Source: Rhodococcus rhodochrous
GTDB taxonomy: Bacteria > Actinomycetota > Actinomycetes > Mycobacteriales > Mycobacteriaceae
Direction of reading: 5' to 3'
Assembly (NCBI RefSeq): GCF_900187265.1
Contig: NZ_LT906450.1
Coordinates: 682,001 to 746,000 of the forward strand
DNA: 64,000 nt
In this document: positions 1 to 64,000 of the stretch, in pieces
Numbering within the stretch: the stretch's first letter is position 1
Layout: each line of letters opens with the position of its first letter
The notes under the pieces: model-generated
What the model saw: the letters and a program-made list of their open reading frames with translations, nothing else
The model's database searches: none
Told to the model about the DNA's origin: nothing
Translations under genes and position numbers: made by a program

Positions 1-883
1 CGTCGAGCAGCCATGCGGCCCTGCGCATCGTGAGGCGGATCGCCTCGGTGTCGAGGTAGGCGTCGGCTGCGCGCAACGCGACCGCCTGGTTGGTCGACAG
101 CGGCCGGCCGAACTGCACGCGCTCGGAGGTGTACTTCGCCGTCGCCCGCAGCGTCTCTTCGCACACGCCGAGCGCCACGGCGGCCAGGGCGACGCGGATA
201 CGACGCCGGGTCCAGGCCGCGATCTGCTCCCCGTCGCCGGGCAGGACGTCCTCGGCTCCGATGTGCGCGTCGGTGAACCGCACGGCCGCTTCGGCGCCGC
301 GACCGGTCACCTCCACCGGGGTGGCCTCGACGCCGGTCGCATCCACGGGGGCGATGACGACGGCGACCGAGTCGTCGTCGCACCGGACGGGGACGACCAC
401 TCCCGCGATGGCGGGCGCCCACGGCACGGACGGAATCTCCCCGCTGATGACGAGGTCGTCGCCCTTGCGGATGGCGGTGACGGTGGGGCTCGCCCCGGGG
501 GTGTCGTCGAACGCGCCGGTCAGGACGACGGAACCGTCGAGGAGCCCCGGCAGGAACCGGGCGGTCTGGGTGCTCGAACCGAAGTGGGCGAGCGGGAGAG
601 CGGCGCCGGCGACGGCCGACCACACGGGGACGGGGGCGACGCGACGGCCTTGCTGCTGCAGGATCGTCGTCAGCCCCAGCATCCCCATGCCGGCGCCACC
701 GGCGGATTCGGGCAGGGCGAGTCCGAGCAGCCCGGAGTCGGCGAGGGCCTTCCACAGGGTGGCGTCGAAACCGCCCTCGGTGCGCTCCACCTCCACGACC
801 CGTTCGACTGCGGCGAGAGAGCCGAAGACCTGCGAGGCGAGGTCTTCGACCGCGATCAGATCGTCGTCGAGTTCGAATTCCAT
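1..883 (-). CDS. Acyl-CoA dehydrogenase, small/alpha-type subunit (FadE28/ChsE1-like), C-terminus cut off
   Basis: This gene runs off the left edge; about 294 residues from its ATG at 881-883 are visible. The start is preceded by an AGGAGC Shine-Dalgarno, and only one base separates it from the stop of the upstream FadE gene. The visible N-terminal and middle domains are typical of FAD-dependent acyl-CoA dehydrogenases (ALPESAGGAGMG; ERVQFGRPLSTNQAV near residue 265). In actinobacterial steroid catabolism such enzymes work as alpha2beta2 heterotetramers made from two adjacent fadE genes. The partner here is the 885-2135 gene. From context the pair should oxidise the C3 side-chain CoA ester of the 3-oxo-4-pregnene-20-carboxyl-CoA type (FadE28-FadE29 role). 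Similarity to M. tuberculosis FadE28 looked moderate to me, so a paralogue for another steroid is possible. Confidence 0.85.
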   Translation of the reverse strand, partial: MEFELDDDLIAVEDLASQVFGSLAAVERVVEVERTEGGFDATLWKALADSGLLGLALPESAGGAGMGMLGLTTILQQQGRRVAPVPVWSAVAGAALPLAHFGSSTQTARFLPGLLDGSVVLTGAFDDTPGASPTVTAIRKGDDLVISGEIPSVPWAPAIAGVVVPVRCDDDSVAVVIAPVDATGVEATPVEVTGRGAEAAVRFTDAHIGAEDVLPGDGEQIAAWTRRRIRVALAAVALGVCEETLRATAKYTSERVQFGRPLSTNQAVALRAADAYLDTEAIRLTMRRAAWLLD

Positions 884-884
884 G

Positions 885-2135
885 TCAGCTCCTCGTCTCG
901 GCGGGTGTCTTCGTTGCGGCAGCGTCGGGGCTCGTAGGGGCGTCTGCGACACCGGGGCGCCTACGGGCGCCGAGTGTCATCCCGAGGGTCCGGGCGGCGA
1001 CGATCTCGCGCATCACCTCGTTGCTGCCACCGCCGAAGGTGTTGTTCTGGGCGCGCCGGGCGAGAGCCTCGACCCGGCCCTCGATCACCGCGCCGTGGCT
1101 GCCGGGACGCAGCAGGCCGCGAGCACCGAGCACCTCCTGCAACATGCCGTAGGCCGCGACCACGCCCTCGGTGCCGAAGACCTTCGCGGCGGCCGAATCG
1201 CCGCCGTCGAGCGTGTTCGCCGCGATGTCCGACACCAGGCGCAGGTTGACGAGGTCGGTCGCCGACAGCAGCGCGTAGACCTCGGCGAGCGTCGCGCGCA
1301 CCCACGGGACGTCGAACAGCACACCGGGACCGAACGGCTCGTTCTTCGCCCACGCGAGGACCTCGTCGTACATCTGGTTGGCGATGCCGCCGCGCGCGGC
1401 GAGCGCGACGCGCTCGTGGTTGAGCTGGCTGGTGATCAGGGTCCAGCCCTGGTTGAGCTCGCCGACCACGTTGCTCAGGGGAACGCGGATGTCCTCGTAG
1501 TAGGTCACGGCGGTGCTGATGCCGCCGACGGTCCGGATCTCGGTGGCGGAGAAGCCCGGTGAGGAGGTCGGCACGAGTACGACCGAGATCCCCTTGTGGC
1601 GCGGTGCATCCGGATCGGTGCGGACGGCGAGCCAGACCCAGTCGGCGAAGATCGCGGCGCTCGTGAACAGCTTGTTGCCGTCGATGACGAGTTCGTCGCC
1701 CTCGACACGCGCCCTGGTCTGCAGCGCGGCGAGGTCGGTGCCGGCGCCGGGCTCGGTGTATCCGATCGCGAACTTCAGTTCACCGGTGAGGATCTTGGGC
1801 AGGAAGAAGTCCTTCTGTTCCTGCGTGCCGTACTTCATCAGTGCCGGGGCGACGGTGTTGAGTGTGACCAGCGAGACCGGCGCGCCGGCGCGGATCGTCT
1901 CGTCGTAGAAGACGTAGAGCGCCTCGGGATCCTCCCCGCGTCCGCCGTACTCCTCGGGCCACCCCAGGCCGAGCCAGCCGTCGGCGCCCATCTGCCGGTA
2001 GATCTTGTCGAAGACCGGTCCACCCTCGGTCTGATCGACCAGGGCGCGTCGATCGTCGTCGTCGATGATGCGGGCGAAGTACTCCCGCAGTTCGGTGCGC
2101 AGCCGCCGTGACGTGTCGGACAGCTCGGGATGCAT
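885..2135 (-). CDS. Acyl-CoA dehydrogenase (FadE29/ChsE2-like)
   Basis: A full-length 416-residue acyl-CoA dehydrogenase. Recognisable segments are the N-terminal helical domain (GWLGLGWPEEYGGRG, about 53-67), the FAD/substrate loop IGYTEPGAGTDLA and the C-terminal motif TFGGGSNEVMREI. The ATG has an AGGAG ribosome site 5 nt upstream. It lies 39 nt after ltp2 and 1 nt before the next fadE, so it is co-transcribed. A heteromeric partnership with the 1-883 product is inferred from the known paired FadE organisation. The expected reaction is alpha,beta-dehydrogenation of a short steroid side-chain CoA ester. A Pro/Ala/Thr-rich tail of about 25 residues after the last conserved motif is longer than in M. 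tuberculosis FadE29 (387 aa). Confidence 0.88.
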   Translation of the reverse strand: MHPELSDTSRRLRTELREYFARIIDDDDRRALVDQTEGGPVFDKIYRQMGADGWLGLGWPEEYGGRGEDPEALYVFYDETIRAGAPVSLVTLNTVAPALMKYGTQEQKDFFLPKILTGELKFAIGYTEPGAGTDLAALQTRARVEGDELVIDGNKLFTSAAIFADWVWLAVRTDPDAPRHKGISVVLVPTSSPGFSATEIRTVGGISTAVTYYEDIRVPLSNVVGELNQGWTLITSQLNHERVALAARGGIANQMYDEVLAWAKNEPFGPGVLFDVPWVRATLAEVYALLSATDLVNLRLVSDIAANTLDGGDSAAAKVFGTEGVVAAYGMLQEVLGARGLLRPGSHGAVIEGRVEALARRAQNNTFGGGSNEVMREIVAARTLGMTLGARRRPGVADAPTSPDAAATKTPAETRS

Positions 2136-2174
2136 GTGGTCTCCTGAGAGGTGGTCGGGGCCCGGGTTGCGGGC

Positions 2175-3359
2175 CTAACGGTCGGCCGAGAGGACGATCG
2201 CGCTGTGCGGCACCGGCGATCCGCCCGTGACGAGCACGTTGTCGAGTGTCTTCGCCGGCTGGTTCACGGAGGTGCCGCGGATGAGCCGGACGCCTTCGGC
2301 GATGCCGTTGACGCCGTGGATGTAGCCTTCGCCGAGCTGCCCGCCGTGGGTGTTGACCGGCAGGCGGCCGTCGACCTCGAGGTTGCCGTCGGCGACGAAG
2401 TCCTTGGCCTCACCACGACCGCAGAAGCCGTACTCCTCGAGCTGGAGCAGCACCATGGGGGTGAACGCGTCGTACAGGATCGCGGCGTCGATGCCCTCGG
2501 GGCCGAAACCGGCCTGACCCCACATCTGCCGGGCGACCAGTTCAACCTCGGGCATCACGTCGATGTCGTCGCGGTAGTAGCTGCTCATCGAGATCTGCTG
2601 CGGTCCGACGCCCTGGGCGGCGGCGGTGATGACGGCCGGGGGATGCGGAAGGTCGCGTGCCCGTTCGGTACTCACGATGACCAGTGCCTGGCCGCCGTCG
2701 CTCTCCTGGCAGCAGTCGAGCAGGCGGAGGGGGTCGGCGAGCATCCGGGAGTTCTGATGGTCGTCGAGGGTGATGGGTCGCTCGTAGAACCAGGCCTTCG
2801 GGTTGGTGGCCGCGTGCTTGCGCGAGAGCACCGAGACGCGCCCGAAGTCGGCGCTCGTGGCGCCGTACTTGTGCATGTAGGTGCGGGCCAGGAAGGCCTC
2901 CTGCTGGGCGGGGGTGAGCAGACCGTAGGGGTTGATCCAGTTCCGGTATTCCTGGTCGGTGCTCGAGTTGTAGGCGAACGGCGGCGGGCCGGCACCGAAG
3001 CGGTGACCGGAGCGCTCGTTGAAGGCGCGGTAGACGACCACGACGTCGGCGACGCCCGACGAGACCGCCAGTGCGGCCTGCTGGACGGGGGCGCACGCGC
3101 CGCCACCGCCGTGCGGGATGCGGCTGAAGAACTTCAGCTCGGGGATACCGAGTGCGCGCGCGACCGCGATCTCGGGGTTGGTCTCCATGGTGAACAGGGC
3201 GAAGCCGTCCACCTCCTCGACACCGATCTGCGCGTCGGCGAGTGAGGCGAGCACCGCCTCACACGCGAGCTGCCATTCGCTGCGACCGGAGTTCTTGGAG
3301 AACTCGGTGGCCCCGATCCCGGCGATCGCTGCGGTTCCCGAGAAACCTCGCACGCTCAT
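2175..3359 (-). CDS. ltp2: Ltp2-type thiolase-fold retro-aldolase
   Basis: A 394-residue thiolase-fold protein (lipid-transfer-protein group) that matches M. tuberculosis Ltp2 along its whole length from memory. Shared segments include GIGATEFSKNSGRSE, VVYRAFNERSGHRFG, PLRLLDCCQESDGGQA, YYRDDIDVMPE and GGQLGEGYIHGVNG. It lacks the classical thiolase active-site Cys context; Ltp2 enzymes use tyrosines in place of it. The known reaction is retro-aldol cleavage of the 17-hydroxy-3-oxo-4-pregnene-20-carboxyl-CoA side chain, which gives androstenedione and propionyl-CoA. Ltp2 acts on a DUF35-bound complex with the MaoC hydratase. The start codon overlaps the chsH1 stop (ATGA), which fits this complex. 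Confidence 0.92.
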   Translation of the reverse strand: MSVRGFSGTAAIAGIGATEFSKNSGRSEWQLACEAVLASLADAQIGVEEVDGFALFTMETNPEIAVARALGIPELKFFSRIPHGGGGACAPVQQAALAVSSGVADVVVVYRAFNERSGHRFGAGPPPFAYNSSTDQEYRNWINPYGLLTPAQQEAFLARTYMHKYGATSADFGRVSVLSRKHAATNPKAWFYERPITLDDHQNSRMLADPLRLLDCCQESDGGQALVIVSTERARDLPHPPAVITAAAQGVGPQQISMSSYYRDDIDVMPEVELVARQMWGQAGFGPEGIDAAILYDAFTPMVLLQLEEYGFCGRGEAKDFVADGNLEVDGRLPVNTHGGQLGEGYIHGVNGIAEGVRLIRGTSVNQPAKTLDNVLVTGGSPVPHSAIVLSADR

Positions 3360-3766
3360 CGGATTCCCTTCCCGTACGGCTCGACCACGACATCGGCGGA
3401 GACGTGGACACCTCGGCTGTTGCGCCCCTGGACCTTCACCGTCACGGTGGTGTCCTTGACGGCGGTGATCTCACCGGTCATGACCATCGGATCGCCGGGG
3501 AAGGCGGGAACGCCCAGGCGCAGCGAGACCTTCCGGATGCGCGCGGTGGGTCCGGTCCAGTCGGTGATGTAGCGGTCGACGAAACCGTTGGTGGCGTTGA
3601 TGCTCATGAAGACGTCCGGTGTGCCCCGCCCGAGTGCGGCGTCCGGGTCGTGGTGCACGTCCTCGAAATCCTGCGACGCGATCGCGGTGGCCACGATGGT
3701 CGTGCGATCGATCGGCAGGACGAGTTCGGGAAGTTCCTGTCCGACAGTGCATTCGGCGAGGTTCAT
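3356..3766 (-). CDS. chsH1: MaoC-like enoyl-CoA hydratase catalytic subunit ChsH1
   Basis: A 136-residue single hot-dog MaoC protein, close in size to M. tuberculosis ChsH1 (129 aa), with the same landmarks (QDFEDVHHDPD near residues 32-42, YITDWTGP, SLRLGVP, VKVQGRNSRG). The Asp and His in the QDFEDVHHD segment are the expected hydratase catalytic residues. It should hydrate the 3-oxo-4,17-pregnadiene-20-carboxyl-CoA type product of the FadE pair, as a heteromer with the 4167-4721 MaoC protein. ATGA overlaps join it to ltp2 downstream and to the DUF35 gene upstream. Confidence 0.9.
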   Translation of the reverse strand: MNLAECTVGQELPELVLPIDRTTIVATAIASQDFEDVHHDPDAALGRGTPDVFMSINATNGFVDRYITDWTGPTARIRKVSLRLGVPAFPGDPMVMTGEITAVKDTTVTVKVQGRNSRGVHVSADVVVEPYGKGIR

Positions 3767-4170
3767 GCGTCTCCTCCGGGCTTGCGCAGCTGGGGCAGGA
3801 TCTCACCGTGCGCGTGCTCGGAGAATCCCACCTCGAGTTCCATGCCGATCTCGAGGGTGTCGTGGTCGACCCCCGCGATGTCGGCGACGATGCGGATTCC
3901 TTCGTCGAGGTCGATCAGCCCGACGGCGAGCGGATACTCGAAGGCGGGATCCTGCGGGTGGTGGATGATCGTCCAGCTGTGAAGCGTTCCGCGCCGCGAG
4001 GATTCGACGCTCTTCCACTCGAATGAGCGGCACGCGGGGCAGGCCGGGCCGGGAGGATGGCGCAGAGTGCCGCAGTTGCTGCACTGCTGGATCTCGAGTC
4101 GGCCCTCACGGACGGCGTCGAACCAGAACTGGTTGTCCTGGGTGATGGTGAGCCGGGGGACGGCGGTCAT
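3763..4170 (-). CDS. Stand-alone DUF35 OB-fold protein with Zn ribbon (equivalent to the ChsH2 C-terminal domain)
   Basis: A 135-residue DUF35 protein. A rubredoxin-like zinc ribbon (C30, C33, C44, C47) is followed by an OB-fold from about residue 60. In M. tuberculosis this domain is the C-terminal half of ChsH2, where it recruits Ltp2 to the hydratase. Here it is a separate gene whose ATG overlaps the stop of the MaoC gene upstream (ATGA) and whose stop overlaps the start of chsH1. The two overlaps keep strict translational coupling. Its probable role is to channel the hydrated CoA intermediate from the MaoC heteromer to Ltp2. No frameshift is needed to explain the split, since both reading frames have complete domain ends. 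Confidence 0.85.
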   Translation of the reverse strand: MTAVPRLTITQDNQFWFDAVREGRLEIQQCSNCGTLRHPPGPACPACRSFEWKSVESSRRGTLHSWTIIHHPQDPAFEYPLAVGLIDLDEGIRIVADIAGVDHDTLEIGMELEVGFSEHAHGEILPQLRKPGGDA

Positions 4171-4721
4171 TCGGACTCCTCGGTGGTGGTCGGGTCGAAG
4201 CGGAGCATCCGGAAGCGTTCCTCGGCGACGAGCTCGCCGTTCCGGTCCTCGTAGCGCTTGTAGAGCGTGAAGAAGCGGCCCCTGCCGAGGCCGGTCCGCT
4301 TGACCGGAGACACCGATTCGATGAGGAAGTGGGCGGTGACGTGGTCACCGGGAACGAGTTCGCGGTGGTATTCCTGTTCGACGTTCGTGGCGACGACGGA
4401 GGTGAAACCCTCGCGGTCGAGGTCGGCGAGCATGCGCGAGTACGCGAAGTCCTCGACGACACCCTCGTGACGTTTGCGCTGCACCTCGCGCCAGCGCCGG
4501 TAGCCGGCCATGACCCAGGTGGAGATCATCGCCGGGGGACACACGATCGAGGGCCGGCCGGTGCTGCGGGCGGCGGCGTCGTCGACGTAGACGGGGTTGA
4601 CGTCGTCGTGGGCCTCGGCCCAGTTCCGGATCATGGCCTCGTTCACGGTGTATCTGGCCACCCGTGGTGGTTCGGCCACCCGGCCGATGTACTGCTCGTA
4701 GTCCTGTTCGACGGTCTGCAT
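4167..4721 (-). CDS. MaoC-like non-catalytic partner (ChsH2 N-terminal type)
   Basis: A 184-residue hot-dog domain protein, the first gene of this minus-strand operon. The region AEAHDDVNPVYVDD (about residues 35-48) sits where R-specific hydratases have D-x-N-P-x-H, but a Tyr replaces the catalytic His. This agrees with the known asymmetry in which ChsH2 binds substrate and ChsH1 supplies the catalytic residues. Further hot-dog landmarks are ICPPAM-like IVCPPAMISTW and VEQEYHRELVPGDHVTAHF. It ends just after the MaoC domain, so the DUF35 domain seen in M. tuberculosis ChsH2 (311 aa) is absent and is encoded by the next gene. Confidence 0.85.
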   Translation of the reverse strand: MQTVEQDYEQYIGRVAEPPRVARYTVNEAMIRNWAEAHDDVNPVYVDDAAARSTGRPSIVCPPAMISTWVMAGYRRWREVQRKRHEGVVEDFAYSRMLADLDREGFTSVVATNVEQEYHRELVPGDHVTAHFLIESVSPVKRTGLGRGRFFTLYKRYEDRNGELVAEERFRMLRFDPTTTEESE

Positions 4722-4834
4722 GGTTCCCGATCGCTCTCTGTGTCCGAACCTGATCGCTTCGCCACGCTAAGGCGGGGCCGCGGACGTCAACTGCCGGTTC
4801 CCACTCAGCAGGAGCGGGCGGAGGGCGGTACCGA

Positions 4835-4852
4835 ACCAAGCGATTGCTTGGT
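4835..4852. promoter_or_regulatory. Palindromic operator between the divergent ltp2-operon and SDR genes
   Basis: ACCAAGC and GCTTGGT form perfect 7-bp arms around a 4-bp spacer, in the 189-bp divergent intergenic region. The half-sites fit the KstR2 half-site pattern AnCAAG/CTTGnT, but lie 4 bp further apart than in the KstR2 consensus as I recall it. No KstR-type box is visible in this gap. This is probably a TetR-family operator controlling both directions. Confidence 0.6.
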
Positions 4853-4910
4853 AAGTTGTCGGAGTGAAGGAAGAGGCAGCACGCGCGCTGCCCGAGACGC
4901 GGAGGTGCGA

Positions 4911-5687
4911 ATGGATCTGGGACTCGACGGCGCGGTCGTGCTCGTCACCGGTGGCGTACGCGGCGTGGGTGCCGGGATCAGCAGGGTCTTCCTGCGTGCC
5001 GGCGCCACGGTGGTGACCTGTGCGCGGAACGAACCCGAGCAGCCGATCACGGTGGACGGGCGCACCACCGAGTTCCTGCCCTGCGACGTCCGTGATCCGG
5101 AGAAGGTCGCGGAGCTGGTCGACGGCATCGTCGCCCGGCACGGTCGCCTGGACGCGGTGGTGAACAACGCCGGTGGTTCGCCCTACGCCCTCGCGGCCGA
5201 CGCGAGCCCGAAGTTCCACGCCAAGATCGTCGAACTGAACCTGCTCGCGCCGCTGCTGGTCGCGCAGGCGGCGAACGCGGTGATGCAGAAGCAGGAGACC
5301 GGCGGTTCGATCGTCAACATCTCGAGCGTGAGCGGGTCGCGCCCGTCGCCCGGTACCGCCGCCTACGGAGCCGCGAAGGCCGGAATCGACAGTCTCGCAA
5401 GTTCACTCGCCGTCGAATGGGCGCCGAAGGTGCGGGTGAACTCGGTGGTGGTCGGCCTGGTCGACACCGAACAGTCCCATCTGTTCTACGGCGACGAGGA
5501 AGGAGTGGCCGCCGTGGGCGAGACCGTCCCGCTCGGACGTCTGGCGACCCCGGACGACATCGGCAACTGCGCGGCCTTCCTGGCCTCCCCGCTGGCGGCC
5601 TACGTCAGCGGATCGACATTGACCGTCCACGGCGGCGGCGAACGCCCTGCCTACATGGCAGCGGCCCGAACGAAGGAGACGAAGTGA
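4911..5687 (+). CDS. Short-chain dehydrogenase/reductase (Rv3549c type)
   Basis: A 258-residue classical SDR. The NAD(P) motif TGGVRGVG is near residue 14, NNAGG near 85, the catalytic Ser in NISSVSGS, and YGAAKAG supplies the Tyr/Lys pair. Start choice: the ATG at 4911 follows GGAGGTGCGA, and upstream codons of the open frame read into non-coding sequence. Length and position next to an Rv3548c homologue match the M. tuberculosis Rv3549c-Rv3548c pair, which lies in the cholesterol region. It is likely a 3-hydroxyacyl-CoA or hydroxysteroid dehydrogenase; the substrate cannot be read from sequence. The stop overlaps the following GTG start. Confidence 0.85.
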   Translation: MDLGLDGAVVLVTGGVRGVGAGISRVFLRAGATVVTCARNEPEQPITVDGRTTEFLPCDVRDPEKVAELVDGIVARHGRLDAVVNNAGGSPYALAADASPKFHAKIVELNLLAPLLVAQAANAVMQKQETGGSIVNISSVSGSRPSPGTAAYGAAKAGIDSLASSLAVEWAPKVRVNSVVVGLVDTEQSHLFYGDEEGVAAVGETVPLGRLATPDDIGNCAAFLASPLAAYVSGSTLTVHGGGERPAYMAAARTKETK

Positions 5688-6598
5688 GTGGACTGATGGA
5701 CGGGCGCGTGGTCATCGTGACCGGCGCCGGACGCGGCCTCGGTCGCGCCCATGCCCTGGCATTCGCCGCGGAAGGCGCGAAGGTCGTCGTCAACGACATC
5801 GGTGTCGGCAGCGACGGCACGGCCACCGGTGAGTCGCCCGGCGAGCTGGTCGTCGAGGAGATCCGCGCGGCCGGGGGAGAGGCCGTCGTCAACGGCGACG
5901 ACGTCGCCGACTGGGCCGGCGCCGAGAACCTCGTCAAGACCGCCCTCGACAACTTCGGCCGGCTCGACGTGCTCGTCAACAACGCCGGATTCCTGCGCGA
6001 CCGCATGCTCGCCAACATGAGCGAGGAGGAGTGGGACGCCGTCATCCGCGTGCACCTCAAGGGGCATTTCGCGCCGATGCGCCACGCCATGAGCTACTGG
6101 CGCGCCGAGTCCAAGGCCGGCAACCCCGTCGACGCCCGCATCATCAACACCAGCTCGGGTGCCGGACTGATGGGCAGCATCGGTCAGGGCAACTACGCCG
6201 CCGCCAAGGCCGGCATCGCGACGCTCACGATCCAGGCCGCAGCCGAATTCGGCCGCTACGGGGTGACCGTCAACGCGATCGCGCCCTCGGCGCGCACCCG
6301 CATGACCGTCGGTGCCGGTGGCGCGATGGCCGAGATGATGGCCGCGCCCGAAGAGGGTTTCGACGCCATGGCGCCGGAGAACGTCTCGCCGCTCGTCGTA
6401 TGGCTCGGCAGTGCCGAAGCGAAGGACGTGACCGGGCGCGTGTTCGAGGCCGAAGGTGGCAAGGTGTCGCTGGCCGACGGATGGCGCCACGGTGAGGCGA
6501 TCGACAAGGGCGACCGCTGGGATCCGAAGGAACTCGGTCCCGTCGTCGAGAAGCTGATCGCAGCGTCGCAGCCGCCGACGCCGGTCTACGGAGCGTGA
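5684..6598 (+). CDS. Short-chain dehydrogenase (Rv3548c type, 17-beta-HSD4-like)
   Basis: A 304-residue SDR starting at a GTG that overlaps the previous stop, with AAGGAGA just upstream; the resulting length equals that of Rv3548c. It has TGAGRGLG, VVNDIGVG, NNAGFLRDRM, a Ser in NTSSGAGL and YAAAKAGIA. The NDIG...NNAGxxRDRM pattern is typical of the SDR domain of peroxisomal multifunctional enzyme type 2/HSD17B4, which oxidises 3-hydroxyacyl-CoA. A role in steroid side-chain beta-oxidation is therefore plausible. An ATG at 5696 is an alternative start. A strong bidirectional hairpin follows the stop. Confidence 0.87.
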   Translation: MSGLMDGRVVIVTGAGRGLGRAHALAFAAEGAKVVVNDIGVGSDGTATGESPGELVVEEIRAAGGEAVVNGDDVADWAGAENLVKTALDNFGRLDVLVNNAGFLRDRMLANMSEEEWDAVIRVHLKGHFAPMRHAMSYWRAESKAGNPVDARIINTSSGAGLMGSIGQGNYAAAKAGIATLTIQAAAEFGRYGVTVNAIAPSARTRMTVGAGGAMAEMMAAPEEGFDAMAPENVSPLVVWLGSAEAKDVTGRVFEAEGGKVSLADGWRHGEAIDKGDRWDPKELGPVVEKLIAASQPPTPVYGA

Positions 6599-6604
6599 TG
6601 TCCT

Positions 6605-6643
6605 CGTGCGCGTTTCCGGTGGTCGCCACCGGAAACGCGCACG
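6605..6643. terminator. Bidirectional hairpin terminator
   Basis: Perfect 18-bp inverted repeat (6605-6622 with 6626-6643) around a 3-nt loop. It lies between the convergent SDR gene (ends 6598) and the acetyltransferase (ends 6654). There is no long U tract, as is usual in actinobacteria. Confidence 0.85.
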
Positions 6644-6653
6644 GGCAGCCGAT

Positions 6654-7313
6654 CTAGGCGGGCGTGCGGATGATGAGGGTGGAGCCGGGGAAGTAGGCGG
6701 CGAGTTCGGAGCGCGCCTGCTTGAGCGTGGCGGTGCCGTAACCCTGCTTGCGGAACTCGGGATGCACCCAGATCCGCACGTCGACCTCGTTGCCGGTCAG
6801 CTCACCGAACGCGAAGCCGATTGCCTTCGGCTCGTCACCCGAAAGATCTTCGGCCACAAGCCACATCCCGGACTCGTCGTCCATCAGCTCGCTGCCGCGT
6901 TGCCGCTCGGATTCGACCCGCTCGTCGCTGTCGTCGCCCAGCTGGTCGGCGCAGCGCTGCTTGAACAGCGCGGTGTCGGCCGCACTGTGCGAGATGGGCC
7001 GCAACCGGAAATGCGCGCCGGTCGCGTACGGACGCGCTGCCGTCGTCCACTGCAGCACCGCATCGAGATCGTCGAGTTCTTCACGGATCTTCTTCCGCTC
7101 CGCCTGGGTCAGGCGGCGGAAGGGAAGGTTCAGCACGGCCTCCGCGCAGAACTCGTCGGTGTCGAGCAGAGAGGCGAGCTTCGCGACCGCGTCGCCCCGA
7201 TCCCTGCTCTCGACGATCACGTCGAGCACCTCGTGGCGTTGTTCGAGCGCTCGGAGCAGCGCGGCCGCGATCTCCCGCCGGTCGAGTACCTTGTCGTGAT
7301 TCGTGGTTGCCAT
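6654..7313 (-). CDS. GNAT acetyltransferase with an N-terminal gyrase-A-like coiled-coil segment
   Basis: A 219-residue protein of two parts. Residues about 17-87 (landmarks LLRALEQRHEVLDVI, DEFCAEAVLNLPFRRLT, AERKKIREEL) align by eye with the GyrA/ParC coiled-coil/C-gate region (LxxALDxxDEVI...AQAILDMxLRRLTxLERxKI). Residues about 100-219 are a GNAT fold with acetyl-CoA motif A, WVHPEFRKQGYGTATL. The acceptor is unknown; the gyrase-like part suggests docking to or mimicry of a type IIA topoisomerase, which is inference. It has no functional link to the steroid genes and is bounded by a strong terminator on its 3' side. The ATG lies about 9 nt after GAAGGGA. Confidence 0.8.
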   Translation of the reverse strand: MATTNHDKVLDRREIAAALLRALEQRHEVLDVIVESRDRGDAVAKLASLLDTDEFCAEAVLNLPFRRLTQAERKKIREELDDLDAVLQWTTAARPYATGAHFRLRPISHSAADTALFKQRCADQLGDDSDERVESERQRGSELMDDESGMWLVAEDLSGDEPKAIGFAFGELTGNEVDVRIWVHPEFRKQGYGTATLKQARSELAAYFPGSTLIIRTPA

Positions 7314-7403
7314 CGTGCGACATCCCTTCGTCGAGAACCTGGACGTACGAGACTCAGTATTCCCGCACGGGACCGTCCCGGCGAGCCGTGCCGACCGGGA
7401 TGC

Positions 7404-9168
<1,765 letters not shown>

Positions 9169-9169
9169 C

Positions 9170-9183
9170 TAGAACGTGTTACA
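9170..9183 (+). promoter_or_regulatory. KstR operator, cyp125 side
   Basis: TAGAACGTGTTACA fits the KstR consensus TnnAACnnGTTnnA exactly. It ends 40 bp before the cyp125 GTG start. KstR is the TetR repressor of cholesterol catabolism, and cyp125 is a known target in mycobacteria and rhodococci. Confidence 0.85.
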
Positions 9184-9223
9184 AATCACGCGAGCGGTAC
9201 TCGCCAGGGCAGGAGAGATATCA

Positions 9224-10477
9224 GTGGCGCAGCCGAACATCCCCGAAGACATCGACTTCACCGATCCCGATCTGTACGCAGACCGTATGCCGTTCGAAGA
9301 GTTCGCGGAACTGCGCAAGACGGCACCGGTGTGGTGGAACAAGAAGTCTCCCGACGTCGGTGGTTTCCACGACGAGGGTTTCTGGGTTGTCTCCCGGCAC
9401 GAGGAGGTCCGTGAGGTCTCCCGCCGGAGCGACGTGTTCTCCAACTGGGAGAACACTGCGATTCCGCGGTTCAACGACGACATTCCGCGCGAGGCCATCG
9501 AACTGCAGCGCCACGTCCTGCTCAACAAGGACGCCCCCGAGCACACCAAGCTGCGCAAACTCGTCGCCCGAGGCTTCACGCCCCGTGCGATCAACGGCCT
9601 GCGCGACGAGCTCGACCGTCGCTCCAAGATGATCGTCCAGGAGGCCTGCCAGGCCGGTCGGGGTGACTTCGTCACGCAGATCGCCGCGGAACTGCCGCTG
9701 CAGGCGATCGCCGATCTCATCGGCGTCCCGCAGGAGGACCGCGCGAAGATCTTCGAGTGGTCCAACCAGATGACGGGCTACGACGACCCGGACAACACCG
9801 CCGATCCGGCGGCCGCCTCCATGGAGGTGCTGGGCTACGCCTACCAGATGGCCGCCGCCCGCAAGGAGAACCCGGCCGACGACATCGTCACCACCCTCAT
9901 CGAGGCCGACATCGACGGCGACGAGCTGGCTCCCGAGGAGTTCGGCTTCTTCTTCATCGTCCTCGCGGTGGCTGGCAACGAGACCACCCGCAACGCCATC
10001 ACCCACGGCATGGCGGCCTTCCTCGACAACCCCGAGCAGTGGGAGATCTTCAAGCGCGACCGGCCGAAGACCGCCGCCGACGAGATCATCCGCTGGGCCA
10101 CCCCGGTCACCTCGTTCCAGCGCACGGCGCTCGAGGACACCGAGCTCGGCGGACAGACGATCCGCAAGGGCGAGCGCGTGGTCATGCTGTACGCCTCGGC
10201 CAACAACGACGAAGAGGTGTTCGAGAATCCCCGCGAGTTCGACATTCTCCGGGATCCCAACCCGCACCTCGCCTTCGGTGGCACCGGGGCGCACTACTGC
10301 CTCGGTGCGAACCTCGCCCGCATGGAGATCGACCTGATCTTCAACGCGATCGCCGACCACATTCCCGACATCACCAAGATCGGCGACCCGCACCGTCTGC
10401 GGTCGGGCTGGCTCAACGGCATCAAGGAATTCCAGGTCGACTACAAGACCTCGGGAGGATGCCCGGTCCAGCACTGA
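9224..10477 (+). CDS. cyp125: Steroid C26/C27-monooxygenase, cytochrome P450 CYP125
   Basis: A 417-residue P450. The I-helix oxygen-binding motif AGNETTRN lies at about 250-257 and the haem loop FGGTGAHYCLG has its Cys ligand at 359. It oxidises the terminal C26(27) methyl of cholest-4-en-3-one to the acid, which is the entry to side-chain degradation. The GTG at 9224 with GGAGAGATATCA upstream is preferred to the open frame from 9176, whose first 16 codons overlap the KstR box region. It is followed by a strong terminator, so it is monocistronic. Confidence 0.95.
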   Translation: MAQPNIPEDIDFTDPDLYADRMPFEEFAELRKTAPVWWNKKSPDVGGFHDEGFWVVSRHEEVREVSRRSDVFSNWENTAIPRFNDDIPREAIELQRHVLLNKDAPEHTKLRKLVARGFTPRAINGLRDELDRRSKMIVQEACQAGRGDFVTQIAAELPLQAIADLIGVPQEDRAKIFEWSNQMTGYDDPDNTADPAAASMEVLGYAYQMAAARKENPADDIVTTLIEADIDGDELAPEEFGFFFIVLAVAGNETTRNAITHGMAAFLDNPEQWEIFKRDRPKTAADEIIRWATPVTSFQRTALEDTELGGQTIRKGERVVMLYASANNDEEVFENPREFDILRDPNPHLAFGGTGAHYCLGANLARMEIDLIFNAIADHIPDITKIGDPHRLRSGWLNGIKEFQVDYKTSGGCPVQH

Positions 10478-10490
10478 GCGACCACAGCGC

Positions 10491-10524
10491 AGATCCCCGG
10501 ACGCCGTCAGGCGTCCGGGGATCT
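10491..10524 (+). terminator. Intrinsic terminator after cyp125
   Basis: Perfect 15-bp GC-rich stem (10491-10505 with 10510-10524), 4-nt loop, followed by CGTTGTTTCT. It also serves the convergent regulator gene ending at 10542. Confidence 0.88.
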
Positions 10525-10541
10525 CGTTGTTTCTGTGCCGA

Positions 10542-11096
10542 TCACTCCTCGGGTGAGGGGTCTCCCGGATCGCGGGCCGGCATGATGACGCGGCTGATCA
10601 GCCGCCGTCGCCTGCCGGGGCCCGGGCCGAGTTCGGCATAGCGCGCGAACAACTGTGCCATCTCACCCACGAGATCCAGGGCCTCCGCGTCGGTGAGCTC
10701 GAGCGCGACCTGCCGATAGCCCACGACGTCGTCGGCCATGCCTCGCCGGTTCGGGTCGTCGAGATACGCGTCGAAGTCGTCGAGCAACTGCGCGGCGAAG
10801 ACGAGGAAGGCGCGCCGGTGGTCGTCGGCGCTCATCTCCTCGGCCTGGGCGCCGGTGACCTGGGCGCGTTCGGTGACGAGCCGGAACGTGCGCTCGACGG
10901 TGCCGCGCACGCGACGTTCGGAGACGACCTCGAGTACCCCGGCGTCGACGAGGGTCGAGATCTGGCGGTAGAGCGTCGCGGTGGAGACGTCGTCGAGCAG
11001 TGTGCGCAGCTGAGCGGTGGTCGCGGTGCGATCGCCGAGCAGTGCCTGGACGATGCGTAGCCGGACCGGATGCAGCAGCAGTTCTGCGGTGGTCAT
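10542..11096 (-). CDS. Winged-helix transcriptional regulator (ArsR/HTH_20-like)
   Basis: A 184-residue protein with an N-terminal winged helix (LLLHPVRLRIVQALLG; TTAQLRTLLDDVSTATLYRQISTL; wing near 55-70) and a helical C-terminal half that may bind a ligand or dimerise. The DVSTATLYRQISTLVDAG recognition helix resembles ArsR/PadR-type regulators. It is divergent from the small PH-like gene at 11163, with an interrupted palindrome between them. Regulation of itself and of that gene is the simplest inference. No steroid connection is visible. Confidence 0.8.
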   Translation of the reverse strand: MTTAELLLHPVRLRIVQALLGDRTATTAQLRTLLDDVSTATLYRQISTLVDAGVLEVVSERRVRGTVERTFRLVTERAQVTGAQAEEMSADDHRRAFLVFAAQLLDDFDAYLDDPNRRGMADDVVGYRQVALELTDAEALDLVGEMAQLFARYAELGPGPGRRRRLISRVIMPARDPGDPSPEE

Positions 11097-11117
11097 GCTC
11101 CCCCTTCCGTCCCAACC

Positions 11118-11151
11118 TTCTCACAGTTGACATTGATCTCAACAATGAGAA
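11118..11151. promoter_or_regulatory. Interrupted palindrome in the divergent 10542/11163 promoter
   Basis: TTCTCA...GTTGA and TCAAC...TGAGAA are symmetric about 11134.5, with two unpaired positions per arm and an 8-bp centre. It occupies the 66-bp gap between the regulator and the divergent gene. It is a likely binding site for the winged-helix regulator. Confidence 0.55.
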
Positions 11152-11162
11152 TAATCGCTGTC

Positions 11163-11516
11163 ATGACGACAATGCGTATCGACAACAGAACCCTGCGAGT
11201 GCGGCTCACCACCTTCGAGAAGATCGCGGGACTCCTCGGCAACGTCGACGTGCCCCTCGCGTCGATCCGGAAGGTGGAAGTGCATCAGGACGGACTCGCC
11301 GCGGTGCGGGGCATCCGTGCTCCGGGGCTCGGTCTGCCGGGCGTGCGCAGCATCGGCTCGTGGCGCGGGCCCGGCCGCAACGACCTCGTCTCGGTCCGGC
11401 GCGGGCAGCCGGCGCTGCGCATCGAACTGGAAGGGCACAAGCGCACCGCGCTCGTGTTGGGTGCCGACGACGCAGAGCAGTGGGCGCAGAAGCTGCGCAC
11501 TGCGGCCCACTGCTGA
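11163..11516 (+). CDS. Small beta-rich PH-like protein of unknown function
   Basis: A 117-residue protein: MTTMRIDNRTLRVRLTTFEK, then alternating strands (LASIRKVEVHQDG, NDLVSVRRG, LRIELEGHKRTALVLG) and a final helix ADDAEQWAQKLR. This resembles the bacterial PH-like domain proteins that share a promoter with a small regulator. No signal peptide or membrane segment is visible. No clear ribosome site precedes the ATG at 11163, so leaderless translation is possible; a second ATG lies at 11172. It is convergent with the YqeB-like gene (9 bp apart). Function unknown. Confidence 0.7.
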   Translation: MTTMRIDNRTLRVRLTTFEKIAGLLGNVDVPLASIRKVEVHQDGLAAVRGIRAPGLGLPGVRSIGSWRGPGRNDLVSVRRGQPALRIELEGHKRTALVLGADDAEQWAQKLRTAAHC

Positions 11517-11525
11517 GAGGTGGAT

Positions 11526-12209
11526 CTACGCCAGGCGCCGGTACTCCTGGTGACGCCCCCGGTCGCGTACGACGACGCCGAGTTCCTGTAGTTGTTCGTG
11601 CAGTGCGGTGGCAAGATGTGTGTCCTTGCCGGACAACGCTTCCCGCCGCTCTCGCAGCAGGGCGTGGGTCTGCTCGTCCAGGCCGGGGTGTCCCTCGATC
11701 CACCGGGTGAACGATTCTTCGTGGGTGTTCTTCTCGCTCCACGGATAACCGTGCGCCGTGAATGCGTCGGCGACGGCACGGTCGTTCAGGTCGTCGGCCT
11801 TGCGCCGCGCGAGTTCTCGCTCCGCGGAGTCGAGCAGGACCAGATCGCGGCCTTCGCGGAACACCGACCCGATCTTCGCGCGCGGCACGTACAGATCGCG
11901 CTCGTCCTGGGTCAGCAGCACTCCTTCGGAATCCACGGTCAGTGCCAGGGACTCGTGGATCGCTGTCGAGGCGAGGAAGAGTCCTGCGCCGATGCCGACG
12001 ACGGTGAGGAGCGGGATCGTCCACGCCGTGGTGAGTCCGGCCAGGAGTTCGAGCGGGCCGGGAACCGTCGGAAGGGTGTCGACCGCCCACGTCGACACGG
12101 CCGGCGCGACGAAGCCGAGTCCGAGACCGGCGAGAGCGCACAGGATCCCCAGCGCCCCCGGAACGACGGGGGAGACGGTTACGCGAGTGGCATCGTCGTG
12201 CATCCTCAT
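11526..12209 (-). CDS. YqeB-like membrane protein
   Basis: A 227-residue protein with two N-terminal transmembrane segments (about 14-36 and 58-82), a PH-like beta domain (SLALTVDSEGVLLTQDERDLYVPRAKIGSVFREGRDLVLLD, described in parts, about 88-130) and a charged helical C-terminus. The architecture fits the actinobacterial YqeB family, whose function is unknown. Its ATG overlaps the stop of the upstream TetR gene (ATGA), so it is probably under that regulator's control. Confidence 0.72.
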   Translation of the reverse strand: MRMHDDATRVTVSPVVPGALGILCALAGLGLGFVAPAVSTWAVDTLPTVPGPLELLAGLTTAWTIPLLTVVGIGAGLFLASTAIHESLALTVDSEGVLLTQDERDLYVPRAKIGSVFREGRDLVLLDSAERELARRKADDLNDRAVADAFTAHGYPWSEKNTHEESFTRWIEGHPGLDEQTHALLRERREALSGKDTHLATALHEQLQELGVVVRDRGRHQEYRRLA

Positions 12210-12808
12210 GATCGTGGTCCTTTCGTGTGTCCGGTGAGATAGCGCTGCACGATCGTCCGGATCGTCCCGACCGGATCGACGGCCGCGGGATTGTCCGCGT
12301 ACAGGAACGCCGAATCCTTGATCGCGCTGATCCAGGTGGCGGCGGCGCCCGGATCGAGGGACGGGTCGATCCGGTCGCCCGCTCTGCGCAGGAGATGGGT
12401 GAGCCCCTCGATCACGATGCCGTCGTCCTCGTCGAGGATCTCGGCGAGGACGGGGTCGTGACCGACCTGGCGGATCACCTCGACCACGAGTCCTCCGGCT
12501 GCGGGATCGGTGGCCTGCCCGACGAGTTCGGCGACCATGTCGAGAAGGGCTTCCAGGGGGTCGTCGGCGTCGCGATGACGCTCCACGAGGGCCCGGGTCT
12601 CGGGTAGGCCCTGCTCGAAGATCGCGCGGAACACTCCGCGCTTGTCTCCGAAGTGGTGGAAGACCGTGCCGGAACTGACTCCTGCAGCCTTCGCGATCGC
12701 CGTCACCGGTGTGGCATCGAAGCCGTGCTCGGCGAAGAGGGCTGCAGCGGAGTCGATGATCGCGGTGCGGCGGCGGGCTCGGAGTTCGGGGTCGACGGTG
12801 CGTGCCAT
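12206..12808 (-). CDS. TetR-family transcriptional regulator
   Basis: A 200-residue TetR protein. The N-terminal helix-turn-helix is VTAIAKAAGVSSGTVFHHFGDK (about residues 36-57, read in two parts), followed by a helical ligand domain. A perfect 9-bp-arm inverted repeat lies 12 bp upstream of its start, which points to autoregulation together with the overlapping YqeB-like gene. The ligand is unknown. Confidence 0.88.
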   Translation of the reverse strand: MARTVDPELRARRRTAIIDSAAALFAEHGFDATPVTAIAKAAGVSSGTVFHHFGDKRGVFRAIFEQGLPETRALVERHRDADDPLEALLDMVAELVGQATDPAAGGLVVEVIRQVGHDPVLAEILDEDDGIVIEGLTHLLRRAGDRIDPSLDPGAAATWISAIKDSAFLYADNPAAVDPVGTIRTIVQRYLTGHTKGPRS

Positions 12809-12819
12809 GGCCCCAGTGT

Positions 12820-12849
12820 ATTAATTGATCGAGTAGTCAGTCAATTAAT
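12820..12849. promoter_or_regulatory. Inverted-repeat operator upstream of the TetR gene
   Basis: ATTAATTGA (12820-12828) and TCAATTAAT (12841-12849) are perfect 9-bp arms around a 12-bp spacer. The A/T-rich arms stand out in this GC-rich DNA. This is the likely autoregulatory site. Confidence 0.7.
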
Positions 12850-12887
12850 CCGGGAAGGTCGGGCGGGCTCGGTGTCGCGAGCCGGCC

Positions 12888-13460
12888 TCAGCGCAGGCGC
12901 CGCAGATCCTCGGGCGTATCCACGTCGCCGGCCTCGGCGAGATCGCTGCAGTCCACCCGGCGTACCCGATCGCGGTTGCGGGCGAGGAACGACCGCGCAC
13001 CTTCGTCGCCGGTGGCCTCGTCGGCGGCCGTGAGAGCGTCGGCGAGGTCGAACACCACCGGGTGGCCGGGACGCTCCTCGAAGACGGGGAGCGTGACCGT
13101 GCCCGGTCGGTGCTCGTCCAGGACGTGGCGCACCAGATCGGCCGTGATGCCGGGAAAGTCGACGACGGTGAGTGCGACCCGGTCGTGGGTGCGCGCGGCG
13201 TCGACCCCGCGGCGCAGGGAGGTCGACATGCCGTCGGACCAGTCGGGGTTGTGCACCGCCGTGGCACCGGCCGGGCAAGCGGTGGCGACCTCGTCGCCGA
13301 ACGCACCGACCACCACCACGACCTCGTCGCAGCCACCACCGAGCAACGCATCGACGACGGTATGCAGCAGGGGACGGCCACGGTGGGGGAGCAACGCCTT
13401 CGCGCGCCCACCCAACCGCGAGCCGTCCCCTGCTGCGAGAACGATTCCGGCGGTCGACAT
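12888..13460 (-). CDS. MobA-like nucleotidyltransferase (MocA/CoxI-associated type)
   Basis: A 190-residue NTP_transf_3 protein with the N-terminal nucleotide-binding signature LAAGDGSRLGGRAKALLPHRGRPLL split here as LAAGDGSRLGG and KALLPHRGRPLL, VVVGAFGD, NPDWSDGMSTSLRRG and DFPG (Mg-binding Asp position). This family transfers CMP or GMP to molybdopterin for molybdenum hydroxylases. It starts 10 nt after the SnoaL-like gene on the same strand, so it is transcribed at the end of the ltp3/ltp4 operon, although no molybdoenzyme gene is visible in the window. Confidence 0.82.
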   Translation of the reverse strand: MSTAGIVLAAGDGSRLGGRAKALLPHRGRPLLHTVVDALLGGGCDEVVVVVGAFGDEVATACPAGATAVHNPDWSDGMSTSLRRGVDAARTHDRVALTVVDFPGITADLVRHVLDEHRPGTVTLPVFEERPGHPVVFDLADALTAADEATGDEGARSFLARNRDRVRRVDCSDLAEAGDVDTPEDLRRLR

Positions 13461-13470
13461 ACCGCCGATG

Positions 13471-13884
13471 CTACGAGACGGGCCGTACGGTCTTCATCGC
13501 GCGATCCACTTCCCAGAACGCACGCAGCGACACGATCTTCCCGTCGTCGTCGACCCGGTAGACGAACACGCCCTCCGCGTCGATGAGATTGCCCGCCATC
13601 GTGGTGCGGATCGTGCCGATGTTGACGCACTCACTGCCGCACACCAGCACGTCGTCGACGAGGAACTCGAGCTTGTCGGTGTTCGCGATGGTCATGTCGT
13701 AGAACTTCGCGATCGCCTCGTGGCCGTGGTGTCCCTTGCCCTCGGGATCGAAACCGGACGGGCCGACGGGATCCTCGACGCACGCATCCTCGGCGAACAG
13801 TGCGAGCCACTCGTTCTTGCGCTTCCCGCTCGCCGCCGCCTGCGACGCACGGGCCGCCACGCGCGCCGGATGTTCCTCGCTCAT
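13471..13884 (-). CDS. SnoaL/ketosteroid-isomerase-like (NTF2-fold) protein
   Basis: A 137-residue NTF2-fold protein (ALFAEDACVEDPVGPSGFDPEG; GHEAIAKFYDMTI; GVFVYRVDDDGKIVSLRAFWEVD). Such proteins act as isomerases, hydratases or cyclases. Delta5-3-ketosteroid isomerase has this fold, but I cannot see its full Tyr/Asp catalytic set, so a ketosteroid isomerase function is only a possibility. The ATG overlaps the stop of the luciferase-like gene (ATGA), which places it in the ltp3/ltp4 operon. Confidence 0.8.
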   Translation of the reverse strand: MSEEHPARVAARASQAAASGKRKNEWLALFAEDACVEDPVGPSGFDPEGKGHHGHEAIAKFYDMTIANTDKLEFLVDDVLVCGSECVNIGTIRTTMAGNLIDAEGVFVYRVDDDGKIVSLRAFWEVDRAMKTVRPVS

Positions 13885-14762
13885 GCCGCGTCCTTTCCGT
13901 GGATGTACTTGTCGGCGAACTTCCGCAGCGATTCCTGCTTCGCCTCGAGCGGCGAGTCGAATCCGTGCCCGTCGAAGATCCACGGCACCACGATGATGTC
14001 GGTGACCCCGGCGTCGGCGAGTTCGGCATAACCGGAGCTGCCGAACCGGTCGACGCACACGGCCTGGATCTCGAACGGCTCGTCGCCGCGGCCGTACTCG
14101 GCACGCAACTCGCGCAGGCGCGTGATGACCTCGACGAGATCGTCGAACCCGATCATCGCCGACGTCCACCCGTCTCCGATCCGGGCCGCGCGACGCAGTG
14201 CCACATCGGTGTGCCCACCGACGTAGAACGGCACCGGCTCGCTGGGTGCGGGGCTCATCTGGAGCCGGTCGAAATCGTAGAACTCGCCGTGATGCTCGAC
14301 CATACCGCCGCCGAGGATCAGCTTGAGTACGTCGATCATCTCGTCCACGCGCTTGCCGCGCTTGGCGTAGGGAACACCGCACCACTCGAATTCTTCCGGC
14401 GCCCATCCGATCCCGACGCCGAGACCGAACCGGTTGCCGGTGAGATTGGCGACCGAACCGACCTGCCGTGCCAGCAGCACCGGATTGCGCGAGCCGAGCT
14501 TGAGTACCTGCGTGTAGAACCGGATCGTCGACGTGGCGGCCGCCATGGACGCCGCGGCGATGAGCGGATCGACCCACGGGGTGTCGGGCGTCCACATCCG
14601 CGAACCGTCGGGAGTGTACGGATAGTCGACCGTCTGCTTCTCCATGTAGAACAGGGAGTCGGGCAGGGCGATCGAGGTGTATCCGCACTCCTCGGCGGTC
14701 TGCGCGATGCCGGTGAGCTGGTCGAGCGGGGTCATCGCGACCCCGACGGTGAACGAGACCAT
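13881..14762 (-). CDS. Luciferase-like (LLM) F420/FMN-dependent oxidoreductase
   Basis: A 293-residue TIM-barrel flavin enzyme of the bacterial luciferase group (LPDSLFYME near 34; TGNRFGLGVGIGWAPEEFEWCG near 108-130; VPFYVGGHTDVALRRAARIGDGW). In mycobacteria many members use F420. Possible roles are a redox or monooxygenase step on a steroid side-chain intermediate; the substrate is not deducible. It starts 9 nt after ltp3 and overlaps the next gene. Confidence 0.85.
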   Translation of the reverse strand: MVSFTVGVAMTPLDQLTGIAQTAEECGYTSIALPDSLFYMEKQTVDYPYTPDGSRMWTPDTPWVDPLIAAASMAAATSTIRFYTQVLKLGSRNPVLLARQVGSVANLTGNRFGLGVGIGWAPEEFEWCGVPYAKRGKRVDEMIDVLKLILGGGMVEHHGEFYDFDRLQMSPAPSEPVPFYVGGHTDVALRRAARIGDGWTSAMIGFDDLVEVITRLRELRAEYGRGDEPFEIQAVCVDRFGSSGYAELADAGVTDIIVVPWIFDGHGFDSPLEAKQESLRKFADKYIHGKDAA

Positions 14763-14771
14763 GCCCGCCTC

Positions 14772-15947
14772 CTAGTTCGTCGGCCGGTCGGAGCCCACGA
14801 CCCACATGGAGAAGTACTGCGAGCCACCACCGTAGGCGTGTCCGAGCGCCTTGCGGGCACCGTCCACCTGATGGTCTCCCGCCTTGCCCATCACCTGGAT
14901 CGCGGCCTCGGCGAAGCGGATCATGCCCGACGCGCCGATCGGGTTGGAGCACAGCACGCCACCGGACATGTTGATCGGCAGCTGGCCGCCGATGGCCGTC
15001 TCGCCGGCCTCGGTGAGCTTCCAGCCCGAACCCTCGGGGGTGAAGCCGAGATTCTCGAGCCACATCGGCTCGAACCACGAGAACGGCACGTAGATCTCGG
15101 CGCAGTCGATCTCGGTGAGCGGATCGGTGATACCGGCCTGCTTCCACAGCGCCGCGGCGGCGACCCGGCCGGCTTCCGGATTGACCTGGTCGCGACCGGC
15201 ATAGGTGGTCGGTTCGGTGCGCATCGCGGTGGCATGGATCCAGGCCACCCGGCGGCCCGCCTGTTCGGCGGCCCTCGCGGTGTCCTCGTCGCCGAGCACG
15301 ACCGCGCACGCACCGTCGGACGACGGGCACGTCTCGTCGTACCGGATGGGATCCCACAGCATCTGCGAGGCCTGCACCTTCTCGAGCGTGATGTCGGGCT
15401 GCTTCAGATGCGCGTAGGGATTCTTCGCGCCGTTGAGACGGTCCTTGACCGCGACCATCGCCCCGATGTGCTCGGGGGCGCCGGAGCGGCGGATGTACGA
15501 ACGGACGTGCGGCGCGAAGTAACCGCCCGCGCCGGCGCCGACCGGCATCGTGAACGGGACCGGCGTGGACAGCGCCCACATCGCGTTCGACTCGGACTGC
15601 TTCTCCCAGGCCACGGCGAGCACCCGGCGGTGCACACCTGACTGGACGAGACTTGCCGCGACGTTCGCCGTCGAGCCCCCGACGGACCCGGCGGTGTGCA
15701 CGCGCAGCATCGGCTTGCCCGTGGCGCCGATGGCGTCGACCATCGACAGTTCGGGCATCATGACGCCTTCGAACAGGTCGGGGGCCTTGCCGATCACGAC
15801 GGCGTCGATGTCGTCCCAGCCCACCTGGGCGTCCGCCATGGCGCGGTCGATCGCCTCGCGGACGAGGCCGGACATCGACACGTCGTGCCGCTTGGCGACG
15901 TAATGGGTCTGCCCGGTTCCGAGGACAGCTGCGGGTTGCTTCGCCAT
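14772..15947 (-). CDS. ltp3: Ltp3-type thiolase-like lipid-transfer protein/aldolase
   Basis: A 391-residue thiolase-fold protein (Rv3523/Ltp3 type). The start is the ATG at 15947 (MAKQPAAVLGTGQTHY), overlapping the ltp4 stop as TGATG; the longer open frame upstream is ltp4 read in another frame. Landmarks: HTAGSVGGSTANVA near 80-95, CPSSDGACAVVLG, and MSGGVLCSNPIGASG near the C-terminus (contains Cys-Ser-Asn-Pro). Ltp3/Ltp4 pairs are thought to act with a DUF35 protein in retro-aldol cleavage of steroid side chains, including C24-branched ones. The adjacent ltp4 and OB-fold genes fit this. Confidence 0.88.
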   Translation of the reverse strand: MAKQPAAVLGTGQTHYVAKRHDVSMSGLVREAIDRAMADAQVGWDDIDAVVIGKAPDLFEGVMMPELSMVDAIGATGKPMLRVHTAGSVGGSTANVAASLVQSGVHRRVLAVAWEKQSESNAMWALSTPVPFTMPVGAGAGGYFAPHVRSYIRRSGAPEHIGAMVAVKDRLNGAKNPYAHLKQPDITLEKVQASQMLWDPIRYDETCPSSDGACAVVLGDEDTARAAEQAGRRVAWIHATAMRTEPTTYAGRDQVNPEAGRVAAAALWKQAGITDPLTEIDCAEIYVPFSWFEPMWLENLGFTPEGSGWKLTEAGETAIGGQLPINMSGGVLCSNPIGASGMIRFAEAAIQVMGKAGDHQVDGARKALGHAYGGGSQYFSMWVVGSDRPTN

Positions 15948-17008
15948 CAGTTGCGTCCCTCCAGAACGGCTACCAGATTCTGTTGCAGCACAGCACCGCT
16001 CGTCGCGTGCGCGAGTGCACGTCCGGCCGTGCCGTCCATGATCGCCTGCGCTGCGTAACCGATGCGCTCGAGACCGCCGGAGAACATCGGGTTGCCCGTC
16101 AGCGGTCCGCCGGACGGATTGATCGTCGTCGAATCGTCCAGACCGATCGCCTCGCGGAGGATGAGCTCCTGATGCGTGAACGGCGCGTGCAGTTCGGCGA
16201 CGTCGAAGGCGGTGTCGCCACCGGTGACCGCCTGCGCGGCGGCCCGTGCGGAGGCCGACACCGTGAGGTCGAGCGAACCGAAGTTCGGTGAGTCGGTGCG
16301 GTGTTCGATCCCGGTGATCCACGCAGGGTTCTCGCACAGCTCACGGGCCCGGTCGCCGCTCGCGAGGACGATCGCAGCGGCACCGTCGGTGACCGGAGCG
16401 CAGTCGTGCTTGCGCAGCGGGTCGGCGATGTACGGCTGCGAGAGCAGGTCCTCGATGTCGAGATCGCCCGAGAGCTGGGCCTTCGGGTTGTTCTTCGCGG
16501 CCGCGCGACTGCGCACCGCGACCTCGGCCATCTCGCGGTTGGTCCACTTGCCGGAGTCGAGACCCATGCGGGCCTGCAGACCGGCGAGCGAGACGGAGTC
16601 GACGCCGAGCGGTGCCACGAGGTACGGATCGAGCTGCAGGGAGAGGGTGCGCCGCAGGGTGCCGGCCGAGGACTTGCCGAAGCCGTAGACGAGGGCGGTG
16701 TCGACCTCACCGGTGATGAGCTTGACCCACGCTTCGTAGAGCGCCCAGGCCGCGTCCATCTCGACGTGCGACTCGTTGATGGGCGGGACCGCGCCGATCG
16801 CGTCGATCGCCGAGATGAACGAGAACGCGCGTCCGGCAAGGTAATCGGAGGAACCCGAGCACCAGAATCCGATGTCGGACTTGGTGATGCCGAGCTTGTC
16901 GTACAGCTCCTGGAAGCACGGGACGAGCATCTCGACGCCGTTGGTGGTGCCGAACGTCTCGCGCACGTGCGGAGCATGCGCGAAGCCGACGACTGCGATG
17001 TCTGTCAT
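15947..17008 (-). CDS. ltp4: Ltp4-type thiolase-like lipid-transfer protein/aldolase
   Basis: A 353-residue thiolase-fold protein, equal in length to Rv3522/Ltp4. Landmarks include WCSGSSDYLAGRAF, VYGFGKSSAG, CAPVTDGAAAIVLASGD, VAELHAPFTHQELIL and NPSGGPLTGNPMFSGG. It is co-transcribed between the OB-fold gene (14 nt upstream) and ltp3 (1-nt overlap) and probably forms a heteromer with Ltp3. Its known relatives are steroid side-chain aldolases; the exact substrate remains open. Confidence 0.88.
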   Translation of the reverse strand: MTDIAVVGFAHAPHVRETFGTTNGVEMLVPCFQELYDKLGITKSDIGFWCSGSSDYLAGRAFSFISAIDAIGAVPPINESHVEMDAAWALYEAWVKLITGEVDTALVYGFGKSSAGTLRRTLSLQLDPYLVAPLGVDSVSLAGLQARMGLDSGKWTNREMAEVAVRSRAAAKNNPKAQLSGDLDIEDLLSQPYIADPLRKHDCAPVTDGAAAIVLASGDRARELCENPAWITGIEHRTDSPNFGSLDLTVSASARAAAQAVTGGDTAFDVAELHAPFTHQELILREAIGLDDSTTINPSGGPLTGNPMFSGGLERIGYAAQAIMDGTAGRALAHATSGAVLQQNLVAVLEGRN

Positions 17009-17022
17009 GGTGTCCGCTGCTC

Positions 17023-17994
17023 CTAGAGGTGGTGTTTGAAGGTGTCGTAGTCGGCGTCGGGTTCACCGGTGGGCCGGAAGTACTCGATGTTGCGCAGCGT
17101 GTGGTCCCACTCCTCGCGCGGACGCCACTTGGCCTCGACCCGCATGCCCATGCGCACCTCGGAGGCGTCGCACTCGAGGATCAGGTGCAGGAACGGGATG
17201 TCGGCGCCGTCGAGCAGCACGTAGGCCGCGACGTAGGGCGGCTTGATCTGCTGGCCCATGAACGGGACGTTGACGATGCAGAAGGTGGTGACGATGCCCT
17301 TGTCGGGCACCTCCACCGGTTCCTTGGTGGGCACACCGTCGGTCGGGCTCGCGCCGCGCGGCGGCACGTAGACCTTCCCGCCGGGGCCGGTGCGACCACC
17401 GATGATCTTCCCCTCCTTGAGACCGCGCAGGTACCAGGACTCCTCGGGCGAGGCCGAGTGCCGGTAGTGCAGGTCGACGGGGGTGGTGATCATGGTGACC
17501 GGTTCGCCGTCGGCCGCTTGCACGGTGAGGGTCGCCTCGCCGGGTTCGAAGGCCTCGATGTCGTGGATCTTGCCGGTGCGCTCTGCGGCCCAGCGCACGC
17601 GCACACGCAGGCCTGTCCCGATCTCGTCCGGGGACGCGACGTCGACCGCGTGCAGCAGCGTCGTGTCGGCACCGTCGAGACGGATCAGCGCCCACGCGAA
17701 CGGCCGGTCGAACGGCTGTCCGGGCAACGGCTCGGCGTTCCACGTCCAGCTCACCACGGTGCCGGTCTGCCCGACCTCGACGAAATCGGTGAGCGGTTCA
17801 TGGGTGACCGCGTCGAATTCGGGGGGCGGGACGAGGACCCGTCCGTCGGATCCGCGCGCGCCGAGAATGCGGCCGTCGCGCAGTCCGGTGACGAAGGCTC
17901 CGACGGTCGGCCCGGTGGATCGTGTGTAGTCGAACTTCAGATTCAGCGGTGCGCTCAGCGGTGGCTCGGCAACCGCGCTCTTTCCCAGGCTCAC
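17023..17994 (-). CDS. Tandem DUF35 OB-fold protein (Rv3521 type)
   Basis: A 323-residue protein with two DUF35-like OB units: about 20-160 (YTRSTGPTVGAF, LRDGRILGARG, VPPPEFD, VEVGQTGTVVSW) and about 175-320 (YRHSASPEESWYLRGLKEGKIIGGR, in parts, VYVPPRGASP, VPDKGIVTTF). The Zn-ribbon cysteines of other DUF35 proteins are missing. The GTG start at 17994 is inferred from loss of similarity upstream and from the KstR box only 10 bp away, so the mRNA may be leaderless. It is the first gene of the ltp4-ltp3 operon and probably a scaffold for those aldolases. Confidence 0.83.
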   Translation of the reverse strand: MSLGKSAVAEPPLSAPLNLKFDYTRSTGPTVGAFVTGLRDGRILGARGSDGRVLVPPPEFDAVTHEPLTDFVEVGQTGTVVSWTWNAEPLPGQPFDRPFAWALIRLDGADTTLLHAVDVASPDEIGTGLRVRVRWAAERTGKIHDIEAFEPGEATLTVQAADGEPVTMITTPVDLHYRHSASPEESWYLRGLKEGKIIGGRTGPGGKVYVPPRGASPTDGVPTKEPVEVPDKGIVTTFCIVNVPFMGQQIKPPYVAAYVLLDGADIPFLHLILECDASEVRMGMRVEAKWRPREEWDHTLRNIEYFRPTGEPDADYDTFKHHL

Positions 17995-18003
17995 AATTTC
18001 GAG

Positions 18004-18017
18004 TAGAACAGGTTCTA
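18004..18017. promoter_or_regulatory. KstR operator, bidirectional
   Basis: TAGAACAGGTTCTA is an exact KstR box with 6-bp perfect arms (TAGAAC/GTTCTA). It controls the OB-fold/ltp operon (minus) and the Rv3520c-type gene (plus). Confidence 0.9.
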
Positions 18018-18084
18018 GTGTTGCTGGCAAGAGCGGCGCGCGAACTGCACCTCGCCGCGATTCGTCCGACAGGAAAGGCGTCCA

Positions 18085-19122
18085 ATGAAACTGGGACTGC
18101 AACTCGGTTACTGGGGTGCCCAGCCGCCCCCGAACGCACCGGAACTCGTTGCTGCGGCCGAGGCCGAAGGATTCGACGCCGTCTTCGCCGCCGAATCGTG
18201 GGGGTCCGACGCGTTCACTCCGCTCGCGTGGTGGGGTTCGTCCACCGAACGGGTGCGGCTCGGCACGTCCGTCGTGCAGATCTCCGCGCGCACACCGACG
18301 AGTTGCGCGATGCACGCGCTCACGCTCGATCACCTCTCGGGTGGCCGGCACATTCTCGGCCTCGGCGTCTCGGGGCCGCAGGTGGTGGAGGGCTGGTACG
18401 GGCAACCGTTCGCGAAGCCCCTCGCGCGCACCCGCGAGTACGTCGACGTGATCCGCAAGGTGCTCGCGCGCGAAGAGCCGGTGACCAGCGACGGACCGCA
18501 CTTCCCCCTGCCCTATGCGGGCGCTGGATCCACCGGGCTCGGCAAACCGCTCAAGCCCATCACGCATCCGCTGCGGTCGGACATCCCGATCTGGATCGGT
18601 GCCGAGGGCCCGAAGAACGTCGCGCTCACCGCCGAGATCGCCGACGGCTGGCTCGCGATCTACTACACCCCGCGACTGGCGTCGATGTACGACGAGTGGC
18701 TCGACGAGGGGTTCGCCCGGTCGGGCGCGCGGCGTACCCGCGAGGACTTCGAGATCGCCGCGACCTGCCAGGTGGTCGTCACCGACGACCGCGCGGCGAC
18801 CATCGCGGCGATGAAACCGGTGACGGCGCTGTACGTCGGGGGAATGGGCGCGCCGGAGTTGAACTTCCACGCGCAGGTCTACCGGCGGATGGGGTACGAC
18901 GCCGTGGTCGAGGAGGTGACCGCGTTGTTCCGCGCCGGTCGCAAGGACGAGGCGGCCGCCGCCATCCCGGACGAGATGATCACCGAGACGATGATCGTCG
19001 GCAACGCCGACGAGGTACGCGAAGGCGTGAAGCGGTGGGAGGAGGCCGGCGTGACCATGCTGCTGGTCGGTTGCCGCGACGTCGACCAGGTCCGCACGAT
19101 CGCCGACGTGGTGTTGCGCTAG
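18085..19122 (+). CDS. F420-dependent luciferase-like oxidoreductase (Rv3520c type)
   Basis: A 345-residue LLM enzyme (Rv3520c is 347 aa), starting MKLGLQLGYWGAQPP, with ESWGSDAF, LGTSVVQISARTP, HILGLGVSGPQVVEGW and IWIGAEGPKNVALTAEIADGW. The ISARTP and SGPQVVEGW segments are typical of F420-binding methylenetetrahydromethanopterin-reductase-like proteins. AGGAAAGG precedes the ATG. It is transcribed alone from the shared KstR box and ends at a terminator. The steroid-linked function is inferred from regulation only. Confidence 0.87.
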   Translation: MKLGLQLGYWGAQPPPNAPELVAAAEAEGFDAVFAAESWGSDAFTPLAWWGSSTERVRLGTSVVQISARTPTSCAMHALTLDHLSGGRHILGLGVSGPQVVEGWYGQPFAKPLARTREYVDVIRKVLAREEPVTSDGPHFPLPYAGAGSTGLGKPLKPITHPLRSDIPIWIGAEGPKNVALTAEIADGWLAIYYTPRLASMYDEWLDEGFARSGARRTREDFEIAATCQVVVTDDRAATIAAMKPVTALYVGGMGAPELNFHAQVYRRMGYDAVVEEVTALFRAGRKDEAAAAIPDEMITETMIVGNADEVREGVKRWEEAGVTMLLVGCRDVDQVRTIADVVLR

Positions 19123-19144
19123 ACCGTGGCGCTGGGCTGAACGC

Positions 19145-19191
19145 CGCGGCGGGCGGAAACCGTTCCGTAAGGAAGGCTTCCGCCCGCCGCG
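19145..19191. terminator. Bidirectional terminator hairpin
   Basis: 14-bp perfect arms (19145-19158 with 19178-19191) around a 19-nt loop that has its own small TTCC-GTAA-GGAA hairpin. It separates the convergent genes ending at 19122 and 19199. Confidence 0.75.
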
Positions 19192-19198
19192 TGTGGCG

Positions 19199-20728
19199 TC
19201 AGGAGGCGTAGGCGGCCTTCAGTTTGCCCTTCACCAGCTTGCCCGTGGGTGTGCGGGGCAGTTCGTCGACGAAGTCCACCGACCGCGGCACCTTGAAGTG
19301 GGCGACCCGCTCGCGGACGTACGCGATGAGGTCGTCGGCGAGATCGGGTGATGCGGTGGCACCGGACGACACCTGCACGACGGCCTTGACCTCCTCGCCC
19401 ATCTCCGGATGGGGTACGCCGATCACGGCGACGTCCTCGACGGCCGGGTGCAGGGCGAGCACGTTCTCGATCTCCTGCGGATAGATGTTCACCCCGCCGG
19501 AGATGATCGTGAACGACTTGCGGTCGGTCAGATACAGATAACCGTCCTCGTCGAGATAACCGAGGTCGCCGACGGTGGTCCAGGTGGGATGCTCGGGATG
19601 CTGCGACGCTGCGGTCTTCTCGGGATCGTTGTGGTACGAGAACGGAACCTTCTCGTATTCGAGATAGATCGTCCCCACCTCGCCGGCCGGGAGTTCCCGC
19701 CCTTCCTCGTCGCAGATGTGCGCGGGCCCGAGCACGCTCTTGCCCACCGAGCCCGGATGTTCGAGCCATTCCTGGCTGTTGATGAACGTGATCCCGTTGG
19801 CCTCGGTGGAGCTGTAGTACTCGTAGATCACCGGTCCGAGCCAGTCGATCATCGCGCGCTTGACCTCCGGCGGGCACGGCGCGGCGGCGTGGACGAGCAC
19901 GCGCAGACTCGACAGGTCGTGACGGGCACGGATCTCCTCGTCGAGTTTGAGCATGCGGACGAACATCGTCGGCACCATCTGCCCGGCGGTGATCTTGTGC
20001 TCCTCGATGTGCCGGAGCGCGGTCTCGGCGTCGAACTTCTCGGCGAGGACCACCGTGCCGCCGAGCGCATGGATCGCCCCACCCCAGCGCAGTGGCGCTG
20101 CGTGATAGATCGGGGCGGGGGAGTAGTAGACGTCGGAGTCGGTGAGGCCGAAGAGGAACTGCGCCACCGTCACCAGCGGCTCACCGGGTTCGTCGACGCG
20201 ACGGTCCGGGAGATCCGGCTGGATGCCCTTGGGGAAGCCCGTGGTTCCGGACGAATACAGCATGATGGCGCCGCACGGTTCCTCCTCGAGTCGCGGGCCG
20301 GCCGCGGCGAGGGCATCCTCGTACGACTCGAAACCACGCACGGCGCCGCCGAACGCGAGTCGCGCGGAACCGATCGTGACCTTCTCGCCGACCTGTTCGG
20401 AGAGCTCACCCAGCGTCGCCGAGACGATCAATGCCTTCGCGCCGCTGTCCTCGACGATGTACGCCACCTCGCCGGCGGTGAGATGACTGTTGACCGCCGT
20501 GATGTACAACCCGGACCGCATTGCGGCCCAGAACACCTCGAAGGCCTCCGGCAGGTTCTCGGTGAGGAGGGCGACGACATCGCCGGAGCGGAGCCCGGCG
20601 TCGTGCAGCACTCGGGCGAGCGCTGCCGACCGGTCGTCGAGTTCGCGGTAGGTCAGGCTCCGGCCGCTGTCGGCCAGGACGACGGCGAGCTTGTCCGGGG
20701 CGGTGCGGGCGTGGACTCCTGGATACAT
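19199..20728 (-). CDS. Acyl-CoA synthetase (FadD, AMP-forming)
   Basis: A 509-residue ANL-superfamily ligase. P-loop YSSGTTGFPKG is near 162, the EYYSSTEANG motif near 305, TVGDLGYLDEDGYLYLTDR near 388 (in two parts), and the C-terminal catalytic Lys in PRTPTGKLVKGKL. I chose the ATG at 20728 because AGGAG lies just before it; an ATG at 20740 is in frame but would contain that ribosome site. The family activates fatty, aromatic or steroid acids, and the substrate is not readable. The upstream region lacks a KstR box but has a perfect 11-bp palindrome, so it is probably under another regulator. Confidence 0.87.
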   Translation of the reverse strand: MYPGVHARTAPDKLAVVLADSGRSLTYRELDDRSAALARVLHDAGLRSGDVVALLTENLPEAFEVFWAAMRSGLYITAVNSHLTAGEVAYIVEDSGAKALIVSATLGELSEQVGEKVTIGSARLAFGGAVRGFESYEDALAAAGPRLEEEPCGAIMLYSSGTTGFPKGIQPDLPDRRVDEPGEPLVTVAQFLFGLTDSDVYYSPAPIYHAAPLRWGGAIHALGGTVVLAEKFDAETALRHIEEHKITAGQMVPTMFVRMLKLDEEIRARHDLSSLRVLVHAAAPCPPEVKRAMIDWLGPVIYEYYSSTEANGITFINSQEWLEHPGSVGKSVLGPAHICDEEGRELPAGEVGTIYLEYEKVPFSYHNDPEKTAASQHPEHPTWTTVGDLGYLDEDGYLYLTDRKSFTIISGGVNIYPQEIENVLALHPAVEDVAVIGVPHPEMGEEVKAVVQVSSGATASPDLADDLIAYVRERVAHFKVPRSVDFVDELPRTPTGKLVKGKLKAAYAS

Positions 20729-20752
20729 GGGGCTCCTCATTACCTCGGCGAA

Positions 20753-20782
20753 CGCTGTGACCCTGTGTTGTGGGTCACAGCG
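20753..20782. promoter_or_regulatory. Operator palindrome upstream of the fadD gene at 19199-20728
   Basis: CGCTGTGACCC and GGGTCACAGCG form perfect 11-bp arms around TGTGTTGT, 24 bp upstream of the start. The geometry suits a dimeric TetR or GntR regulator. It could also act as a hairpin between the 20728 promoter and the echA19 3' end. Confidence 0.6.
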
Positions 20783-20857
20783 GGCAATGTAGCAGAGCTA
20801 AGAACATGACTGTGACCGCGCTCTCACGGATGGGAGCGCGGTCCACAGCAGCGCAGG

Positions 20858-21721
20858 TCAGGAACCGGTGAACTTCGGGGCACGCTTCTCGGCGAACGCC
20901 CGCGGACCCTCCTTGGCATCTGCGCTCTTGAAGACGGCGGCGCCGAGCTCGGCGTCGATCCGGAAGGCCTCCTCCTCGTGCAGACCCTCCGAGTCGCGGA
21001 TGGTCCGGAGGATGGCCTGCACGGCGAGCGGGCCGTTGTTCGCGATCGTCTCGGCGATCTCGAGCGCCTTGTCGAGCGCGGTGCCGTCGGGGACGACGTA
21101 ACCGATGAGCCCGATCTCCTTGGCTTCGGCGGCCTTGATGTGGCGGCCGGTGAGCAGGATGTCGGCGGCGATCGTGTACGGGATCTGGCGGACGAGGCGC
21201 ACGGCGGATCCGCCGAGCGGGAACAGTCCCCACTTCGCCTCGGAGACGCCGAATTTCGCGCTCTCCCCGGCGACGCGGATGTCGGTGCCCTGCAGGATCT
21301 CGGTGCCGCCGGCGATCGCGGCGCCCTCGACGGCCGCGATCAGCGGCTTCGTCAGGCGGCGACCTTTGAGCAACGCCGGCAGGCGTGACAGGTCCCACCC
21401 ACCGCCGTTGCCATTCCGGTCGCTCCGCTCGCCCTGCTCGAACTTGTCTCCGGGAGGCGCTGCATTCATGGCCTTGAGATCGGCACCCGCGCAGAACGCG
21501 CCACCGGCGCCGGTGAGGATCGCGACGCGGATCTCGGGATCGTTGTCGACGCGGTCCCACGCCTCGCTCATGATCGCCATCATCTCGCCGGACAGCGCAT
21601 TTCGTGCTTCGGGGCGATTGAGCGTGACGATCAGGACGTGGCCGCGTTGCTCGACGAGGCAGTGCGGTTCGCGGGACGAGATGTCCGAATCGGCTGCGCC
21701 GGGGGCTTCGGTAGCGGACAC
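20858..21721 (-). CDS. echA19: Steroid enoyl-CoA hydratase EchA19
   Basis: A 287-residue crotonase matching M. tuberculosis EchA19 strongly ([69 protein letters not shown] in parts, [17 protein letters not shown]). The second catalytic Glu lies in AGGTEILQG. EchA19 hydrates the C22 double bond of 3-oxo-chol-4,22-dien-24-oyl-CoA. The GTG at 21721 has GAGGAG 8 nt upstream; the in-frame ATG at 21757 would overlap the KstR promoter region. Relative to the M. tuberculosis protein it has about 15 extra N-terminal residues and a Gly/Asn/Arg-rich insertion near residue 105. Confidence 0.93.
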
Positions 21722-21777
21722 TGGCAGGACTCCTCGCGGTGTTGTGAACTGGATCATATTCGGGTCTTGTCAGAAAC

Positions 21778-21791
21778 GGTAACACGTTCTA
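21778..21791. promoter_or_regulatory. KstR operator between echA19 and fadD19
   Basis: GGTAACACGTTCTA fits TnnAACnnGTTnnA with one mismatch at an outer base (reverse: TAGAACGTGTTACC). It ends 11 bp before the fadD19 GTG and lies 57 bp upstream of the echA19 GTG. Confidence 0.8.
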
Positions 21792-21802
21792 CTTTTGTCA
21801 GC

Positions 21803-23470
21803 GTGGCCCTAAACATCGCAGACCTCGTCGAACACGCAATCGACCTCGTTCCCGAGCGCGTCGCGCTGGCCTCGGACGGACGTGAGGTCACCTACGCACA
21901 GCTGGAGGAACGAGCCAACCGACTTGCTCATTACCTGCGCGAACAAGGAGTGGAGCCGGGCGACAAGGTCGGCATCTACTCCCGGAACACCATCGAGGCC
22001 GTAGAGGCGATGATCGCGGTCTTCAAGATCCGCGCCATCATGATCAACGTCAACTACCGCTATGTCGAGAACGAGTTGCAGTACATCTTCGATAACTCCG
22101 ACATGGTGGCCCTCATCCACGAGCGCCGGTACTCCGACAAGGTGGCGAACGTCCTCCCGAGCACACCGCTGGTGAAGACCGTCGTGGTGGTCGAGGACGG
22201 CACCGACGTCGACTTCTCGGCCTACGGCGGCATCGAATACGAAGCGGCACTGGCGCAGAGCTCGCCCGAACGCGACTTCGAAGACCGCAGCGCCGACGAC
22301 GTCTACATCCTCTACACCGGCGGCACCACCGGCCACCCCAAGGGCGTGATGTGGCGTCACGAGGACGTCTGGCGCGTCCTCGGCGGCGGCATCAACTTCA
22401 TGACCGGCGAGTGGGTCAAGGACGAATGGCAGCTGGCGAAGGAGGGCGCCGAGAACCCCGGTCTCGTGCGCTATCCCATCCCGCCGATGATCCACGGTGG
22501 CGCGCAGTGGGCGCTGTTCCAGTCGCTGTTCAGCGGCGGCAAGGTCATCATGCATCCCGAGTTCTCGGGCCACGAGGTGTGGCGCATCATCGACGACCAC
22601 AAGGTCAACGTCATCTTCATCACCGGCGACGCGATGGCCCGCCCCATGCTCGACGCGCTCGAGGAGGGCAACCCGAAGACCGGTGAGCCCTACGACCTCT
22701 CGACGCTGTTCGCCATGGCGTCGAGTGCTGCTCTGTTCTCCCCGTCCATCAAGGACCGTTTCCTCGACCTGCTGCCCGGCAAGGTCATCACCGACTCCAT
22801 CGGCTCGTCCGAGACCGGCTTCGGCGGCATCGGTATCGCCGAGAAGGGCAAGACCCTCGGTGGCGGACCCACGGTGAAGATCGACGAATCGACCACCGTC
22901 CTCGACGACGACGGCAACCCGATCGAACCGGGCTCCGGCAAGGTCGGCATGGTCGCGCGCACCGGCAACATCCCGCTCGGCTACTACAAGGACGAGGCCA
23001 AGACCAAAGCGACCTTCCGCGAGTACAACGGGATCCGCTACTCGATCCCCGGCGACTACGCCCGCGTCGAGGCCGACGGCACCGTCACGATGCTCGGCCG
23101 CGGTTCGGTCTCGATCAACAGCGGTGGCGAGAAGGTCTACCCCGAAGAGGTCGAGGGCGCACTCAAGCAGCACCCGGCCGTCTTCGACGCCCTGGTGGTC
23201 GGTGTGCCGGACGAGCGCTTCGGTGAGCGGGTCTCCGCCGTCGTCGCGCTGCGTGAGGGCGAGCAGGCGACGCTCGAGGAACTCATGACGACGGCACGGT
23301 CGAAGATCGCGGGGTACAAGGTGCCGCGCGCGGTGTGGTTCGTCGACGAGATCAAGCGGTCGCCTGCCGGCAAGCCCGATTACCGGTGGGCCAAGGACCA
23401 GACCGAGCTGCGTCCGGCCGACGAGGTCTACAACAACGGCGACGGCAACGGCGCCGCGGCGACGGGATAG
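21803..23470 (+). CDS. fadD19: Steroid-26-oyl-CoA synthetase FadD19
   Basis: A 555-residue acyl-CoA synthetase that begins MALNIADLVEHAID, as in M. tuberculosis FadD19 (548 aa). It has the AMP-binding motif YTGGTTGHPKGVMWRHED near 172, SIGSSETGFGG and the C-terminal Lys in SPAGKPDYRWAK. It activates 3-oxocholest-4-en-26-oate made by Cyp125. The GTG start has no Shine-Dalgarno and lies 11 bp from the KstR box, so a leaderless transcript is likely. The long upstream open frame crosses the promoter and is not coding. The next gene follows after 8 nt. Confidence 0.94.
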   Translation: MALNIADLVEHAIDLVPERVALASDGREVTYAQLEERANRLAHYLREQGVEPGDKVGIYSRNTIEAVEAMIAVFKIRAIMINVNYRYVENELQYIFDNSDMVALIHERRYSDKVANVLPSTPLVKTVVVVEDGTDVDFSAYGGIEYEAALAQSSPERDFEDRSADDVYILYTGGTTGHPKGVMWRHEDVWRVLGGGINFMTGEWVKDEWQLAKEGAENPGLVRYPIPPMIHGGAQWALFQSLFSGGKVIMHPEFSGHEVWRIIDDHKVNVIFITGDAMARPMLDALEEGNPKTGEPYDLSTLFAMASSAALFSPSIKDRFLDLLPGKVITDSIGSSETGFGGIGIAEKGKTLGGGPTVKIDESTTVLDDDGNPIEPGSGKVGMVARTGNIPLGYYKDEAKTKATFREYNGIRYSIPGDYARVEADGTVTMLGRGSVSINSGGEKVYPEEVEGALKQHPAVFDALVVGVPDERFGERVSAVVALREGEQATLEELMTTARSKIAGYKVPRAVWFVDEIKRSPAGKPDYRWAKDQTELRPADEVYNNGDGNGAAATG

Positions 23471-23478
23471 AAGGACAC

Positions 23479-24591
23479 ATGCAGACCGGTCTCAGCAAGA
23501 AGTTCGGTATCGAGTATCCGATCTTCGGATTCACGCCCTCCGAACACGTCGCGGCGGCGATCAGCCGCGCAGGCGGACTCGGTGTCCTCGGGTGCGTGCG
23601 GTTCAACGACCCGGAGGAACTCGACGCCGTCCTGACCTGGATGGACGAGAACACCGACGGCAAGCCGTACGGCGTCGACATCGTGATGCCCGCCAAGGTG
23701 CCCACCGAGGGCACAGCGGTGGACCTCGACAAACTGATTCCCGCCGAGCACCGTGCCTTCGTCGACCGCACGCTCGACGAACTCGGTGTGCCGCTGCTGT
23801 CCGACGACGTCGGCGAGGCGAGCGGTGTTCTGGGCTGGCTGCATTCGGTCGCGCGCTCGCACGTCGACGTCGCTCTCGCCCACCGGCCCGCCCTGATCGC
23901 CAACGCACTGGGATCGCCGCCGAAGGACGTCATCGACCTCGCGCACGAGAAGGGAGTGCCGGTGGCGGCACTCGCGGGCGCGGTCGAGCACGCTAAGCGT
24001 CATGTCGAGAACGGTGTCGACATCGTGATCGCGCAGGGCTACGAGGCCGGCGGGCACACCGGTGAGATCGCGTCGATGGTGCTGTGGCCCGAAATCGTCG
24101 ATGCACTCGGCGATTCGGCGGCCGTGCTCGCCGCCGGCGGTGTGGGATCGGGACGGCAGGTCGCGGCGGCACTGGCCCTCGGTGCCTCCGGTGTGTGGAT
24201 GGGTTCGTACTGGCTCACCACCTCGGAGTACAAGCTCGGGGCGGCCGCGCACGGCCCGTCGTCGATCCAGCGTGCGCTGCTCGGAGCGAGCTCGTCCGAC
24301 ACCGTGCGGTCGCGGATCTACTCGGGCAAGCCCGCGCGTCTGCTCAAGACCAAGTGGACCGAGGCGTGGTCGAAACCCGATGCGCCCGAACCGCTGCCGA
24401 TGCCGCTGCAGAACATCCTCGTGAGCGAGGCGCACCAGCGCATGTCGGCGGCCGACGACCCCGAGGCCGTCGCGATGCCGGTCGGGCAGGTGGTGGGGCG
24501 GATGAACGAGATCCGTCCCGTCGCGGAGATCATGGCCGAACTCGTCCGGGGCTACGACGAGGCGGTCGAGCGGCTGAACGAGGCGCGCTAG
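23479..24591 (+). CDS. Nitronate-monooxygenase-like FMN enzyme (Rv1533/Rv3553 family)
   Basis: A 370-residue TIM-barrel flavoprotein of the 2-nitropropane-dioxygenase group (YPIFGFTPSEHVAAAISRAGGLGVLG in parts, PYGVDIVMP, AQGYEAGGHTGEIASMVLWP in parts, AAGGVGSGRQVAAALALGA, WMGSYWL). It is related to IpdC (Rv3553) and to the 35868 gene of this window. RBS AGAAGGACAC. It is in an operon with fadD19 under KstR, so its role is steroid-linked, possibly enoyl or enone reduction or flavin-dependent oxidation; the exact step is unknown. Confidence 0.85.
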   Translation: MQTGLSKKFGIEYPIFGFTPSEHVAAAISRAGGLGVLGCVRFNDPEELDAVLTWMDENTDGKPYGVDIVMPAKVPTEGTAVDLDKLIPAEHRAFVDRTLDELGVPLLSDDVGEASGVLGWLHSVARSHVDVALAHRPALIANALGSPPKDVIDLAHEKGVPVAALAGAVEHAKRHVENGVDIVIAQGYEAGGHTGEIASMVLWPEIVDALGDSAAVLAAGGVGSGRQVAAALALGASGVWMGSYWLTTSEYKLGAAAHGPSSIQRALLGASSSDTVRSRIYSGKPARLLKTKWTEAWSKPDAPEPLPMPLQNILVSEAHQRMSAADDPEAVAMPVGQVVGRMNEIRPVAEIMAELVRGYDEAVERLNEAR

Positions 24592-24616
24592 ACAGGACCA
24601 CGGTGGTGGGGTGGCA

Positions 24617-24650
24617 GATGCCCGGGGCGGAGCGATCCGCCCCGGGCATC
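24617..24650. terminator. Bidirectional terminator hairpin
   Basis: Perfect 15-bp arms (24617-24631 with 24636-24650), loop GCGA, followed by GTCCCGTTTC. It closes the fadD19 operon and faces the convergent TetR gene. Confidence 0.85.
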
Positions 24651-24660
24651 GTCCCGTTTC

Positions 24661-24745
24661 GGGATCGGCGCCGGACAGGGATCGGCGCCGGACAGGGATC
24701 GGCGCCGGACAGGGATCAGCGGCGGACAGGGATCAGCGGCGGACC
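24661..24745. repeat. Five tandem 17-bp repeats overlapping the 3' end of the TetR gene
   Basis: Unit GGGATCGGCGCCGGACA, repeated from 24661 in exact 17-bp register. Copies 1-3 are identical; copies 4-5 carry GATCAGCGGCGG and the fifth ends in C. The TetR stop codon (24733-24735) and last codons lie in the last unit, so the array looks like a duplicated gene end. It may vary in copy number between strains. Confidence 0.85.
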
Positions 24746-25314
24746 AGGATCTTCAACAGTTCCTGGATCTGTGTGGCCGTGGGGGAGGGCAGACTGTCGC
24801 GGCCGTACAGGAAGCCGATTCCCGCGTAGACGAGGGTGCCTGCACGCAGCTCCGCCTCTTCCTCGTCGAAACCCAGTTCGAGGAAACAGTTTCGGACGAC
24901 GGCCAGGATGCGCTGGTCGAGTGCGCGGACCGACTCGGCGACCTGCGGGTCGCTGCGCGCCCATTCGCGCACCGCGACCTCGGCCTCCCAGGCGCGTTCG
25001 TCGACGAGCATCGCACCCATGTGGGCGAGCCGTTCGTCGACCGGCAGTTCCTCGAGGCTCGTCAGACCGCGGGCGGCGTCGTTGTCCTGCGAGGTGTAGC
25101 GGGTGGCGATGGCCTTCATCAGGTCGTCGATGTCGGAGAAGTGCCAGTAGAAGCTACCTTTGGTGACTCCGAGGTCGTCGCACAGGCGCGAGATCTTCAC
25201 GGCGCTGCGTCCTTCGGAGACGAGCAGGCGCAGACCCGCCTCGGTCCAGTCGTCGAGGGACAACCGTGGTCGTCTGCCCGACCGGCGACCACTCCTCGCC
25301 GGTTGCTCTGCCAC
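24733..25314 (-). CDS. TetR-family transcriptional regulator next to the oxidase/HmgA block
   Basis: A 193-residue TetR protein with a basic N-terminus (RSGRRSGRRPRLSLDDW) and HTH ISRLCDDLGVTKGSFYWHF (about 40-58). The C-terminal ligand domain ends in KILVRR. GTG start. A perfect 8-bp-arm palindrome lies 13 bp upstream, between this gene and the lipase-like gene. It is a candidate regulator of the divergent 26285-35716 block, since it is the only regulator nearby; that is inference. Its 3' end lies in a tandem repeat. Confidence 0.88.
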   Translation of the reverse strand: MAEQPARSGRRSGRRPRLSLDDWTEAGLRLLVSEGRSAVKISRLCDDLGVTKGSFYWHFSDIDDLMKAIATRYTSQDNDAARGLTSLEELPVDERLAHMGAMLVDERAWEAEVAVREWARSDPQVAESVRALDQRILAVVRNCFLELGFDEEEAELRAGTLVYAGIGFLYGRDSLPSPTATQIQELLKILVRR

Positions 25315-25327
25315 GGATGGTCACCTC

Positions 25328-25353
25328 GTCTCGATCGGATCCGAAATCGAGAC
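25328..25353. promoter_or_regulatory. Palindromic operator upstream of the TetR gene
   Basis: GTCTCGAT (25328-25335) and ATCGAGAC (25346-25353) are perfect arms around CGGATCCGAA, 13 bp before the TetR GTG. This is a likely autoregulatory site. Confidence 0.65.
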
Positions 25354-26174
25354 TACATGCCCGAACCGGACAGTGCCGTGAGGACGGCGTCGCGTGCCGG
25401 GCCGTCGTGCGGAAGTGCCCAATGGTGAACGCATGGAGACGAATCCGTCCCGGGCAGCGTGACCACCGCCGAGGCGGATAGTGCCCCGATCCCAGGTGGG
25501 ACGACGAGTCCGTCGCAGCGGGAGACGATGTCGGTGTAGTCGATCCCGGCCGTGGGCACGCCGCGCGCATGCAGGTCGCGGAGGAGATCCGATCCGGCGA
25601 TGATCTCGCGGCATCCGGCGCACAGGGGGTCGACGAGCGGCTTCTCGAGGGCGAGGACCGCATTGTAGGTGCCGAGGTCGCGGCTGATCTGCTCGGCGGC
25701 GGCCAGTCCGGCGATCTCCGTGCCGTGCCACATCGGGCCGAGGGTGGTCAGCGACCGGACCCGGTCGTTGCCGTGATCCTGCAGGTAGCGCTGGGTGACG
25801 AGGGACCCCGCGCCGTGCGCCACGACGTCGACCGTGCACCGCGATCGCTGTTCGCACAGCCCGTCCAGAGCGTAGGCCAGGTCGCGTGCGCCCGCCTCGG
25901 CCCCGCGCAGGCCGGCGAGGGGGAGCGGGACGTCGGTGCCCGCCGGTTCGCCCCAGGTCACCGGGACGGTGCAGAAGCCTGCCGCGGTGAGGTCCGCGCG
26001 CAGATCGGACCACACGTCCGGCGTGCTCGCGAGGTCGTGGACGAGCACTACCGCAGCGTCTGCGCCCGAGCACGGCGCAGGGCTCGGATCGGCCGCTGCG
26101 GGCGCCGGAGCCACCGCGCCGAGGGTGAGAACAGCGACCGTCGAAACCATCGCCGACCAGGGGAATCGAGTCAT
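25353..26174 (-). CDS. Secreted lipase-like alpha/beta-hydrolase with a degenerate nucleophile elbow
   Basis: A 273-residue protein with a Sec signal peptide (MTRFPWSAMVSTVAVLTLG, cleavage probably after APAAA near residue 29), an even number of cysteines suited to disulfides and a LIP/EstA-type fold (VVLVHDLASTPDVW, VDVVAHGAGSLVTQRYL, GTYNAVLALEK, DSSPCVHHWALP). The nucleophile elbow expected as G-H-S-x-G reads A-H-G-A-G, and the oxyanion HG reads HD, so catalysis by the usual Ser is doubtful. ATG at 26174 with GGAGGAG upstream. It is divergent from the multicopper oxidase and exported like it. Confidence 0.78.
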   Translation of the reverse strand: MTRFPWSAMVSTVAVLTLGAVAPAPAAADPSPAPCSGADAAVVLVHDLASTPDVWSDLRADLTAAGFCTVPVTWGEPAGTDVPLPLAGLRGAEAGARDLAYALDGLCEQRSRCTVDVVAHGAGSLVTQRYLQDHGNDRVRSLTTLGPMWHGTEIAGLAAAEQISRDLGTYNAVLALEKPLVDPLCAGCREIIAGSDLLRDLHARGVPTAGIDYTDIVSRCDGLVVPPGIGALSASAVVTLPGTDSSPCVHHWALPHDGPARDAVLTALSGSGM

Positions 26175-26204
26175 CTGTACTCCTCCGTGCGCACTATTGA
26201 CCAA

Positions 26205-26219
26205 ACCATACCGTATGGT
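26205..26219. promoter_or_regulatory. Palindromic operator in the divergent lipase-like/multicopper oxidase promoter
   Basis: ACCATAC-C-GTATGGT is a perfect 7-bp-arm palindrome with a 1-bp centre, 30 bp upstream of the lipase-like start and 65 bp upstream of the oxidase start. It does not match the KstR consensus. It is the candidate control site of the 26285-35716 operon. Confidence 0.65.
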
Positions 26220-26284
26220 ACTGTGGCGGCGGTCACGATGACTGTCCGCATCGACTCCCGATCCGGAACACAGAAAGCCGCGTC

Positions 26285-28093
26285 ATGCAGAGACTCACCC
26301 GTAGAACCCTTCTCGCCGGGCTCGCCGCAGGAACCGGTGCGGTGCTTCTCGGCGGCCGAGCGTTCGCGGACGGGCCGGACATCTCCCGCCCCCTGTTGTT
26401 CCACTCCCCGCGACTCGACCCCTTCGTCGACGACCTTTCCCTCCTGCCGCGTCTGGACTCGTCGTCCTACCGGATCGACGCCGTCAGCACGATGCACAGC
26501 TTCCACCGCGACCTTCCGCCCGGTCCCGCCCTCGCCTACGGCGACAACACCTACGGCGGACCGACTCTCGTGGCGCACCGCGGGCAGGAGACGGCGATCG
26601 AGTACCGCAACCGCATCGACGCGCACCCTTTCGCCGTCGACTTCGACACCTCGCTGCACGGTCTGAGCGAACGCGACCGCACCGACGTCCCCACCTCGAT
26701 GCACCTGCACGGTGGGGTCACGCCTCCGGAATTCGACGGCAACCCCGAGCAGATCTCCCGGCCCGGACAGGGATTCACGTACCGCTTCCCGAACCGCCAG
26801 GGCGCGACGACGCTGTGGTACCACGACCACGCCATGGCCGTCACCCGCCTGAACGCCTACGCGGGACTGGCCGGCATGTACCTGCTCCGCGACGACTACG
26901 ACACCGGTCTGCCCGGCAACCCGCTGGGCCTGCCCGCCGGGGAGTTCGAACTCGATCTGGTGCTGCAGGAGAAGATCGTCAACGGTGACGGCTCGCAGAG
27001 CATCCGATCCACCCCGATCGTCCCGCAGGGGCGCTGGGAGGGCGGCGCGGTCGGCGATGTCGGCGTCGTGAACGGAAAGATCTGGCCCGAGGCGCGGGTC
27101 GCGCGGGGTCTCTACCGGCTCCGGCTGCTCAACGCGGCGTCGTTCAGCATCTGGGACCTGCACTTCTCCAACGGCATGCCGTTCTGGGTGATCGGCATGG
27201 AAGGCGGCCTGCTCGACGCCCCCGTCCCCACGACCCGCGTGCGACTGTCGCCCGGCGAACGCGTGGACCTGCTCGTCGACTTCGCGCAGCTCGATGCGGA
27301 CGCCACCGTCGAACTACGCAACTCCGAACCCGCCGCGCCGCAGGCCGCGCAGATCGGTGCCGTGCTCATGCCGCTGTTCATGCGGTTCCGGGCAGATCGC
27401 TCGCGAGGCTTCACCGGACCGGTCCCGGACCGCCTGCGCGGTGGTCCCGGCCTTCCGCCCGCGGTCGGGCCGATCCCGGCGCCGCAGAACGTGCGGAACG
27501 TGTCGTTGAGCCAGCCCTCGGAGGTGCGGATCCCGCCGTCGATCATGTCGCTGAACAACCTGATGTACCACAGCACCGACATCGAGATGCCGCGTCAGGG
27601 CACCGTCGAGCAGTGGAACATCGTCAATGCGACGCCCGATCCGCACCCGATCCACCTGCACCTGGTGCACTTCCGCGTGCTGGGACGGCAGGCGATCAAC
27701 ACCCTCGCGATGTGTGCACGGCAGCCGCAGCCGCCCATCGGGCTCAAGTGGACGCCCGATCCCGACCCGTACGTCGTCGAACCGATGCGGGGACCGGAGC
27801 CGTGGGAGACCGGCTACAAGGACACGGTCATCTGCGACCCGAACTCGGTGACGCGCATCGTCGCGTACTTCCCGACGGCCGACGAACTCGGCTTCGACCC
27901 CGACGCGACGTTCTCGCGCGAGGTGCACACCTTCGATCCGCACCGCGCCGGGCACACCGGACACGGTGACCACGCCGGCCACGGCGACACTGCCGGCACC
28001 GCCGGCGGCGACCTGCAGGGATATGTGTGGCACTGCCACATCCTCGACCACGAAGACCACGACATGATGCTCAAATACCGGACGGTGACATGA
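26285..28093 (+). CDS. Exported multicopper oxidase (CotA/bilirubin-oxidase-like)
   Basis: A 602-residue three-cupredoxin oxidase with a twin-arginine-like leader (TRRTLLAGLAAGTGAVLLGG). Copper-ligand motifs are visible: HLHGG near 140, WYHDHAM near 178, HPIHLHLVHF near 455 and WHCHILDHEDHDMM at the C-terminus (type-1 Cys in HCHILDHEDHDM). A His/Gly-rich loop (HTGHGDHAGHGD) precedes the last motif. Family members oxidise phenols, hydroquinones or bilirubin with O2 outside the membrane. Its stop overlaps the next start (ATGA), so it opens the seven-gene block. Oxidation of a phenolic or quinol substrate is inferred. Confidence 0.9.
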   Translation: MQRLTRRTLLAGLAAGTGAVLLGGRAFADGPDISRPLLFHSPRLDPFVDDLSLLPRLDSSSYRIDAVSTMHSFHRDLPPGPALAYGDNTYGGPTLVAHRGQETAIEYRNRIDAHPFAVDFDTSLHGLSERDRTDVPTSMHLHGGVTPPEFDGNPEQISRPGQGFTYRFPNRQGATTLWYHDHAMAVTRLNAYAGLAGMYLLRDDYDTGLPGNPLGLPAGEFELDLVLQEKIVNGDGSQSIRSTPIVPQGRWEGGAVGDVGVVNGKIWPEARVARGLYRLRLLNAASFSIWDLHFSNGMPFWVIGMEGGLLDAPVPTTRVRLSPGERVDLLVDFAQLDADATVELRNSEPAAPQAAQIGAVLMPLFMRFRADRSRGFTGPVPDRLRGGPGLPPAVGPIPAPQNVRNVSLSQPSEVRIPPSIMSLNNLMYHSTDIEMPRQGTVEQWNIVNATPDPHPIHLHLVHFRVLGRQAINTLAMCARQPQPPIGLKWTPDPDPYVVEPMRGPEPWETGYKDTVICDPNSVTRIVAYFPTADELGFDPDATFSREVHTFDPHRAGHTGHGDHAGHGDTAGTAGGDLQGYVWHCHILDHEDHDMMLKYRTVT

Positions 28094-29265
28094 CTTCCAC
28101 CAGTTCCACCACGACCCGAGACCACTTCCAGCGCATCCCGTACGAACCGGCGAACGACGGTCGCGTCGAGATGCACTCCGGGCTCAGCCGCCACTACCCG
28201 ACGCTGCACGGCAACCTCGTCGCACAACCCGGGTACTCGAAGGACGTCGGTGTGGTCATGTGCCACCCGGCCTCGAACTTCCTGAGCCACTTCCTGCTTC
28301 GCGCCTTCGCCGAAGCCGGTATCCCCGCAATGGGACTCAACACCCGCTACTCGTCCAACGAACCGGCACTCATCATGGAGCGGGCCGCCTTCGACCTCGG
28401 TACCGGAGTGCGGTGGATGGCCGACGAGCTCGGCTTCGAGAAGGTCGTGCTGCTCGGGTTCAGCGGTGGTGGATCGCTCGCGTCGTTCTACCAGTCGCAG
28501 GCACAGAACCCGACCGTGACGACCACACCCGCGGGCGACCCCGCACCGTTCGCCGAGGCGAACCTGCGACCGGCCGACGCCCTGATGCTCGTCGGCGCAC
28601 ACCCCGGCCGGGCACGCGTTCTCCGGCACTGGATCGACGGCGCGGTCACCGACGAATCCGATCCCTACGCCACCGATCCCGAACTCGACCTCTACGCCCC
28701 CGGGCGCACCGCACCGCTCGATCTCGAATGGGTGCAGCGCTACCGCGACGCGCAGCTCGCGCGGATGCGCCGCATCGACGCCTGGGCGCTCGAGCAGCTC
28801 GCCGACCTCGAACGCACGGGTGCCTCCGATCGCGGTTTCGTGGTGCACCGTACCGTCGCGGACCCGCGCTTCGTCGACCTGAACCTCGACCCGAGCGACC
28901 GCGAACTCGGCTCCATGTACGGAGATCCGAAGGCGGCCAACACCGCCGCCGGTGGTCTGGCCCGCTTCGTCACGGTGCGTAGCTGGCTCAGCACGTGGAG
29001 CGTCGACCACACCCACGCCGACGCCCTCACCGATCTCCGCAACGTCACCACCCCGACGATGGTGATGAGCCTGCTCGGCGACCAGGCGGCCTTCGCCGAG
29101 GACTCGCGGTTGATGTACGAGGCGCTCGCCGGTACCCACAACGAACTGATCGAGATGCGCAACCTCAACCACTATCTCGTGGATCAACCGGACGGTCTCT
29201 CCGACGTCGTCGGACGGCTCGTCGCGTGGATCCGCCGAACGGTACTCGAGGAGGTATCGGCATGA
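28090..29265 (+). CDS. Alpha/beta-hydrolase
   Basis: A 391-residue cytosolic alpha/beta-hydrolase without signal peptide. The nucleophile elbow is LLGFSGGGSLA (Ser near residue 127), after VMCHPASNFLSHFLLRAF (in part) and LNTRYSSNEP. A late Asp (LLGDQAAF) and His (LNHYLVDQP) complete a plausible triad. Start and stop overlap the neighbours by ATGA. It is likely an esterase or C-C hydrolase for an intermediate of the block; substrate unknown. Confidence 0.85.
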   Translation: MTSTSSTTTRDHFQRIPYEPANDGRVEMHSGLSRHYPTLHGNLVAQPGYSKDVGVVMCHPASNFLSHFLLRAFAEAGIPAMGLNTRYSSNEPALIMERAAFDLGTGVRWMADELGFEKVVLLGFSGGGSLASFYQSQAQNPTVTTTPAGDPAPFAEANLRPADALMLVGAHPGRARVLRHWIDGAVTDESDPYATDPELDLYAPGRTAPLDLEWVQRYRDAQLARMRRIDAWALEQLADLERTGASDRGFVVHRTVADPRFVDLNLDPSDRELGSMYGDPKAANTAAGGLARFVTVRSWLSTWSVDHTHADALTDLRNVTTPTMVMSLLGDQAAFAEDSRLMYEALAGTHNELIEMRNLNHYLVDQPDGLSDVVGRLVAWIRRTVLEEVSA

Positions 29266-30539
29266 CCCGAACTCTCGCAAGTCCCGGAACCACCGCACAG
29301 GACCGATGCCCGAGCGCCTTCCCCTACTGGCAGGCGCTGGAGAAGCCCGGTGTGAAGCGCACCCGCAACCTCGTCCGCCGGCTCACCGGATTCGACTTCC
29401 TGCCCACCGACGAGCAGGCCCGGGCCCTGTGCAACGACCTGTTCAGCGGCGACCCCACGGCCGAGCGCTTCGTCGACGAGGTCTACCACGGTGAACTCGG
29501 GCCGAAGAAGACCCGCGAGATGCTCGACAAGGCCCTCGTCGACGGCATCGACTCGCTCGACGACGTGCCCGACGCGATGAAGGCACTGTTCGAGGAATTC
29601 GAGACCGTGCCCGACTGGGTGCAGCCCGAACTCGTCGAACAGGGCGCCGCGATCTGGCGTCGCTGGGGCACGATGTTGTTCAGCTTCGCGGGCGCCGAGA
29701 CCCTCGAGATCTACACCGAGGCGGCCGTCGCGACACCGCTGTCGCTCGCCGGAGGCTATGCCGGCGACAACGCCCTACGACGTTTCCTCGAGACCTGCCG
29801 GTTCTGGATCGACGTATCCGAACCCGGTGCCCTGCTCACCCCGGGTTCGAAGGGGCGGGCCACCGCGCTGAAGGTCCGCGTGATGCACGTGTCGGTGCGC
29901 TCCCGTGTCGCGAAGCACCCCGAATGGGACATCGCCAAGTGGGGACTGCCGATCAGCCAGACCTACATGCTGCTCACCCTCATCGCGGGCAGCCTCACCC
30001 CGGGCCTGGCCCTGTGGACCCTCGGCTACCACACCACCCCACGAGAGATCCGCGCGCTCATCCACTTCCAGAAGTACATGGGCTACCTGCTCGGGGTGCG
30101 CATGCAGTGGTACCCCGAGACCATCGCCGACAGCATCCGCGCGCTCATGACCACCGTGATCTCCCGTTCGTACGACTCGGGTGAGCACGGCAAGGAACTC
30201 ATCGAGTCCTACCCGCAGGCGTTCGCGCCCCGCGACGGGCACCGCGGTCTGAAGAGACTGCGGGAGCACTACAACTTCCGCATCAACTCGGTGTACTCGG
30301 CGATGTTCATGGGACCGGGCACGCGACGCAAGTACTCGATGCCGAAAGTGCTTCCGTGGATGATCATCCCGATCGTCCGCTTCCCGCTCATCACCGCGAT
30401 GGAACTGGCCCGGCGGTTCGTCCCCGGCGCGGCCGGCGTGCACGAGAAGATCATGTGCGCCCACCGCGAGAACTGGTACCGCGCCCAGATGGAAGGCCGC
30501 GAAGCGCAATTCGACGCCAGCGGAGCGCTCCGGAGATAA
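29262..30539 (+). CDS. DUF2236 oxygenase (MpaB / rubber-oxygenase Lcp superfamily)
   Basis: A 425-residue, mostly helical DUF2236 protein (RRWGTMLFSFAGAETLEIYTEAA in parts near 135-160; TCRFWIDVSEPGALLTPGSKGRATALKVRVMHVSVRSRV in parts near 185-220; FQKYMGYLLGVRMQWYP). Known relatives are the b-type haem latex-clearing protein Lcp, which cleaves poly(cis-1,4-isoprene) double bonds, and MpaB, which cuts the farnesyl chain of a mycophenolic-acid precursor. The arginine-rich helix KGRATALKVR and several His are consistent with a haem site, but I cannot assign ligands. No Tat or Sec signal, unlike Lcp. Oxidative C=C cleavage of an isoprenoid chain is inferred. Confidence 0.82.
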   Translation: MTRTLASPGTTAQDRCPSAFPYWQALEKPGVKRTRNLVRRLTGFDFLPTDEQARALCNDLFSGDPTAERFVDEVYHGELGPKKTREMLDKALVDGIDSLDDVPDAMKALFEEFETVPDWVQPELVEQGAAIWRRWGTMLFSFAGAETLEIYTEAAVATPLSLAGGYAGDNALRRFLETCRFWIDVSEPGALLTPGSKGRATALKVRVMHVSVRSRVAKHPEWDIAKWGLPISQTYMLLTLIAGSLTPGLALWTLGYHTTPREIRALIHFQKYMGYLLGVRMQWYPETIADSIRALMTTVISRSYDSGEHGKELIESYPQAFAPRDGHRGLKRLREHYNFRINSVYSAMFMGPGTRRKYSMPKVLPWMIIPIVRFPLITAMELARRFVPGAAGVHEKIMCAHRENWYRAQMEGREAQFDASGALRR

Positions 30540-30578
30540 CCGGCCCGCCCCACTTCACCCTCGTACGGAGAGAACCCA

Positions 30579-31631
30579 ATGACCCTGCAGATCATCGAAG
30601 CCTGGAACGGCCCCGGACGACGCGACGGCGAGATCACCGCCGTGGAGGCCGCCGACAACGGCGCCCACCCGTCCACCGACAAGCACGCCTTCGAACACTG
30701 GTACTTCGACGCCCATCTCGACGACGGACGGATCGTCGTGGCGATGATCCAGACCCGGGAGCTGGTGCACCGCAAGCCCGGTGTGGAGATCCACGTCTAC
30801 AGCGCGGACGGCAAGCGACGCGAGGCGAGCCGGTCGTACACCGACGCCGACCTCTCGGTGTCCACCGAACGGTGTGACGTGCGTGTCGGTCAGAGCTTCG
30901 CGAAGCTCGTCGGCGAGGAGGACGGGCTGCCCGTCTACCATGTGTCGGTGTCCGAAGGAGATCTCGCCTTCGACCTGACCTTCACCGCCGAGGTCCCGCC
31001 GTGGATGCCCGGTCGTGGCCAGACCAGTTACAACGAACGCGAATTCTTCGCGTGGGTCGTCGGCGCACCCCGAGCGCGGGTCGCAGGGACGGTGACGGTG
31101 GACGGGAAGACCACCGAGGTCACCGGTCGTGGCTACCACGACCACAACTGGGGCGTCGGCGACATGAAGCGCCTCATCGACAAGTGGTACTGGGGCCGGC
31201 TGTACACCGAGGACTTCACCCTCGTCTACGCCATGGTGCACACCCAGAAGAAGTACGGCTCGCACTGGTCGCAGCCGGTGATGGTCGCGCAGGGACGCGA
31301 CGTGATCCTCAGTAACGGCGAGGTGGAACTGACGGAAGGACCGATCGTGCACAATGCGGTCGCCGACCGCACCTACCCGGCGTGGATCCGTCTCCGCATC
31401 CCGGGTTCGCTGGACGTCAAGCTCACCGTCCGCGAGATCGTGCACGCCCACAACCTGCTCGAGGACGTTCCGCTCGCGTCGAGCAGGCTGCTCAAGCCGC
31501 TCGTCAACCGGCTCGTCGGTCATCCCGGCTACTTCCGATTCCGGTCGGACTTCACGATGACGGTGACCGTCGACGGAACCGATTACGAGCGTTCGGGTTC
31601 GACGCTGCACGAGATGGTCGCGTTGACATGA
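30579..31631 (+). CDS. CrtC/AttH-like lipocalin-fold protein (hydroxyneurosporene-synthase family)
   Basis: A 350-residue protein with N-terminal [16 protein letters not shown] near 38-53 and the central motif [10 protein letters not shown] near 184-193, both hallmarks of the AttH/CrtC superfamily, followed by [17 protein letters not shown]. CrtC hydrates isoprenoid C=C bonds of carotenoids, and tocopherol cyclase is a distant relative. RBS GGAGAG. It lies 39 nt after the DUF2236 gene and overlaps the hmgA start. The presence of a second isoprenoid-type protein in this block supports an isoprenoid substrate. Confidence 0.85.
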
Positions 31632-32971
31632 GCGAGCGCGCGGACGTCGGTGCGGAGCCCGGCTGCGCGGGCATCGAGTATCTGCACGGCTTCGGCAACG
31701 AGCACCACAGCGAGGCCGTCCCGGGTGTGCTTCCGTGGGGACAGAATTCGCCCCAGCGGGTCGCGTACGGGCTCTACGCCGAGCAGCACTCGGCCACGGC
31801 GTTCACCGAGCCCCGCGAGATCAACCGCCGCACATGGACGTACCGGATCATGCCGTCCGCCGCGCACGGCCCCTTCGAGCGCATCGACGACGCCGGCTGG
31901 GTGTCGGCACCCGACTCCGGGGGAGTGCTCACCCCGAACCGGTTGCGATGGGATCCGCAGCCGGAACCGGCGCCGGGCACGGACTTCCTCGACGGCGTGA
32001 CGACCTACGCCGTCAACGGGGACGTGCGGTCCCGCACCGGCATCGCCATCCACCTGTACGCGGCGTCGCAGTCGATGACCGACCGTTACTTCGTCGACGC
32101 CGACGGAGAACTGCTGTTCGTGCCCCAGGACGGCGCGCTGCTGCTGTGCACCGAACTCGGACGTCTGCTCGTCGAACCCGGTGAGATCGCCGTGATCGGG
32201 AGGGGCCTGCGGTTCCGCGTGGACCTGGTGGGGGAGAAGGCGACCGGCTACCTGCTCGAGAACTACGGTGCCGCCCTGACCCTGCCGGAACTCGGCCCCA
32301 TCGGCGCGAACGGTCTCGCCCACGCCCGCGACTTCCTGTACCCGACGGCCTGGTACGAGGACCGTTCGGGCACGGTGCAACTCGTGCAGAAGTTCGGTGG
32401 GCACCTGTGGGCCACCGAGCTCGACCACTCGCCTCTCGACGTCGTCGCCTGGCACGGCACGCACGGTGCCTACAAATACGATCTCGGTCGCTTCAACGCG
32501 ATGACCACGGCCGGCTGGGACCATCCCGATCCGTCGATCTTCACCGTGCTCACCTCGCCCACCCCGATTCCGGGGCAGGCCAACGTCGACTTCTGTGTCT
32601 TCCCCGACCGCTGGGTGGTCGGAGAGCACACCTTCCGGCCGCCACACTTCCATCGCAACGTCATGACCGAGTTCATGGGACTCGTTCGTGGACAGCATGA
32701 CTCGAAGGCGGAAGGATTCGTTCCCGGTGGCGCCTCGCTCCACAACCAATGGGGCGCCCACGGACCCGACGTCGAGACCTTCGACCTCGCGACCTCGGCC
32801 GAACTGAAGCCGGTCAAGCTCGTGAACACCCTGTCGTTCATGTTCGAGACGAGACTGGCCCTCTCCGTCACCGACGCGGCCCACCGCGCAGCGCATCGTC
32901 AGCCGAACTACGACTCCTCGTGGTCCGGCCTCACCCGACGCTTCACCCCACCTTCTCCCCAGGAGTTGTGA
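31628..32971 (+). CDS. hmgA: Homogentisate 1,2-dioxygenase
   Basis: A 447-residue HmgA (human enzyme 445 aa) with [33 protein letters not shown] and TNRR-like [10 protein letters not shown]. Fe(II) ligands in the family's 6/36 spacing are H342 and E348 ([13 protein letters not shown]) and H378 (NQWGAHGPD). It opens the ring of homogentisate or a substituted gentisyl compound. Isomerase and fumarylacetoacetase genes are absent from the window, so the ring product must be processed elsewhere or the substrate differs. ATG overlaps the CrtC-like stop; TGATG joins it to the aldehyde dehydrogenase. Confidence 0.93.
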
Positions 32972-34446
32972 TGACCGAACTGTCCACCCCCGCACCCGTC
33001 GTCGTACCCGACCCGCAGCTGCGGATCGGCGGCCGGGCCGTGCCCGCCCGTTCGGGTGCCCACTTCTCGTCGATCAACCCGGCGACGGAAGAGGTCGTCG
33101 CCGAGGTCGCGGCCGGTGGCGCCGCCGACGTCGACGCGGCCGTCCTCGCCGCGCGCGACACCTTCGACTCCGGTGCCTGGTCGCGGATGGCCGGTGCCGA
33201 ACGCGGCCGGATCCTCTCCCGCGCCGCCGACCTCATCGAGCAGCACGCCCCCGAACTGTCGGCGCTCGAGACCGCGGAGATGGGCAAGCTCTACGCCGAC
33301 ACCGTCGCCGGGGACATCCCCGCCGCCGCGGCGTCGTTCCGGCACTACGCCGGCTGGGCCGACAAGATCGCCGGTGAGGCGATGATCCTGCCCGACGTGG
33401 GTCCGCAGCACCGCTTCGGATTCACCCTGCGCCAGCCGCTCGGCGTGGTCGGTGCGATCACCCCGTGGAACAACCCGACGGTCGTCGCGGCCTGGAAGAT
33501 CGCCCCGGCCCTGGCCGCCGGATGCTCGGTGGTCGTCAAGCCCGCCGAGGACGCCTCGCTGTCGACCCTGAAGCTCGCCGACCTGCTCGCCGAGGCGGGG
33601 GTGCCGGACGGCGCGTTCAACGTCGTGCCCGGTCTCGGCCCTGAAGCCGGTGCGGCGCTGGCCGCCCACGAGGGCATCGACAAGATCACCTTCACCGGCA
33701 GCCCGGCCGTCGGCAAGACCATCACCTCGCTCGCCGGCGAGAAGTTCCGCAAGGTGACCCTCGAACTCGGCGGCAAGGCCCCGCAGTTGATCTTCCCCGA
33801 TGCCGACCTCGAGGCGTCGCTGCCGTGGATCGCGATGGGCAACTTCTACCACCAGGGTCAGGTGTGCGCGGCGGGCACGCGCGTGATCGTGCACGAGTCG
33901 ATCGCCGATCAGGTCGTCGAGGGACTCGTCGAGTTCGCGCGCGGCGCGGTGATCGGTGATCCCTTCGACGCATCGACGACGCAGGGCACCATCGTCAACC
34001 GCAAGCAGCTCGACCGCATCCTCGGCTACATCGAGAAGGGCCGCAGCGAAGGTGCTCAGCTGCTGACCGGCGGGTCGCGGGTGGGGGAGCGCGGTTTCTT
34101 CGTCGAGCCGACCGTCTTCCGCGGCACCAACGACCTCACCATCGCGCGCGAGGAGATCTTCGGCCCCGTCGCCACGGTCATCACCTTCAGGACCACCGAG
34201 GAGGCCGTGCAGCTGGCGAACGCCACGAAGTACGGTCTCAACGCGTTCATCTTCAGCCAGAACCTGTCGACCGTGCACAGCGTGATCCCGCAGTTGCGCG
34301 TGGGCACGGTGTGGGTCAACGGCTGGGGTGTGCCCGATCCGGCACTACCCTGGGGTGGACGTGACGCGAGCGGCATCGGGCGTGAACTGGGCCGCAGCGG
34401 GCTCGAAGCGTTCACCGAGGAGAAGACGGTTCACCTCGGTTACTGA
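32971..34446 (+). CDS. Aldehyde dehydrogenase (NAD(P)-dependent)
   Basis: A 491-residue ALDH: ITPWNNPTVVAAWK (cofactor Asn), VKPAEDAS, FTGSPAVGK, catalytic Glu in LELGGKAPQ, catalytic Cys in QGQVCAAGTR, and EEIFGPVATV. It oxidises an aldehyde to an acid. In context it could use the aldehyde from oxidative chain cleavage by the DUF2236 protein, feeding the CoA-transferase downstream. The stop lies 7 nt before the CoA-transferase ATG. Confidence 0.9.
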   Translation: MTELSTPAPVVVPDPQLRIGGRAVPARSGAHFSSINPATEEVVAEVAAGGAADVDAAVLAARDTFDSGAWSRMAGAERGRILSRAADLIEQHAPELSALETAEMGKLYADTVAGDIPAAAASFRHYAGWADKIAGEAMILPDVGPQHRFGFTLRQPLGVVGAITPWNNPTVVAAWKIAPALAAGCSVVVKPAEDASLSTLKLADLLAEAGVPDGAFNVVPGLGPEAGAALAAHEGIDKITFTGSPAVGKTITSLAGEKFRKVTLELGGKAPQLIFPDADLEASLPWIAMGNFYHQGQVCAAGTRVIVHESIADQVVEGLVEFARGAVIGDPFDASTTQGTIVNRKQLDRILGYIEKGRSEGAQLLTGGSRVGERGFFVEPTVFRGTNDLTIAREEIFGPVATVITFRTTEEAVQLANATKYGLNAFIFSQNLSTVHSVIPQLRVGTVWVNGWGVPDPALPWGGRDASGIGRELGRSGLEAFTEEKTVHLGY

Positions 34447-34453
34447 CCAGAGG

Positions 34454-35716
34454 ATGGAAGAGGCAGTGACACAAGCCGAGTCGACACAAGACGGGTCGCA
34501 GGCAGCCGCGTCGCAGGCAGCGGGAGCGCTGGCGGACATCAGGGTGCTCGAATTGGGAACCCTGATCGCGGGTCCGTATGCAGGACGTCTGCTCGGCGAC
34601 ATGGGTGCCGACGTCATCAAGATCGAGGATCCGAAGCGTCCCGACCCGCTCCGCACCTGGGGACAGGGCGAGCGGGACGGGCACCGCTACTTCTGGACGG
34701 TGCACGCGCGCAACAAGCGTTGCGTCACCCTCGATCTGCGGGCACCCGACGGACAGGAGTTGTTCCGGCGTCTCGTCGCCGAGTCCGACGTGGTGGTCGA
34801 GAACTTCCGTCCCGGCACGCTCGAGAAGTGGGGACTCGGTTACGACGTGCTCTCCGAGATCAATCCGGGCATCGTGCTGGCCCGCGTCTCCGGATACGGG
34901 CAGACCGGTCCCAAAGCCGGGCAGGCCGGCTACGCGTCCGTGGCCGAGGCGGAGAGCGGACTGCGGCACCTGAACGGATATCCCGGCCAGGCACCCCCGC
35001 GACTCGCGCTCTCCCTCGGCGACTCCCTCGCCGGGATGTTCGCCGTGCAGGGCATCCTCGCCGCGCTTCTCGGCCGTGAACGGACCGGACGCGGGCAGAT
35101 CGTCGACGTGGCGCTCACCGAGGCGTGCCTGGCCATCCAGGAATCGGTGATCCCCGACTACGACGTCGCGGGCGTCGTCCGCGGCCCGTCCGGCACCCGC
35201 CTCGAGGGCATCGCCCCGTCGAACCTGTACCGGACGTCCGACGACATGTGGATCGTCATCGCCGCCAACCAGGACACGGTCTTCCGTCGCCTGTGCGCGG
35301 CGATGGAACGCCCCGAGCTCGCCGACGACCCGCGCTTCGCCGATCACCTCGCGCGCGGCGTGAACCAGGACGAGCTCGACGCCCTCATCGGTGAGTGGGC
35401 GGCGACGTGGACGCTCGACGACCTGCTGGCGCACCTGTCGTCGTCGGGTGTGGTGTCCGGTCCGGTGAACACGGTCGCGGAGGTCGTTGCCGATCCGCAG
35501 TTCCAGGCGCGCGACATGATCGTCCCGCATCACGACGAGCGCACCGGCGCAGACGTGCTCGGCCCCGGTGTGGTGCCGACGCTCACCGGGACGCCGGGTT
35601 CGGTGCGTCGCGCCGGCCCGCCCGTCGCGGGATACGACAATGCGGCGGTCTACGGCGAGATCCTCGGACTGAGCGACATCGAGCAGAAGGAACTCCGCGA
35701 GCGCGGAGTTGTCTGA
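34454..35716 (+). CDS. Family III (CaiB/BaiF) CoA-transferase
   Basis: A 420-residue class III CoA-transferase (IRVLELGTLIAGPYAGRLLGDMGADVIKIE in parts, RNKRCVTLDL, ENFRPGTLEKWGLGYD, ARVSGYGQTGP). The catalytic Asp is expected in SLGDSLAG near 207. It moves CoA between acids, activating a carboxylate for beta-oxidation. An Ala/Gln-rich N-terminal extension of about 25 residues precedes the domain; a GTG at 34469 is an alternative start. Last gene of the block, followed by a long hairpin. Confidence 0.87.
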   Translation: MEEAVTQAESTQDGSQAAASQAAGALADIRVLELGTLIAGPYAGRLLGDMGADVIKIEDPKRPDPLRTWGQGERDGHRYFWTVHARNKRCVTLDLRAPDGQELFRRLVAESDVVVENFRPGTLEKWGLGYDVLSEINPGIVLARVSGYGQTGPKAGQAGYASVAEAESGLRHLNGYPGQAPPRLALSLGDSLAGMFAVQGILAALLGRERTGRGQIVDVALTEACLAIQESVIPDYDVAGVVRGPSGTRLEGIAPSNLYRTSDDMWIVIAANQDTVFRRLCAAMERPELADDPRFADHLARGVNQDELDALIGEWAATWTLDDLLAHLSSSGVVSGPVNTVAEVVADPQFQARDMIVPHHDERTGADVLGPGVVPTLTGTPGSVRRAGPPVAGYDNAAVYGEILGLSDIEQKELRERGVV

Positions 35717-35733
35717 GGTACGCAACGCGAGGT

Positions 35734-35778
35734 GAAGGCTCGCAACGTCGGCAGTCACTGCCGATGTTGCGAGCCTTC
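35734..35778 (+). terminator. Terminator hairpin after the seven-gene block
   Basis: 22-nt arms (35734-35755 with 35757-35778) with one G-T pair. An outer partial repeat (GGTACGCAAC with GTTGCGTGCC) extends the stem. It separates the CoA-transferase gene from the KstR-controlled gene at 35868. Confidence 0.8.
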
Positions 35779-35823
35779 GTCCGTTGTTGCGTGCCTTCCG
35801 CACAGACCCATCTGGCACTAAGG

Positions 35824-35837
35824 TAGAACGTGTTCCA
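35824..35837 (+). promoter_or_regulatory. KstR operator
   Basis: TAGAACGTGTTCCA fits the KstR consensus exactly, 30 bp upstream of the ATG at 35868. Confidence 0.88.
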
Positions 35838-35867
35838 ATCTTGCGCCTTTCTATCGAGGAGTGCCGA

Positions 35868-36998
35868 ATGCACACGCCCATCTGCGACGAACTCGGCATC
35901 GAGTTCCCGATCTTCGCGTTCACCCACTGCCGCGACGTCGTCGTCGCCGTCGCCAAGGCCGGCGGCTTCGGTGTCCTCGGCGCCGTCGGGTTCACGCCGG
36001 AAGAGCTCGAAATCGAGCTGAACTGGATCGACGAGCATATCGGCGACCGCCCGTACGGCGTCGACATCGTCATCCCCAACAAGTACGAAGGCATGGACGC
36101 GAACCTCTCCGCCGAGGAACTCACGAAGATGCTGCAGTCGATGGTGCCGCAGGAGACCCTCGAATTCGGCCGCAAGATCCTCACCGACCACGGCGTCCCG
36201 CTGCCCGAAGGCGACGATAACGCGTTGCAGCTTCTCGGCTGGACCGAGGCCACCGCGACCCCGCAGGTGGAGGTGGCGCTGCAGCATCCGAAGGTCACGC
36301 TCATCGCCAACGCACTCGGCACCCCACCGGCCGACATGATCGAGCACATCCACAAGGCCGGGCGCAAGGTCGCGGCGCTGTGCGGTTCGCCGAAGCAGGC
36401 CCGCAAGCACGCCGACGCCGGTGTCGACATCATCATCGCCCAGGGTGGCGAAGGCGGTGGGCACTGCGGTGAGGTCGGCTCGATCGTGCTGTGGCCGCAG
36501 GTCGTCAAGGAGGTCGCACCGGTGCCGGTGCTGGCCGCCGGCGGTATCGGCAGCGGCCAGCAGATCGCCGCGGCGCTCGCGCTCGGCGCCCAGGGTGCGT
36601 GGACCGGTTCGCAGTGGCTCATGGTCGAGGAGGCCGAGAACACCCCGGTGCAGCAGGAGGCCTACATCAAGGCGAGCAGCCGCGACACCGTCCGCAGCCG
36701 CTCGTTCACCGGCAAGCCCTGCCGCATGCTCCGCAACGACTGGACCGAGGCGTGGGAGCAGGAGGGCAACCCGAAGCCCCTCGGAATGCCGTTGCAGTAC
36801 ATGGTGTCCGGCATGGCCGTCGCCGCCACCCACAAGTACCCCGACGAGTCCGTCGACGTCGCGTTCAACCCGGTCGGTCAGGTCGTCGGGCAGTTCACGA
36901 AGGTCGACAAGACCTCCACCGTCATCGAACGCTGGGTGCAGGAGTACCTCGAGGCGACCGGAACGCTGGAGAAGCTGAACGAGGCCGCGAGCGTCTGA
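35868..36998 (+). CDS. Nitronate-monooxygenase-like FMN enzyme under KstR
   Basis: A 376-residue relative of the 23479 gene and of IpdC (FPIFAFTHCRDVVVAVAKAGGFGVLG in parts, PYGVDIVIPNKYEG, AQGGEGGGHCGEVGSIVLWP in parts, AAGGIGSGQQIAAALALGAQG, WTGSQWLM). GAGGAGTGCCGA precedes the ATG. An exact KstR box marks it as part of the upper cholesterol regulon, whereas IpdC belongs to the KstR2 ring-degradation set, so equivalence is uncertain. It is monocistronic, and its stop lies 16 bp from the convergent DUF3253 gene with no obvious hairpin. Confidence 0.85.
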   Translation: MHTPICDELGIEFPIFAFTHCRDVVVAVAKAGGFGVLGAVGFTPEELEIELNWIDEHIGDRPYGVDIVIPNKYEGMDANLSAEELTKMLQSMVPQETLEFGRKILTDHGVPLPEGDDNALQLLGWTEATATPQVEVALQHPKVTLIANALGTPPADMIEHIHKAGRKVAALCGSPKQARKHADAGVDIIIAQGGEGGGHCGEVGSIVLWPQVVKEVAPVPVLAAGGIGSGQQIAAALALGAQGAWTGSQWLMVEEAENTPVQQEAYIKASSRDTVRSRSFTGKPCRMLRNDWTEAWEQEGNPKPLGMPLQYMVSGMAVAATHKYPDESVDVAFNPVGQVVGQFTKVDKTSTVIERWVQEYLEATGTLEKLNEAASV

Positions 36999-37014
36999 TC
37001 CGCTCGGATTCGTC

Positions 37015-37536
37015 TCACGGCGAGGGACGAGGATGCTCGAGGTTCGGTCCGGGTGCGATCCGGATCGGACCTCGAGCCGTCTCCACGTCCACCGGTTCAC
37101 CCTTCTGCGTGATCACCACGTGTTCACTGCGTTCGAGTTCGGCGGCCACCGAGCGGGCGGTGTCCATCAGGTCGCGCCACGACTGTCCGCCCGCGACCCG
37201 CGCGGCGTCGCTCGGGCAGATGGTCGACGGATTCCGTTCCCGGAGCAGTACGCAGATCGTGGCCGCGAGCCGTTCGCGGGCCGCGTCGTCGTCGAGCGGT
37301 TCCCACCACGGATGCCCGCGCTCACCGAGCGCGACCTTGGCGTCCTGGACACGATGTCGCGCGGCGTCCCCGTCGCTCTTCACGAGACGGCGGGCCCGCA
37401 TCAGCTCCGCCACCAGCTGCTTCCGCAGAGGTTCGGGAATCGCGGGATCGGTGGCACGCCAACGTCGCCCCTTCACCACCACGTATCTGCCGTCGGGCGT
37501 GCGTTCCGCCTCGCCGGATGACCCGTCGGTGTCCAT
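37015..37536 (-). CDS. DUF3253-domain protein at the end of the second mce operon
   Basis: A 173-residue protein of two parts. N-terminal YVVVKGRRWRATDPAIPEPL with ALGERGHPWWEPL (about 18-85) is a small module often found alone. The C-terminal DUF3253 winged-helix-like module (RNPSTICPSDAARVAGGQ; WRDLMDTARSVAAEL; VVITQKGEPVD; GPIRIAPGP) is also often a separate protein. The ATG lies 16 nt after the mceF stop, so it is probably co-transcribed with the transporter. Function unknown; nucleic-acid or small-ligand binding is possible. Confidence 0.75.
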   Translation of the reverse strand: MDTDGSSGEAERTPDGRYVVVKGRRWRATDPAIPEPLRKQLVAELMRARRLVKSDGDAARHRVQDAKVALGERGHPWWEPLDDDAARERLAATICVLLRERNPSTICPSDAARVAGGQSWRDLMDTARSVAAELERSEHVVITQKGEPVDVETARGPIRIAPGPNLEHPRPSP

Positions 37537-37552
37537 CGGCCCCGCCCGTCGC

Positions 37553-38764
37553 TCAGTTCGGCGGTGACAGAAGCCCTTCCAGGCTCGTCGCCGAATAACC
37601 ACCGTCGCGGCACAACTGTACCGTGGGGGCGCGGCGCCCCGGGTACTCGATGCACGGCATGTTCCGTGCCCCGCGCACCGCGATGGGGGAGTCCGCCGGC
37701 AGCTTGCAGTACAGATCGGGCGGGGTGTCGGGCACGTCGAACTCGGTGGGTGAGCGCCGCTGTTCCGGCGGCAGGAAGCCGGTGATGCACGGTGGCGGGT
37801 CGTTGAAGGTCGCGGTGAAGTAGGTGTTCTGCGACGGGTTGTCGACATTGGGCAGACCCGCCGACTGGGTCGACGCCATGATCGACGGGAGCAGCACCAG
37901 CATCTGTTCGAGCGACGGCCGGTACACCGCGGCGACCTGCTCGACGGTGACGAGATTGGCGAGCAGCAGGGGGAGGGTCGGTTCGGCCTCCTCGAACAGT
38001 GCCTGCACCTGTGCGGCGGCGGGGGCCGTCACGCCGAGGAGTGTGCGCACGTCGCTGTCGGAGTCGCGCAGCTGCGCGGTGGTGCCCGCCAGGGAGGACG
38101 CCCAGCGGGCGATCGCATCCGACGACGCGACCTGCGTGTCGAGCAACGGGCCGACCTGATCGATCAGCGCCGCGGTGATGTCCGCGTTCGCAGCGGCCTC
38201 GGCGCTCACCGCCGCACCGGCCTCGACGAGGATCCGCAGGGCGTCGCCGGAATCGGCCACCGCTGTGTGGGTCTCGTCGAGCAGCAGGGCGAGGCGGTCG
38301 GGACCCACGGACTGCAGCGTGGCGTCGAGCTGGTCGAGTGCACCGCCGATCGGTTCTGGCACGGAGATGCGATCGCGGGGAACGATCGAGCCCGCGGTCA
38401 GATACGGGCCGTCCTCGCCGTCGGGCAGGAACTCGACGTACTGCTCGCCGATTGCCGACATGCTGCGGATCTGCGCCGCCGCATCGGCCGGCACCGGAAC
38501 ATCCGAGTCGAGTGACAGGACCGCCTCGGCGCCGCTCGTGGTCATGGTCAGCGACGTCACCCGGCCGATCTCGATGCCGCGGTAGGTGACGTTCGCCGAG
38601 GGATACAGGCCACCGGCGTCGGTGAGGTCGAGACGCACCTCGTAGCGCCCCACCCCGAGCAGGGCGGGCACATCGACGATGAACAGCGCGACGATCAGCA
38701 CCGCCGCGATCCCGACCGAGAAGAACACCGCCAGTTTGCGGCGCAGCACCGCGGCCGGGCTCAT
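37553..38764 (-). CDS. mceF: Mce-family protein MceF, second mce operon
   Basis: A 403-residue Mce protein: one N-terminal transmembrane segment (about 11-30), an MCE/MlaD beta-barrel domain (GRYEVRLDLTDAGGLYPSANVTYRG in parts, about 38-120), a long helical region and a Cys-containing C-terminal part (PPPCITGF, YCKLP, MPCIEYPGRRAPTVQLC). It closes the heterohexameric substrate shuttle. Starts inside the mceE stop (ATGA). It lacks the extended C-terminal tail of Mce4F. Confidence 0.9.
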   Translation of the reverse strand: MSPAAVLRRKLAVFFSVGIAAVLIVALFIVDVPALLGVGRYEVRLDLTDAGGLYPSANVTYRGIEIGRVTSLTMTTSGAEAVLSLDSDVPVPADAAAQIRSMSAIGEQYVEFLPDGEDGPYLTAGSIVPRDRISVPEPIGGALDQLDATLQSVGPDRLALLLDETHTAVADSGDALRILVEAGAAVSAEAAANADITAALIDQVGPLLDTQVASSDAIARWASSLAGTTAQLRDSDSDVRTLLGVTAPAAAQVQALFEEAEPTLPLLLANLVTVEQVAAVYRPSLEQMLVLLPSIMASTQSAGLPNVDNPSQNTYFTATFNDPPPCITGFLPPEQRRSPTEFDVPDTPPDLYCKLPADSPIAVRGARNMPCIEYPGRRAPTVQLCRDGGYSATSLEGLLSPPN

Positions 38765-39855
38765 CGGGTCGGCTCCGACACGGGCGGGACGAGCAGTGAC
38801 ACCAGATCCGGTACGGGTCGCCCGCCACCGGTGAGTGCGTTCTCGAAGGGCGTGCCGAGCAGCAGTGCGTTCTCGAGGGTCGGCAGGGTGAGGTCGAGGA
38901 TGACCGTGCCGTTCGCGTAGTCGCCGCGCACCGCGTTGCGGTAGGTGTCGATGGGGAACGGGAAGGTCAGCAGGTAGCGCAACGACTCGGTGAGCGAGTC
39001 GCCCGCCGACGCGAGCGAGGCCAGCACCGGTTCGAGATCACGCAGATTCGCGACGACGTCGTCGCCGCTCGCCTCGACGACCTCGTTCGCGACGCGCCCG
39101 AACTGCCCGAGGGCGTCGGCGGCGCGGGTCAGGTCGTCGCGCTGGGTGGACAGCACCTCCATGGCGGGCGCGAGATCGTCCGTCGCCGCGGCGATCTCGG
39201 TGTTGTGCTCGGCGACCTCGACGGCGAGTGCGTCGAGCGATTCCATCGCGCTCACGATCTGCTCCTTCTGACCGTCCAGCCCGGCGAGCACCGCGTCGAG
39301 ACGGGTGAGCAGGGCCCGCACCGACTCCTGCCGCCCGTCCATCGCCCGGTTGAGTTCGCGGGTGATCTCCTGGGCCTGGGCGAGACCACCGCCGCTGAGC
39401 ACCAGCGACAGCGACGACAGGGTCTGCTCGGTGGTGGGGAACGCACCCGCCCGTTCGAGGGGGATGACGTCGCCGTCCCCGAGCCGGCCGCGGGCGGGTT
39501 CGGCGAGCGGGGGAGAGAGTTCGACGTGGGCGGACCCGAGCAGGCTCGTCTGCCCGATCTTCGCGACCGTGTTCTCCGGGAGCACCGTGCTGCCGTCGAC
39601 CATCACCGTCACGAGCGCATGTCCGTCGCCGAGCCGCAGGTCGGCGACCCGCCCGACGGTGACGTCGCCGACGCGGACCCGCGAATTGCGTTCGAGGGTC
39701 GTGACGTCGGGCATCTCGATGGTCACGGCGAAGGCGTCGTCGCCGCGACCGTGTGTGCCGGGAAGCGGCAGGCTGTTCAGGCCGCGCCACTCGCACCCGG
39801 TGGTCAGTGCCAGGCACGCGAGGACACCGATCGTGCGCAGGACTCGTGTTCTCAC
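38761..39855 (-). CDS. mceE: Mce lipoprotein MceE, second mce operon
   Basis: A 364-residue lipoprotein with lipobox LTTGC (C21), then CEWRGLNSLPLPG and an MCE domain (AVTIEMPDVTTLERNS, GQTSLLGSAHVELSPP) and a helical part. GTG start overlapping the mceD stop (GTGA). The lipid anchor tethers the Mce hexamer at the membrane. It is shorter than Mce4E, without its proline-rich tail. Confidence 0.9.
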   Translation of the reverse strand: MRTRVLRTIGVLACLALTTGCEWRGLNSLPLPGTHGRGDDAFAVTIEMPDVTTLERNSRVRVGDVTVGRVADLRLGDGHALVTVMVDGSTVLPENTVAKIGQTSLLGSAHVELSPPLAEPARGRLGDGDVIPLERAGAFPTTEQTLSSLSLVLSGGGLAQAQEITRELNRAMDGRQESVRALLTRLDAVLAGLDGQKEQIVSAMESLDALAVEVAEHNTEIAAATDDLAPAMEVLSTQRDDLTRAADALGQFGRVANEVVEASGDDVVANLRDLEPVLASLASAGDSLTESLRYLLTFPFPIDTYRNAVRGDYANGTVILDLTLPTLENALLLGTPFENALTGGGRPVPDLVSLLVPPVSEPTR

Positions 39856-41069
39856 GGCGCCCCCGGGGAGAGCAGGTCGGCCAGCGAGGTCGGCGAGTGC
39901 GCACCGGGCGCCGGCATCAACTCGGGCTCGGTGTAGACGAGCTGGTCGGGCAGCGCGCCCACGCCGCGCGTCGGATTGATGCGCACGGGCGGGTAGTCCA
40001 TCGCGAGCAGCGGCAGGATCGGGCCGAGATACTGCACACACAGCTCGGACGCGGTGTGTGCGTCGACCTGCTCGGCCGCGGCGAGCGCGGAGCACACGAA
40101 CTGGGCGGGATTGGCGAAGTTGGTCAGCGACAACGCCGAGACCACCGTGTTGTGCGCGGGCTGGTAGATGCCTTGCAGGTTCGACAACGCCGTCGGTGCG
40201 ACGTGCAGTACCTGCGCGAGCCCGTCACGCTGCGCCGCCAGGGTCTCGGTCAGTGCGGCCGTGCGATCGACGGTCGTGTCGACGCGCTCGCGGTTGTCGC
40301 GGACGAACCGCTCGACGTCGACGAGGACGGCGTCGAGTCCCGCCAGGGCGGCGCCCATGTCGTCGCGGTTGGCGTCGAGGATCTCGGTGACGGACGCGAG
40401 CCGGTCGTGGAACGAGACGATCTGATCGCCGCTCATCGACAGCGCCTCGACGAACACCTGCAGGTTGCCGAGGGTGCCGAACAGGTCGTGCCGGCCGTCG
40501 GAGATCGTGCGCATCGCCGTCGCGAGTTGCTGCAGGCTGTCGCGCAGGGCGGGACCGTGTCCCTCGGCGTTGGCGGCCGCGACGTCGAGGACCTCACCGA
40601 GCGCGCCCTGCGGGTCGGTGTCGTCGGGCCCGAGTTCGGTCGTGAGCCGCGTCAGTTGTTCGGTGATCTCGTCCCATTCGACCGGGACCGCAGTGCGTTC
40701 GACGGGAATCGTTGCTCCCACCGGGAGTTCGGGTCCTCCCGTGTGCGGTGGGGTGAGCTGGACGAAGCGTGCCGAGACCAGGGTGGGGGCGACGATCGCG
40801 GCCTGCGCGTCGGCGGGGATGCGGCGGTCGGAGTCGACGTCGAAGCGCACGAGCACGCGATCGCCGCGCGGCTCGATCTTCGTCACGCGTCCCACCTCGA
40901 CACCCATGACGCGCACGTCGTCGCCGACGTACAGGCCACGGCTCGAGGTGAATTCGGCCGCGTATTCGTCGGCCGACCGCCACGGCGCGACGGTGAACGA
41001 CACCACCGCGACGACGGCGAGAAGCAGGATCGGGACACCCCACGAGATCAGGGGACGCAGTCGCGTCAC
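39852..41069 (-). CDS. mceD: Mce-family protein MceD, second mce operon
   Basis: A 405-residue Mce protein with an N-terminal membrane anchor (LISWGVPILLLAVVAVVSF), MCE domain (FTSSRGLYVGDDVRVMGVEVG in parts, about 40-130), long coiled helices and a C-terminal segment with paired Cys (FVCSALAAAEQV, LCVQYLGPILP). Overlaps both neighbours by ATGA or GTGA. Subunit of the periplasm-spanning lipid shuttle. Confidence 0.9.
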   Translation of the reverse strand: MTRLRPLISWGVPILLLAVVAVVSFTVAPWRSADEYAAEFTSSRGLYVGDDVRVMGVEVGRVTKIEPRGDRVLVRFDVDSDRRIPADAQAAIVAPTLVSARFVQLTPPHTGGPELPVGATIPVERTAVPVEWDEITEQLTRLTTELGPDDTDPQGALGEVLDVAAANAEGHGPALRDSLQQLATAMRTISDGRHDLFGTLGNLQVFVEALSMSGDQIVSFHDRLASVTEILDANRDDMGAALAGLDAVLVDVERFVRDNRERVDTTVDRTAALTETLAAQRDGLAQVLHVAPTALSNLQGIYQPAHNTVVSALSLTNFANPAQFVCSALAAAEQVDAHTASELCVQYLGPILPLLAMDYPPVRINPTRGVGALPDQLVYTEPELMPAPGAHSPTSLADLLSPGAP

Positions 41070-42085
41070 GGTGTACCTCCCGGCGGCGTGATGCCGGCCT
41101 TCTCGAGCGCGGCGGTCAGGGCCGGCTCGATGATCTGCATGGGCAACAGGTTCTGGATGTACGAGTTGAAGAACGGGCCGGAGGCGACGGCCTCGCCGAG
41201 TTCGGTCGCGTACGGGCCCAGCCGCTCGATGGCCAGGGCGATGTCGTCGCGGTTGCGTTCGAGGATCCCGAGGACGGCGTTCAGCTTGCCCAGGGTGGGT
41301 TCGAGTTGTGCCTCGTTGTCGGCGACGAGATTCGAGATCTGGATCGACAGCGCATCGACGTTCGCGAACAGGGTCTCGAGAGCGGCTCGGCGACGGTGCA
41401 GTTCGCCGAGGATGCGGTCGGCATCGACGATCAGTGCATCGATCGCGTCGCTGCGCTCGGCGAGGACCTCGGTGACCTGTTCGGCGTGCGCGAGCAGCGC
41501 CCGCAGGGATTCGTCCCGCGACGCGACGGTCTCGGACAGTCGCCGCACACCGTCGAGCGCCGCACCGACGTCGTCGGGCGTCTCGCGCAGGGTGTCGGAC
41601 AGCACTTCCATCGACTCGCGCAGTTGCTCGGTGTCGATCGCCGCGGCGGTGTCGGTGAGATCGCCGAGGGCGTCGGTCAACTGATAGGGCGCGACGGTGC
41701 GGTCGAGGTCGATGGTGGCGCCGTCCTCGAGTCGTCCCGGACCGGCGGGACGCACGCGCAGGTTCCGTGCCCCGAGCGCGGTGGCGGTGGCGATCTCGAC
41801 GGTGGTGTCGGTGCCCAGGACCACCGCCCCGTCGACCGTGAACGTGACGGCCACGGCGTCGTGGTCGATGTCGATGTCGGTCACCCGCCCGGCGTCCTTG
41901 CCCGCGACCTGCACGGTGTCGCCGGTGTTCAGACCGCCGGCGTCGACGAATCTCGCCCGGTAGGTCGTGCCGCCGTCGAGGAACGGCAGGGAGCGGATGT
42001 TCAGGGCGCCGAGCACGAGCACGACGAGCACGATCGTGCCGACGACGCCGACACGCACGGGATTCATCTCGCGGAACTGGGTCAT
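41066..42085 (-). CDS. mceC: Mce-family protein MceC, second mce operon
   Basis: A 339-residue Mce protein: membrane anchor at about 11-30 (VGVVGTIVLVVLVLGAL), MCE domain (YRARFVDAGGLNTGDTVQVAG in parts; ATALGARNLRV) and a helical tail ending ITPPGGTP. ATGA overlap with mceB. The same position and length class as Mce4C (352 aa). Confidence 0.9.
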   Translation of the reverse strand: MTQFREMNPVRVGVVGTIVLVVLVLGALNIRSLPFLDGGTTYRARFVDAGGLNTGDTVQVAGKDAGRVTDIDIDHDAVAVTFTVDGAVVLGTDTTVEIATATALGARNLRVRPAGPGRLEDGATIDLDRTVAPYQLTDALGDLTDTAAAIDTEQLRESMEVLSDTLRETPDDVGAALDGVRRLSETVASRDESLRALLAHAEQVTEVLAERSDAIDALIVDADRILGELHRRRAALETLFANVDALSIQISNLVADNEAQLEPTLGKLNAVLGILERNRDDIALAIERLGPYATELGEAVASGPFFNSYIQNLLPMQIIEPALTAALEKAGITPPGGTP

Positions 42086-43098
42086 GCCGGAGCGCACCTG
42101 CCCGTCGTCTGCCCGAACAGCGGTGAGGTGACCTTGTTCCCGGACAGGTCGTTGATCTCGATGAGCATGCCGCACAGGTAGTAGTTGAAGAATCCGCCGT
42201 AGGCGCCGAGTCGCGTGAGGGCCTTGTAGGCGTCGGGGAGTTCGGTCGTCAGTTGCTCGACGGTGTCGCTGCGCGAGTCGACCTGCGCGGCGACGTTGCC
42301 GGTCTCGCGGATCGTGCCGGCGAGTGAGGTGCGGGACTGCGCGAGCAGATCGGTGAGCGACCCGCCGATCGCATCGATGTGGGTGACGGCGTCGCCGACG
42401 AGCGTGGCATCCTGCGCGAGTCGCGCGGCCACCTCGTGGGCACGCACCAGCGCGGTGTCGAAGGTGTCGCGGTGCGCGGCGAGATTCGCGAGCACCGAGT
42501 CGAGGTTCGTGATCACCTGCCCGACGAGAACGTCGCGGTCGGCGATGTGGGAGGTCAGCGAGGCCGCCTGGGCGAGGACGGATTCGACGGTGCCGCCCTG
42601 GCCCTGCAGCACGGTGATGAGATCGGCCGACAACCGGTTGACCTGTTCGGGTTCGAGCGCGCGGAACAACGGTGTGAAGCTGCCGATGAGCACGTCGAGA
42701 TCGAGTGCCGGCCGGGTCCGGTCGGTGCCGATCGTCTCGCCCGCCGCCATGGGCGTGGGATCACCGGCGCCGTCGGACAATTCGAGATAGCGGTCGCCGA
42801 CGAGGTTGAGATAGCGCACGGTGGCGATGCTCGCGCGGGTCGGGGTGTACGACGAGTCGACCTCGAAGGTCACGTCGATGCGGTTGTTCTCGGCGAACTC
42901 CACGGCGGTGACCCTGCCGACCTCGACTCCGGAGACGCGGACGAACTGGCCCTCCTCGAGACCGGAGACGTCGTCGAAGACCGCGTGGTAGCGCGTGTGT
43001 TCACCGAACCGGACCTGGCCGAAGACGACGAACAGTCCGGCGAGGATCAGAACCATGACGAGGGCGTAGATGCCCGCGGCGATCGCGGTGCGTGTCAT
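42082..43098 (-). CDS. mceB: Mce-family protein MceB, second mce operon
   Basis: A 338-residue Mce protein with N-terminal anchor (AIAAGIYALVMVLILAGLF), MCE domain (YHAVFDDVSGLEEGQFVRVSG in parts; TVRYLNLVGDRYLEL) and helices up to a C-terminal Cys pair (YYLCGMLIEIND; GRCAPA). ATGA overlap with mceA. The real protein starts at 43098; the longer open frame seen upstream is mceA read out of frame. Confidence 0.9.
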   Translation of the reverse strand: MTRTAIAAGIYALVMVLILAGLFVVFGQVRFGEHTRYHAVFDDVSGLEEGQFVRVSGVEVGRVTAVEFAENNRIDVTFEVDSSYTPTRASIATVRYLNLVGDRYLELSDGAGDPTPMAAGETIGTDRTRPALDLDVLIGSFTPLFRALEPEQVNRLSADLITVLQGQGGTVESVLAQAASLTSHIADRDVLVGQVITNLDSVLANLAAHRDTFDTALVRAHEVAARLAQDATLVGDAVTHIDAIGGSLTDLLAQSRTSLAGTIRETGNVAAQVDSRSDTVEQLTTELPDAYKALTRLGAYGGFFNYYLCGMLIEINDLSGNKVTSPLFGQTTGRCAPA

Positions 43099-44261
43099 CC
43101 GGCGCCTCCGGTGAGCAGTTCGAACAGCGAGTCGGGGACGAAGACCGGCGAGGTGTTGCCGGCCTCGAACGGGTTGGCGCCGGTGTTCGCCACGACGTAC
43201 GGGGCGGGGGTCTCGTCGGCCGTCACGATCGGCAGGGGACCGCAGCGTGGCCCGCCGGTGGCCTCGACCACCGGAAGGTTGCGCGGATATTCGTACGGGT
43301 CGGTGCCGAGCAGGAAGGTCGACTTCAGCATCATCGACGAGCCGTTGCCGCCCGAGGCCGGTTCGGCGAGTTGCCGGGCACGGTCGGCGCCCTGCAGGAA
43401 ACAGGGGAGGACCGGCGAGTACTCCTCGAGGAGAGAGGCCGTCGGGCGCAGCAGGTCGAGCACGTCGACGATCTGCTCGCTGTTCGGCTCGACCACGCGG
43501 CGACCGGCGTCGCCCATGCCGATCGCGGCGAGCAGGACGCGGTCGAGGTCGTCGGCGCGGTCGACGAGGGTCGTGCCGGTGACGGCGAGATTGTCGAACG
43601 ACGCCACGATCCCGTCGGTGGCTCCGGCGTAGATGTCGGCGGTCGTCTCGGCGGCGGCGAGATCGCGTCGCAGTGTCTCTGTGCGTGGTTCGATCCGGGT
43701 GAGGACGGCGTCGGTGTCGACGAGCGCGCGGCCGAGCGACTCGCCCTGTCCGCGCAACGCCGACGACAGCGCACCGAGCGTGCGGTTCAGCTTCGCCGGA
43801 TCGACCGCCTGCAGGACGTCGGACAGGGATTCGAAGACGGTGTTCGTCTCCACGGTCACGTTCGACGCGCGCAGCACCGTACCTTCGGTCAGTCCGACCG
43901 GGCCGGGTGACGGCGGGTCGGTGAGAGTGACGTACTTGGCGCCGAAGACCGTCGTGGCGCGGATGTCGGCGCCGGGGTCGGCGGGCAGCCGGGCGGCGGC
44001 GTCCGGATCCAGGCGCAGTTCGATCACCGCGCCGGACGGCGTCTGCTGCACCGTGGTGACGCTGCCGACGTGTACACCGTGCGCCTTGACCATGGCGCCG
44101 TCCTCGAGCATCAGACCGGAGCGGCCGCTCTCGACGGTCACCTTCACGCCGGGCGTGAACGAGCCGCGGAAGCCGTGGTAGACGAACACGAGAACGAGCG
44201 CGGAGACGACGACGAAGCAGATCGCAGCGACCTTCGGCAACCAGGTGGGCACGCTCCTCAC
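43095..44261 (-). CDS. mceA: Mce-family protein MceA, second mce operon
   Basis: A 388-residue Mce protein from a GTG that overlaps the yrbEB stop (GTGA): anchor VAAICFVVVSALVLVFVYHG, MCE domain (VTVESGRSGLMLEDGAMVKAHG in parts; ATTVFGAKYVTL), helical region and C-terminal CGPLPIVT and FVPDSLFELL. Equivalent in order to Mce4A (392 aa). Substrate of this second system is unknown. Confidence 0.88.
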   Translation of the reverse strand: MRSVPTWLPKVAAICFVVVSALVLVFVYHGFRGSFTPGVKVTVESGRSGLMLEDGAMVKAHGVHVGSVTTVQQTPSGAVIELRLDPDAAARLPADPGADIRATTVFGAKYVTLTDPPSPGPVGLTEGTVLRASNVTVETNTVFESLSDVLQAVDPAKLNRTLGALSSALRGQGESLGRALVDTDAVLTRIEPRTETLRRDLAAAETTADIYAGATDGIVASFDNLAVTGTTLVDRADDLDRVLLAAIGMGDAGRRVVEPNSEQIVDVLDLLRPTASLLEEYSPVLPCFLQGADRARQLAEPASGGNGSSMMLKSTFLLGTDPYEYPRNLPVVEATGGPRCGPLPIVTADETPAPYVVANTGANPFEAGNTSPVFVPDSLFELLTGGAG

Positions 44262-45118
44262 CCCGCCAGATGCAGCTGGCGGCTGCTGCCATAGAGGACC
44301 AGGGAGATCAGCAGGGTCACCGTCACCACCGCGATGAGCGACATCCGCACCGCGCGACCCGTCGCGACACCGACACCGGACGGTCCGCCCGTGGCGGTGT
44401 AGCCGTAGTAGCTGTGCACGGTCATGACGACCACGGCCATGGTGATCGCCTGCCCGAAGGACCACAACACGTCGGTGGGACGCAGGAAGGTCGCGAAGTA
44501 GTGGTCGTAGACGCCGGGCGACTGGCCGAGCACCACGACGGTCGCGATGCGGCTCGACAGGAACGACGCCAGCACCGACAGCGAGTACAGCGGCACGACG
44601 GCGATCAGGCCCGCCAGGATCCGGGTGCCGACGAGATACGGCACCGATTTGATGGCCATGACCTCGAGCGCGTCGATCTCCTCGCTGATCCGCATCGCGC
44701 CGAGTTGCGCGGTGGTGCCGGCGCCGATGGTCGCGGCGAGACCGACACCGGCCGTCACGGGCGCGACGACCCGGACGTTGACGTAGGCGGACAGGAAACC
44801 GGTGAGCGCTTCGACACCGATGTTGCCGAGCGAGGTGAAGCCCTGAACGGCGACGGTCGCGCCGGCGAACAGGGTGAGGAAACCCATGATGGCGACGCTG
44901 CCGCCCACCATCGCGAGCACACCGGTGCCGAGACCGATCTCCGAGACGACGCGCAGTGTCTCGCGCGGATAGTGCCGGGCCGCTCGCACCGTCGAGAACA
45001 GCGCGCCGACGAGGAAGACGACCTGGCGCCCCAGGGTGTCGATGCTGCGCGAGATCCCGTGACCGATGCGGCGCACCACCTGCGCCGTCCGCCCGGTGGC
45101 CGCGCCCGTGACGCTCAT
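44258..45118 (-). CDS. yrbEB: YrbEB permease, second mce operon
   Basis: A 286-residue MlaE-family integral membrane permease (FTSLGNIGVEALTGFLSAYVNVRVVAP in parts; GAGTTAQLGAMRISEEIDALEVM in parts; SPGVYDHYFATFL). About five or six transmembrane helices. With YrbEA it forms the ABC-type permease pair that takes substrate from the Mce shuttle; the ATPase (MceG/Mkl) is not in this window. ATG overlaps the yrbEA stop. Confidence 0.9.
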   Translation of the reverse strand: MSVTGAATGRTAQVVRRIGHGISRSIDTLGRQVVFLVGALFSTVRAARHYPRETLRVVSEIGLGTGVLAMVGGSVAIMGFLTLFAGATVAVQGFTSLGNIGVEALTGFLSAYVNVRVVAPVTAGVGLAATIGAGTTAQLGAMRISEEIDALEVMAIKSVPYLVGTRILAGLIAVVPLYSLSVLASFLSSRIATVVVLGQSPGVYDHYFATFLRPTDVLWSFGQAITMAVVVMTVHSYYGYTATGGPSGVGVATGRAVRMSLIAVVTVTLLISLVLYGSSRQLHLAG

Positions 45119-45879
45119 CTGCCCATCACCGCGATCCCGATCGAGGTGAGCAGCATGTTGGCGAGGAACAACGCGACGAAGGCGAAGACCACGGTCTCGT
45201 TGACGGCCTCGCCGACGCTCTTCGGACCGCCGCTGACCGAGAGCCCGCGATGGCACGCGATCAGGCCCGCGAGCAGGCCGAAGACCGCCGCCTTGATCTC
45301 CGAGAGCAGCAGCTCACCGGGACCGACGAGCAACGTGACCCCCGCGGCGTACGCGCCGGGGTCGACGTTCTGGAGTGTCACCGAGAAGAAGAACCCGCCG
45401 ATCAGGCCGATCGCGCACACCGCCCCGTTGAGCGTGACCGCGACGGCGGTCGACGCCAGTGCGCGCGGCAGCACGAGCCGGGCGGCGGGGTCGATGCCGA
45501 GTACCTCGAGCGCGGCGATCTCGTCACGGATGGTGCGGGAACCGAGGTCGGCGGCGATCGCGGTGGCGCCGGCCCCGGCGACGACCAGCACCGTCACGAG
45601 CGGGCCGATCTGTGTGATGGCGCCGAGCCCGGCGCCCGCTCCGCTCAGGTCGCCGGCACCGATCTCGAGCAGCAGCGAGTTGAGCGTGAACACGACGAGG
45701 ACGGTGAACGGGACGGACATCAGGATCGTGGGCACGAGCGACACCCGGGCGATGAACCAGAACTGGGTGAGGAATTCGCGCCACTGGAAGCGGGAGCGGA
45801 ACAGGGCGGTGAACGCGTCGAGGGACAGCGCATAGAAACCGCCGAGTGCGTGTGCGGTCGCGCGTGGCACCGATCCCAT
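45115..45879 (-). CDS. yrbEA: YrbEA permease, first gene of the second mce operon
   Basis: A 254-residue MlaE permease, the same length as YrbE4A of this window (FRSRFQWREFLTQFWFIARVSLVPT in parts; GAGATAIAADLGSRTIRDEIAALEVLGIDP in parts; GPKSVGEAVNETVVFAF). I chose the ATG at 45879, preceded by GCGAGGATTC; an ATG at 45906 is also in frame. It starts 119 bp downstream of the fadD17 stop on the same strand, with a perfect palindrome in the gap. Confidence 0.9.
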   Translation of the reverse strand: MGSVPRATAHALGGFYALSLDAFTALFRSRFQWREFLTQFWFIARVSLVPTILMSVPFTVLVVFTLNSLLLEIGAGDLSGAGAGLGAITQIGPLVTVLVVAGAGATAIAADLGSRTIRDEIAALEVLGIDPAARLVLPRALASTAVAVTLNGAVCAIGLIGGFFFSVTLQNVDPGAYAAGVTLLVGPGELLLSEIKAAVFGLLAGLIACHRGLSVSGGPKSVGEAVNETVVFAFVALFLANMLLTSIGIAVMGR

Positions 45880-45942
45880 GAATCCTCGCTTCTTCCACGG
45901 TCGCATCGACGAAACCGCGTCCCGACCTCTCGGGTGCGCCGA

Positions 45943-45960
45943 ACATACCCCAGGGTATGT
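45943..45960. promoter_or_regulatory. Palindromic operator upstream of the second mce operon
   Basis: ACATACCC-CA-GGGTATGT is a perfect 8-bp-arm palindrome, 64 bp upstream of yrbEA and unlike the KstR box. A second shorter one (TCCCGGG-T-CCCGGGA, 45979-45993) lies next to the fadD17 stop. Together they suggest separate control of this transporter. Confidence 0.65.
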
Positions 45961-45998
45961 AGAGCGGCAAGGGAGCGATCCCGGGTCCCGGGACGACG

Positions 45999-47633
45999 CT
46001 ATCGCGCAGAAGTGCCGACGGAGGCGGGTTCGAGAAGGTGCACCAGTTCGTCTGACAACAGCCGGAATTCGGAATCACCACGTTCCCGGAGCCACACCGG
46101 ATCGCTGCAGGACCAGCGTTCGGCAGCCAGGGAACGGGTCAGGACCTTGAAGGTCGCGGTGCGGGGGAACTCGCTGCAGACACGGATCAGACCGGGCATC
46201 TGCTTGGGTCCGAGATCGGTCTGCGCATCGAGGAAACGGGCGAACGCCACCGGATCGAAGTCGGAGCCTGCCGCCGGGATCACCGCGGCCATCACGCGGT
46301 CGCCGACGTTGCGGTCGGGCACCCCGTACACCGCGACCTGAGCGAAGCCCTCGTACCGCATCAGAATGCGCTCGATGGGTGCCGCACCGAGATTCTCCCC
46401 GTCCACCCGGAGCCAGCCCGAGCTGCGTCCGGCGAAGTAGACGAAGTCGTTCTCGTCCCGGTAGGCGAGGTCGCCGCTGTGATAGCGCCCGTCGCGGAGT
46501 CGTTCGGCGTCGGCCTCGGGATTGTTGTAATAGCCGTCGAACAGACCGGCGCCGCGCACGTTGACCAGTTCGCCCGTCGCGGCGTCGGCGTTGGTGATCC
46601 TGCCGTTCGCGTCGAACACCGCGGGAGGGCAAGGTCGCCCCGTCTCGGGGTCGAGGATCTCGATGCCCTCGGGAAGCCGACCGAGGGCGCCGGCCGGTGC
46701 GTCGGGTGCCGACGCGATCGCGATGCCGCCCTCGGTCGAGCCGAACCCGTCGACCACCCGCGCGCCGAAGCGCCGCGTGAACTCGGTGACGTCGGCGGCC
46801 GACGCCTCGTTGCCGTACACGATGCGCAGCGGGTTGTCGTGGTCGTCGGGCTGCTCGGGAGTCGCCACCACATACGACAGCGGCTTGCCGACGTAGTTCG
46901 CGAAGGTCACGCCGTAGCGGCGGACGTCGGAAAGGAAACCCGACGCCGAGAACCGGCGACGCAGGGCGATGCTGCCGCGCGCCGCGAGCCCGATCGACCA
47001 ACCGGCGATCATCGCGTTGGAGTGGAACAGCGGCATCGACACGTACACGGTGTCGTCGGGGCCGAGACCGAACCGCGTGGCGAGCATCGTCGCGGGATCG
47101 GTGAACTTGCGGTGCGTGCACCGCACGGCCTTCGGGTCGCCGCTCGTGCCCGACGTGAAGATCAGCATGAACAGGTCGTCGGGGGAGGGCGCGGCAGTCT
47201 CCACGACGGTATCGGCGAACGGGGCGAGCATCGTCGTCCACTCGGGGGAGTCGACGTCGATCACCCGCACGTCGCCGAGATCCACACCGTCGAGCAGGGA
47301 CGCATGGGCGGCCTCGGTGAACACGACCCGGCAGTCGGCGAGCGCGATGTCGCGGGCGAGCGCCGCGCCGCGCCGGGTCGTGTTCAGGCCCACCACCACC
47401 GAACCGGAGAAGGCTGCGGCGCCGAGCAGCAACGAGAACTCCGGGACGTTGTCCATGAGGATCCCGATGTGCTTCGGCGCCGGGTCGTCGAGCAGGTCGC
47501 GCAGCAGTGCGGCGCGTCGCCGGGACTGCGCGACGTGTTCGCGCCACGACAGTTCGGTCTCCTCGAAGCGCAGGCCTCGATCGTCGACGTCGGCGAGTCG
47601 TTCGAGCAGTTCGGTAACGGTGAGGGCGGTCAT
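45999..47633 (-). CDS. fadD17: Acyl-CoA synthetase FadD17
   Basis: A 544-residue ANL ligase (MTALTVTELLERLADVDDRG): AMP motif FTSGTSGDPKAVRCTHRKF near 168, VDGFGSTEGGIAIAS, YHSGDLAYRDENDFVYFAGR (in parts) and a C-terminal region ending FKVLTRSLAAERW, where the usual PxGK Lys motif reads RTATFKVLTR. Third gene of the fadE26-fadE27-fadD17 operon (order of Rv3504-Rv3506). The ATG lies 4 nt after the fadE27 stop. FadD17 is linked to CoA activation of short steroid side chains. Confidence 0.9.
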   Translation of the reverse strand: MTALTVTELLERLADVDDRGLRFEETELSWREHVAQSRRRAALLRDLLDDPAPKHIGILMDNVPEFSLLLGAAAFSGSVVVGLNTTRRGAALARDIALADCRVVFTEAAHASLLDGVDLGDVRVIDVDSPEWTTMLAPFADTVVETAAPSPDDLFMLIFTSGTSGDPKAVRCTHRKFTDPATMLATRFGLGPDDTVYVSMPLFHSNAMIAGWSIGLAARGSIALRRRFSASGFLSDVRRYGVTFANYVGKPLSYVVATPEQPDDHDNPLRIVYGNEASAADVTEFTRRFGARVVDGFGSTEGGIAIASAPDAPAGALGRLPEGIEILDPETGRPCPPAVFDANGRITNADAATGELVNVRGAGLFDGYYNNPEADAERLRDGRYHSGDLAYRDENDFVYFAGRSSGWLRVDGENLGAAPIERILMRYEGFAQVAVYGVPDRNVGDRVMAAVIPAAGSDFDPVAFARFLDAQTDLGPKQMPGLIRVCSEFPRTATFKVLTRSLAAERWSCSDPVWLRERGDSEFRLLSDELVHLLEPASVGTSAR

Positions 47634-47637
47634 GCGA

Positions 47638-48753
47638 TCAGGCCGGGACGTCGGCGAGTTCGCCTCCGAGCGCGCGCAACTGGTCGGTGGCGGAGCCGAG
47701 CAGGAACTCGTGGTGCTTGGCCGCGAGGAAGTAGCGGTGCACCGGATGGTCCTCGTCGAGCCCGACACCGCCGTGCACGTGCACGGTCGTGTGCGCGACA
47801 CGGTGTCCCGCATCGGCCGCCCAGAAGGCCGCGGTGCGCAGGGCGTCGTCGTGACGCTCACCCGAAACCATCCGGAAGGCGGCCTGCCACAATGTCAGTC
47901 GCACCGCCTTGACGTCGATGTAGGCGTCGGCGAGTCGCTGGGAGACGGCCTGGAAACTGCCGATCGGGCGGTCGAACTGGACGCGTTCGCGCGCGTACTG
48001 CGCGGTGAGCTCGAGGGCCTGTTCGAGGACGCCGCACTGGTAGGCGGCGGAGCCGAGCAGGCTGCGGTCGCGCAACCACGTCGCCACGGCGACGCCGTCG
48101 GTGCCGAGAACACGGTCGGCCGGGAGCGGGACCTGCTCGAGGGTGACGATGCCGCGACTGTCGAAGTCGGTGGTCTGCTGCCGGGTGATCGAGACACCCG
48201 GATCGTCGGGTCGCACGAGGAACACCGCCACCGAGTCGCCGACGGTGGCCGGGACGAGGAAACCGTCGGCGACCGGCGCGGCGTCGACGACGATCTTCAC
48301 GCCGTCGAGCACGTGCCCGTCGCCCGTGGCCTGCGCCCGGGTCGCGGGGGCCGTGGGGTCGGGGTTCAGTTCCTCGGCGAGCGCGGCGGAGAGGATCTGC
48401 TCGCCGGTCGCCGCGGGGCGTCCCCACTCGGCCTGCTGCTCGGCGGTGCCGAACTCCGCGATCGCCGACGCGCACGCGGCGATCGAGCCGATGTACGGGA
48501 CGGCGGCGACGCCGCGGCCGAGTTCGCGCAGGATGCTCGCCTGCTCGAGCGGCCCGTACCCGTCTCCGCCCAGCGACTCGGGAAGCGCGGCGCCGAGCAC
48601 GCCCGACGATGCGAGCGTGTCCCACAGGGTGCGGTCGAGGCGGTCCTCGGAGGCATCGAGTGTGCGCAGGTGCTCGTTGGTGACGATGTCCGCGACGATG
48701 CTGCGGGTCAGTTCTGCGAGATCCTGCTGGGCCTCGGTAAGGGTGAAGTCCAC
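47638..48753 (-). CDS. fadE27: Acyl-CoA dehydrogenase FadE27 (ChsE5)
   Basis: A 371-residue acyl-CoA dehydrogenase (GTG start, AAAGGAC upstream; ALPESLGGDGYGPLEQ, ARERVQFDRPIGSFQAVSQ in part, VHGGVGLDEDHPVHRYFL in part). In M. tuberculosis FadE26-FadE27 form an alpha2beta2 enzyme (ChsE4-ChsE5) that dehydrogenates C8 and C5 steroid side-chain CoA esters. It follows fadE26 by 15 nt. Confidence 0.93.
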   Translation of the reverse strand: MDFTLTEAQQDLAELTRSIVADIVTNEHLRTLDASEDRLDRTLWDTLASSGVLGAALPESLGGDGYGPLEQASILRELGRGVAAVPYIGSIAACASAIAEFGTAEQQAEWGRPAATGEQILSAALAEELNPDPTAPATRAQATGDGHVLDGVKIVVDAAPVADGFLVPATVGDSVAVFLVRPDDPGVSITRQQTTDFDSRGIVTLEQVPLPADRVLGTDGVAVATWLRDRSLLGSAAYQCGVLEQALELTAQYARERVQFDRPIGSFQAVSQRLADAYIDVKAVRLTLWQAAFRMVSGERHDDALRTAAFWAADAGHRVAHTTVHVHGGVGLDEDHPVHRYFLAAKHHEFLLGSATDQLRALGGELADVPA

Positions 48754-48768
48754 GGTGCGCGTCCTTTT

Positions 48769-49953
48769 CTAACGCTTGGCGGGCGGCTGGCCGAGAGCGG
48801 TCATCGCGATGATGTCGCGCTGGACCTCGTTGGTGCCGCCACCGAAGGTGAGGATGAGGGAACTGCGGTGCATGCGTTCGATCCGGCCGCGGAGCAGTGC
48901 GCCGGCCGAGTTCTGCCGTACCGTCGCCGCGGGTCCGAGGACCTCCATGAGCAACCGGTAGGCCTCGGTCGCGAATTCGGTGCCGAACACCTTGTTGGCC
49001 GAGGCGGCCTCCGGACCGAGCGGGGTCGTGCCGGCGCTCGAGGCGATGTCCCAGTTCATCAGCTGCAGGTATTCGGCCTTGGCATGGACGCGTGCCAGGT
49101 TGATCTGCACCCATTCCTGGTCGATCACCCGTCGTCCGTCGGGCAGGTGCGTCTCCTGCGCCCAGCGCCGGACCTCGGTCAGCGCGGTGCGCACGGGACC
49201 GGCGGAGGTGAGTGCGACCCGCTCGTGATTGAGCTGGTTGGTGATGAGCGCCCAGCCGCCGTCGACCTCACCGACGAGCGCGGACGCCGGGACGCGCACG
49301 TCCTGGTAGTAGGTGGCGCTCGTGTCGGGGCCGGCCATGGTGTGCACGGGGGTGTACGAGAAGCCGGGAGCGTCGGTCGGCACGATGAAGACGCTGATCC
49401 CCTTGTGCTTCTTGACATCCGGGTTGGTGCGCGCGGCGAGCCAGACGTAGTCGGCGTAGGCGATCAGGCTCGTCCACATCTTCTGCCCGTTGATGACCCA
49501 CTCGTCGCCGTCGCGCACGGCGGTGGTGCGCAGCGAGGCGAGGTCGGTGCCGGCGCCGGGTTCGGAATAGCCGATCGAGAAGTGCAGTTCTCCCGCGGAG
49601 ATGCGGGGGAGGAAGAACTCCTTCTGCTCGTCCGTGCCGTAGTGCATGATCGTCGGCGCGACCGAGTCGATGGTGAGGAACGGGACGGGCGCGCCGGCGA
49701 TGGCCGCCTCGTCGGTGAAGATCAATTGGTCCATCGCGGAACGGTTCTGGCCGCCGTATTCCTCGGGCCACCCGAGGGTGAGCCAGCCGTCCTTGCCCAT
49801 CTGCTGCACGACCTCGCGGTACACGTTGCCGGAGCCGTACTCCCCGGTCGTGGCCGCGAGTGCCTCGCGGCGCTCGGGGGTCATGATCTGTGCGAAATAG
49901 GCCCGCAATTCCTCGCGGAGGGCTTGTTGCCCGGGGGTGTAGGAGATGTCCAC
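48769..49953 (-). CDS. fadE26: Acyl-CoA dehydrogenase FadE26 (ChsE4)
   Basis: A 394-residue acyl-CoA dehydrogenase with long runs shared with M. tuberculosis FadE26 (TPERREALA, GNVYREVVQQMGKDGWL, FTDEAAIAGAPVPFLTIDSV in part, IGYSEPGAGTDLASLRTTAVRDGD in parts, LILTFGGGTNEVQRDI). The GTG at 49953 with GGAGCGTTC upstream matches the family N-terminus; the in-frame ATG at 50016 adds 21 unrelated residues that run into the KstR promoter. First gene of the fadE26-fadE27-fadD17 operon. Confidence 0.94.
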   Translation of the reverse strand: MDISYTPGQQALREELRAYFAQIMTPERREALAATTGEYGSGNVYREVVQQMGKDGWLTLGWPEEYGGQNRSAMDQLIFTDEAAIAGAPVPFLTIDSVAPTIMHYGTDEQKEFFLPRISAGELHFSIGYSEPGAGTDLASLRTTAVRDGDEWVINGQKMWTSLIAYADYVWLAARTNPDVKKHKGISVFIVPTDAPGFSYTPVHTMAGPDTSATYYQDVRVPASALVGEVDGGWALITNQLNHERVALTSAGPVRTALTEVRRWAQETHLPDGRRVIDQEWVQINLARVHAKAEYLQLMNWDIASSAGTTPLGPEAASANKVFGTEFATEAYRLLMEVLGPAATVRQNSAGALLRGRIERMHRSSLILTFGGGTNEVQRDIIAMTALGQPPAKR

Positions 49954-50026
49954 GAACGCTCCGTTTCGTCGCTGCGGGTCCCCGCGAATCGTCTCTGTGG
50001 GATCATCGCGAATCATTGCACAGAAT

Positions 50027-50040
50027 TGGAACGCGTTCTA
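50027..50040. promoter_or_regulatory. KstR operator between fadE26 and fdxD
   Basis: TGGAACGCGTTCTA is an exact KstR box. It lies 74 bp before the fadE26 GTG and 47 bp before the fdxD ATG and can serve both directions. Confidence 0.9.
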
Positions 50041-50086
50041 GTCTGGACGCGATCGGTCGGCGCGAATGTGAAGCGAGGTCTCCGGA

Positions 50087-50272
50087 ATGGATGTCAAGGT
50101 CGACTTCGACCGCTGTGAAGCGAACGGCGTGTGTGTCGGGCTGGCGCCCGACGTGTTCGATCTCAACGACGACGACGAGCTGATCGTCACCCACCCCGTA
50201 CCCGAGGGAAGTGAGGACGCCGTGCGTGAAGCCGTCGCCCAGTGCCCGCGTGCGGCGCTCGCGGAGGCGTGA
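50087..50272 (+). CDS. fdxD: 3Fe-4S ferredoxin FdxD
   Basis: A 61-residue ferredoxin with cluster ligands C10, C16 and C53 (CEANGVC and CPRAAL). Such single-cluster ferredoxins usually donate electrons to cytochromes P450; Cyp125 in this window is an obvious candidate, by inference. The position between fadE26 and hsd4A matches Rv3503c. KstR-controlled. Confidence 0.93.
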   Translation: MDVKVDFDRCEANGVCVGLAPDVFDLNDDDELIVTHPVPEGSEDAVREAVAQCPRAALAEA

Positions 50273-50310
50273 GCGCCTCGCGGTGACCGGCACCGGCCCT
50301 TGCCGGGAAA

Positions 50311-50324
50311 AATAACAAGTTCTA
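50311..50324 (+). promoter_or_regulatory. KstR-like box upstream of hsd4A
   Basis: AATAACAAGTTCTA agrees with the KstR consensus except for the first base. It lies 81 bp upstream of the hsd4A ATG, suggesting hsd4A has its own promoter in addition to read-through from fdxD. Confidence 0.65.
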
Positions 50325-50405
50325 CATTTTCGGTGCCCCCGGGTCCTGGTGGGGAGAGTACCGGCGTGCGGCCGGCAATCGGCCCGAATCTCGAGGAGTA
50401 CGTGG

Positions 50406-51332
50406 ATGAGTGCGGACGCCAACGGTGGCGTGGGGAACGACGATCGGGTGTCTCTCGAAGGGCGGGTCGCCGTCGTCACGGGAGCCGGAGCAGGTCTCGG
50501 ACGTGCCGAGGCGCTCGCGCTCGCGCGGGCCGGAGCGTCGGTGGTGGTCAACGATCTCGTGGAGAACGACGCGGTGGAGGACACCCTCGCGCGGATCCGC
50601 GATCTCGGTGCCGAGGCGGAGTTCGTGCCCGGCAGCGTCGCCGAGCGTGAGACGGCCGATGCGATGCTCGCCGCGGCGCAGGGCAAATTCGGCGGTCTCG
50701 ACATCGTCGTCAACAATGCGGGCATCACTCGGGATCGGATGCTGCCCAACATGTCCGACGACGAATGGGACTCGGTGGTCGCCGTGCACCTGCGCGGTCA
50801 CTTCCTACTCTCCCGCAATGCCGCGGCCTACTGGCGCGACCGGTCGAAGCAGGAGGGTGGCCCCGTCTACGGGCGCCTGGTCAACACGTCCTCGGAGGCC
50901 GGTCTGCTCGGTCCGCCCGGGCAGCCCAACTACGGCGCCGCCAAGGCCGGCATCACCGCACTCACCCTCTCGGCCGCTCGGGGTCTCGAGCGGTACGGGG
51001 TCCGGGCGAACGTGATCTGCCCCCGCGCGCGCACGTCGATGACCGAAGCGGTCTTCGGCGACGCCCCGGGGGACGGCATCGATCCGCTCTCGCCCGACCA
51101 CGTCGCGAATCTGGTCGCCTATCTCGCCTCCCCGGCGGCCGATCGCGTCAACGGGCAGGTCTTCATCGTCTACGGACCCATGGTGGCCCTGATGGCCGCA
51201 CCGGTCGTCGAGCAGCGTTTCGATGCCGACGGGCAGTGGACCCCAGCCGCGCTCGCCGACGAGCTCGGCGGTTACTTCGCCGATCGTGACCCGGGCCGGA
51301 CGTTCTCGGCCTCGGCGGCACTCGATCTCTAG
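50406..51332 (+). CDS. hsd4A: Hydroxysteroid/3-hydroxyacyl-CoA dehydrogenase Hsd4A (SDR)
   Basis: A 308-residue SDR (TGAGAGLG near 25, VVVNDLVENDAVED, NNAGITRDRMLPNMS, Ser in NTSSEAGL, NYGAAKAGI). It has the HSD17B4-like NAD/NNAGxxRDRM pattern. Rv3502c orthologues act both on 17-hydroxysteroids and on 3-hydroxyacyl-CoA side-chain intermediates. GAGGAG ribosome site. The gene order fdxD-hsd4A-yrbE4A matches Rv3503c-Rv3501c. A hairpin follows the stop, separating it from the mce4 promoter. Confidence 0.92.
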   Translation: MSADANGGVGNDDRVSLEGRVAVVTGAGAGLGRAEALALARAGASVVVNDLVENDAVEDTLARIRDLGAEAEFVPGSVAERETADAMLAAAQGKFGGLDIVVNNAGITRDRMLPNMSDDEWDSVVAVHLRGHFLLSRNAAAYWRDRSKQEGGPVYGRLVNTSSEAGLLGPPGQPNYGAAKAGITALTLSAARGLERYGVRANVICPRARTSMTEAVFGDAPGDGIDPLSPDHVANLVAYLASPAADRVNGQVFIVYGPMVALMAAPVVEQRFDADGQWTPAALADELGGYFADRDPGRTFSASAALDL

Positions 51333-51342
51333 TTCCGGTCGT

Positions 51343-51372
51343 CCCTGCTGTTCCCGCTCGGGGACAGCAGGG
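51343..51372 (+). terminator. Terminator hairpin after hsd4A
   Basis: 13-bp stem (51343-51355 with 51360-51372, one G-T pair) and loop GCTC, 10 bp after the hsd4A stop. Confidence 0.78.
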
Positions 51373-51493
51373 GGCCGTGTCTTCGCCCCCGGGCCGGATC
51401 CTGCAACCACGGGTGACGGACACCGGGGATTCCGGTAGCGTCACGCCCACTCGGGCCGTTTCTCCGGCTCTCGCCAGGCCTCGTATTTCTGCC

Positions 51494-51507
51494 TGGTACG
51501 TGTTCTA
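51494..51507 (+). promoter_or_regulatory. KstR-like box, distal, mce4 promoter
   Basis: TGGTACGTGTTCTA differs from the KstR consensus in one core base (TAC for AAC). It lies 291 bp upstream of yrbE4A. Confidence 0.5.
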
Positions 51508-51707
51508 GTTTTGTTTCGTCGTCACGACCCGCTCGCGAGTGTGACGACCTCCTGTGGCGACGTGGTCGAGCTCGGTTCCTGCGTCGAAAATCTCAGCGAA
51601 ACCCCAGTGTAAACCCACTTATGAGCGTGTCGATGTGCGTCGGTCGACGCCCGTGTGTCCGTTCGGACGGAAATGGATCGAGATGCCCCTCGACGGATCT
51701 TTGACAG

Positions 51708-51721
51708 GTGAACACGTTCTA
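51708..51721 (+). promoter_or_regulatory. KstR-like box, proximal, mce4 promoter
   Basis: GTGAACACGTTCTA has an intact AACnnGTTnnA core and only the first base off. It lies 77 bp upstream of the yrbE4A ATG and is the more likely functional site for the mce4 operon. Confidence 0.75.
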
Positions 51722-51798
51722 GTTAATATGACCCGGGTCACAGCACACGCCATCGATCGGCCGCGCGCCGACGACGTGAGGATCGAAGGGGGCACACG

Positions 51799-52563
51799 AT
51801 GGTAGACCTCCTCGAGGTCCCCTTACGGGCCGTCGGCGGACTGTTCGCCATGACCGGCGAGACCGCCCGGGCAGCCTTTCGTCGCCCCTTCCAGCGGCGC
51901 GAGTTCATCGACCAGGCCTGGTTCGTCGCCCGCGTCTCGCTCGTGCCCACCGTGCTCGTCGCGGTGCCGTTCACCGTTCTGGTGAGCTTCACCCTCAACA
52001 TCCTGCTCCGGGAGATCGGCGCGGCCGACCTCAGCGGAGCGGGTGCGGCCCTCGGCGCGGTGACGCAGGTCGGCCCCATGGTCACCGTGCTCATCGTCGC
52101 CGGTGCCGGCGCCACCGCGATCTGCGCCGATCTCGCGGCGCGCACCATCCGCGAGGAGATCGACGCGATGCGTGTGCTCGGCATCGATCCGATCCAGCGT
52201 CTCGTCGTGCCCCGGGTGCTCGCCTCCACCGTCGTCGCCCTGCTGCTCAACGGTCTCGTGTGCACGATCGGCATCCTCGGCGGGTTCGCCTTCTCGGTCT
52301 TCCTCCAGGACGTCAACCCCGGCGCGTTCATCAACGGCATCACCCTGCTCACCGGTTTCGGAGAACTGATGATCTCCCAGGTCAAGGCAGGCCTGTTCGG
52401 CATGATCGCGGGGCTGGTCGCGTCCTATCTCGGTCTCAATGTCAAAGGTGGAGCGAAAAGTGTCGGCGACGCCGTCAATCAGACGGTCGTGTTCGCGTTC
52501 ATGGCACTGTTCGTGGTCAACCTCCTCGTCACGGCCGTCGGCATCAAGCTGACCGCGGGATGA
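51799..52563 (+). CDS. yrbE4A: Steroid importer permease YrbE4A
   Basis: A 254-residue MlaE-type permease (FRRPFQRREFIDQAWFVARVSLVPT in parts; GAGATAICADLAARTIREEIDAMRVLGIDPIQ in parts; GAKSVGDAVNQTVVFAFMALF in part). First gene of the mce4 operon, under KstR-like boxes. With YrbE4B it forms the inner-membrane permease of the Mce4 cholesterol importer. Confidence 0.95.
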   Translation: MVDLLEVPLRAVGGLFAMTGETARAAFRRPFQRREFIDQAWFVARVSLVPTVLVAVPFTVLVSFTLNILLREIGAADLSGAGAALGAVTQVGPMVTVLIVAGAGATAICADLAARTIREEIDAMRVLGIDPIQRLVVPRVLASTVVALLLNGLVCTIGILGGFAFSVFLQDVNPGAFINGITLLTGFGELMISQVKAGLFGMIAGLVASYLGLNVKGGAKSVGDAVNQTVVFAFMALFVVNLLVTAVGIKLTAG

Positions 52564-52579
52564 GGGGAGCGGAGATTTC

Positions 52580-53428
52580 ATGGCAGTGATGTCCTGGCGG
52601 TTCCCCCGTGCGGTTCGGCGCATGTCACGTGCGTCGTCCACGGTGGACCGAGTGGGGGAACAGGCGCTGTTCTTCGGGCGCGCCCTCGCGACGGTCCCCC
52701 GGGCACTGACGCACTACCCCAAGGAGACGGTGCGTCTGGTCGCCGAGATCAGCATGGGCACCGGCGCACTCGCCGTCATCGGCGGCACCGTTGTGATCGT
52801 CGGCTTCCTGACGCTCTTCACCGGCGGCATCATCGCCGTGCAGGGCTTCAGCTCCCTCGGCAACATCGGCGTCGAAGCGCTCACCGGCTTCTTCGCGGCC
52901 TTCATCAACGTGCGTATCGCGGCCCCGACGATCGCCGGCATCGGGCTGGCGGCCACCATCGGCGCCGGCTCCACCGCCCAGCTCGGCGCCATGCGTGTCT
53001 CCGAGGAGATCGACGCGCTCGAGACCATGGCGATCCCGTCCATCCCGTATCTGGTGTCCACGCGCGTGCTCGCCGGGATGATCGCGATCGTCCCGCTGTA
53101 CTCGCTCGCCGTGATCGCCTCGTTCGTCGCCAGTCGTTTCGCGACGGTGGTGCTCTACGGCCAGTCGGCGGGCGTGTACGACCACTACTTCACGACCTTT
53201 CTGATACCCACCGACATCCTGTGGTCGTTCGTCCAGGCCATCGTGATGGCGATCGCCGTGATGCTCATCCACACCTACTACGGCTTCACCGCAGGTGGCG
53301 GCCCCGTCGGTGTGGGTGTCGCGGTCGGCAACGCGGTGCGGGCCTCGCTCGTCGCGGTCGTCACCGTCACCCTGCTCATCTCGCTCGCCGTCTACGGCGC
53401 GACCGGCAACTTCAACCTGTCGGGATAG
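52580..53428 (+). CDS. yrbE4B: Steroid importer permease YrbE4B
   Basis: A 282-residue MlaE permease (FSSLGNIGVEALTGFFAAFINVRIAAP in parts; GAGSTAQLGAMRVSEEIDALETMAIPS in parts; SAGVYDHYFTTFLIPTD). GAGGGGAGCGGAG lies upstream of the ATG, 16 nt after yrbE4A. An internal ATG at 52589 is possible. Pairs with YrbE4A. Confidence 0.95.
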   Translation: MAVMSWRFPRAVRRMSRASSTVDRVGEQALFFGRALATVPRALTHYPKETVRLVAEISMGTGALAVIGGTVVIVGFLTLFTGGIIAVQGFSSLGNIGVEALTGFFAAFINVRIAAPTIAGIGLAATIGAGSTAQLGAMRVSEEIDALETMAIPSIPYLVSTRVLAGMIAIVPLYSLAVIASFVASRFATVVLYGQSAGVYDHYFTTFLIPTDILWSFVQAIVMAIAVMLIHTYYGFTAGGGPVGVGVAVGNAVRASLVAVVTVTLLISLAVYGATGNFNLSG

Positions 53429-53438
53429 GGCGCGCGAC

Positions 53439-54617
53439 ATGGACACTCCTTCGTGGAAGAAGAAGCTCGCCGCCTTCGGTCTCGTGGGCGGCCTCGCCGC
53501 GATCGTCGCGGTGGCACTGACGATGTTCGCCGGTGGGTTCACCTCGACGGTCCCGCTCACCGTCACCTCACCCCGCTCCGGTCTGGTGATGGAGCCCGAC
53601 GCCAAGGTGAAGATGCGCGGCGTCGAGGTGGGCCGCGTGGCGTCGATCGAGCACACCCCGGCCGGTGCGGTCCTGCATCTCGACATGCAACCCGGGCAGA
53701 TGCAGCTCATCCCGTCGAACGCGCGGGTGGCGATCGAATCCACCACCGTCTTCGGTGCCAAGTTCGTCGACATCGTCGTCCCCGACGATCCGTCCTCGGT
53801 GCCGATGCAGGAAGGCGCCGTGATCGCGGCCGACAACGTCACCGTCGAGTTCAACACGGTCTTCGAGCACCTGTCCGACGTGCTCGCCCAGATCCAGCCC
53901 GAGAAGCTCAACGCCACCCTCGGCGCGCTGTCGGAGGCGCTCAACGGACGCGGCGACGCCCTCGGCGCCGCATTGTCCGAGGCCGACGCGTATCTCGCCG
54001 AGATGAATCCGTCGCTGCCACAACTGCAGGCCGACCTCGTCTCGGCCGCGCAGGTCACCGACGTCTACGCCGACACGGCACCCGACCTCATGACCACGAT
54101 CGGCAACGCCACCGACGTCGGCAACACCGTCGTCGACGAACAACAGCAACTCGACCTGCTGCTGATGAACCTCACCGGTCTCGCGAACACCGGACGGGAC
54201 GTCCTGGGGGAGAACGAAGCACAGTTGACCACCGCACTCGACAGCCTGAGTCACACCACCGGCCTGCTCGGTGAGTACTCGCCCGAACTGACCTGCTTCA
54301 TCGTCGGTCTCAACGACGCCCGGGTGGCGTTCGAGCCGATGGCCGGCACCGGCGAGTACGCGGCCCTGACCCTGAGCACGAGCTTCATGGGTGGTGCCAC
54401 GCCGTACGACGACGCCCAGGATCTGCCCGTGGTCGGCGCGAGCGGCGGCCCGAACTGCTGGGGTCTGCCGAACTTCGACCCGCGCCGCGACGGTCACGCG
54501 CCGTTCGTCGTGTCGAACACCGGTGAGACGCCCTACAAGCCCGCAACGGAGGCCTGGATCCGCTACCCGACGATCTTCCAGTACCTGTTCGGCGACCATC
54601 TCGCGGGCGGGCGGTGA
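53439..54617 (+). CDS. mce4A: Steroid importer subunit Mce4A
   Basis: A 392-residue Mce protein: anchor (AAFGLVGGLAAIVAVALTMF), MCE domain about 35-120 (SPRSGLVMEPDAKVKMRGVEVG in parts; ESTTVFGAKFVDI), helices, and C-terminal CFIVGLND and NCWGLPNFDP. The ATG at 53439 gives the family N-terminus MDTPSWKKK; the longer upstream open frame overlaps yrbE4B. Part of the hexameric channel that carries sterols across the periplasm. Confidence 0.94.
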   Translation: MDTPSWKKKLAAFGLVGGLAAIVAVALTMFAGGFTSTVPLTVTSPRSGLVMEPDAKVKMRGVEVGRVASIEHTPAGAVLHLDMQPGQMQLIPSNARVAIESTTVFGAKFVDIVVPDDPSSVPMQEGAVIAADNVTVEFNTVFEHLSDVLAQIQPEKLNATLGALSEALNGRGDALGAALSEADAYLAEMNPSLPQLQADLVSAAQVTDVYADTAPDLMTTIGNATDVGNTVVDEQQQLDLLLMNLTGLANTGRDVLGENEAQLTTALDSLSHTTGLLGEYSPELTCFIVGLNDARVAFEPMAGTGEYAALTLSTSFMGGATPYDDAQDLPVVGASGGPNCWGLPNFDPRRDGHAPFVVSNTGETPYKPATEAWIRYPTIFQYLFGDHLAGGR

Positions 54618-55639
54618 CCATGAGAGCGACCACCGTCAAGTTCCTGATCTTCGCCGTCACGATGGCATTGATCTTCGCCGGGCTGGCCGTCGTGTTCAGC
54701 CAGGCGCGGTTCACCGGCACCGAGAACTACCGGGCCACCTTCACGGACGTCTCCGGTCTCGGTACCGGCGACAAGGTCCGCATCGCCGGGGTGCAGGTCG
54801 GCTCCGTGAAGAAGGTCGACATCGGCCGCGACAACACCGCCGAGATCGAGTTCGACGTGGACGCGAAACACACGCTGTTCACCAGCACCCGCGCCACCGT
54901 GCGGTACGAGAACCTCGTCGGCGACCGGTATCTCGAACTGCTCGAAGGTGCCGGCAGCGTCGACGTCCTGCCCGCCGGTGGCAGCATCCCGATCGAACAG
55001 ACCGAACCGGCCCTCGATCTCGACCTGCTGCTCGGTGGGTTCAAGCCGCTGCTGCAGGGCCTCGACGCGCAGCAGGTCAACGACCTCTCCGGAGCACTGT
55101 TGCAGGTCTTCCAGGGACAGGGCGACACGCTCGTGTCGCTGCTGGGGAACACCAACTCGTTCACCAACTCCCTCGCCGACCGCGACCAGCTGATCGGCGA
55201 CGTCATCGACAACCTCAACGCCGTCCTCGGCACGATCGACGACCACGACCGCGAGTTCGAGAACACGATCGACCAGCTGCACACCCTGGTGCGCGGGCTG
55301 TCCGCCGACCGTGATCCCATCGGTGCGTCGATCCCGCAGATCGCCTCCGGCACCGCGGATCTCGCCGCACTGCTGCAGAACAACCGGCCCGACCTGCAGT
55401 CGGTCATCGCCGAGACGAACCGCACCATGACCCAGCTCGACCTCGGCAAGGACGACATCAACCGCACGCTCGAACGCCTGCCCTCCGATTACAAGAAACT
55501 CATCCGCGTGGGTGCATACGGCAACTTCTTCCAATTCTTCCTCTGTGCCAATACTTTCAAGTTCTCCGGACCGGACGGCACCACCATCCGGTACACCACG
55601 GCGAACCACGACACGGGAAGGTGTGCGAAGGTCGAATGA
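54614..55639 (+). CDS. mce4B: Steroid importer subunit Mce4B
   Basis: A 341-residue Mce protein with anchor (FLIFAVTMALIFAGLAVVF), MCE domain (YRATFTDVSGLGTGDKVRIAG in parts; ATVRYENLVGDRYLEL) and a C-terminal Cys pair (FFLCANTFKFSG; DTGRCAKVE). I chose the GTG at 54614, which overlaps the mce4A stop (GTGA); the ATG at 54620 would give two fewer residues. Confidence 0.93.
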   Translation: MTMRATTVKFLIFAVTMALIFAGLAVVFSQARFTGTENYRATFTDVSGLGTGDKVRIAGVQVGSVKKVDIGRDNTAEIEFDVDAKHTLFTSTRATVRYENLVGDRYLELLEGAGSVDVLPAGGSIPIEQTEPALDLDLLLGGFKPLLQGLDAQQVNDLSGALLQVFQGQGDTLVSLLGNTNSFTNSLADRDQLIGDVIDNLNAVLGTIDDHDREFENTIDQLHTLVRGLSADRDPIGASIPQIASGTADLAALLQNNRPDLQSVIAETNRTMTQLDLGKDDINRTLERLPSDYKKLIRVGAYGNFFQFFLCANTFKFSGPDGTTIRYTTANHDTGRCAKVE

Positions 55640-56694
55640 GTGCACCCCGTGACCCCAACTACATCCGGACGGGCATCATCGGCCTGGCCGTGTCCGCCGC
55701 GATCGTGCTCGCCGGTCTGCAGTACGACCAGCTGCACTTCCTCTCCGGTGGCCTGAGCTACTCGGCCCGTTTCCAGGACGCCGGTGGCCTCGTCCCCGGC
55801 GACGACGTCATGCTCGCCGGCGTGAACGTCGGCGACGTCACCGACGTGCGGCTCGACGATCAGGCCGTGCTGGTCACCTTCCGTATCCGCGACGGCATCG
55901 GGCTCGGCGACACCACCGGTGCCGACATCAAGACCAACACCGTCCTCGGCCGGAAGTCCCTGGCGCTACGCCCCGGTGGCGACGGCGTGATGCGCCCGGG
56001 CTCGGTGATCGCGCTCGAACGCACCAACTCGCCGTACTCGCTGACCGACGCTCTCGGCGACCTCACGACGTCGGTCTCCGAACTCGACACCGACCGGATC
56101 AACGAGTCGCTCGACGCGTTGTCGCAGTCGCTCGAGAACACCCCGCCCGAGATCCAGGGCGCATTGGAGGGCATGACCCGCCTGTCGCAATCGATCAACG
56201 CCCGCGACGAATCGCTGGACCAGCTGCTCGAACGCGCCGAGGGCGTGACGAGCATCCTCGCCGAGCGCAGCGACCAGGTCAACGCGCTCATCGTCGACGC
56301 GAATGCGCTGTTCGGCGAACTGAGTCTGCGCCGCGACGCCATCACCGAACTGATCGCGAACATCTCGTCCGTCTCGCGTCAGCTCACCGGCCTCGTGCAG
56401 GACAACCAGGCGCAGATGGCACCGACGCTCGAGAAGCTCAACCTCGTGACGGCCAACCTGCAGGCGAACAAGGAGAACATCGCCGGCGCACTCGACGGTC
56501 TGGGCCCGTACATCAGCGCACTCGGCGAATCCGTCGCCAGCGGACCGTTCTTCAACGCCTATGTGTCCAACATTCTGCCGGCACCGTGGTGGAAGGCCGT
56601 GGTGGACAGCCAGGTCGCACCCGATCTCCTCCCCGAGGATCTGCAGGACGTGATCCCGGACGAACCCCCGACGATCAAGAGGGACGGCGAATGA
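55636..56694 (+). CDS. mce4C: Steroid importer subunit Mce4C
   Basis: A 352-residue Mce protein (MSAPRDPNYIRTGIIGLAV): anchor about 11-27, MCE domain (YSARFQDAGGLVPGDDVMLAG in parts; TNTVLGRKSLALRPGG), coiled helical region with repeated ERAEGVTSILAERSDQVNALI-type heptads, and a C-terminal NILPAPWWKAVVD segment. ATGA overlap with mce4B. Confidence 0.94.
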   Translation: MSAPRDPNYIRTGIIGLAVSAAIVLAGLQYDQLHFLSGGLSYSARFQDAGGLVPGDDVMLAGVNVGDVTDVRLDDQAVLVTFRIRDGIGLGDTTGADIKTNTVLGRKSLALRPGGDGVMRPGSVIALERTNSPYSLTDALGDLTTSVSELDTDRINESLDALSQSLENTPPEIQGALEGMTRLSQSINARDESLDQLLERAEGVTSILAERSDQVNALIVDANALFGELSLRRDAITELIANISSVSRQLTGLVQDNQAQMAPTLEKLNLVTANLQANKENIAGALDGLGPYISALGESVASGPFFNAYVSNILPAPWWKAVVDSQVAPDLLPEDLQDVIPDEPPTIKRDGE

Positions 56695-58016
56695 GTACCG
56701 ATACCGCCGCAACGACCCGGCGGCGCCCACCCTGGCTGATGGCGGCGATCATCGGTGCCGTCGTCGTGCTCGTGCTCGGCGCCCTCGCCGTGTTCGTCCT
56801 GCCGGACCTCGGCAAGCGCACCATCCACGCCGAATTCGCTTCCACCAGCGGCCTGTACGAGGGCGACGACGTGCGGGTGCTCGGAGTGTCGGTGGGACGC
56901 ATCAGCGACATCGAACCCCGCGACGATCTCGTGCGCGTGACGATGCAGGTCGACAGCGGCGTCGAGATCCCGTCCGACGCGAAGGCCGTCGTCATCGCGC
57001 AGAGCCTCGTCTCGGCGCGTTTCGTCCAGCTCACCCCGGTCTACTCGGGTGGTCCGACGATCGAGGACGGCACGACGATCCCGATGCAGCGCACGGCCTC
57101 TCCGGTCGAATGGGACCAGATCAAGACCGAACTGATGCGGCTGTCCGAAGCGCTCGGACCCGAGGAACTCGACCCGCAGGGATCCCTCGGCCGGTTCATC
57201 GACACCGCGGCCGACAATCTCGAGGGCAACGGGCAGACCGTGCGTGCGGCCCTGCGCGAGCTGTCGGACACCATGCGCACGCTCTCCGAGGGGCGCACCG
57301 ACCTGTTCTCGACGATCCGCAACCTGCAGACCTTCGTGTCGGTCCTCTCGTCGAGCAACGAGCAGATCGTGCAGTTCGGCGGTCGACTCGCGTCGGTCTC
57401 GGACGTGCTCGCGCAGAGCTCCGACCAGCTCGGAGTCTCGTTGTCCGAGTTGAACATCGCCGTCGGCGACGTACAGCGGTTCGTGCAGGACAACCGGGCC
57501 GGTCTCACCGAATCGGTGCAGCGACTGGCCGACGCGACCGAGGTGCTCGCCCGCAAGCGACCCGAGATCGAGCGGGTGCTGCACTCGGGCCCGACCTCCC
57601 TCGCGAACTTCTACAACATCTACAAGCCGGCGCAGGGTTCGCTCACGGGTGCACTCGCGATCAACAACCTCGCCAACCCCGTCGAGTGGATGTGCGGGTC
57701 GGTCGCGGCCGCCGCCAACGCAACCTCCGAGCGCAGCGAGGAACTGTGCCGCCAGCAGCTGGGACCGGTGCTGTCGTCCATCAACGCCAACTACCTTCCG
57801 CTGCTGGTCAACCCGCTGGCCGGTGTGCAGGCCTTCGACGGCGACATCGTCTACACCGAACCCTGGCTCGAAGGGGCGTCGGAAGGACGCGGCACCGCAC
57901 CCGGTCCGTCGCTGTCGGAAGCGGCGTCGCCGCTCGACGGGATCCTCGGCGGCCTGCCGTCGCTGCAGGTCCCGCAGGATCTCGGTTCCCTGCTGCAGCC
58001 GGGAGGAGGACGATGA
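56691..58016 (+). CDS. mce4D: Steroid importer subunit Mce4D
   Basis: A 441-residue Mce protein: anchor (LMAAIIGAVVVLVLGALAVFV in part), MCE domain (FASTSGLYEGDDVRVLGVSVG in parts; AQSLVSARFVQLTP), long helices, C-terminal Cys pair (VEWMCGSVAAAA; ELCRQQLGPVLSS) and a proline/glycine-rich end. ATGA overlap with mce4C. Longer by about 35 residues than MceD of the second operon. Confidence 0.94.
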   Translation: MSTDTAATTRRRPPWLMAAIIGAVVVLVLGALAVFVLPDLGKRTIHAEFASTSGLYEGDDVRVLGVSVGRISDIEPRDDLVRVTMQVDSGVEIPSDAKAVVIAQSLVSARFVQLTPVYSGGPTIEDGTTIPMQRTASPVEWDQIKTELMRLSEALGPEELDPQGSLGRFIDTAADNLEGNGQTVRAALRELSDTMRTLSEGRTDLFSTIRNLQTFVSVLSSSNEQIVQFGGRLASVSDVLAQSSDQLGVSLSELNIAVGDVQRFVQDNRAGLTESVQRLADATEVLARKRPEIERVLHSGPTSLANFYNIYKPAQGSLTGALAINNLANPVEWMCGSVAAAANATSERSEELCRQQLGPVLSSINANYLPLLVNPLAGVQAFDGDIVYTEPWLEGASEGRGTAPGPSLSEAASPLDGILGGLPSLQVPQDLGSLLQPGGGR

Positions 58017-59230
58017 CCGGCCGATCGATGTTCCGCCGCCTCGGTGTCGCGGTCACCGCCGTCGCGGTGGGCACGACACTCACCGCGTGCGAGTGGGGTG
58101 GGCTCAACTCGATTCCCATGCCCGGCACCGCCGGACGCGGAGAAGGCGCCTACCGGGTGCAGATCGAGATGCCCAACGTGACGACCCTGACCCAGAACTC
58201 GCCCGTGCGGGTCGACGACGTCACCGTCGGGTCGATCTCGGGGATCGAACTCGACGGCTGGCACGCGCTCGTGACGGTCTCGCTCGACGAAGGCGTGATC
58301 GTTCCGGCCAACTCGCTCGCGCGGATCGGTCAGACGAGCCTGCTCGGATCGCAGCACCTCGAACTGATCCCGCCCGTCGGCGAACCCCCGGAGGGCCGCC
58401 TCGAGGACGGCGACGTCATCCCGCTCGAACGCGCCGGTGCGTATCCGACCACCGAACAGACGCTCTCGTCGTTGTCGGTGGTGCTCAACGGTGGTGGACT
58501 CGCGCAGATCAACGACATCACCACCGAGCTGAACGCGGCGCTCGTCGGCCGGGAGGACTCGATCCGGAACCTGCTCCCGCGCCTGGACGAACTGGTCTCC
58601 ACTCTCGATACGCAGCGCGGTGACATCATCGCCGCGCTGGAGGGCATGGACCGTCTGGCGGCGACCGTGAACGACCAGAACGCGACACTCGTCCGGGCTC
58701 TCGAGGAACTGCCGCCCGCGATCGAGGTGCTGGCCGACCAGCGCTCGAACCTCACGGCCGCGATGAGTTCGCTCGGCGAGCTGAGCACCGTGGCCAGCCG
58801 GGTCGTGGAGACCTCGAACGACGACCTGAAGGCGAACCTCGAGGGGCTCGCACCGACGTTGAAGGCGCTGGCCGATTCGGGCAGTGCCCTGACCGAGGTG
58901 CTCGGTGTGCTGCTCACCTATCCCTTCCCGCAGGCGGGCATCAACAACATCATCCGCGGCGACTACGCCAACCTCGCGATGACGATCGACCTCAGTCTCG
59001 AACGTCTCGACCTGAACTTCCTGTCCGGGACGCCGCTCGCGGGACGTCTCGCGGGTCCGGAGGGGATCCTCGGCCGCGACGCGGGACTCGCTGCGCAGGC
59101 GACCGATCCGTTCCGTGCACCGCTCGAACCGCCACCGCCGCCACCGCCCGGTCCCGAAGGGAAACTGACGATCCCCGGCATCGGTGAGATCACCATTCCC
59201 GGCCTTCCCCTGGGGGTGCCCGCACCATGA
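58013..59230 (+). CDS. mce4E: Steroid importer lipoprotein Mce4E (LprN)
   Basis: A 405-residue lipoprotein with lipobox LTAC (C26) after a signal peptide, then CEWGGLNSIPMPG, MCE domain (VQIEMPNVTTLTQNS; GQTSLLGSQHLELIPP) and a C-terminal tail with eight prolines in PPPPPPP-type runs (about 370-382) ending GLPLGVPAP. GGAGGAGGACG precedes the ATG. Orthologue of Rv3495c. Confidence 0.94.
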   Translation: MTGRSMFRRLGVAVTAVAVGTTLTACEWGGLNSIPMPGTAGRGEGAYRVQIEMPNVTTLTQNSPVRVDDVTVGSISGIELDGWHALVTVSLDEGVIVPANSLARIGQTSLLGSQHLELIPPVGEPPEGRLEDGDVIPLERAGAYPTTEQTLSSLSVVLNGGGLAQINDITTELNAALVGREDSIRNLLPRLDELVSTLDTQRGDIIAALEGMDRLAATVNDQNATLVRALEELPPAIEVLADQRSNLTAAMSSLGELSTVASRVVETSNDDLKANLEGLAPTLKALADSGSALTEVLGVLLTYPFPQAGINNIIRGDYANLAMTIDLSLERLDLNFLSGTPLAGRLAGPEGILGRDAGLAAQATDPFRAPLEPPPPPPPGPEGKLTIPGIGEITIPGLPLGVPAP

Positions 59231-60639
59231 TGCTCACGCGGTTCGTCCGCATCCAGCTCACGATCTTCGCGATCCTCACGGTCGTCGGACTCGTCGTGAT
59301 GTCGCTGATGTACGTGCGGCTGCCCGCCCTGTTCGGGGTCGGGCGGTACGAGGTGGTCGTCGAACTCCAGTCGACCGGCGGCCTGTACCCGCATTCGAAC
59401 GTCACCTACCGCGGCAACACCGTCGGCACCGTCCGGAGCGTCTCGCTGTCGCCGGTGGGCGTCGAGGCGAAGTTGTCCATCGACAGCGACGCGAAGATCC
59501 CCGCCGACGTCGACGCGGCCGTGCGCAGCGTGTCGGCGGTCGGCGAACAGTACGTCGATCTCGTGCCCCGGGCCGACGGCTCGGGCGGTGAACGTCTGGC
59601 CGACGGCGACGTGATCCCGGTCGACCGCACGACGGTGCCCCAGGAGGTCGGTGCCCTGCTCGACCAGGCCGACGTGCTGCTCGCCTCGATCGGCGACACG
59701 CGACTGCAGACGGTGGTCGACGAGGCGTTCGACGCGTTCAACGGCTCCGGACCCGAACTGCAGGAACTGATCGACTCGACGCGCCTGTTCGTGCAGGAGG
59801 CCTCGGCGAACAGCGCCGAGACACGGCAGTTGATCGATCAGATCGGTCCGCTGCTCGACACGCAGGTGGTCACGAGCGACGCCATCCGGTCGTGGACACG
59901 CGACATGGTGACCTTCACCGATCGTCTGCGCGAGAGCGATCCCGACCTGCGGGCCCTGCTCGACGTCGGGCCGGGAGCCGCTGCCGAAGCCGAATCGTTG
60001 CTGCAGGACCTGAAACCGACACTGCCGCTGCTGCTCGCGAATCTGGTGAGCGTCGGCGAGGTGGGCGTCATCTACAACGCCGGCATCGAACAGATCCTGG
60101 TGCTGTACCCGCCGATGACGACGGCCCTGATCACCGCGGCCGGCGACGGCCCACCCGAGGACGGTGCCGTGGTGGACTTCCATCTGCAGCTGCACGATCC
60201 GCCGCCGTGCCTGGCCGGTTTCGTGCCGCCGGAACAGTGGCGCAGCCCGGCCGACACGTCCATGGTCGACACCCCGGGCGACGTCTTCTGCCAACTGCCG
60301 CAGGACTATCCGAATGCGATCCGCGGTGCCCGGAACCTGCCGTGCATGGAGTACCCGGGCCGTCGCGCACCGACGCCCGACATGTGCCGCACCGGGTACA
60401 GCCCCACCTACTCGGACAATCCGTGGACCGGGCCGCCCACGCCGGTGGCCTCGGAGAACGTCGCACCCACACCCGCCTCCTACGGCGGGGGAGACGACAC
60501 GGCTCCCGCCGGGGTCGCGGCGCGACGGATCGATCCGCAGACCGGGACGTACATTGGTCCCGACGGCACCGTGTACACGCACGCCGATCTCGGTGGAGAT
60601 CGGAGCTTGGAGAGTTACATGAAGGCGCAGCAGGGCTGA
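59227..60639 (+). CDS. mce4F: Steroid importer subunit Mce4F
   Basis: A 470-residue Mce protein: anchor (LTIFAILTVVGLVVMSLMYV in part), MCE domain (YEVVVELQSTGGLYPHSNVTYRG in parts), helices, Cys-containing region (PPPCLAGFVPPEQW; MPCMEY-like LPCMEYPGRRAPTPDMC) and an extra C-terminal module of about 65 residues (PQTGTYIGPDGTVYTHADLG) that the other MceF lacks. ATGATG start overlaps the mce4E stop. Confidence 0.94.
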   Translation: MMLTRFVRIQLTIFAILTVVGLVVMSLMYVRLPALFGVGRYEVVVELQSTGGLYPHSNVTYRGNTVGTVRSVSLSPVGVEAKLSIDSDAKIPADVDAAVRSVSAVGEQYVDLVPRADGSGGERLADGDVIPVDRTTVPQEVGALLDQADVLLASIGDTRLQTVVDEAFDAFNGSGPELQELIDSTRLFVQEASANSAETRQLIDQIGPLLDTQVVTSDAIRSWTRDMVTFTDRLRESDPDLRALLDVGPGAAAEAESLLQDLKPTLPLLLANLVSVGEVGVIYNAGIEQILVLYPPMTTALITAAGDGPPEDGAVVDFHLQLHDPPPCLAGFVPPEQWRSPADTSMVDTPGDVFCQLPQDYPNAIRGARNLPCMEYPGRRAPTPDMCRTGYSPTYSDNPWTGPPTPVASENVAPTPASYGGGDDTAPAGVAARRIDPQTGTYIGPDGTVYTHADLGGDRSLESYMKAQQG

Positions 60640-61151
60640 TGGCAGACGAGATCGACAAGAAGACGAAGCCGAGATGGGCCAAGCCGGTCGCGATCATCGC
60701 GTCCGTGCTGGTGATCGCACTCGTGGCGGTCGGGGCCTGGCTCATCGTCGACCGGCAGTCCGCGAACGAACGCGACGAGCGTCGGGAGGCGTACCTGCAG
60801 GCCGCGCGGCAGACGGTGCTCAACCTGACCACCATCAACGCCGACACCGCCGACGCCGACGTCGCGCGTCTGCTCGAAGGCGCGACGGGTGATTTCAAGG
60901 CCGAGTTCGAGGGCCGCGAAGGACCTTTCGTGGAGGTCGTGCAGCAGGCCGGTGTCGACACCACCGGTGAGGTCCTCGAGGCGGGGATCCAGAACGAGGA
61001 CGGCACGTGCGCGTCGTCGCTCGTCGCCTCCCGCGCGATGGTGAGCAACGCCGACCAGACCGAACCCGAAGCGCGCGACTTCCGTCTGCGGGTGACGATC
61101 TGCGACGAGAACGGCAGATTGTTGGCGTCGAAGGTGGAGTTCGTGCCGTGA
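60639..61151 (+). CDS. mam4A: Mce-associated membrane protein Mam4A
   Basis: A 170-residue protein: charged N-terminus, one transmembrane helix (about 15-37, VAIIASVLVIALVAVGAWLI in part) and an extracytoplasmic NTF2-like Mam domain (EAYLQAARQTVLNLTTIN; FKAEFEGREGPFVEV) with a Cys pair (GTCASSLVA; VTICDENG). The start overlaps the mce4F stop (TGATG). Mam proteins stabilise Mce complexes. Orthologue of Rv3493c. Confidence 0.9.
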   Translation: MADEIDKKTKPRWAKPVAIIASVLVIALVAVGAWLIVDRQSANERDERREAYLQAARQTVLNLTTINADTADADVARLLEGATGDFKAEFEGREGPFVEVVQQAGVDTTGEVLEAGIQNEDGTCASSLVASRAMVSNADQTEPEARDFRLRVTICDENGRLLASKVEFVP

Positions 61152-61789
61152 CCGACGAGAAGGACGATCGCGTGACGCTCGACAAGACCGACGAAGCCGT
61201 GTCCGGCACTGTGTCCGACAAGACCGAGGAGACGGGCGGATCCACCGCCGCCGGCGAGACCTCGGCCGCCGCCGCCTCGGTCCCGGACGCGACTTCGGAT
61301 CCGAAGGCCTCGTACCTCCCGCACATCGCGATCGGATTGTCGATCGTGGCACTGGTTTTCGCGGTCCTGGTGGGGTGGCTCGCCTACGGTACCGTCCAGC
61401 AGTCCGCCGCCGAGACGGCGCGGACGGAGGCGCGGGTCGCTGCGGAGGAACAGGCGGTCGCGATGCTCGCCTACACCCACGACCAGGTGGACGCGCAGAC
61501 CGACGCTGCCGCGGAGGGTCTCACCGGCGACTTCCGCGACGAGTACACCAATCTGATGAAGAACATCATCGCGCCGGGCGCCAAGGAGAAGGCGATCAGC
61601 GTGCAGGTGAGCGTGCAGGCGTCGTCGGTGGTCTCCGCCGACGCCGACAACGCCGTGACCCTGCTGTTCCTCAACCAGATCACGACGAGTTCGGAGAACC
61701 CCGAAGCGGTGAGCAGCGGCAGCCGGGTGCGCGTCGAACTCGAAAAGCAGGACGGGCGTTGGCTCGTCAGCCGACTGACCCCGATCTAG
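61148..61789 (+). CDS. mam4B: Mce-associated membrane protein Mam4B
   Basis: A 213-residue protein: acidic, low-complexity N-terminus (about 1-55, Thr/Ala/Asp/Glu rich), one transmembrane helix (about 62-82, IAIGLSIVALVFAVLVGWLA in part) and a Mam domain (AVAMLAYTHDQVDAQ; FRDEYTNLMKNIIAPGAKEK in part). GTG overlaps the mam4A stop. Last gene of mce4, 10 bp from the convergent otsA with no hairpin visible. Confidence 0.9.
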   Translation: MTDEKDDRVTLDKTDEAVSGTVSDKTEETGGSTAAGETSAAAASVPDATSDPKASYLPHIAIGLSIVALVFAVLVGWLAYGTVQQSAAETARTEARVAAEEQAVAMLAYTHDQVDAQTDAAAEGLTGDFRDEYTNLMKNIIAPGAKEKAISVQVSVQASSVVSADADNAVTLLFLNQITTSSENPEAVSSGSRVRVELEKQDGRWLVSRLTPI

Positions 61790-61799
61790 GAGAGAGCCG

Positions 61800-63311
61800 T
61801 CAGGTGGGGTCGGGTTCGCCGGCCTCACCCGGCGCGATCAGCGCGCGCCCGGCAGCGCCGGTGTTGGCGAGAGTGTCGAGGAACGAACGGGCCCAGCGAT
61901 CCACGTCGTGCGTGAGCACCTGACGGCGCAGCGCACGCATCCTCTTGCGGCCGTCCTCGCGCGGCACCTCGATCGCGGCCTGGATCTTGTCCTTGACGTC
62001 CTCGAGGTCGTGCGGGTTGCACTGGAACGACTGCCGCAGTTCGGCTGCGGCACCGGTGAACTCGCTGAGCACCAACGCGCCGCCGAGATCGCTGCGGCAC
62101 GCGATGTACTCCTTGGCGACGAGATTCATACCGTCGCGCAAGGGGGTCACGAGCATGACGTCGGCCGCGACGAAGAACGCGATGAGCTCGTCGCGGGGGA
62201 CCGGCCGGTGGATGTAGTGCACCACCGGACGCCCCACCTCGGCGTACTCGCCGTTGATGCGGCTGACCGTCCGCTCGATCTCGCCGCGCATGTGGACGTA
62301 GGAATCGACGCGCTCCCGGCTCGGGGTCGCGAGCTGCACCATCACGGTGTCCTTCGGGTCCATGCGACCCTCGGCGAGGAGTTCGTGCACCGCGTCGAGC
62401 CGCACGTCGATGCCCTTGGTGTAGTCGAGCCGGTCGACGCCGAGCAGGATCTTCTTCGGGTTGCCGAGTTCCTTGCGCAACGCCTTGGCACGATCGCGGA
62501 TCGCCTTGCTGCGCGACTGCTGGTCGAGCCGGCCCGATTCGATGGAGATGGGGAAGGCACCGACACGCACCGAGCGGAAGCCGACCTGGACCACGCCGAG
62601 CTTCGACCGGATACCGATGTTGCCGCGGGAGGTCTGGGCCCCTGCCAGACGTCGGGCGAGATACAGGAAGTTCTGGGCACCACCGGGGAGGTGGAAGCCG
62701 ATGAGATCGGCGCCGAGGAGACCCTCGACGATCTCGGTGCGCCACGGCAGCTGCATGAACAGCTCGATCGGCGGGAACGGGATGTGCAGGAAGAAGCCGA
62801 TCGTCAGATCGGGGCGGAGCATCCGCAGCATCTTCGGCACCAGCTGCAGCTGGTAGTCCTGGATCCAGACGGTCGCGCCCTCCGCGGCGGCCTTCGCGGT
62901 CTCCTCCGCGAAGCGGCGGTTGATCTCGACGTAGGAGTTCCACCATTCGCGCCGGTACTCCGGGCGCACGATCACGTCGTGGTAGAGCGGCCACAGCGTG
63001 GCGTTGGAGAACCCCTCGTAGTAGTCGGCGATGTCCTCGGTGCTCAACCGCACCGAGTGCAGGGTCAGACCGTCCTCGACGATGACGCCGGACTCGGCGT
63101 CGGCCACACCGGCCCAGCCGACCCAGGCGCCGTTGTTCGAACGCAGGATCGGCTCGAGCGCGGTGACGAGGCCGCCCGGACTGCGCTTCCAGCGGGTGGT
63201 GCCGTCGGGAAGCCGTTCGAGGTCGACCGGCAGGCGATTGGCGACGACCACGAAGTCCGACCCGGCGTGCGAGTCGTGGTTCCCCGCTGCGTCCGCTTCG
63301 CCTGCTGTCAC
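61800..63311 (-). CDS. otsA: Trehalose-6-phosphate synthase OtsA
   Basis: A 503-residue GT20 glycosyltransferase ([44 protein letters not shown] in parts; [18 protein letters not shown] in part; [17 protein letters not shown]). It joins glucose from a nucleotide sugar to glucose-6-phosphate. Next to mam4B as in Rv3490-Rv3492c. About 25 Asp/Gly-rich residues precede the fold. The start at 63311 (ATG in GTGACAGC..., reading GTG on the minus strand) is the furthest upstream plausible codon. Confidence 0.93.
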
Positions 63312-63334
63312 GTTGTGGTCCTCTTTCGGGGCCG

Positions 63335-63404
63335 GTGCCGTCGCCGGCCCGGCAGGGTGGGTGCCGTCACCGGCCCGGCAGGGTGGGTGCCGTCACCGGC
63401 ACCG
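63335..63404. repeat. 26-bp tandem repeats upstream of otsA
   Basis: Two full 26-bp units (63335-63360 and 63361-63386), differing at one base, and an 18-bp partial third (63387-63404); the unit begins GTGCCGTCACCGGCCCGG. They fill most of the 111-bp gap between the small gene ending at 63423 and the otsA start, on the otsA leader side. Confidence 0.85.
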
Positions 63405-63422
63405 TGGTGGGTGTCGTGCTCG

Positions 63423-63593
63423 TCAGTGCTTGTCGCTGGGACCGATGCCGAGCATCGACAGCAGCATGCGGCACTCGTCCGCATTCTCTGCGTAGGCGGC
63501 GACGACTCGCTGCGCCTGTCGTGCGGTTTCGTCGGCGACGGGTTCGAGATCCTCGTCGGCGATGTCGTTCGCGGTGGTCGGGTCCGCGGCCAT
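63423..63593 (-). CDS. Small conserved acidic protein upstream of otsA
   Basis: A 56-residue acidic helical protein (LEPVADETARQAQRVVAAYA; DECRMLLSMLGIGP). GGAGGACATC precedes the ATG at 63593. Small proteins of this kind occur beside otsA in related actinobacteria (Rv3489 position). Function unknown; it is probably co-transcribed with otsA. Confidence 0.72.
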   Translation of the reverse strand: MAADPTTANDIADEDLEPVADETARQAQRVVAAYAENADECRMLLSMLGIGPSDKH

Positions 63594-63827
63594 GATGTCC
63601 TCCCGGGGTCGCTGCTCTGTGCGAGCACGCATCGTCCTTCGACTCTAGGAGAATCGGACAGCTCGCCGCCACCCGCCTTCCGAGGTCGGTCCTGGCACGG
63701 TCCTGCACGTCTACGTCGCGGTACCGTAGGACGGTCGTGCTGTAGGTACACCGTGTGTGTTTCCGGTGCGCGACGTCACGGCGCCGACCCGCGGCGCACA
63801 ACCGCGCTCTCGTCGAGGAAGGTATTC

Positions 63828-64000
63828 ATGCCCATTGCCACCGTGAACGGCATCCCGCTGAACTACCAGGTCAAGGGAACGGGCGATCTCGTCGTCCTCA
63901 TCATGGGAACGGGTAGTCCGGGACGCGTGTGGGATCTGCACCAGGTGCCCGCGCTCGTGAAGGCCGGCTACCGGGTCGCCACCTTCGACAACCGCGGCAT
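63828..64000 (+). CDS. Alpha/beta-hydrolase, N-terminal fragment
   Basis: The first 57 residues before the right edge: MPIATVNGIPLNYQVKGTG, VVLIMGTGSPGRVW (oxyanion region) and GYRVATFDNRG, typical of epoxide-hydrolase/haloperoxidase-like alpha/beta-hydrolases. GAGGAAGG lies 7 nt before the ATG. Catalytic residues lie beyond the window. The 234 bp upstream (63594-63827) hold its promoter and no other gene I can support. Confidence 0.8.
   Translation, partial: MPIATVNGIPLNYQVKGTGDLVVLIMGTGSPGRVWDLHQVPALVKAGYRVATFDNRG

Follow-up and report, generated by a model that had tools for sequence, protein, structure and literature searches.

A candidate operon for the catabolism of isoprenoid-tailed hydroquinones in Rhodococcus rhodochrous

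Introduction

What kind of compound would call for a copper oxidase, a haem oxygenase, a hydratase-like protein and a ring-opening dioxygenase encoded side by side? Such a gene set lies in the window, a 64,000-nucleotide stretch of R. rhodochrous DNA (contig NZ_LT906450.1, positions 682,001 to 746,000), and a first-pass annotation had suggested that its seven genes degrade a prenylated aromatic compound. A literature search that covered a minority of subscription journals found no description of such an operon, and searching for tocopherol or plastoquinone breakdown yielded nothing useful. Here we propose, as the account that we consider rather probable, that the genes belong to a self-contained operon, linked to a TetR gene, through which the cell would catabolise a ring-alkylated, isoprenoid-tailed hydroquinone taken up from outside, or a chromanol convertible to one.

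Results

All seven open reading frames are present on the plus strand between 26285 and 35716, and profile matches bear out the family names given to them. The block opens with a multicopper oxidase gene (MCO, 26285-28093), followed by an alpha/beta-hydrolase gene (ABH, 28090-29265), a gene of the DUF2236/MpaB-Lcp haem oxygenase family (29262-30539), a CrtC-like gene (30579-31631) and genes for an HmgA-type ring-cleavage dioxygenase (31628-32971), an aldehyde dehydrogenase (ALDH, 32971-34446) and a class III CoA-transferase (CoAT, 34454-35716; PF02515, 418 bits). As had been claimed, the ends overlap or nearly touch at every junction: ATGA overlaps join MCO to ABH (placing the ABH start at 28090, not 28087), ABH to DUF2236 and CrtC to HmgA, the HmgA/ALDH junction reads TGATG, and gaps of 39 bp and 7 bp precede the CrtC-like gene and CoAT, respectively. 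Behind CoAT stands a strong hairpin without a T run (35725-35792, plus strand; -50.9 kcal/mol, z -9.1), which none of 200 shuffles equalled in stability and which is a probable transcript end; the terminator scan did not call it, and the promoter scan called no promoter. The gene caller was crude, and orthologs were obtained by tblastn, extended to ORFs and given M as their first residue. With their packed ends, a palindrome in front and the hairpin behind, the seven genes have the layout of a genuine operon. The unit is larger than these seven genes: it also takes in a divergent pair on the minus strand, encoding a TetR-family regulator (24733-25314; TetR_N, 37.5 bits) whose ortholog flanks the block at most loci and a lipase-like protein (LIP, 25353-26204; start codon uncertain), and, in relatives, an Mce importer.

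The gene set is linked in genera beyond Rhodococcus, and since gene order and palindrome are both conserved in other genera, the block is, by this comparison, not a chance grouping. Of 121 genomes, those with a strong HmgA match and those with a strong ABH match are the same 17, drawn from 8 genera. The core is made up of the CrtC-like gene plus DUF2236; TetR usually joins them, and MCO does so in about half the cases. CoAT is absent despite the presence of HmgA and ALDH in L039, L041, L042, L063-L065 and L080, and at 46 loci with a CrtC-like gene among the matches listed (L099-L144), DUF2236, HmgA, ABH, MCO, ALDH, CoAT and TetR were all unmatched. In one survey 51 genomes gave matches, of which 24 with weak CrtC matches alone were not counted as carriers.

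The palindrome ACCATACCGTATGGT (26205-26219) is a perfect 15-mer in front of the operon; nowhere else in the 5.27-Mb genome is it matched exactly, and two more sites carry 2 mismatches. With same-genome duplicates (L066, L069, L070, L071, L075, L096) left out, it is found at no more than one mismatch in 20 of 44 loci and is absent at that level from 24; each of 139 permuted palindromes was found in none. The TetR-family protein would bind this putative operator. The claim that the block has its own palindrome and no KstR box held on both counts: KstR-type boxes in the window number 4 against 0.13 expected, with none in the block or its promoter, and the nearest (35824-35837) precedes the next gene. 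Among 46 loci, a box stands beside that next gene only in Rhodococcus L048-L052 and L090; the matches in L039, L053, L074 and L231 lie elsewhere, and that in L235 is the window's own box at 50027. Only Rhodococcus loci within this group have the steroid neighbourhood.

These distributions bear directly on steroid catabolism, in which the block and its importer would handle a sterol or an aromatic derived from one. The surroundings do suggest it, with KstR-type boxes, a P450, a thiolase, an AMP-ligase, acyl-CoA dehydrogenases and two Mce operons; Mce proteins match Mce4_CUP1, and structure comparison shows that 25-phosphosteroid lyase shares the fold of the CrtC-like protein. We nonetheless rejected a steroid role as the main reading because of where the KstR boxes lie in the window and the 46 loci, and regard it as unlikely; the block's own conserved palindrome also speaks against it, and HmgA-type ring opening is not known as a step of sterol breakdown.

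The candidate importer itself (37553-45906, minus strand, convergent with the block here) comprises YrbE A/B and Mce A-F genes. In the four genes scanned, MlaE, MlaD and Mce4_CUP1 domains were found, and the joining of MlaE permeases with MlaD/Mce proteins in one operon identifies it as an Mce-type importer. In 15 of the 17 genomes with HmgA and ABH, the window included, the block has an Mce operon next to it or within it, and in five of those the Mce operon separates MCO from ABH. The Mce4 sterol importer likewise combines YrbE A/B with Mce genes carrying Mce4_CUP1 domains and is linked to catabolic genes; what sets the present system apart is that in relatives the Mce genes are embedded in this operon, behind the palindrome. 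No operator copy with up to 3 mismatches was found between 45000 and 53000 for the window's Mce operon, which may be transcribed with KstR-type genes from the box at 50027. Both Mce trees have long branches and do not cleanly separate the block-linked importers from the window's other Mce operon, which in the MceF tree groups with three block-linked ones among mixed paralogs; the name mce4 was dropped for this reason.

The DUF2236 protein scores 61.9 bits against PF09995 (MPAB_Lcp_cat; cut-off 23). Aligned to Lcp (5o1l), it has equivalents of the haem-site residues R164, T168 and H198 in 57 of 57 rows, and in this family cleavage of a C=C bond to an aldehyde and a ketone is expected. Lcp acts outside the cell; unlike Lcp, the block protein has no export signal visible by eye, lacks K167 and E148, and sits in an aromatic operon.

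The CrtC-like protein matches PF07143 (35.6 bits, cut-off 22.5) and falls far below the carotenoid 1,2-hydratase CrtC equivalog of NCBIfam (26.1 bits, cut-off 400). Its predicted structure adopts the CrtC/AttH/Diels-Alderase double-lipocalin fold over most of its length, and the best solved-structure sequence match, with the same fold, is kievitone hydratase (7a0q, 7a0t). The latter, which works on a phenol's prenyl group, is a fungal enzyme detoxifying a plant phenol and is only 15-18% identical to the CrtC-like protein. The highest structural Z (28.1) belongs to Diels-Alderases, and the reaction can therefore not be read from the fold alone. The structural matches include no tocopherol cyclase, an absence that excludes nothing, and 36 CrtC-like members left Tocopherol_cycl (PF14249) unmatched at E up to 5. 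Profile comparison nevertheless indicates that the protein is distantly related to tocopherol cyclase (hhalign E 7.3e-6, probability 84, against a target profile of only 3 sequences, from 3 of 12 loci). The superfamily blocks Y-x-[DE]-[HK]-N-W-G and W-x-W-G are shared, whereas the catabolic setting is not.

Since Lcp and CrtC act on isoprenoids, the substrate could be purely isoprenoid, a terpenoid, carotenoid or polyprenyl compound, with the HmgA half serving a by-product. In many Nocardia, in some Tomitella and elsewhere the core indeed lacks an accompanying HmgA, and since many Nocardia loci retain nothing but DUF2236, CrtC and TetR, the core may have another role. Such a substrate would leave unexplained the phenol oxidase in the core and the togetherness of HmgA, ABH and Mce, and it sits poorly with a DUF2236 protein that, by eye, is not exported; we doubt this explanation as much as the steroid one.

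The block HmgA scores 603 bits against TIGR01015, over the equivalog cut-off of 510.75. The Fe ligands H331 and E337, together with H288, are present in 22 of 22 block rows, and H367 in 21, one row being cut by its contig end. Two columns are fixed differently. Residue 346 is His in 22/22 block HmgAs and Tyr in 19/19 others, and column 413 is Leu in 19/19 non-block rows and Arg in the 21/21 block rows that cover it. The non-block rows include 17 of 30 loci (over-cut-off matches L183-L199), and same-genome duplicates (L066, L070, L096, L145) were dropped; rows L056 and L090 overran their own stops (X at 453 and 437), with position 346 unaffected. Tyr346 of homogentisate dioxygenase is described as contacting the substrate (PMC6337169).

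Separate genes for HPPD (4.86 Mb), an HmgA-like protein and FAH (4.84 Mb) occur in the same genome, which rules out the block HmgA as the sole homogentisate enzyme, a possibility that the first-pass annotation had named as fatal to its proposal. At the separate locus a MarR-like gene (assigned by eye), the HmgA-like gene and the FAH gene lie together; but for one extra gene in between, the arrangement is like that of hmgRAB as listed for R. ruber Chol-4 (PMC6498646). The block is alike to the homogentisate pathway (HmgA, MaiA, FAH) in having an HmgA-type enzyme for hydroquinones that carry a C2 side chain; it differs in its His346, in ABH and CoAT in place of MaiA and FAH, and in its own regulator and linked importer. 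No HPPD, MaiA or FAH gene is linked to the block. Ordinary tyrosine or phenylacetate homogentisate catabolism with unrelated neighbours would explain the TIGR01015 score and the kept ligands, but in view of the separate genes, His346 and the linkage to ABH, DUF2236 and CrtC we consider it very improbable.

The alpha/beta-hydrolase label stands through a 41%-identical relative that matches Hydrolase_4 and Abhydrolase_1 and finds no direct support in Pfam, where the block ABH itself has no match; the protein carries a GFSGGG motif. Elsewhere, the ABH and CoA-transferase families are likewise found with another HmgA-type dioxygenase. In 13 genomes with a weak HmgA-type match only (24-30% identity; R. 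phenolicus remnant excluded), ABH adjoins in 10, and CoAT copies 64-71% identical are present in 7 of 10 dioxygenase-ABH loci (L213-L222, picked because the two matches lay close). Because CoAT thus keeps company with a second ring-cleavage dioxygenase and hydrolase, CoA transfer probably comes after the ring is opened, and CoA activation ahead of that step was rejected. The closest curated model to ALDH is the phenylacetaldehyde dehydrogenase StyD (611 bits, cut-off 800).

MCO matches PF07731 and PF07732, has a CotA-type enzyme as its best solved relative and begins with what by eye is a TAT-like signal (RRTLLAG). The four copper motifs are kept in 29/29 rows (the last in 28, one row being cut short), as in CotA-like laccases and phenoxazinone synthase, although MCO scores below the PhsA cut-off. 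LIP matches the secreted lipase 5h6b (E 1.1e-10), with HSQG aligned to HGAG; the nucleophile position is Gly in 12 of 12 rows, window included, and the N-terminus appears signal-like by eye, so that LIP is probably an exported lipase-like protein without the nucleophile Ser. In the MCO, LIP and DUF2236 motif rows, duplicates L066, L070, L096 and L145 were removed and L069, L071 and L075 kept. A natural-product tailoring cluster, suggested by the biosynthetic occurrence of MpaB, CrtC/Diels-Alderase and PhsA-like families and by the Diels-Alderases topping the structural matches, hardly deserves credence, as the block includes no scaffold synthase, and breakdown is the role to be expected of its ring-opening dioxygenase, CoA-transferase, ALDH and lipid importer.

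Discussion

The core of the earlier idea, breakdown of a prenylated hydroquinone, is supported by the conserved Mce linkage, the Lcp active-site residues in DUF2236 and the separate tyrosine/homogentisate genes, and also by the CrtC-like protein, with its kievitone-hydratase fold and its distant relationship to tocopherol cyclase; the order that it gave to the CoA step and the seven-gene extent were not sustained. The structural match to kievitone hydratase lent our reading some support, and its rivals lost slightly.

In the pathway that we propose, the exported MCO would oxidise the phenol or hydroquinone, LIP may bind the lipophilic substrate and an Mce importer would take it into the cell. 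The CrtC-like protein would add or remove water at the ring-proximal tail, as in the loss of the tertiary alcohol once a chromanol has been opened, and DUF2236 would then cut the first C=C bond of the tail to give an arylacetaldehyde and a methyl ketone. ALDH would convert the arylacetaldehyde to an alkylated homogentisate, whose ring the His346 HmgA variant would open. ABH is proposed to hydrolyse the resulting diketone directly, replacing MaiA and FAH, and CoAT to activate the alkylated dicarboxylate, which, unlike fumarate, has no direct entry into the TCA cycle.

More tentatively, the operon could catabolise tocochromanols or plastoquinone (the vitamin E family) by running plant biosynthesis in reverse, with Mce importing the lipid, a possibility to which we give limited weight. 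MCO and the kievitone-hydratase/tocopherol-cyclase relative would open the chromanol and re-form the double bond of the prenyl chain, and DUF2236 would release the phytyl or prenyl tail in the form of a methyl ketone, which in the case of tocopherol would be phytone. ALDH would regenerate a methylated homogentisate, from which the His346 HmgA and ABH would yield dimethylmaleate, for activation by CoAT, and a beta-keto acid.

Prenylated quinones and tocochromanols are abundant plant lipids. If our reading is true, the operon would offer a concrete genetic lead to their mineralisation by bacteria and would give an orphan Mce importer a substrate class. Furthermore, an MpaB/Lcp haem oxygenase and a relative of kievitone hydratase and tocopherol cyclase would each acquire a role within a pathway, and homogentisate-type ring cleavage would gain an ABH/CoA-transferase branch.

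Results

The seven open reading frames that the first-pass annotation had described are present at 26285-35716 on the plus strand, and their families are as named: a multicopper oxidase (MCO), an alpha/beta-hydrolase (ABH), a DUF2236 protein, a CrtC-like protein, HmgA, an aldehyde dehydrogenase (ALDH) and a class III CoA-transferase (CoAT). Successive genes either overlap, by ATGA or TGATG, or are spaced 7 or 39 bp apart. A TetR gene and LIP (25353-26204), which encodes an apparently exported lipase-like protein, are divergent from these seven genes. Between LIP and MCO lies a perfect 15-bp palindrome (26205-26219), the single perfect copy across the 5.27-Mb genome. A highly stable hairpin (-50.9 kcal/mol, z -9.1) is found 3' of CoAT, and the gene beyond it carries its own KstR-type box at 35824. 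Thus, the palindrome before the block, the hairpin behind it and the separate box of the next gene give the block a boundary on either side and set it apart from its KstR-type neighbors. KstR-type boxes in the window are located at 9170, 18004, 35824 and 50027.

Of the 44 TetR-bearing loci, 20 carry this palindrome, which we take as a putative TetR operator, in their promoters at up to one mismatch, while each of 139 permuted palindromes used as controls was found at 0 loci. Sixteen of the 24 loci lacking the palindrome at this threshold belong to named Nocardia.

Within the family, strong matches to the CrtC-like protein (at least 46% identity) were identified in 27 of 121 genomes, and strong matches to HmgA (at least 63%) and to ABH (at least 68%) in 17 of 121 each. 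The HmgA and ABH genome sets are identical and fall within the CrtC-like set, an identity with a chance probability of 4.5e-21 when kinship is ignored. These 17 genomes represent 8 genera; among the matches listed, named HmgA-bearing carriers include Rhodococcus, Dietzia aerolata, Tomitella biformata and Nocardia gamkensis. DUF2236 and CrtC occur without HmgA, again among the matches listed, in most named Nocardia in the sample as well as in Aeromicrobium, a Solirubrobacteraceae MAG and Svornostia abyssi.

Partial forms of the block were also identified. In Rhodococcus phenolicus (locus L069), MCO, DUF2236, CrtC and CoAT are matched over their full length at 76-84%, and remnants of the other genes, comprising 54 residues of ABH, an N-terminal piece of HmgA and 57 residues of ALDH, lie in the expected positions (L069:8469-11441). 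This pattern indicates that the ring half of the block seems to have been lost in at least two separate losses. Rhodococcus HNM0569 (L071) retains ALDH and lacks ABH, HmgA and CoAT, a gene content that counts against a strict unit.

Of the 17 HmgA genomes, 15 have an Mce operon that adjoins the block or sits within it. No Mce operon was seen in the other two, G084, where the contig ends first, and G120, where none occurs within the fetched stretch. Among the 10 genomes having CrtC without HmgA, 1 has an Mce operon adjoining or within the block. Five genomes (G005, G095, G108, G057 and G094) share the order MCO, YrbE A/B, Mce A-F, ABH, DUF2236 and HmgA, all in the same direction, with ALDH and CrtC after HmgA. 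CoAT is part of this arrangement in G094 and in G057, the latter having its ALDH, CoAT and CrtC portion on a separate contig. Both of these genomes carry one operator 5' of MCO and another 5' of ABH; G005 has a site with two mismatches only. In G103 the Mce genes point toward ABH and MCO is divergent, and in Tomitella biformata an operator also precedes the first gene of the Mce operon.

In the window, the Mce operon next to the block (37553-45906) is convergent with it and no operator was found for it, so that its assignment relies on comparison with relatives and on a YrbA tree with support 87; MceF gave no clear placement in its tree. Two Mce operons, 37553-45906 and 51799-60639, lie 6 kb apart in the window. 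LIP is possibly a lipid carrier supplying the importer. In 12 of 12 aligned LIP rows, Gly replaces the lipase nucleophile Ser.

The block HmgA passed the homogentisate model and retains the iron ligands. The same genome encodes a second HmgA-like gene next to FAH, with HPPD at another place, and these resemble the homogentisate genes of R. ruber Chol-4 as far as that report lists them (PMC6498646). Between the second HmgA-like gene and FAH, a 311-residue protein without a Pfam match is encoded (L046:10429-11364). Block HmgA sequences form one side of a branch with support 100/99. Two columns, 346 and 413, are fixed differently between block and other HmgA sequences. All 22 block sequences carry His at position 346, where all 19 others have Tyr, and Leu at column 413 is replaced by Arg in all 21 block rows covering it. 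In a published description of the enzyme, homogentisate contacts Tyr346 and a loop closes over the site (PMC6337169).

Discussion

No MaiA or FAH genes lie within the block. ABH paralogs (39-41%) adjoin a different HmgA-type dioxygenase in 10 of 10 inspected loci (L213-L222), all selected for a weak HmgA-type match close to an ABH match. These dioxygenases are 24-30% identical to block HmgA, with no match at 1e-10; nine of the ten are at least 64% alike, and that of L219 just 29%. A CoA-transferase 64-71% identical to block CoAT occurs in 7 of the 10 loci and an HMG-CoA-lyase-like gene in 4 of 10. Because a CoAT-like transferase accompanies the dioxygenase and ABH, the results suggest that hydrolysis yields an alkylated dicarboxylate rather than fumarate.

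The ten loci constitute a second recurring set of a divergent HmgA-type dioxygenase and ABH, often with a CoA-transferase and an HMG-CoA-lyase-like gene and at times with a flavodoxin-type reductase and an AraC regulator. This set appears to encode a pathway acting on a substituted hydroquinone.

A version of the block's pathway directed at vitamin E or plastoquinone appears rather unlikely. Its tocopherol-specific steps are drawn from background chemistry. The genome that carries the block also encodes a separate Tocopherol_cycl (PF14249) protein at 4.007 Mb (L240:850-2115). Building on the observed layout, conserved linkage, conserved palindrome and His346 substitution, we consider it reasonably probable that the block encodes a catabolic pathway in which an imported prenyl-hydroquinone or chromanol would undergo tail cleavage, oxidation, ring opening, hydrolysis and CoA transfer.
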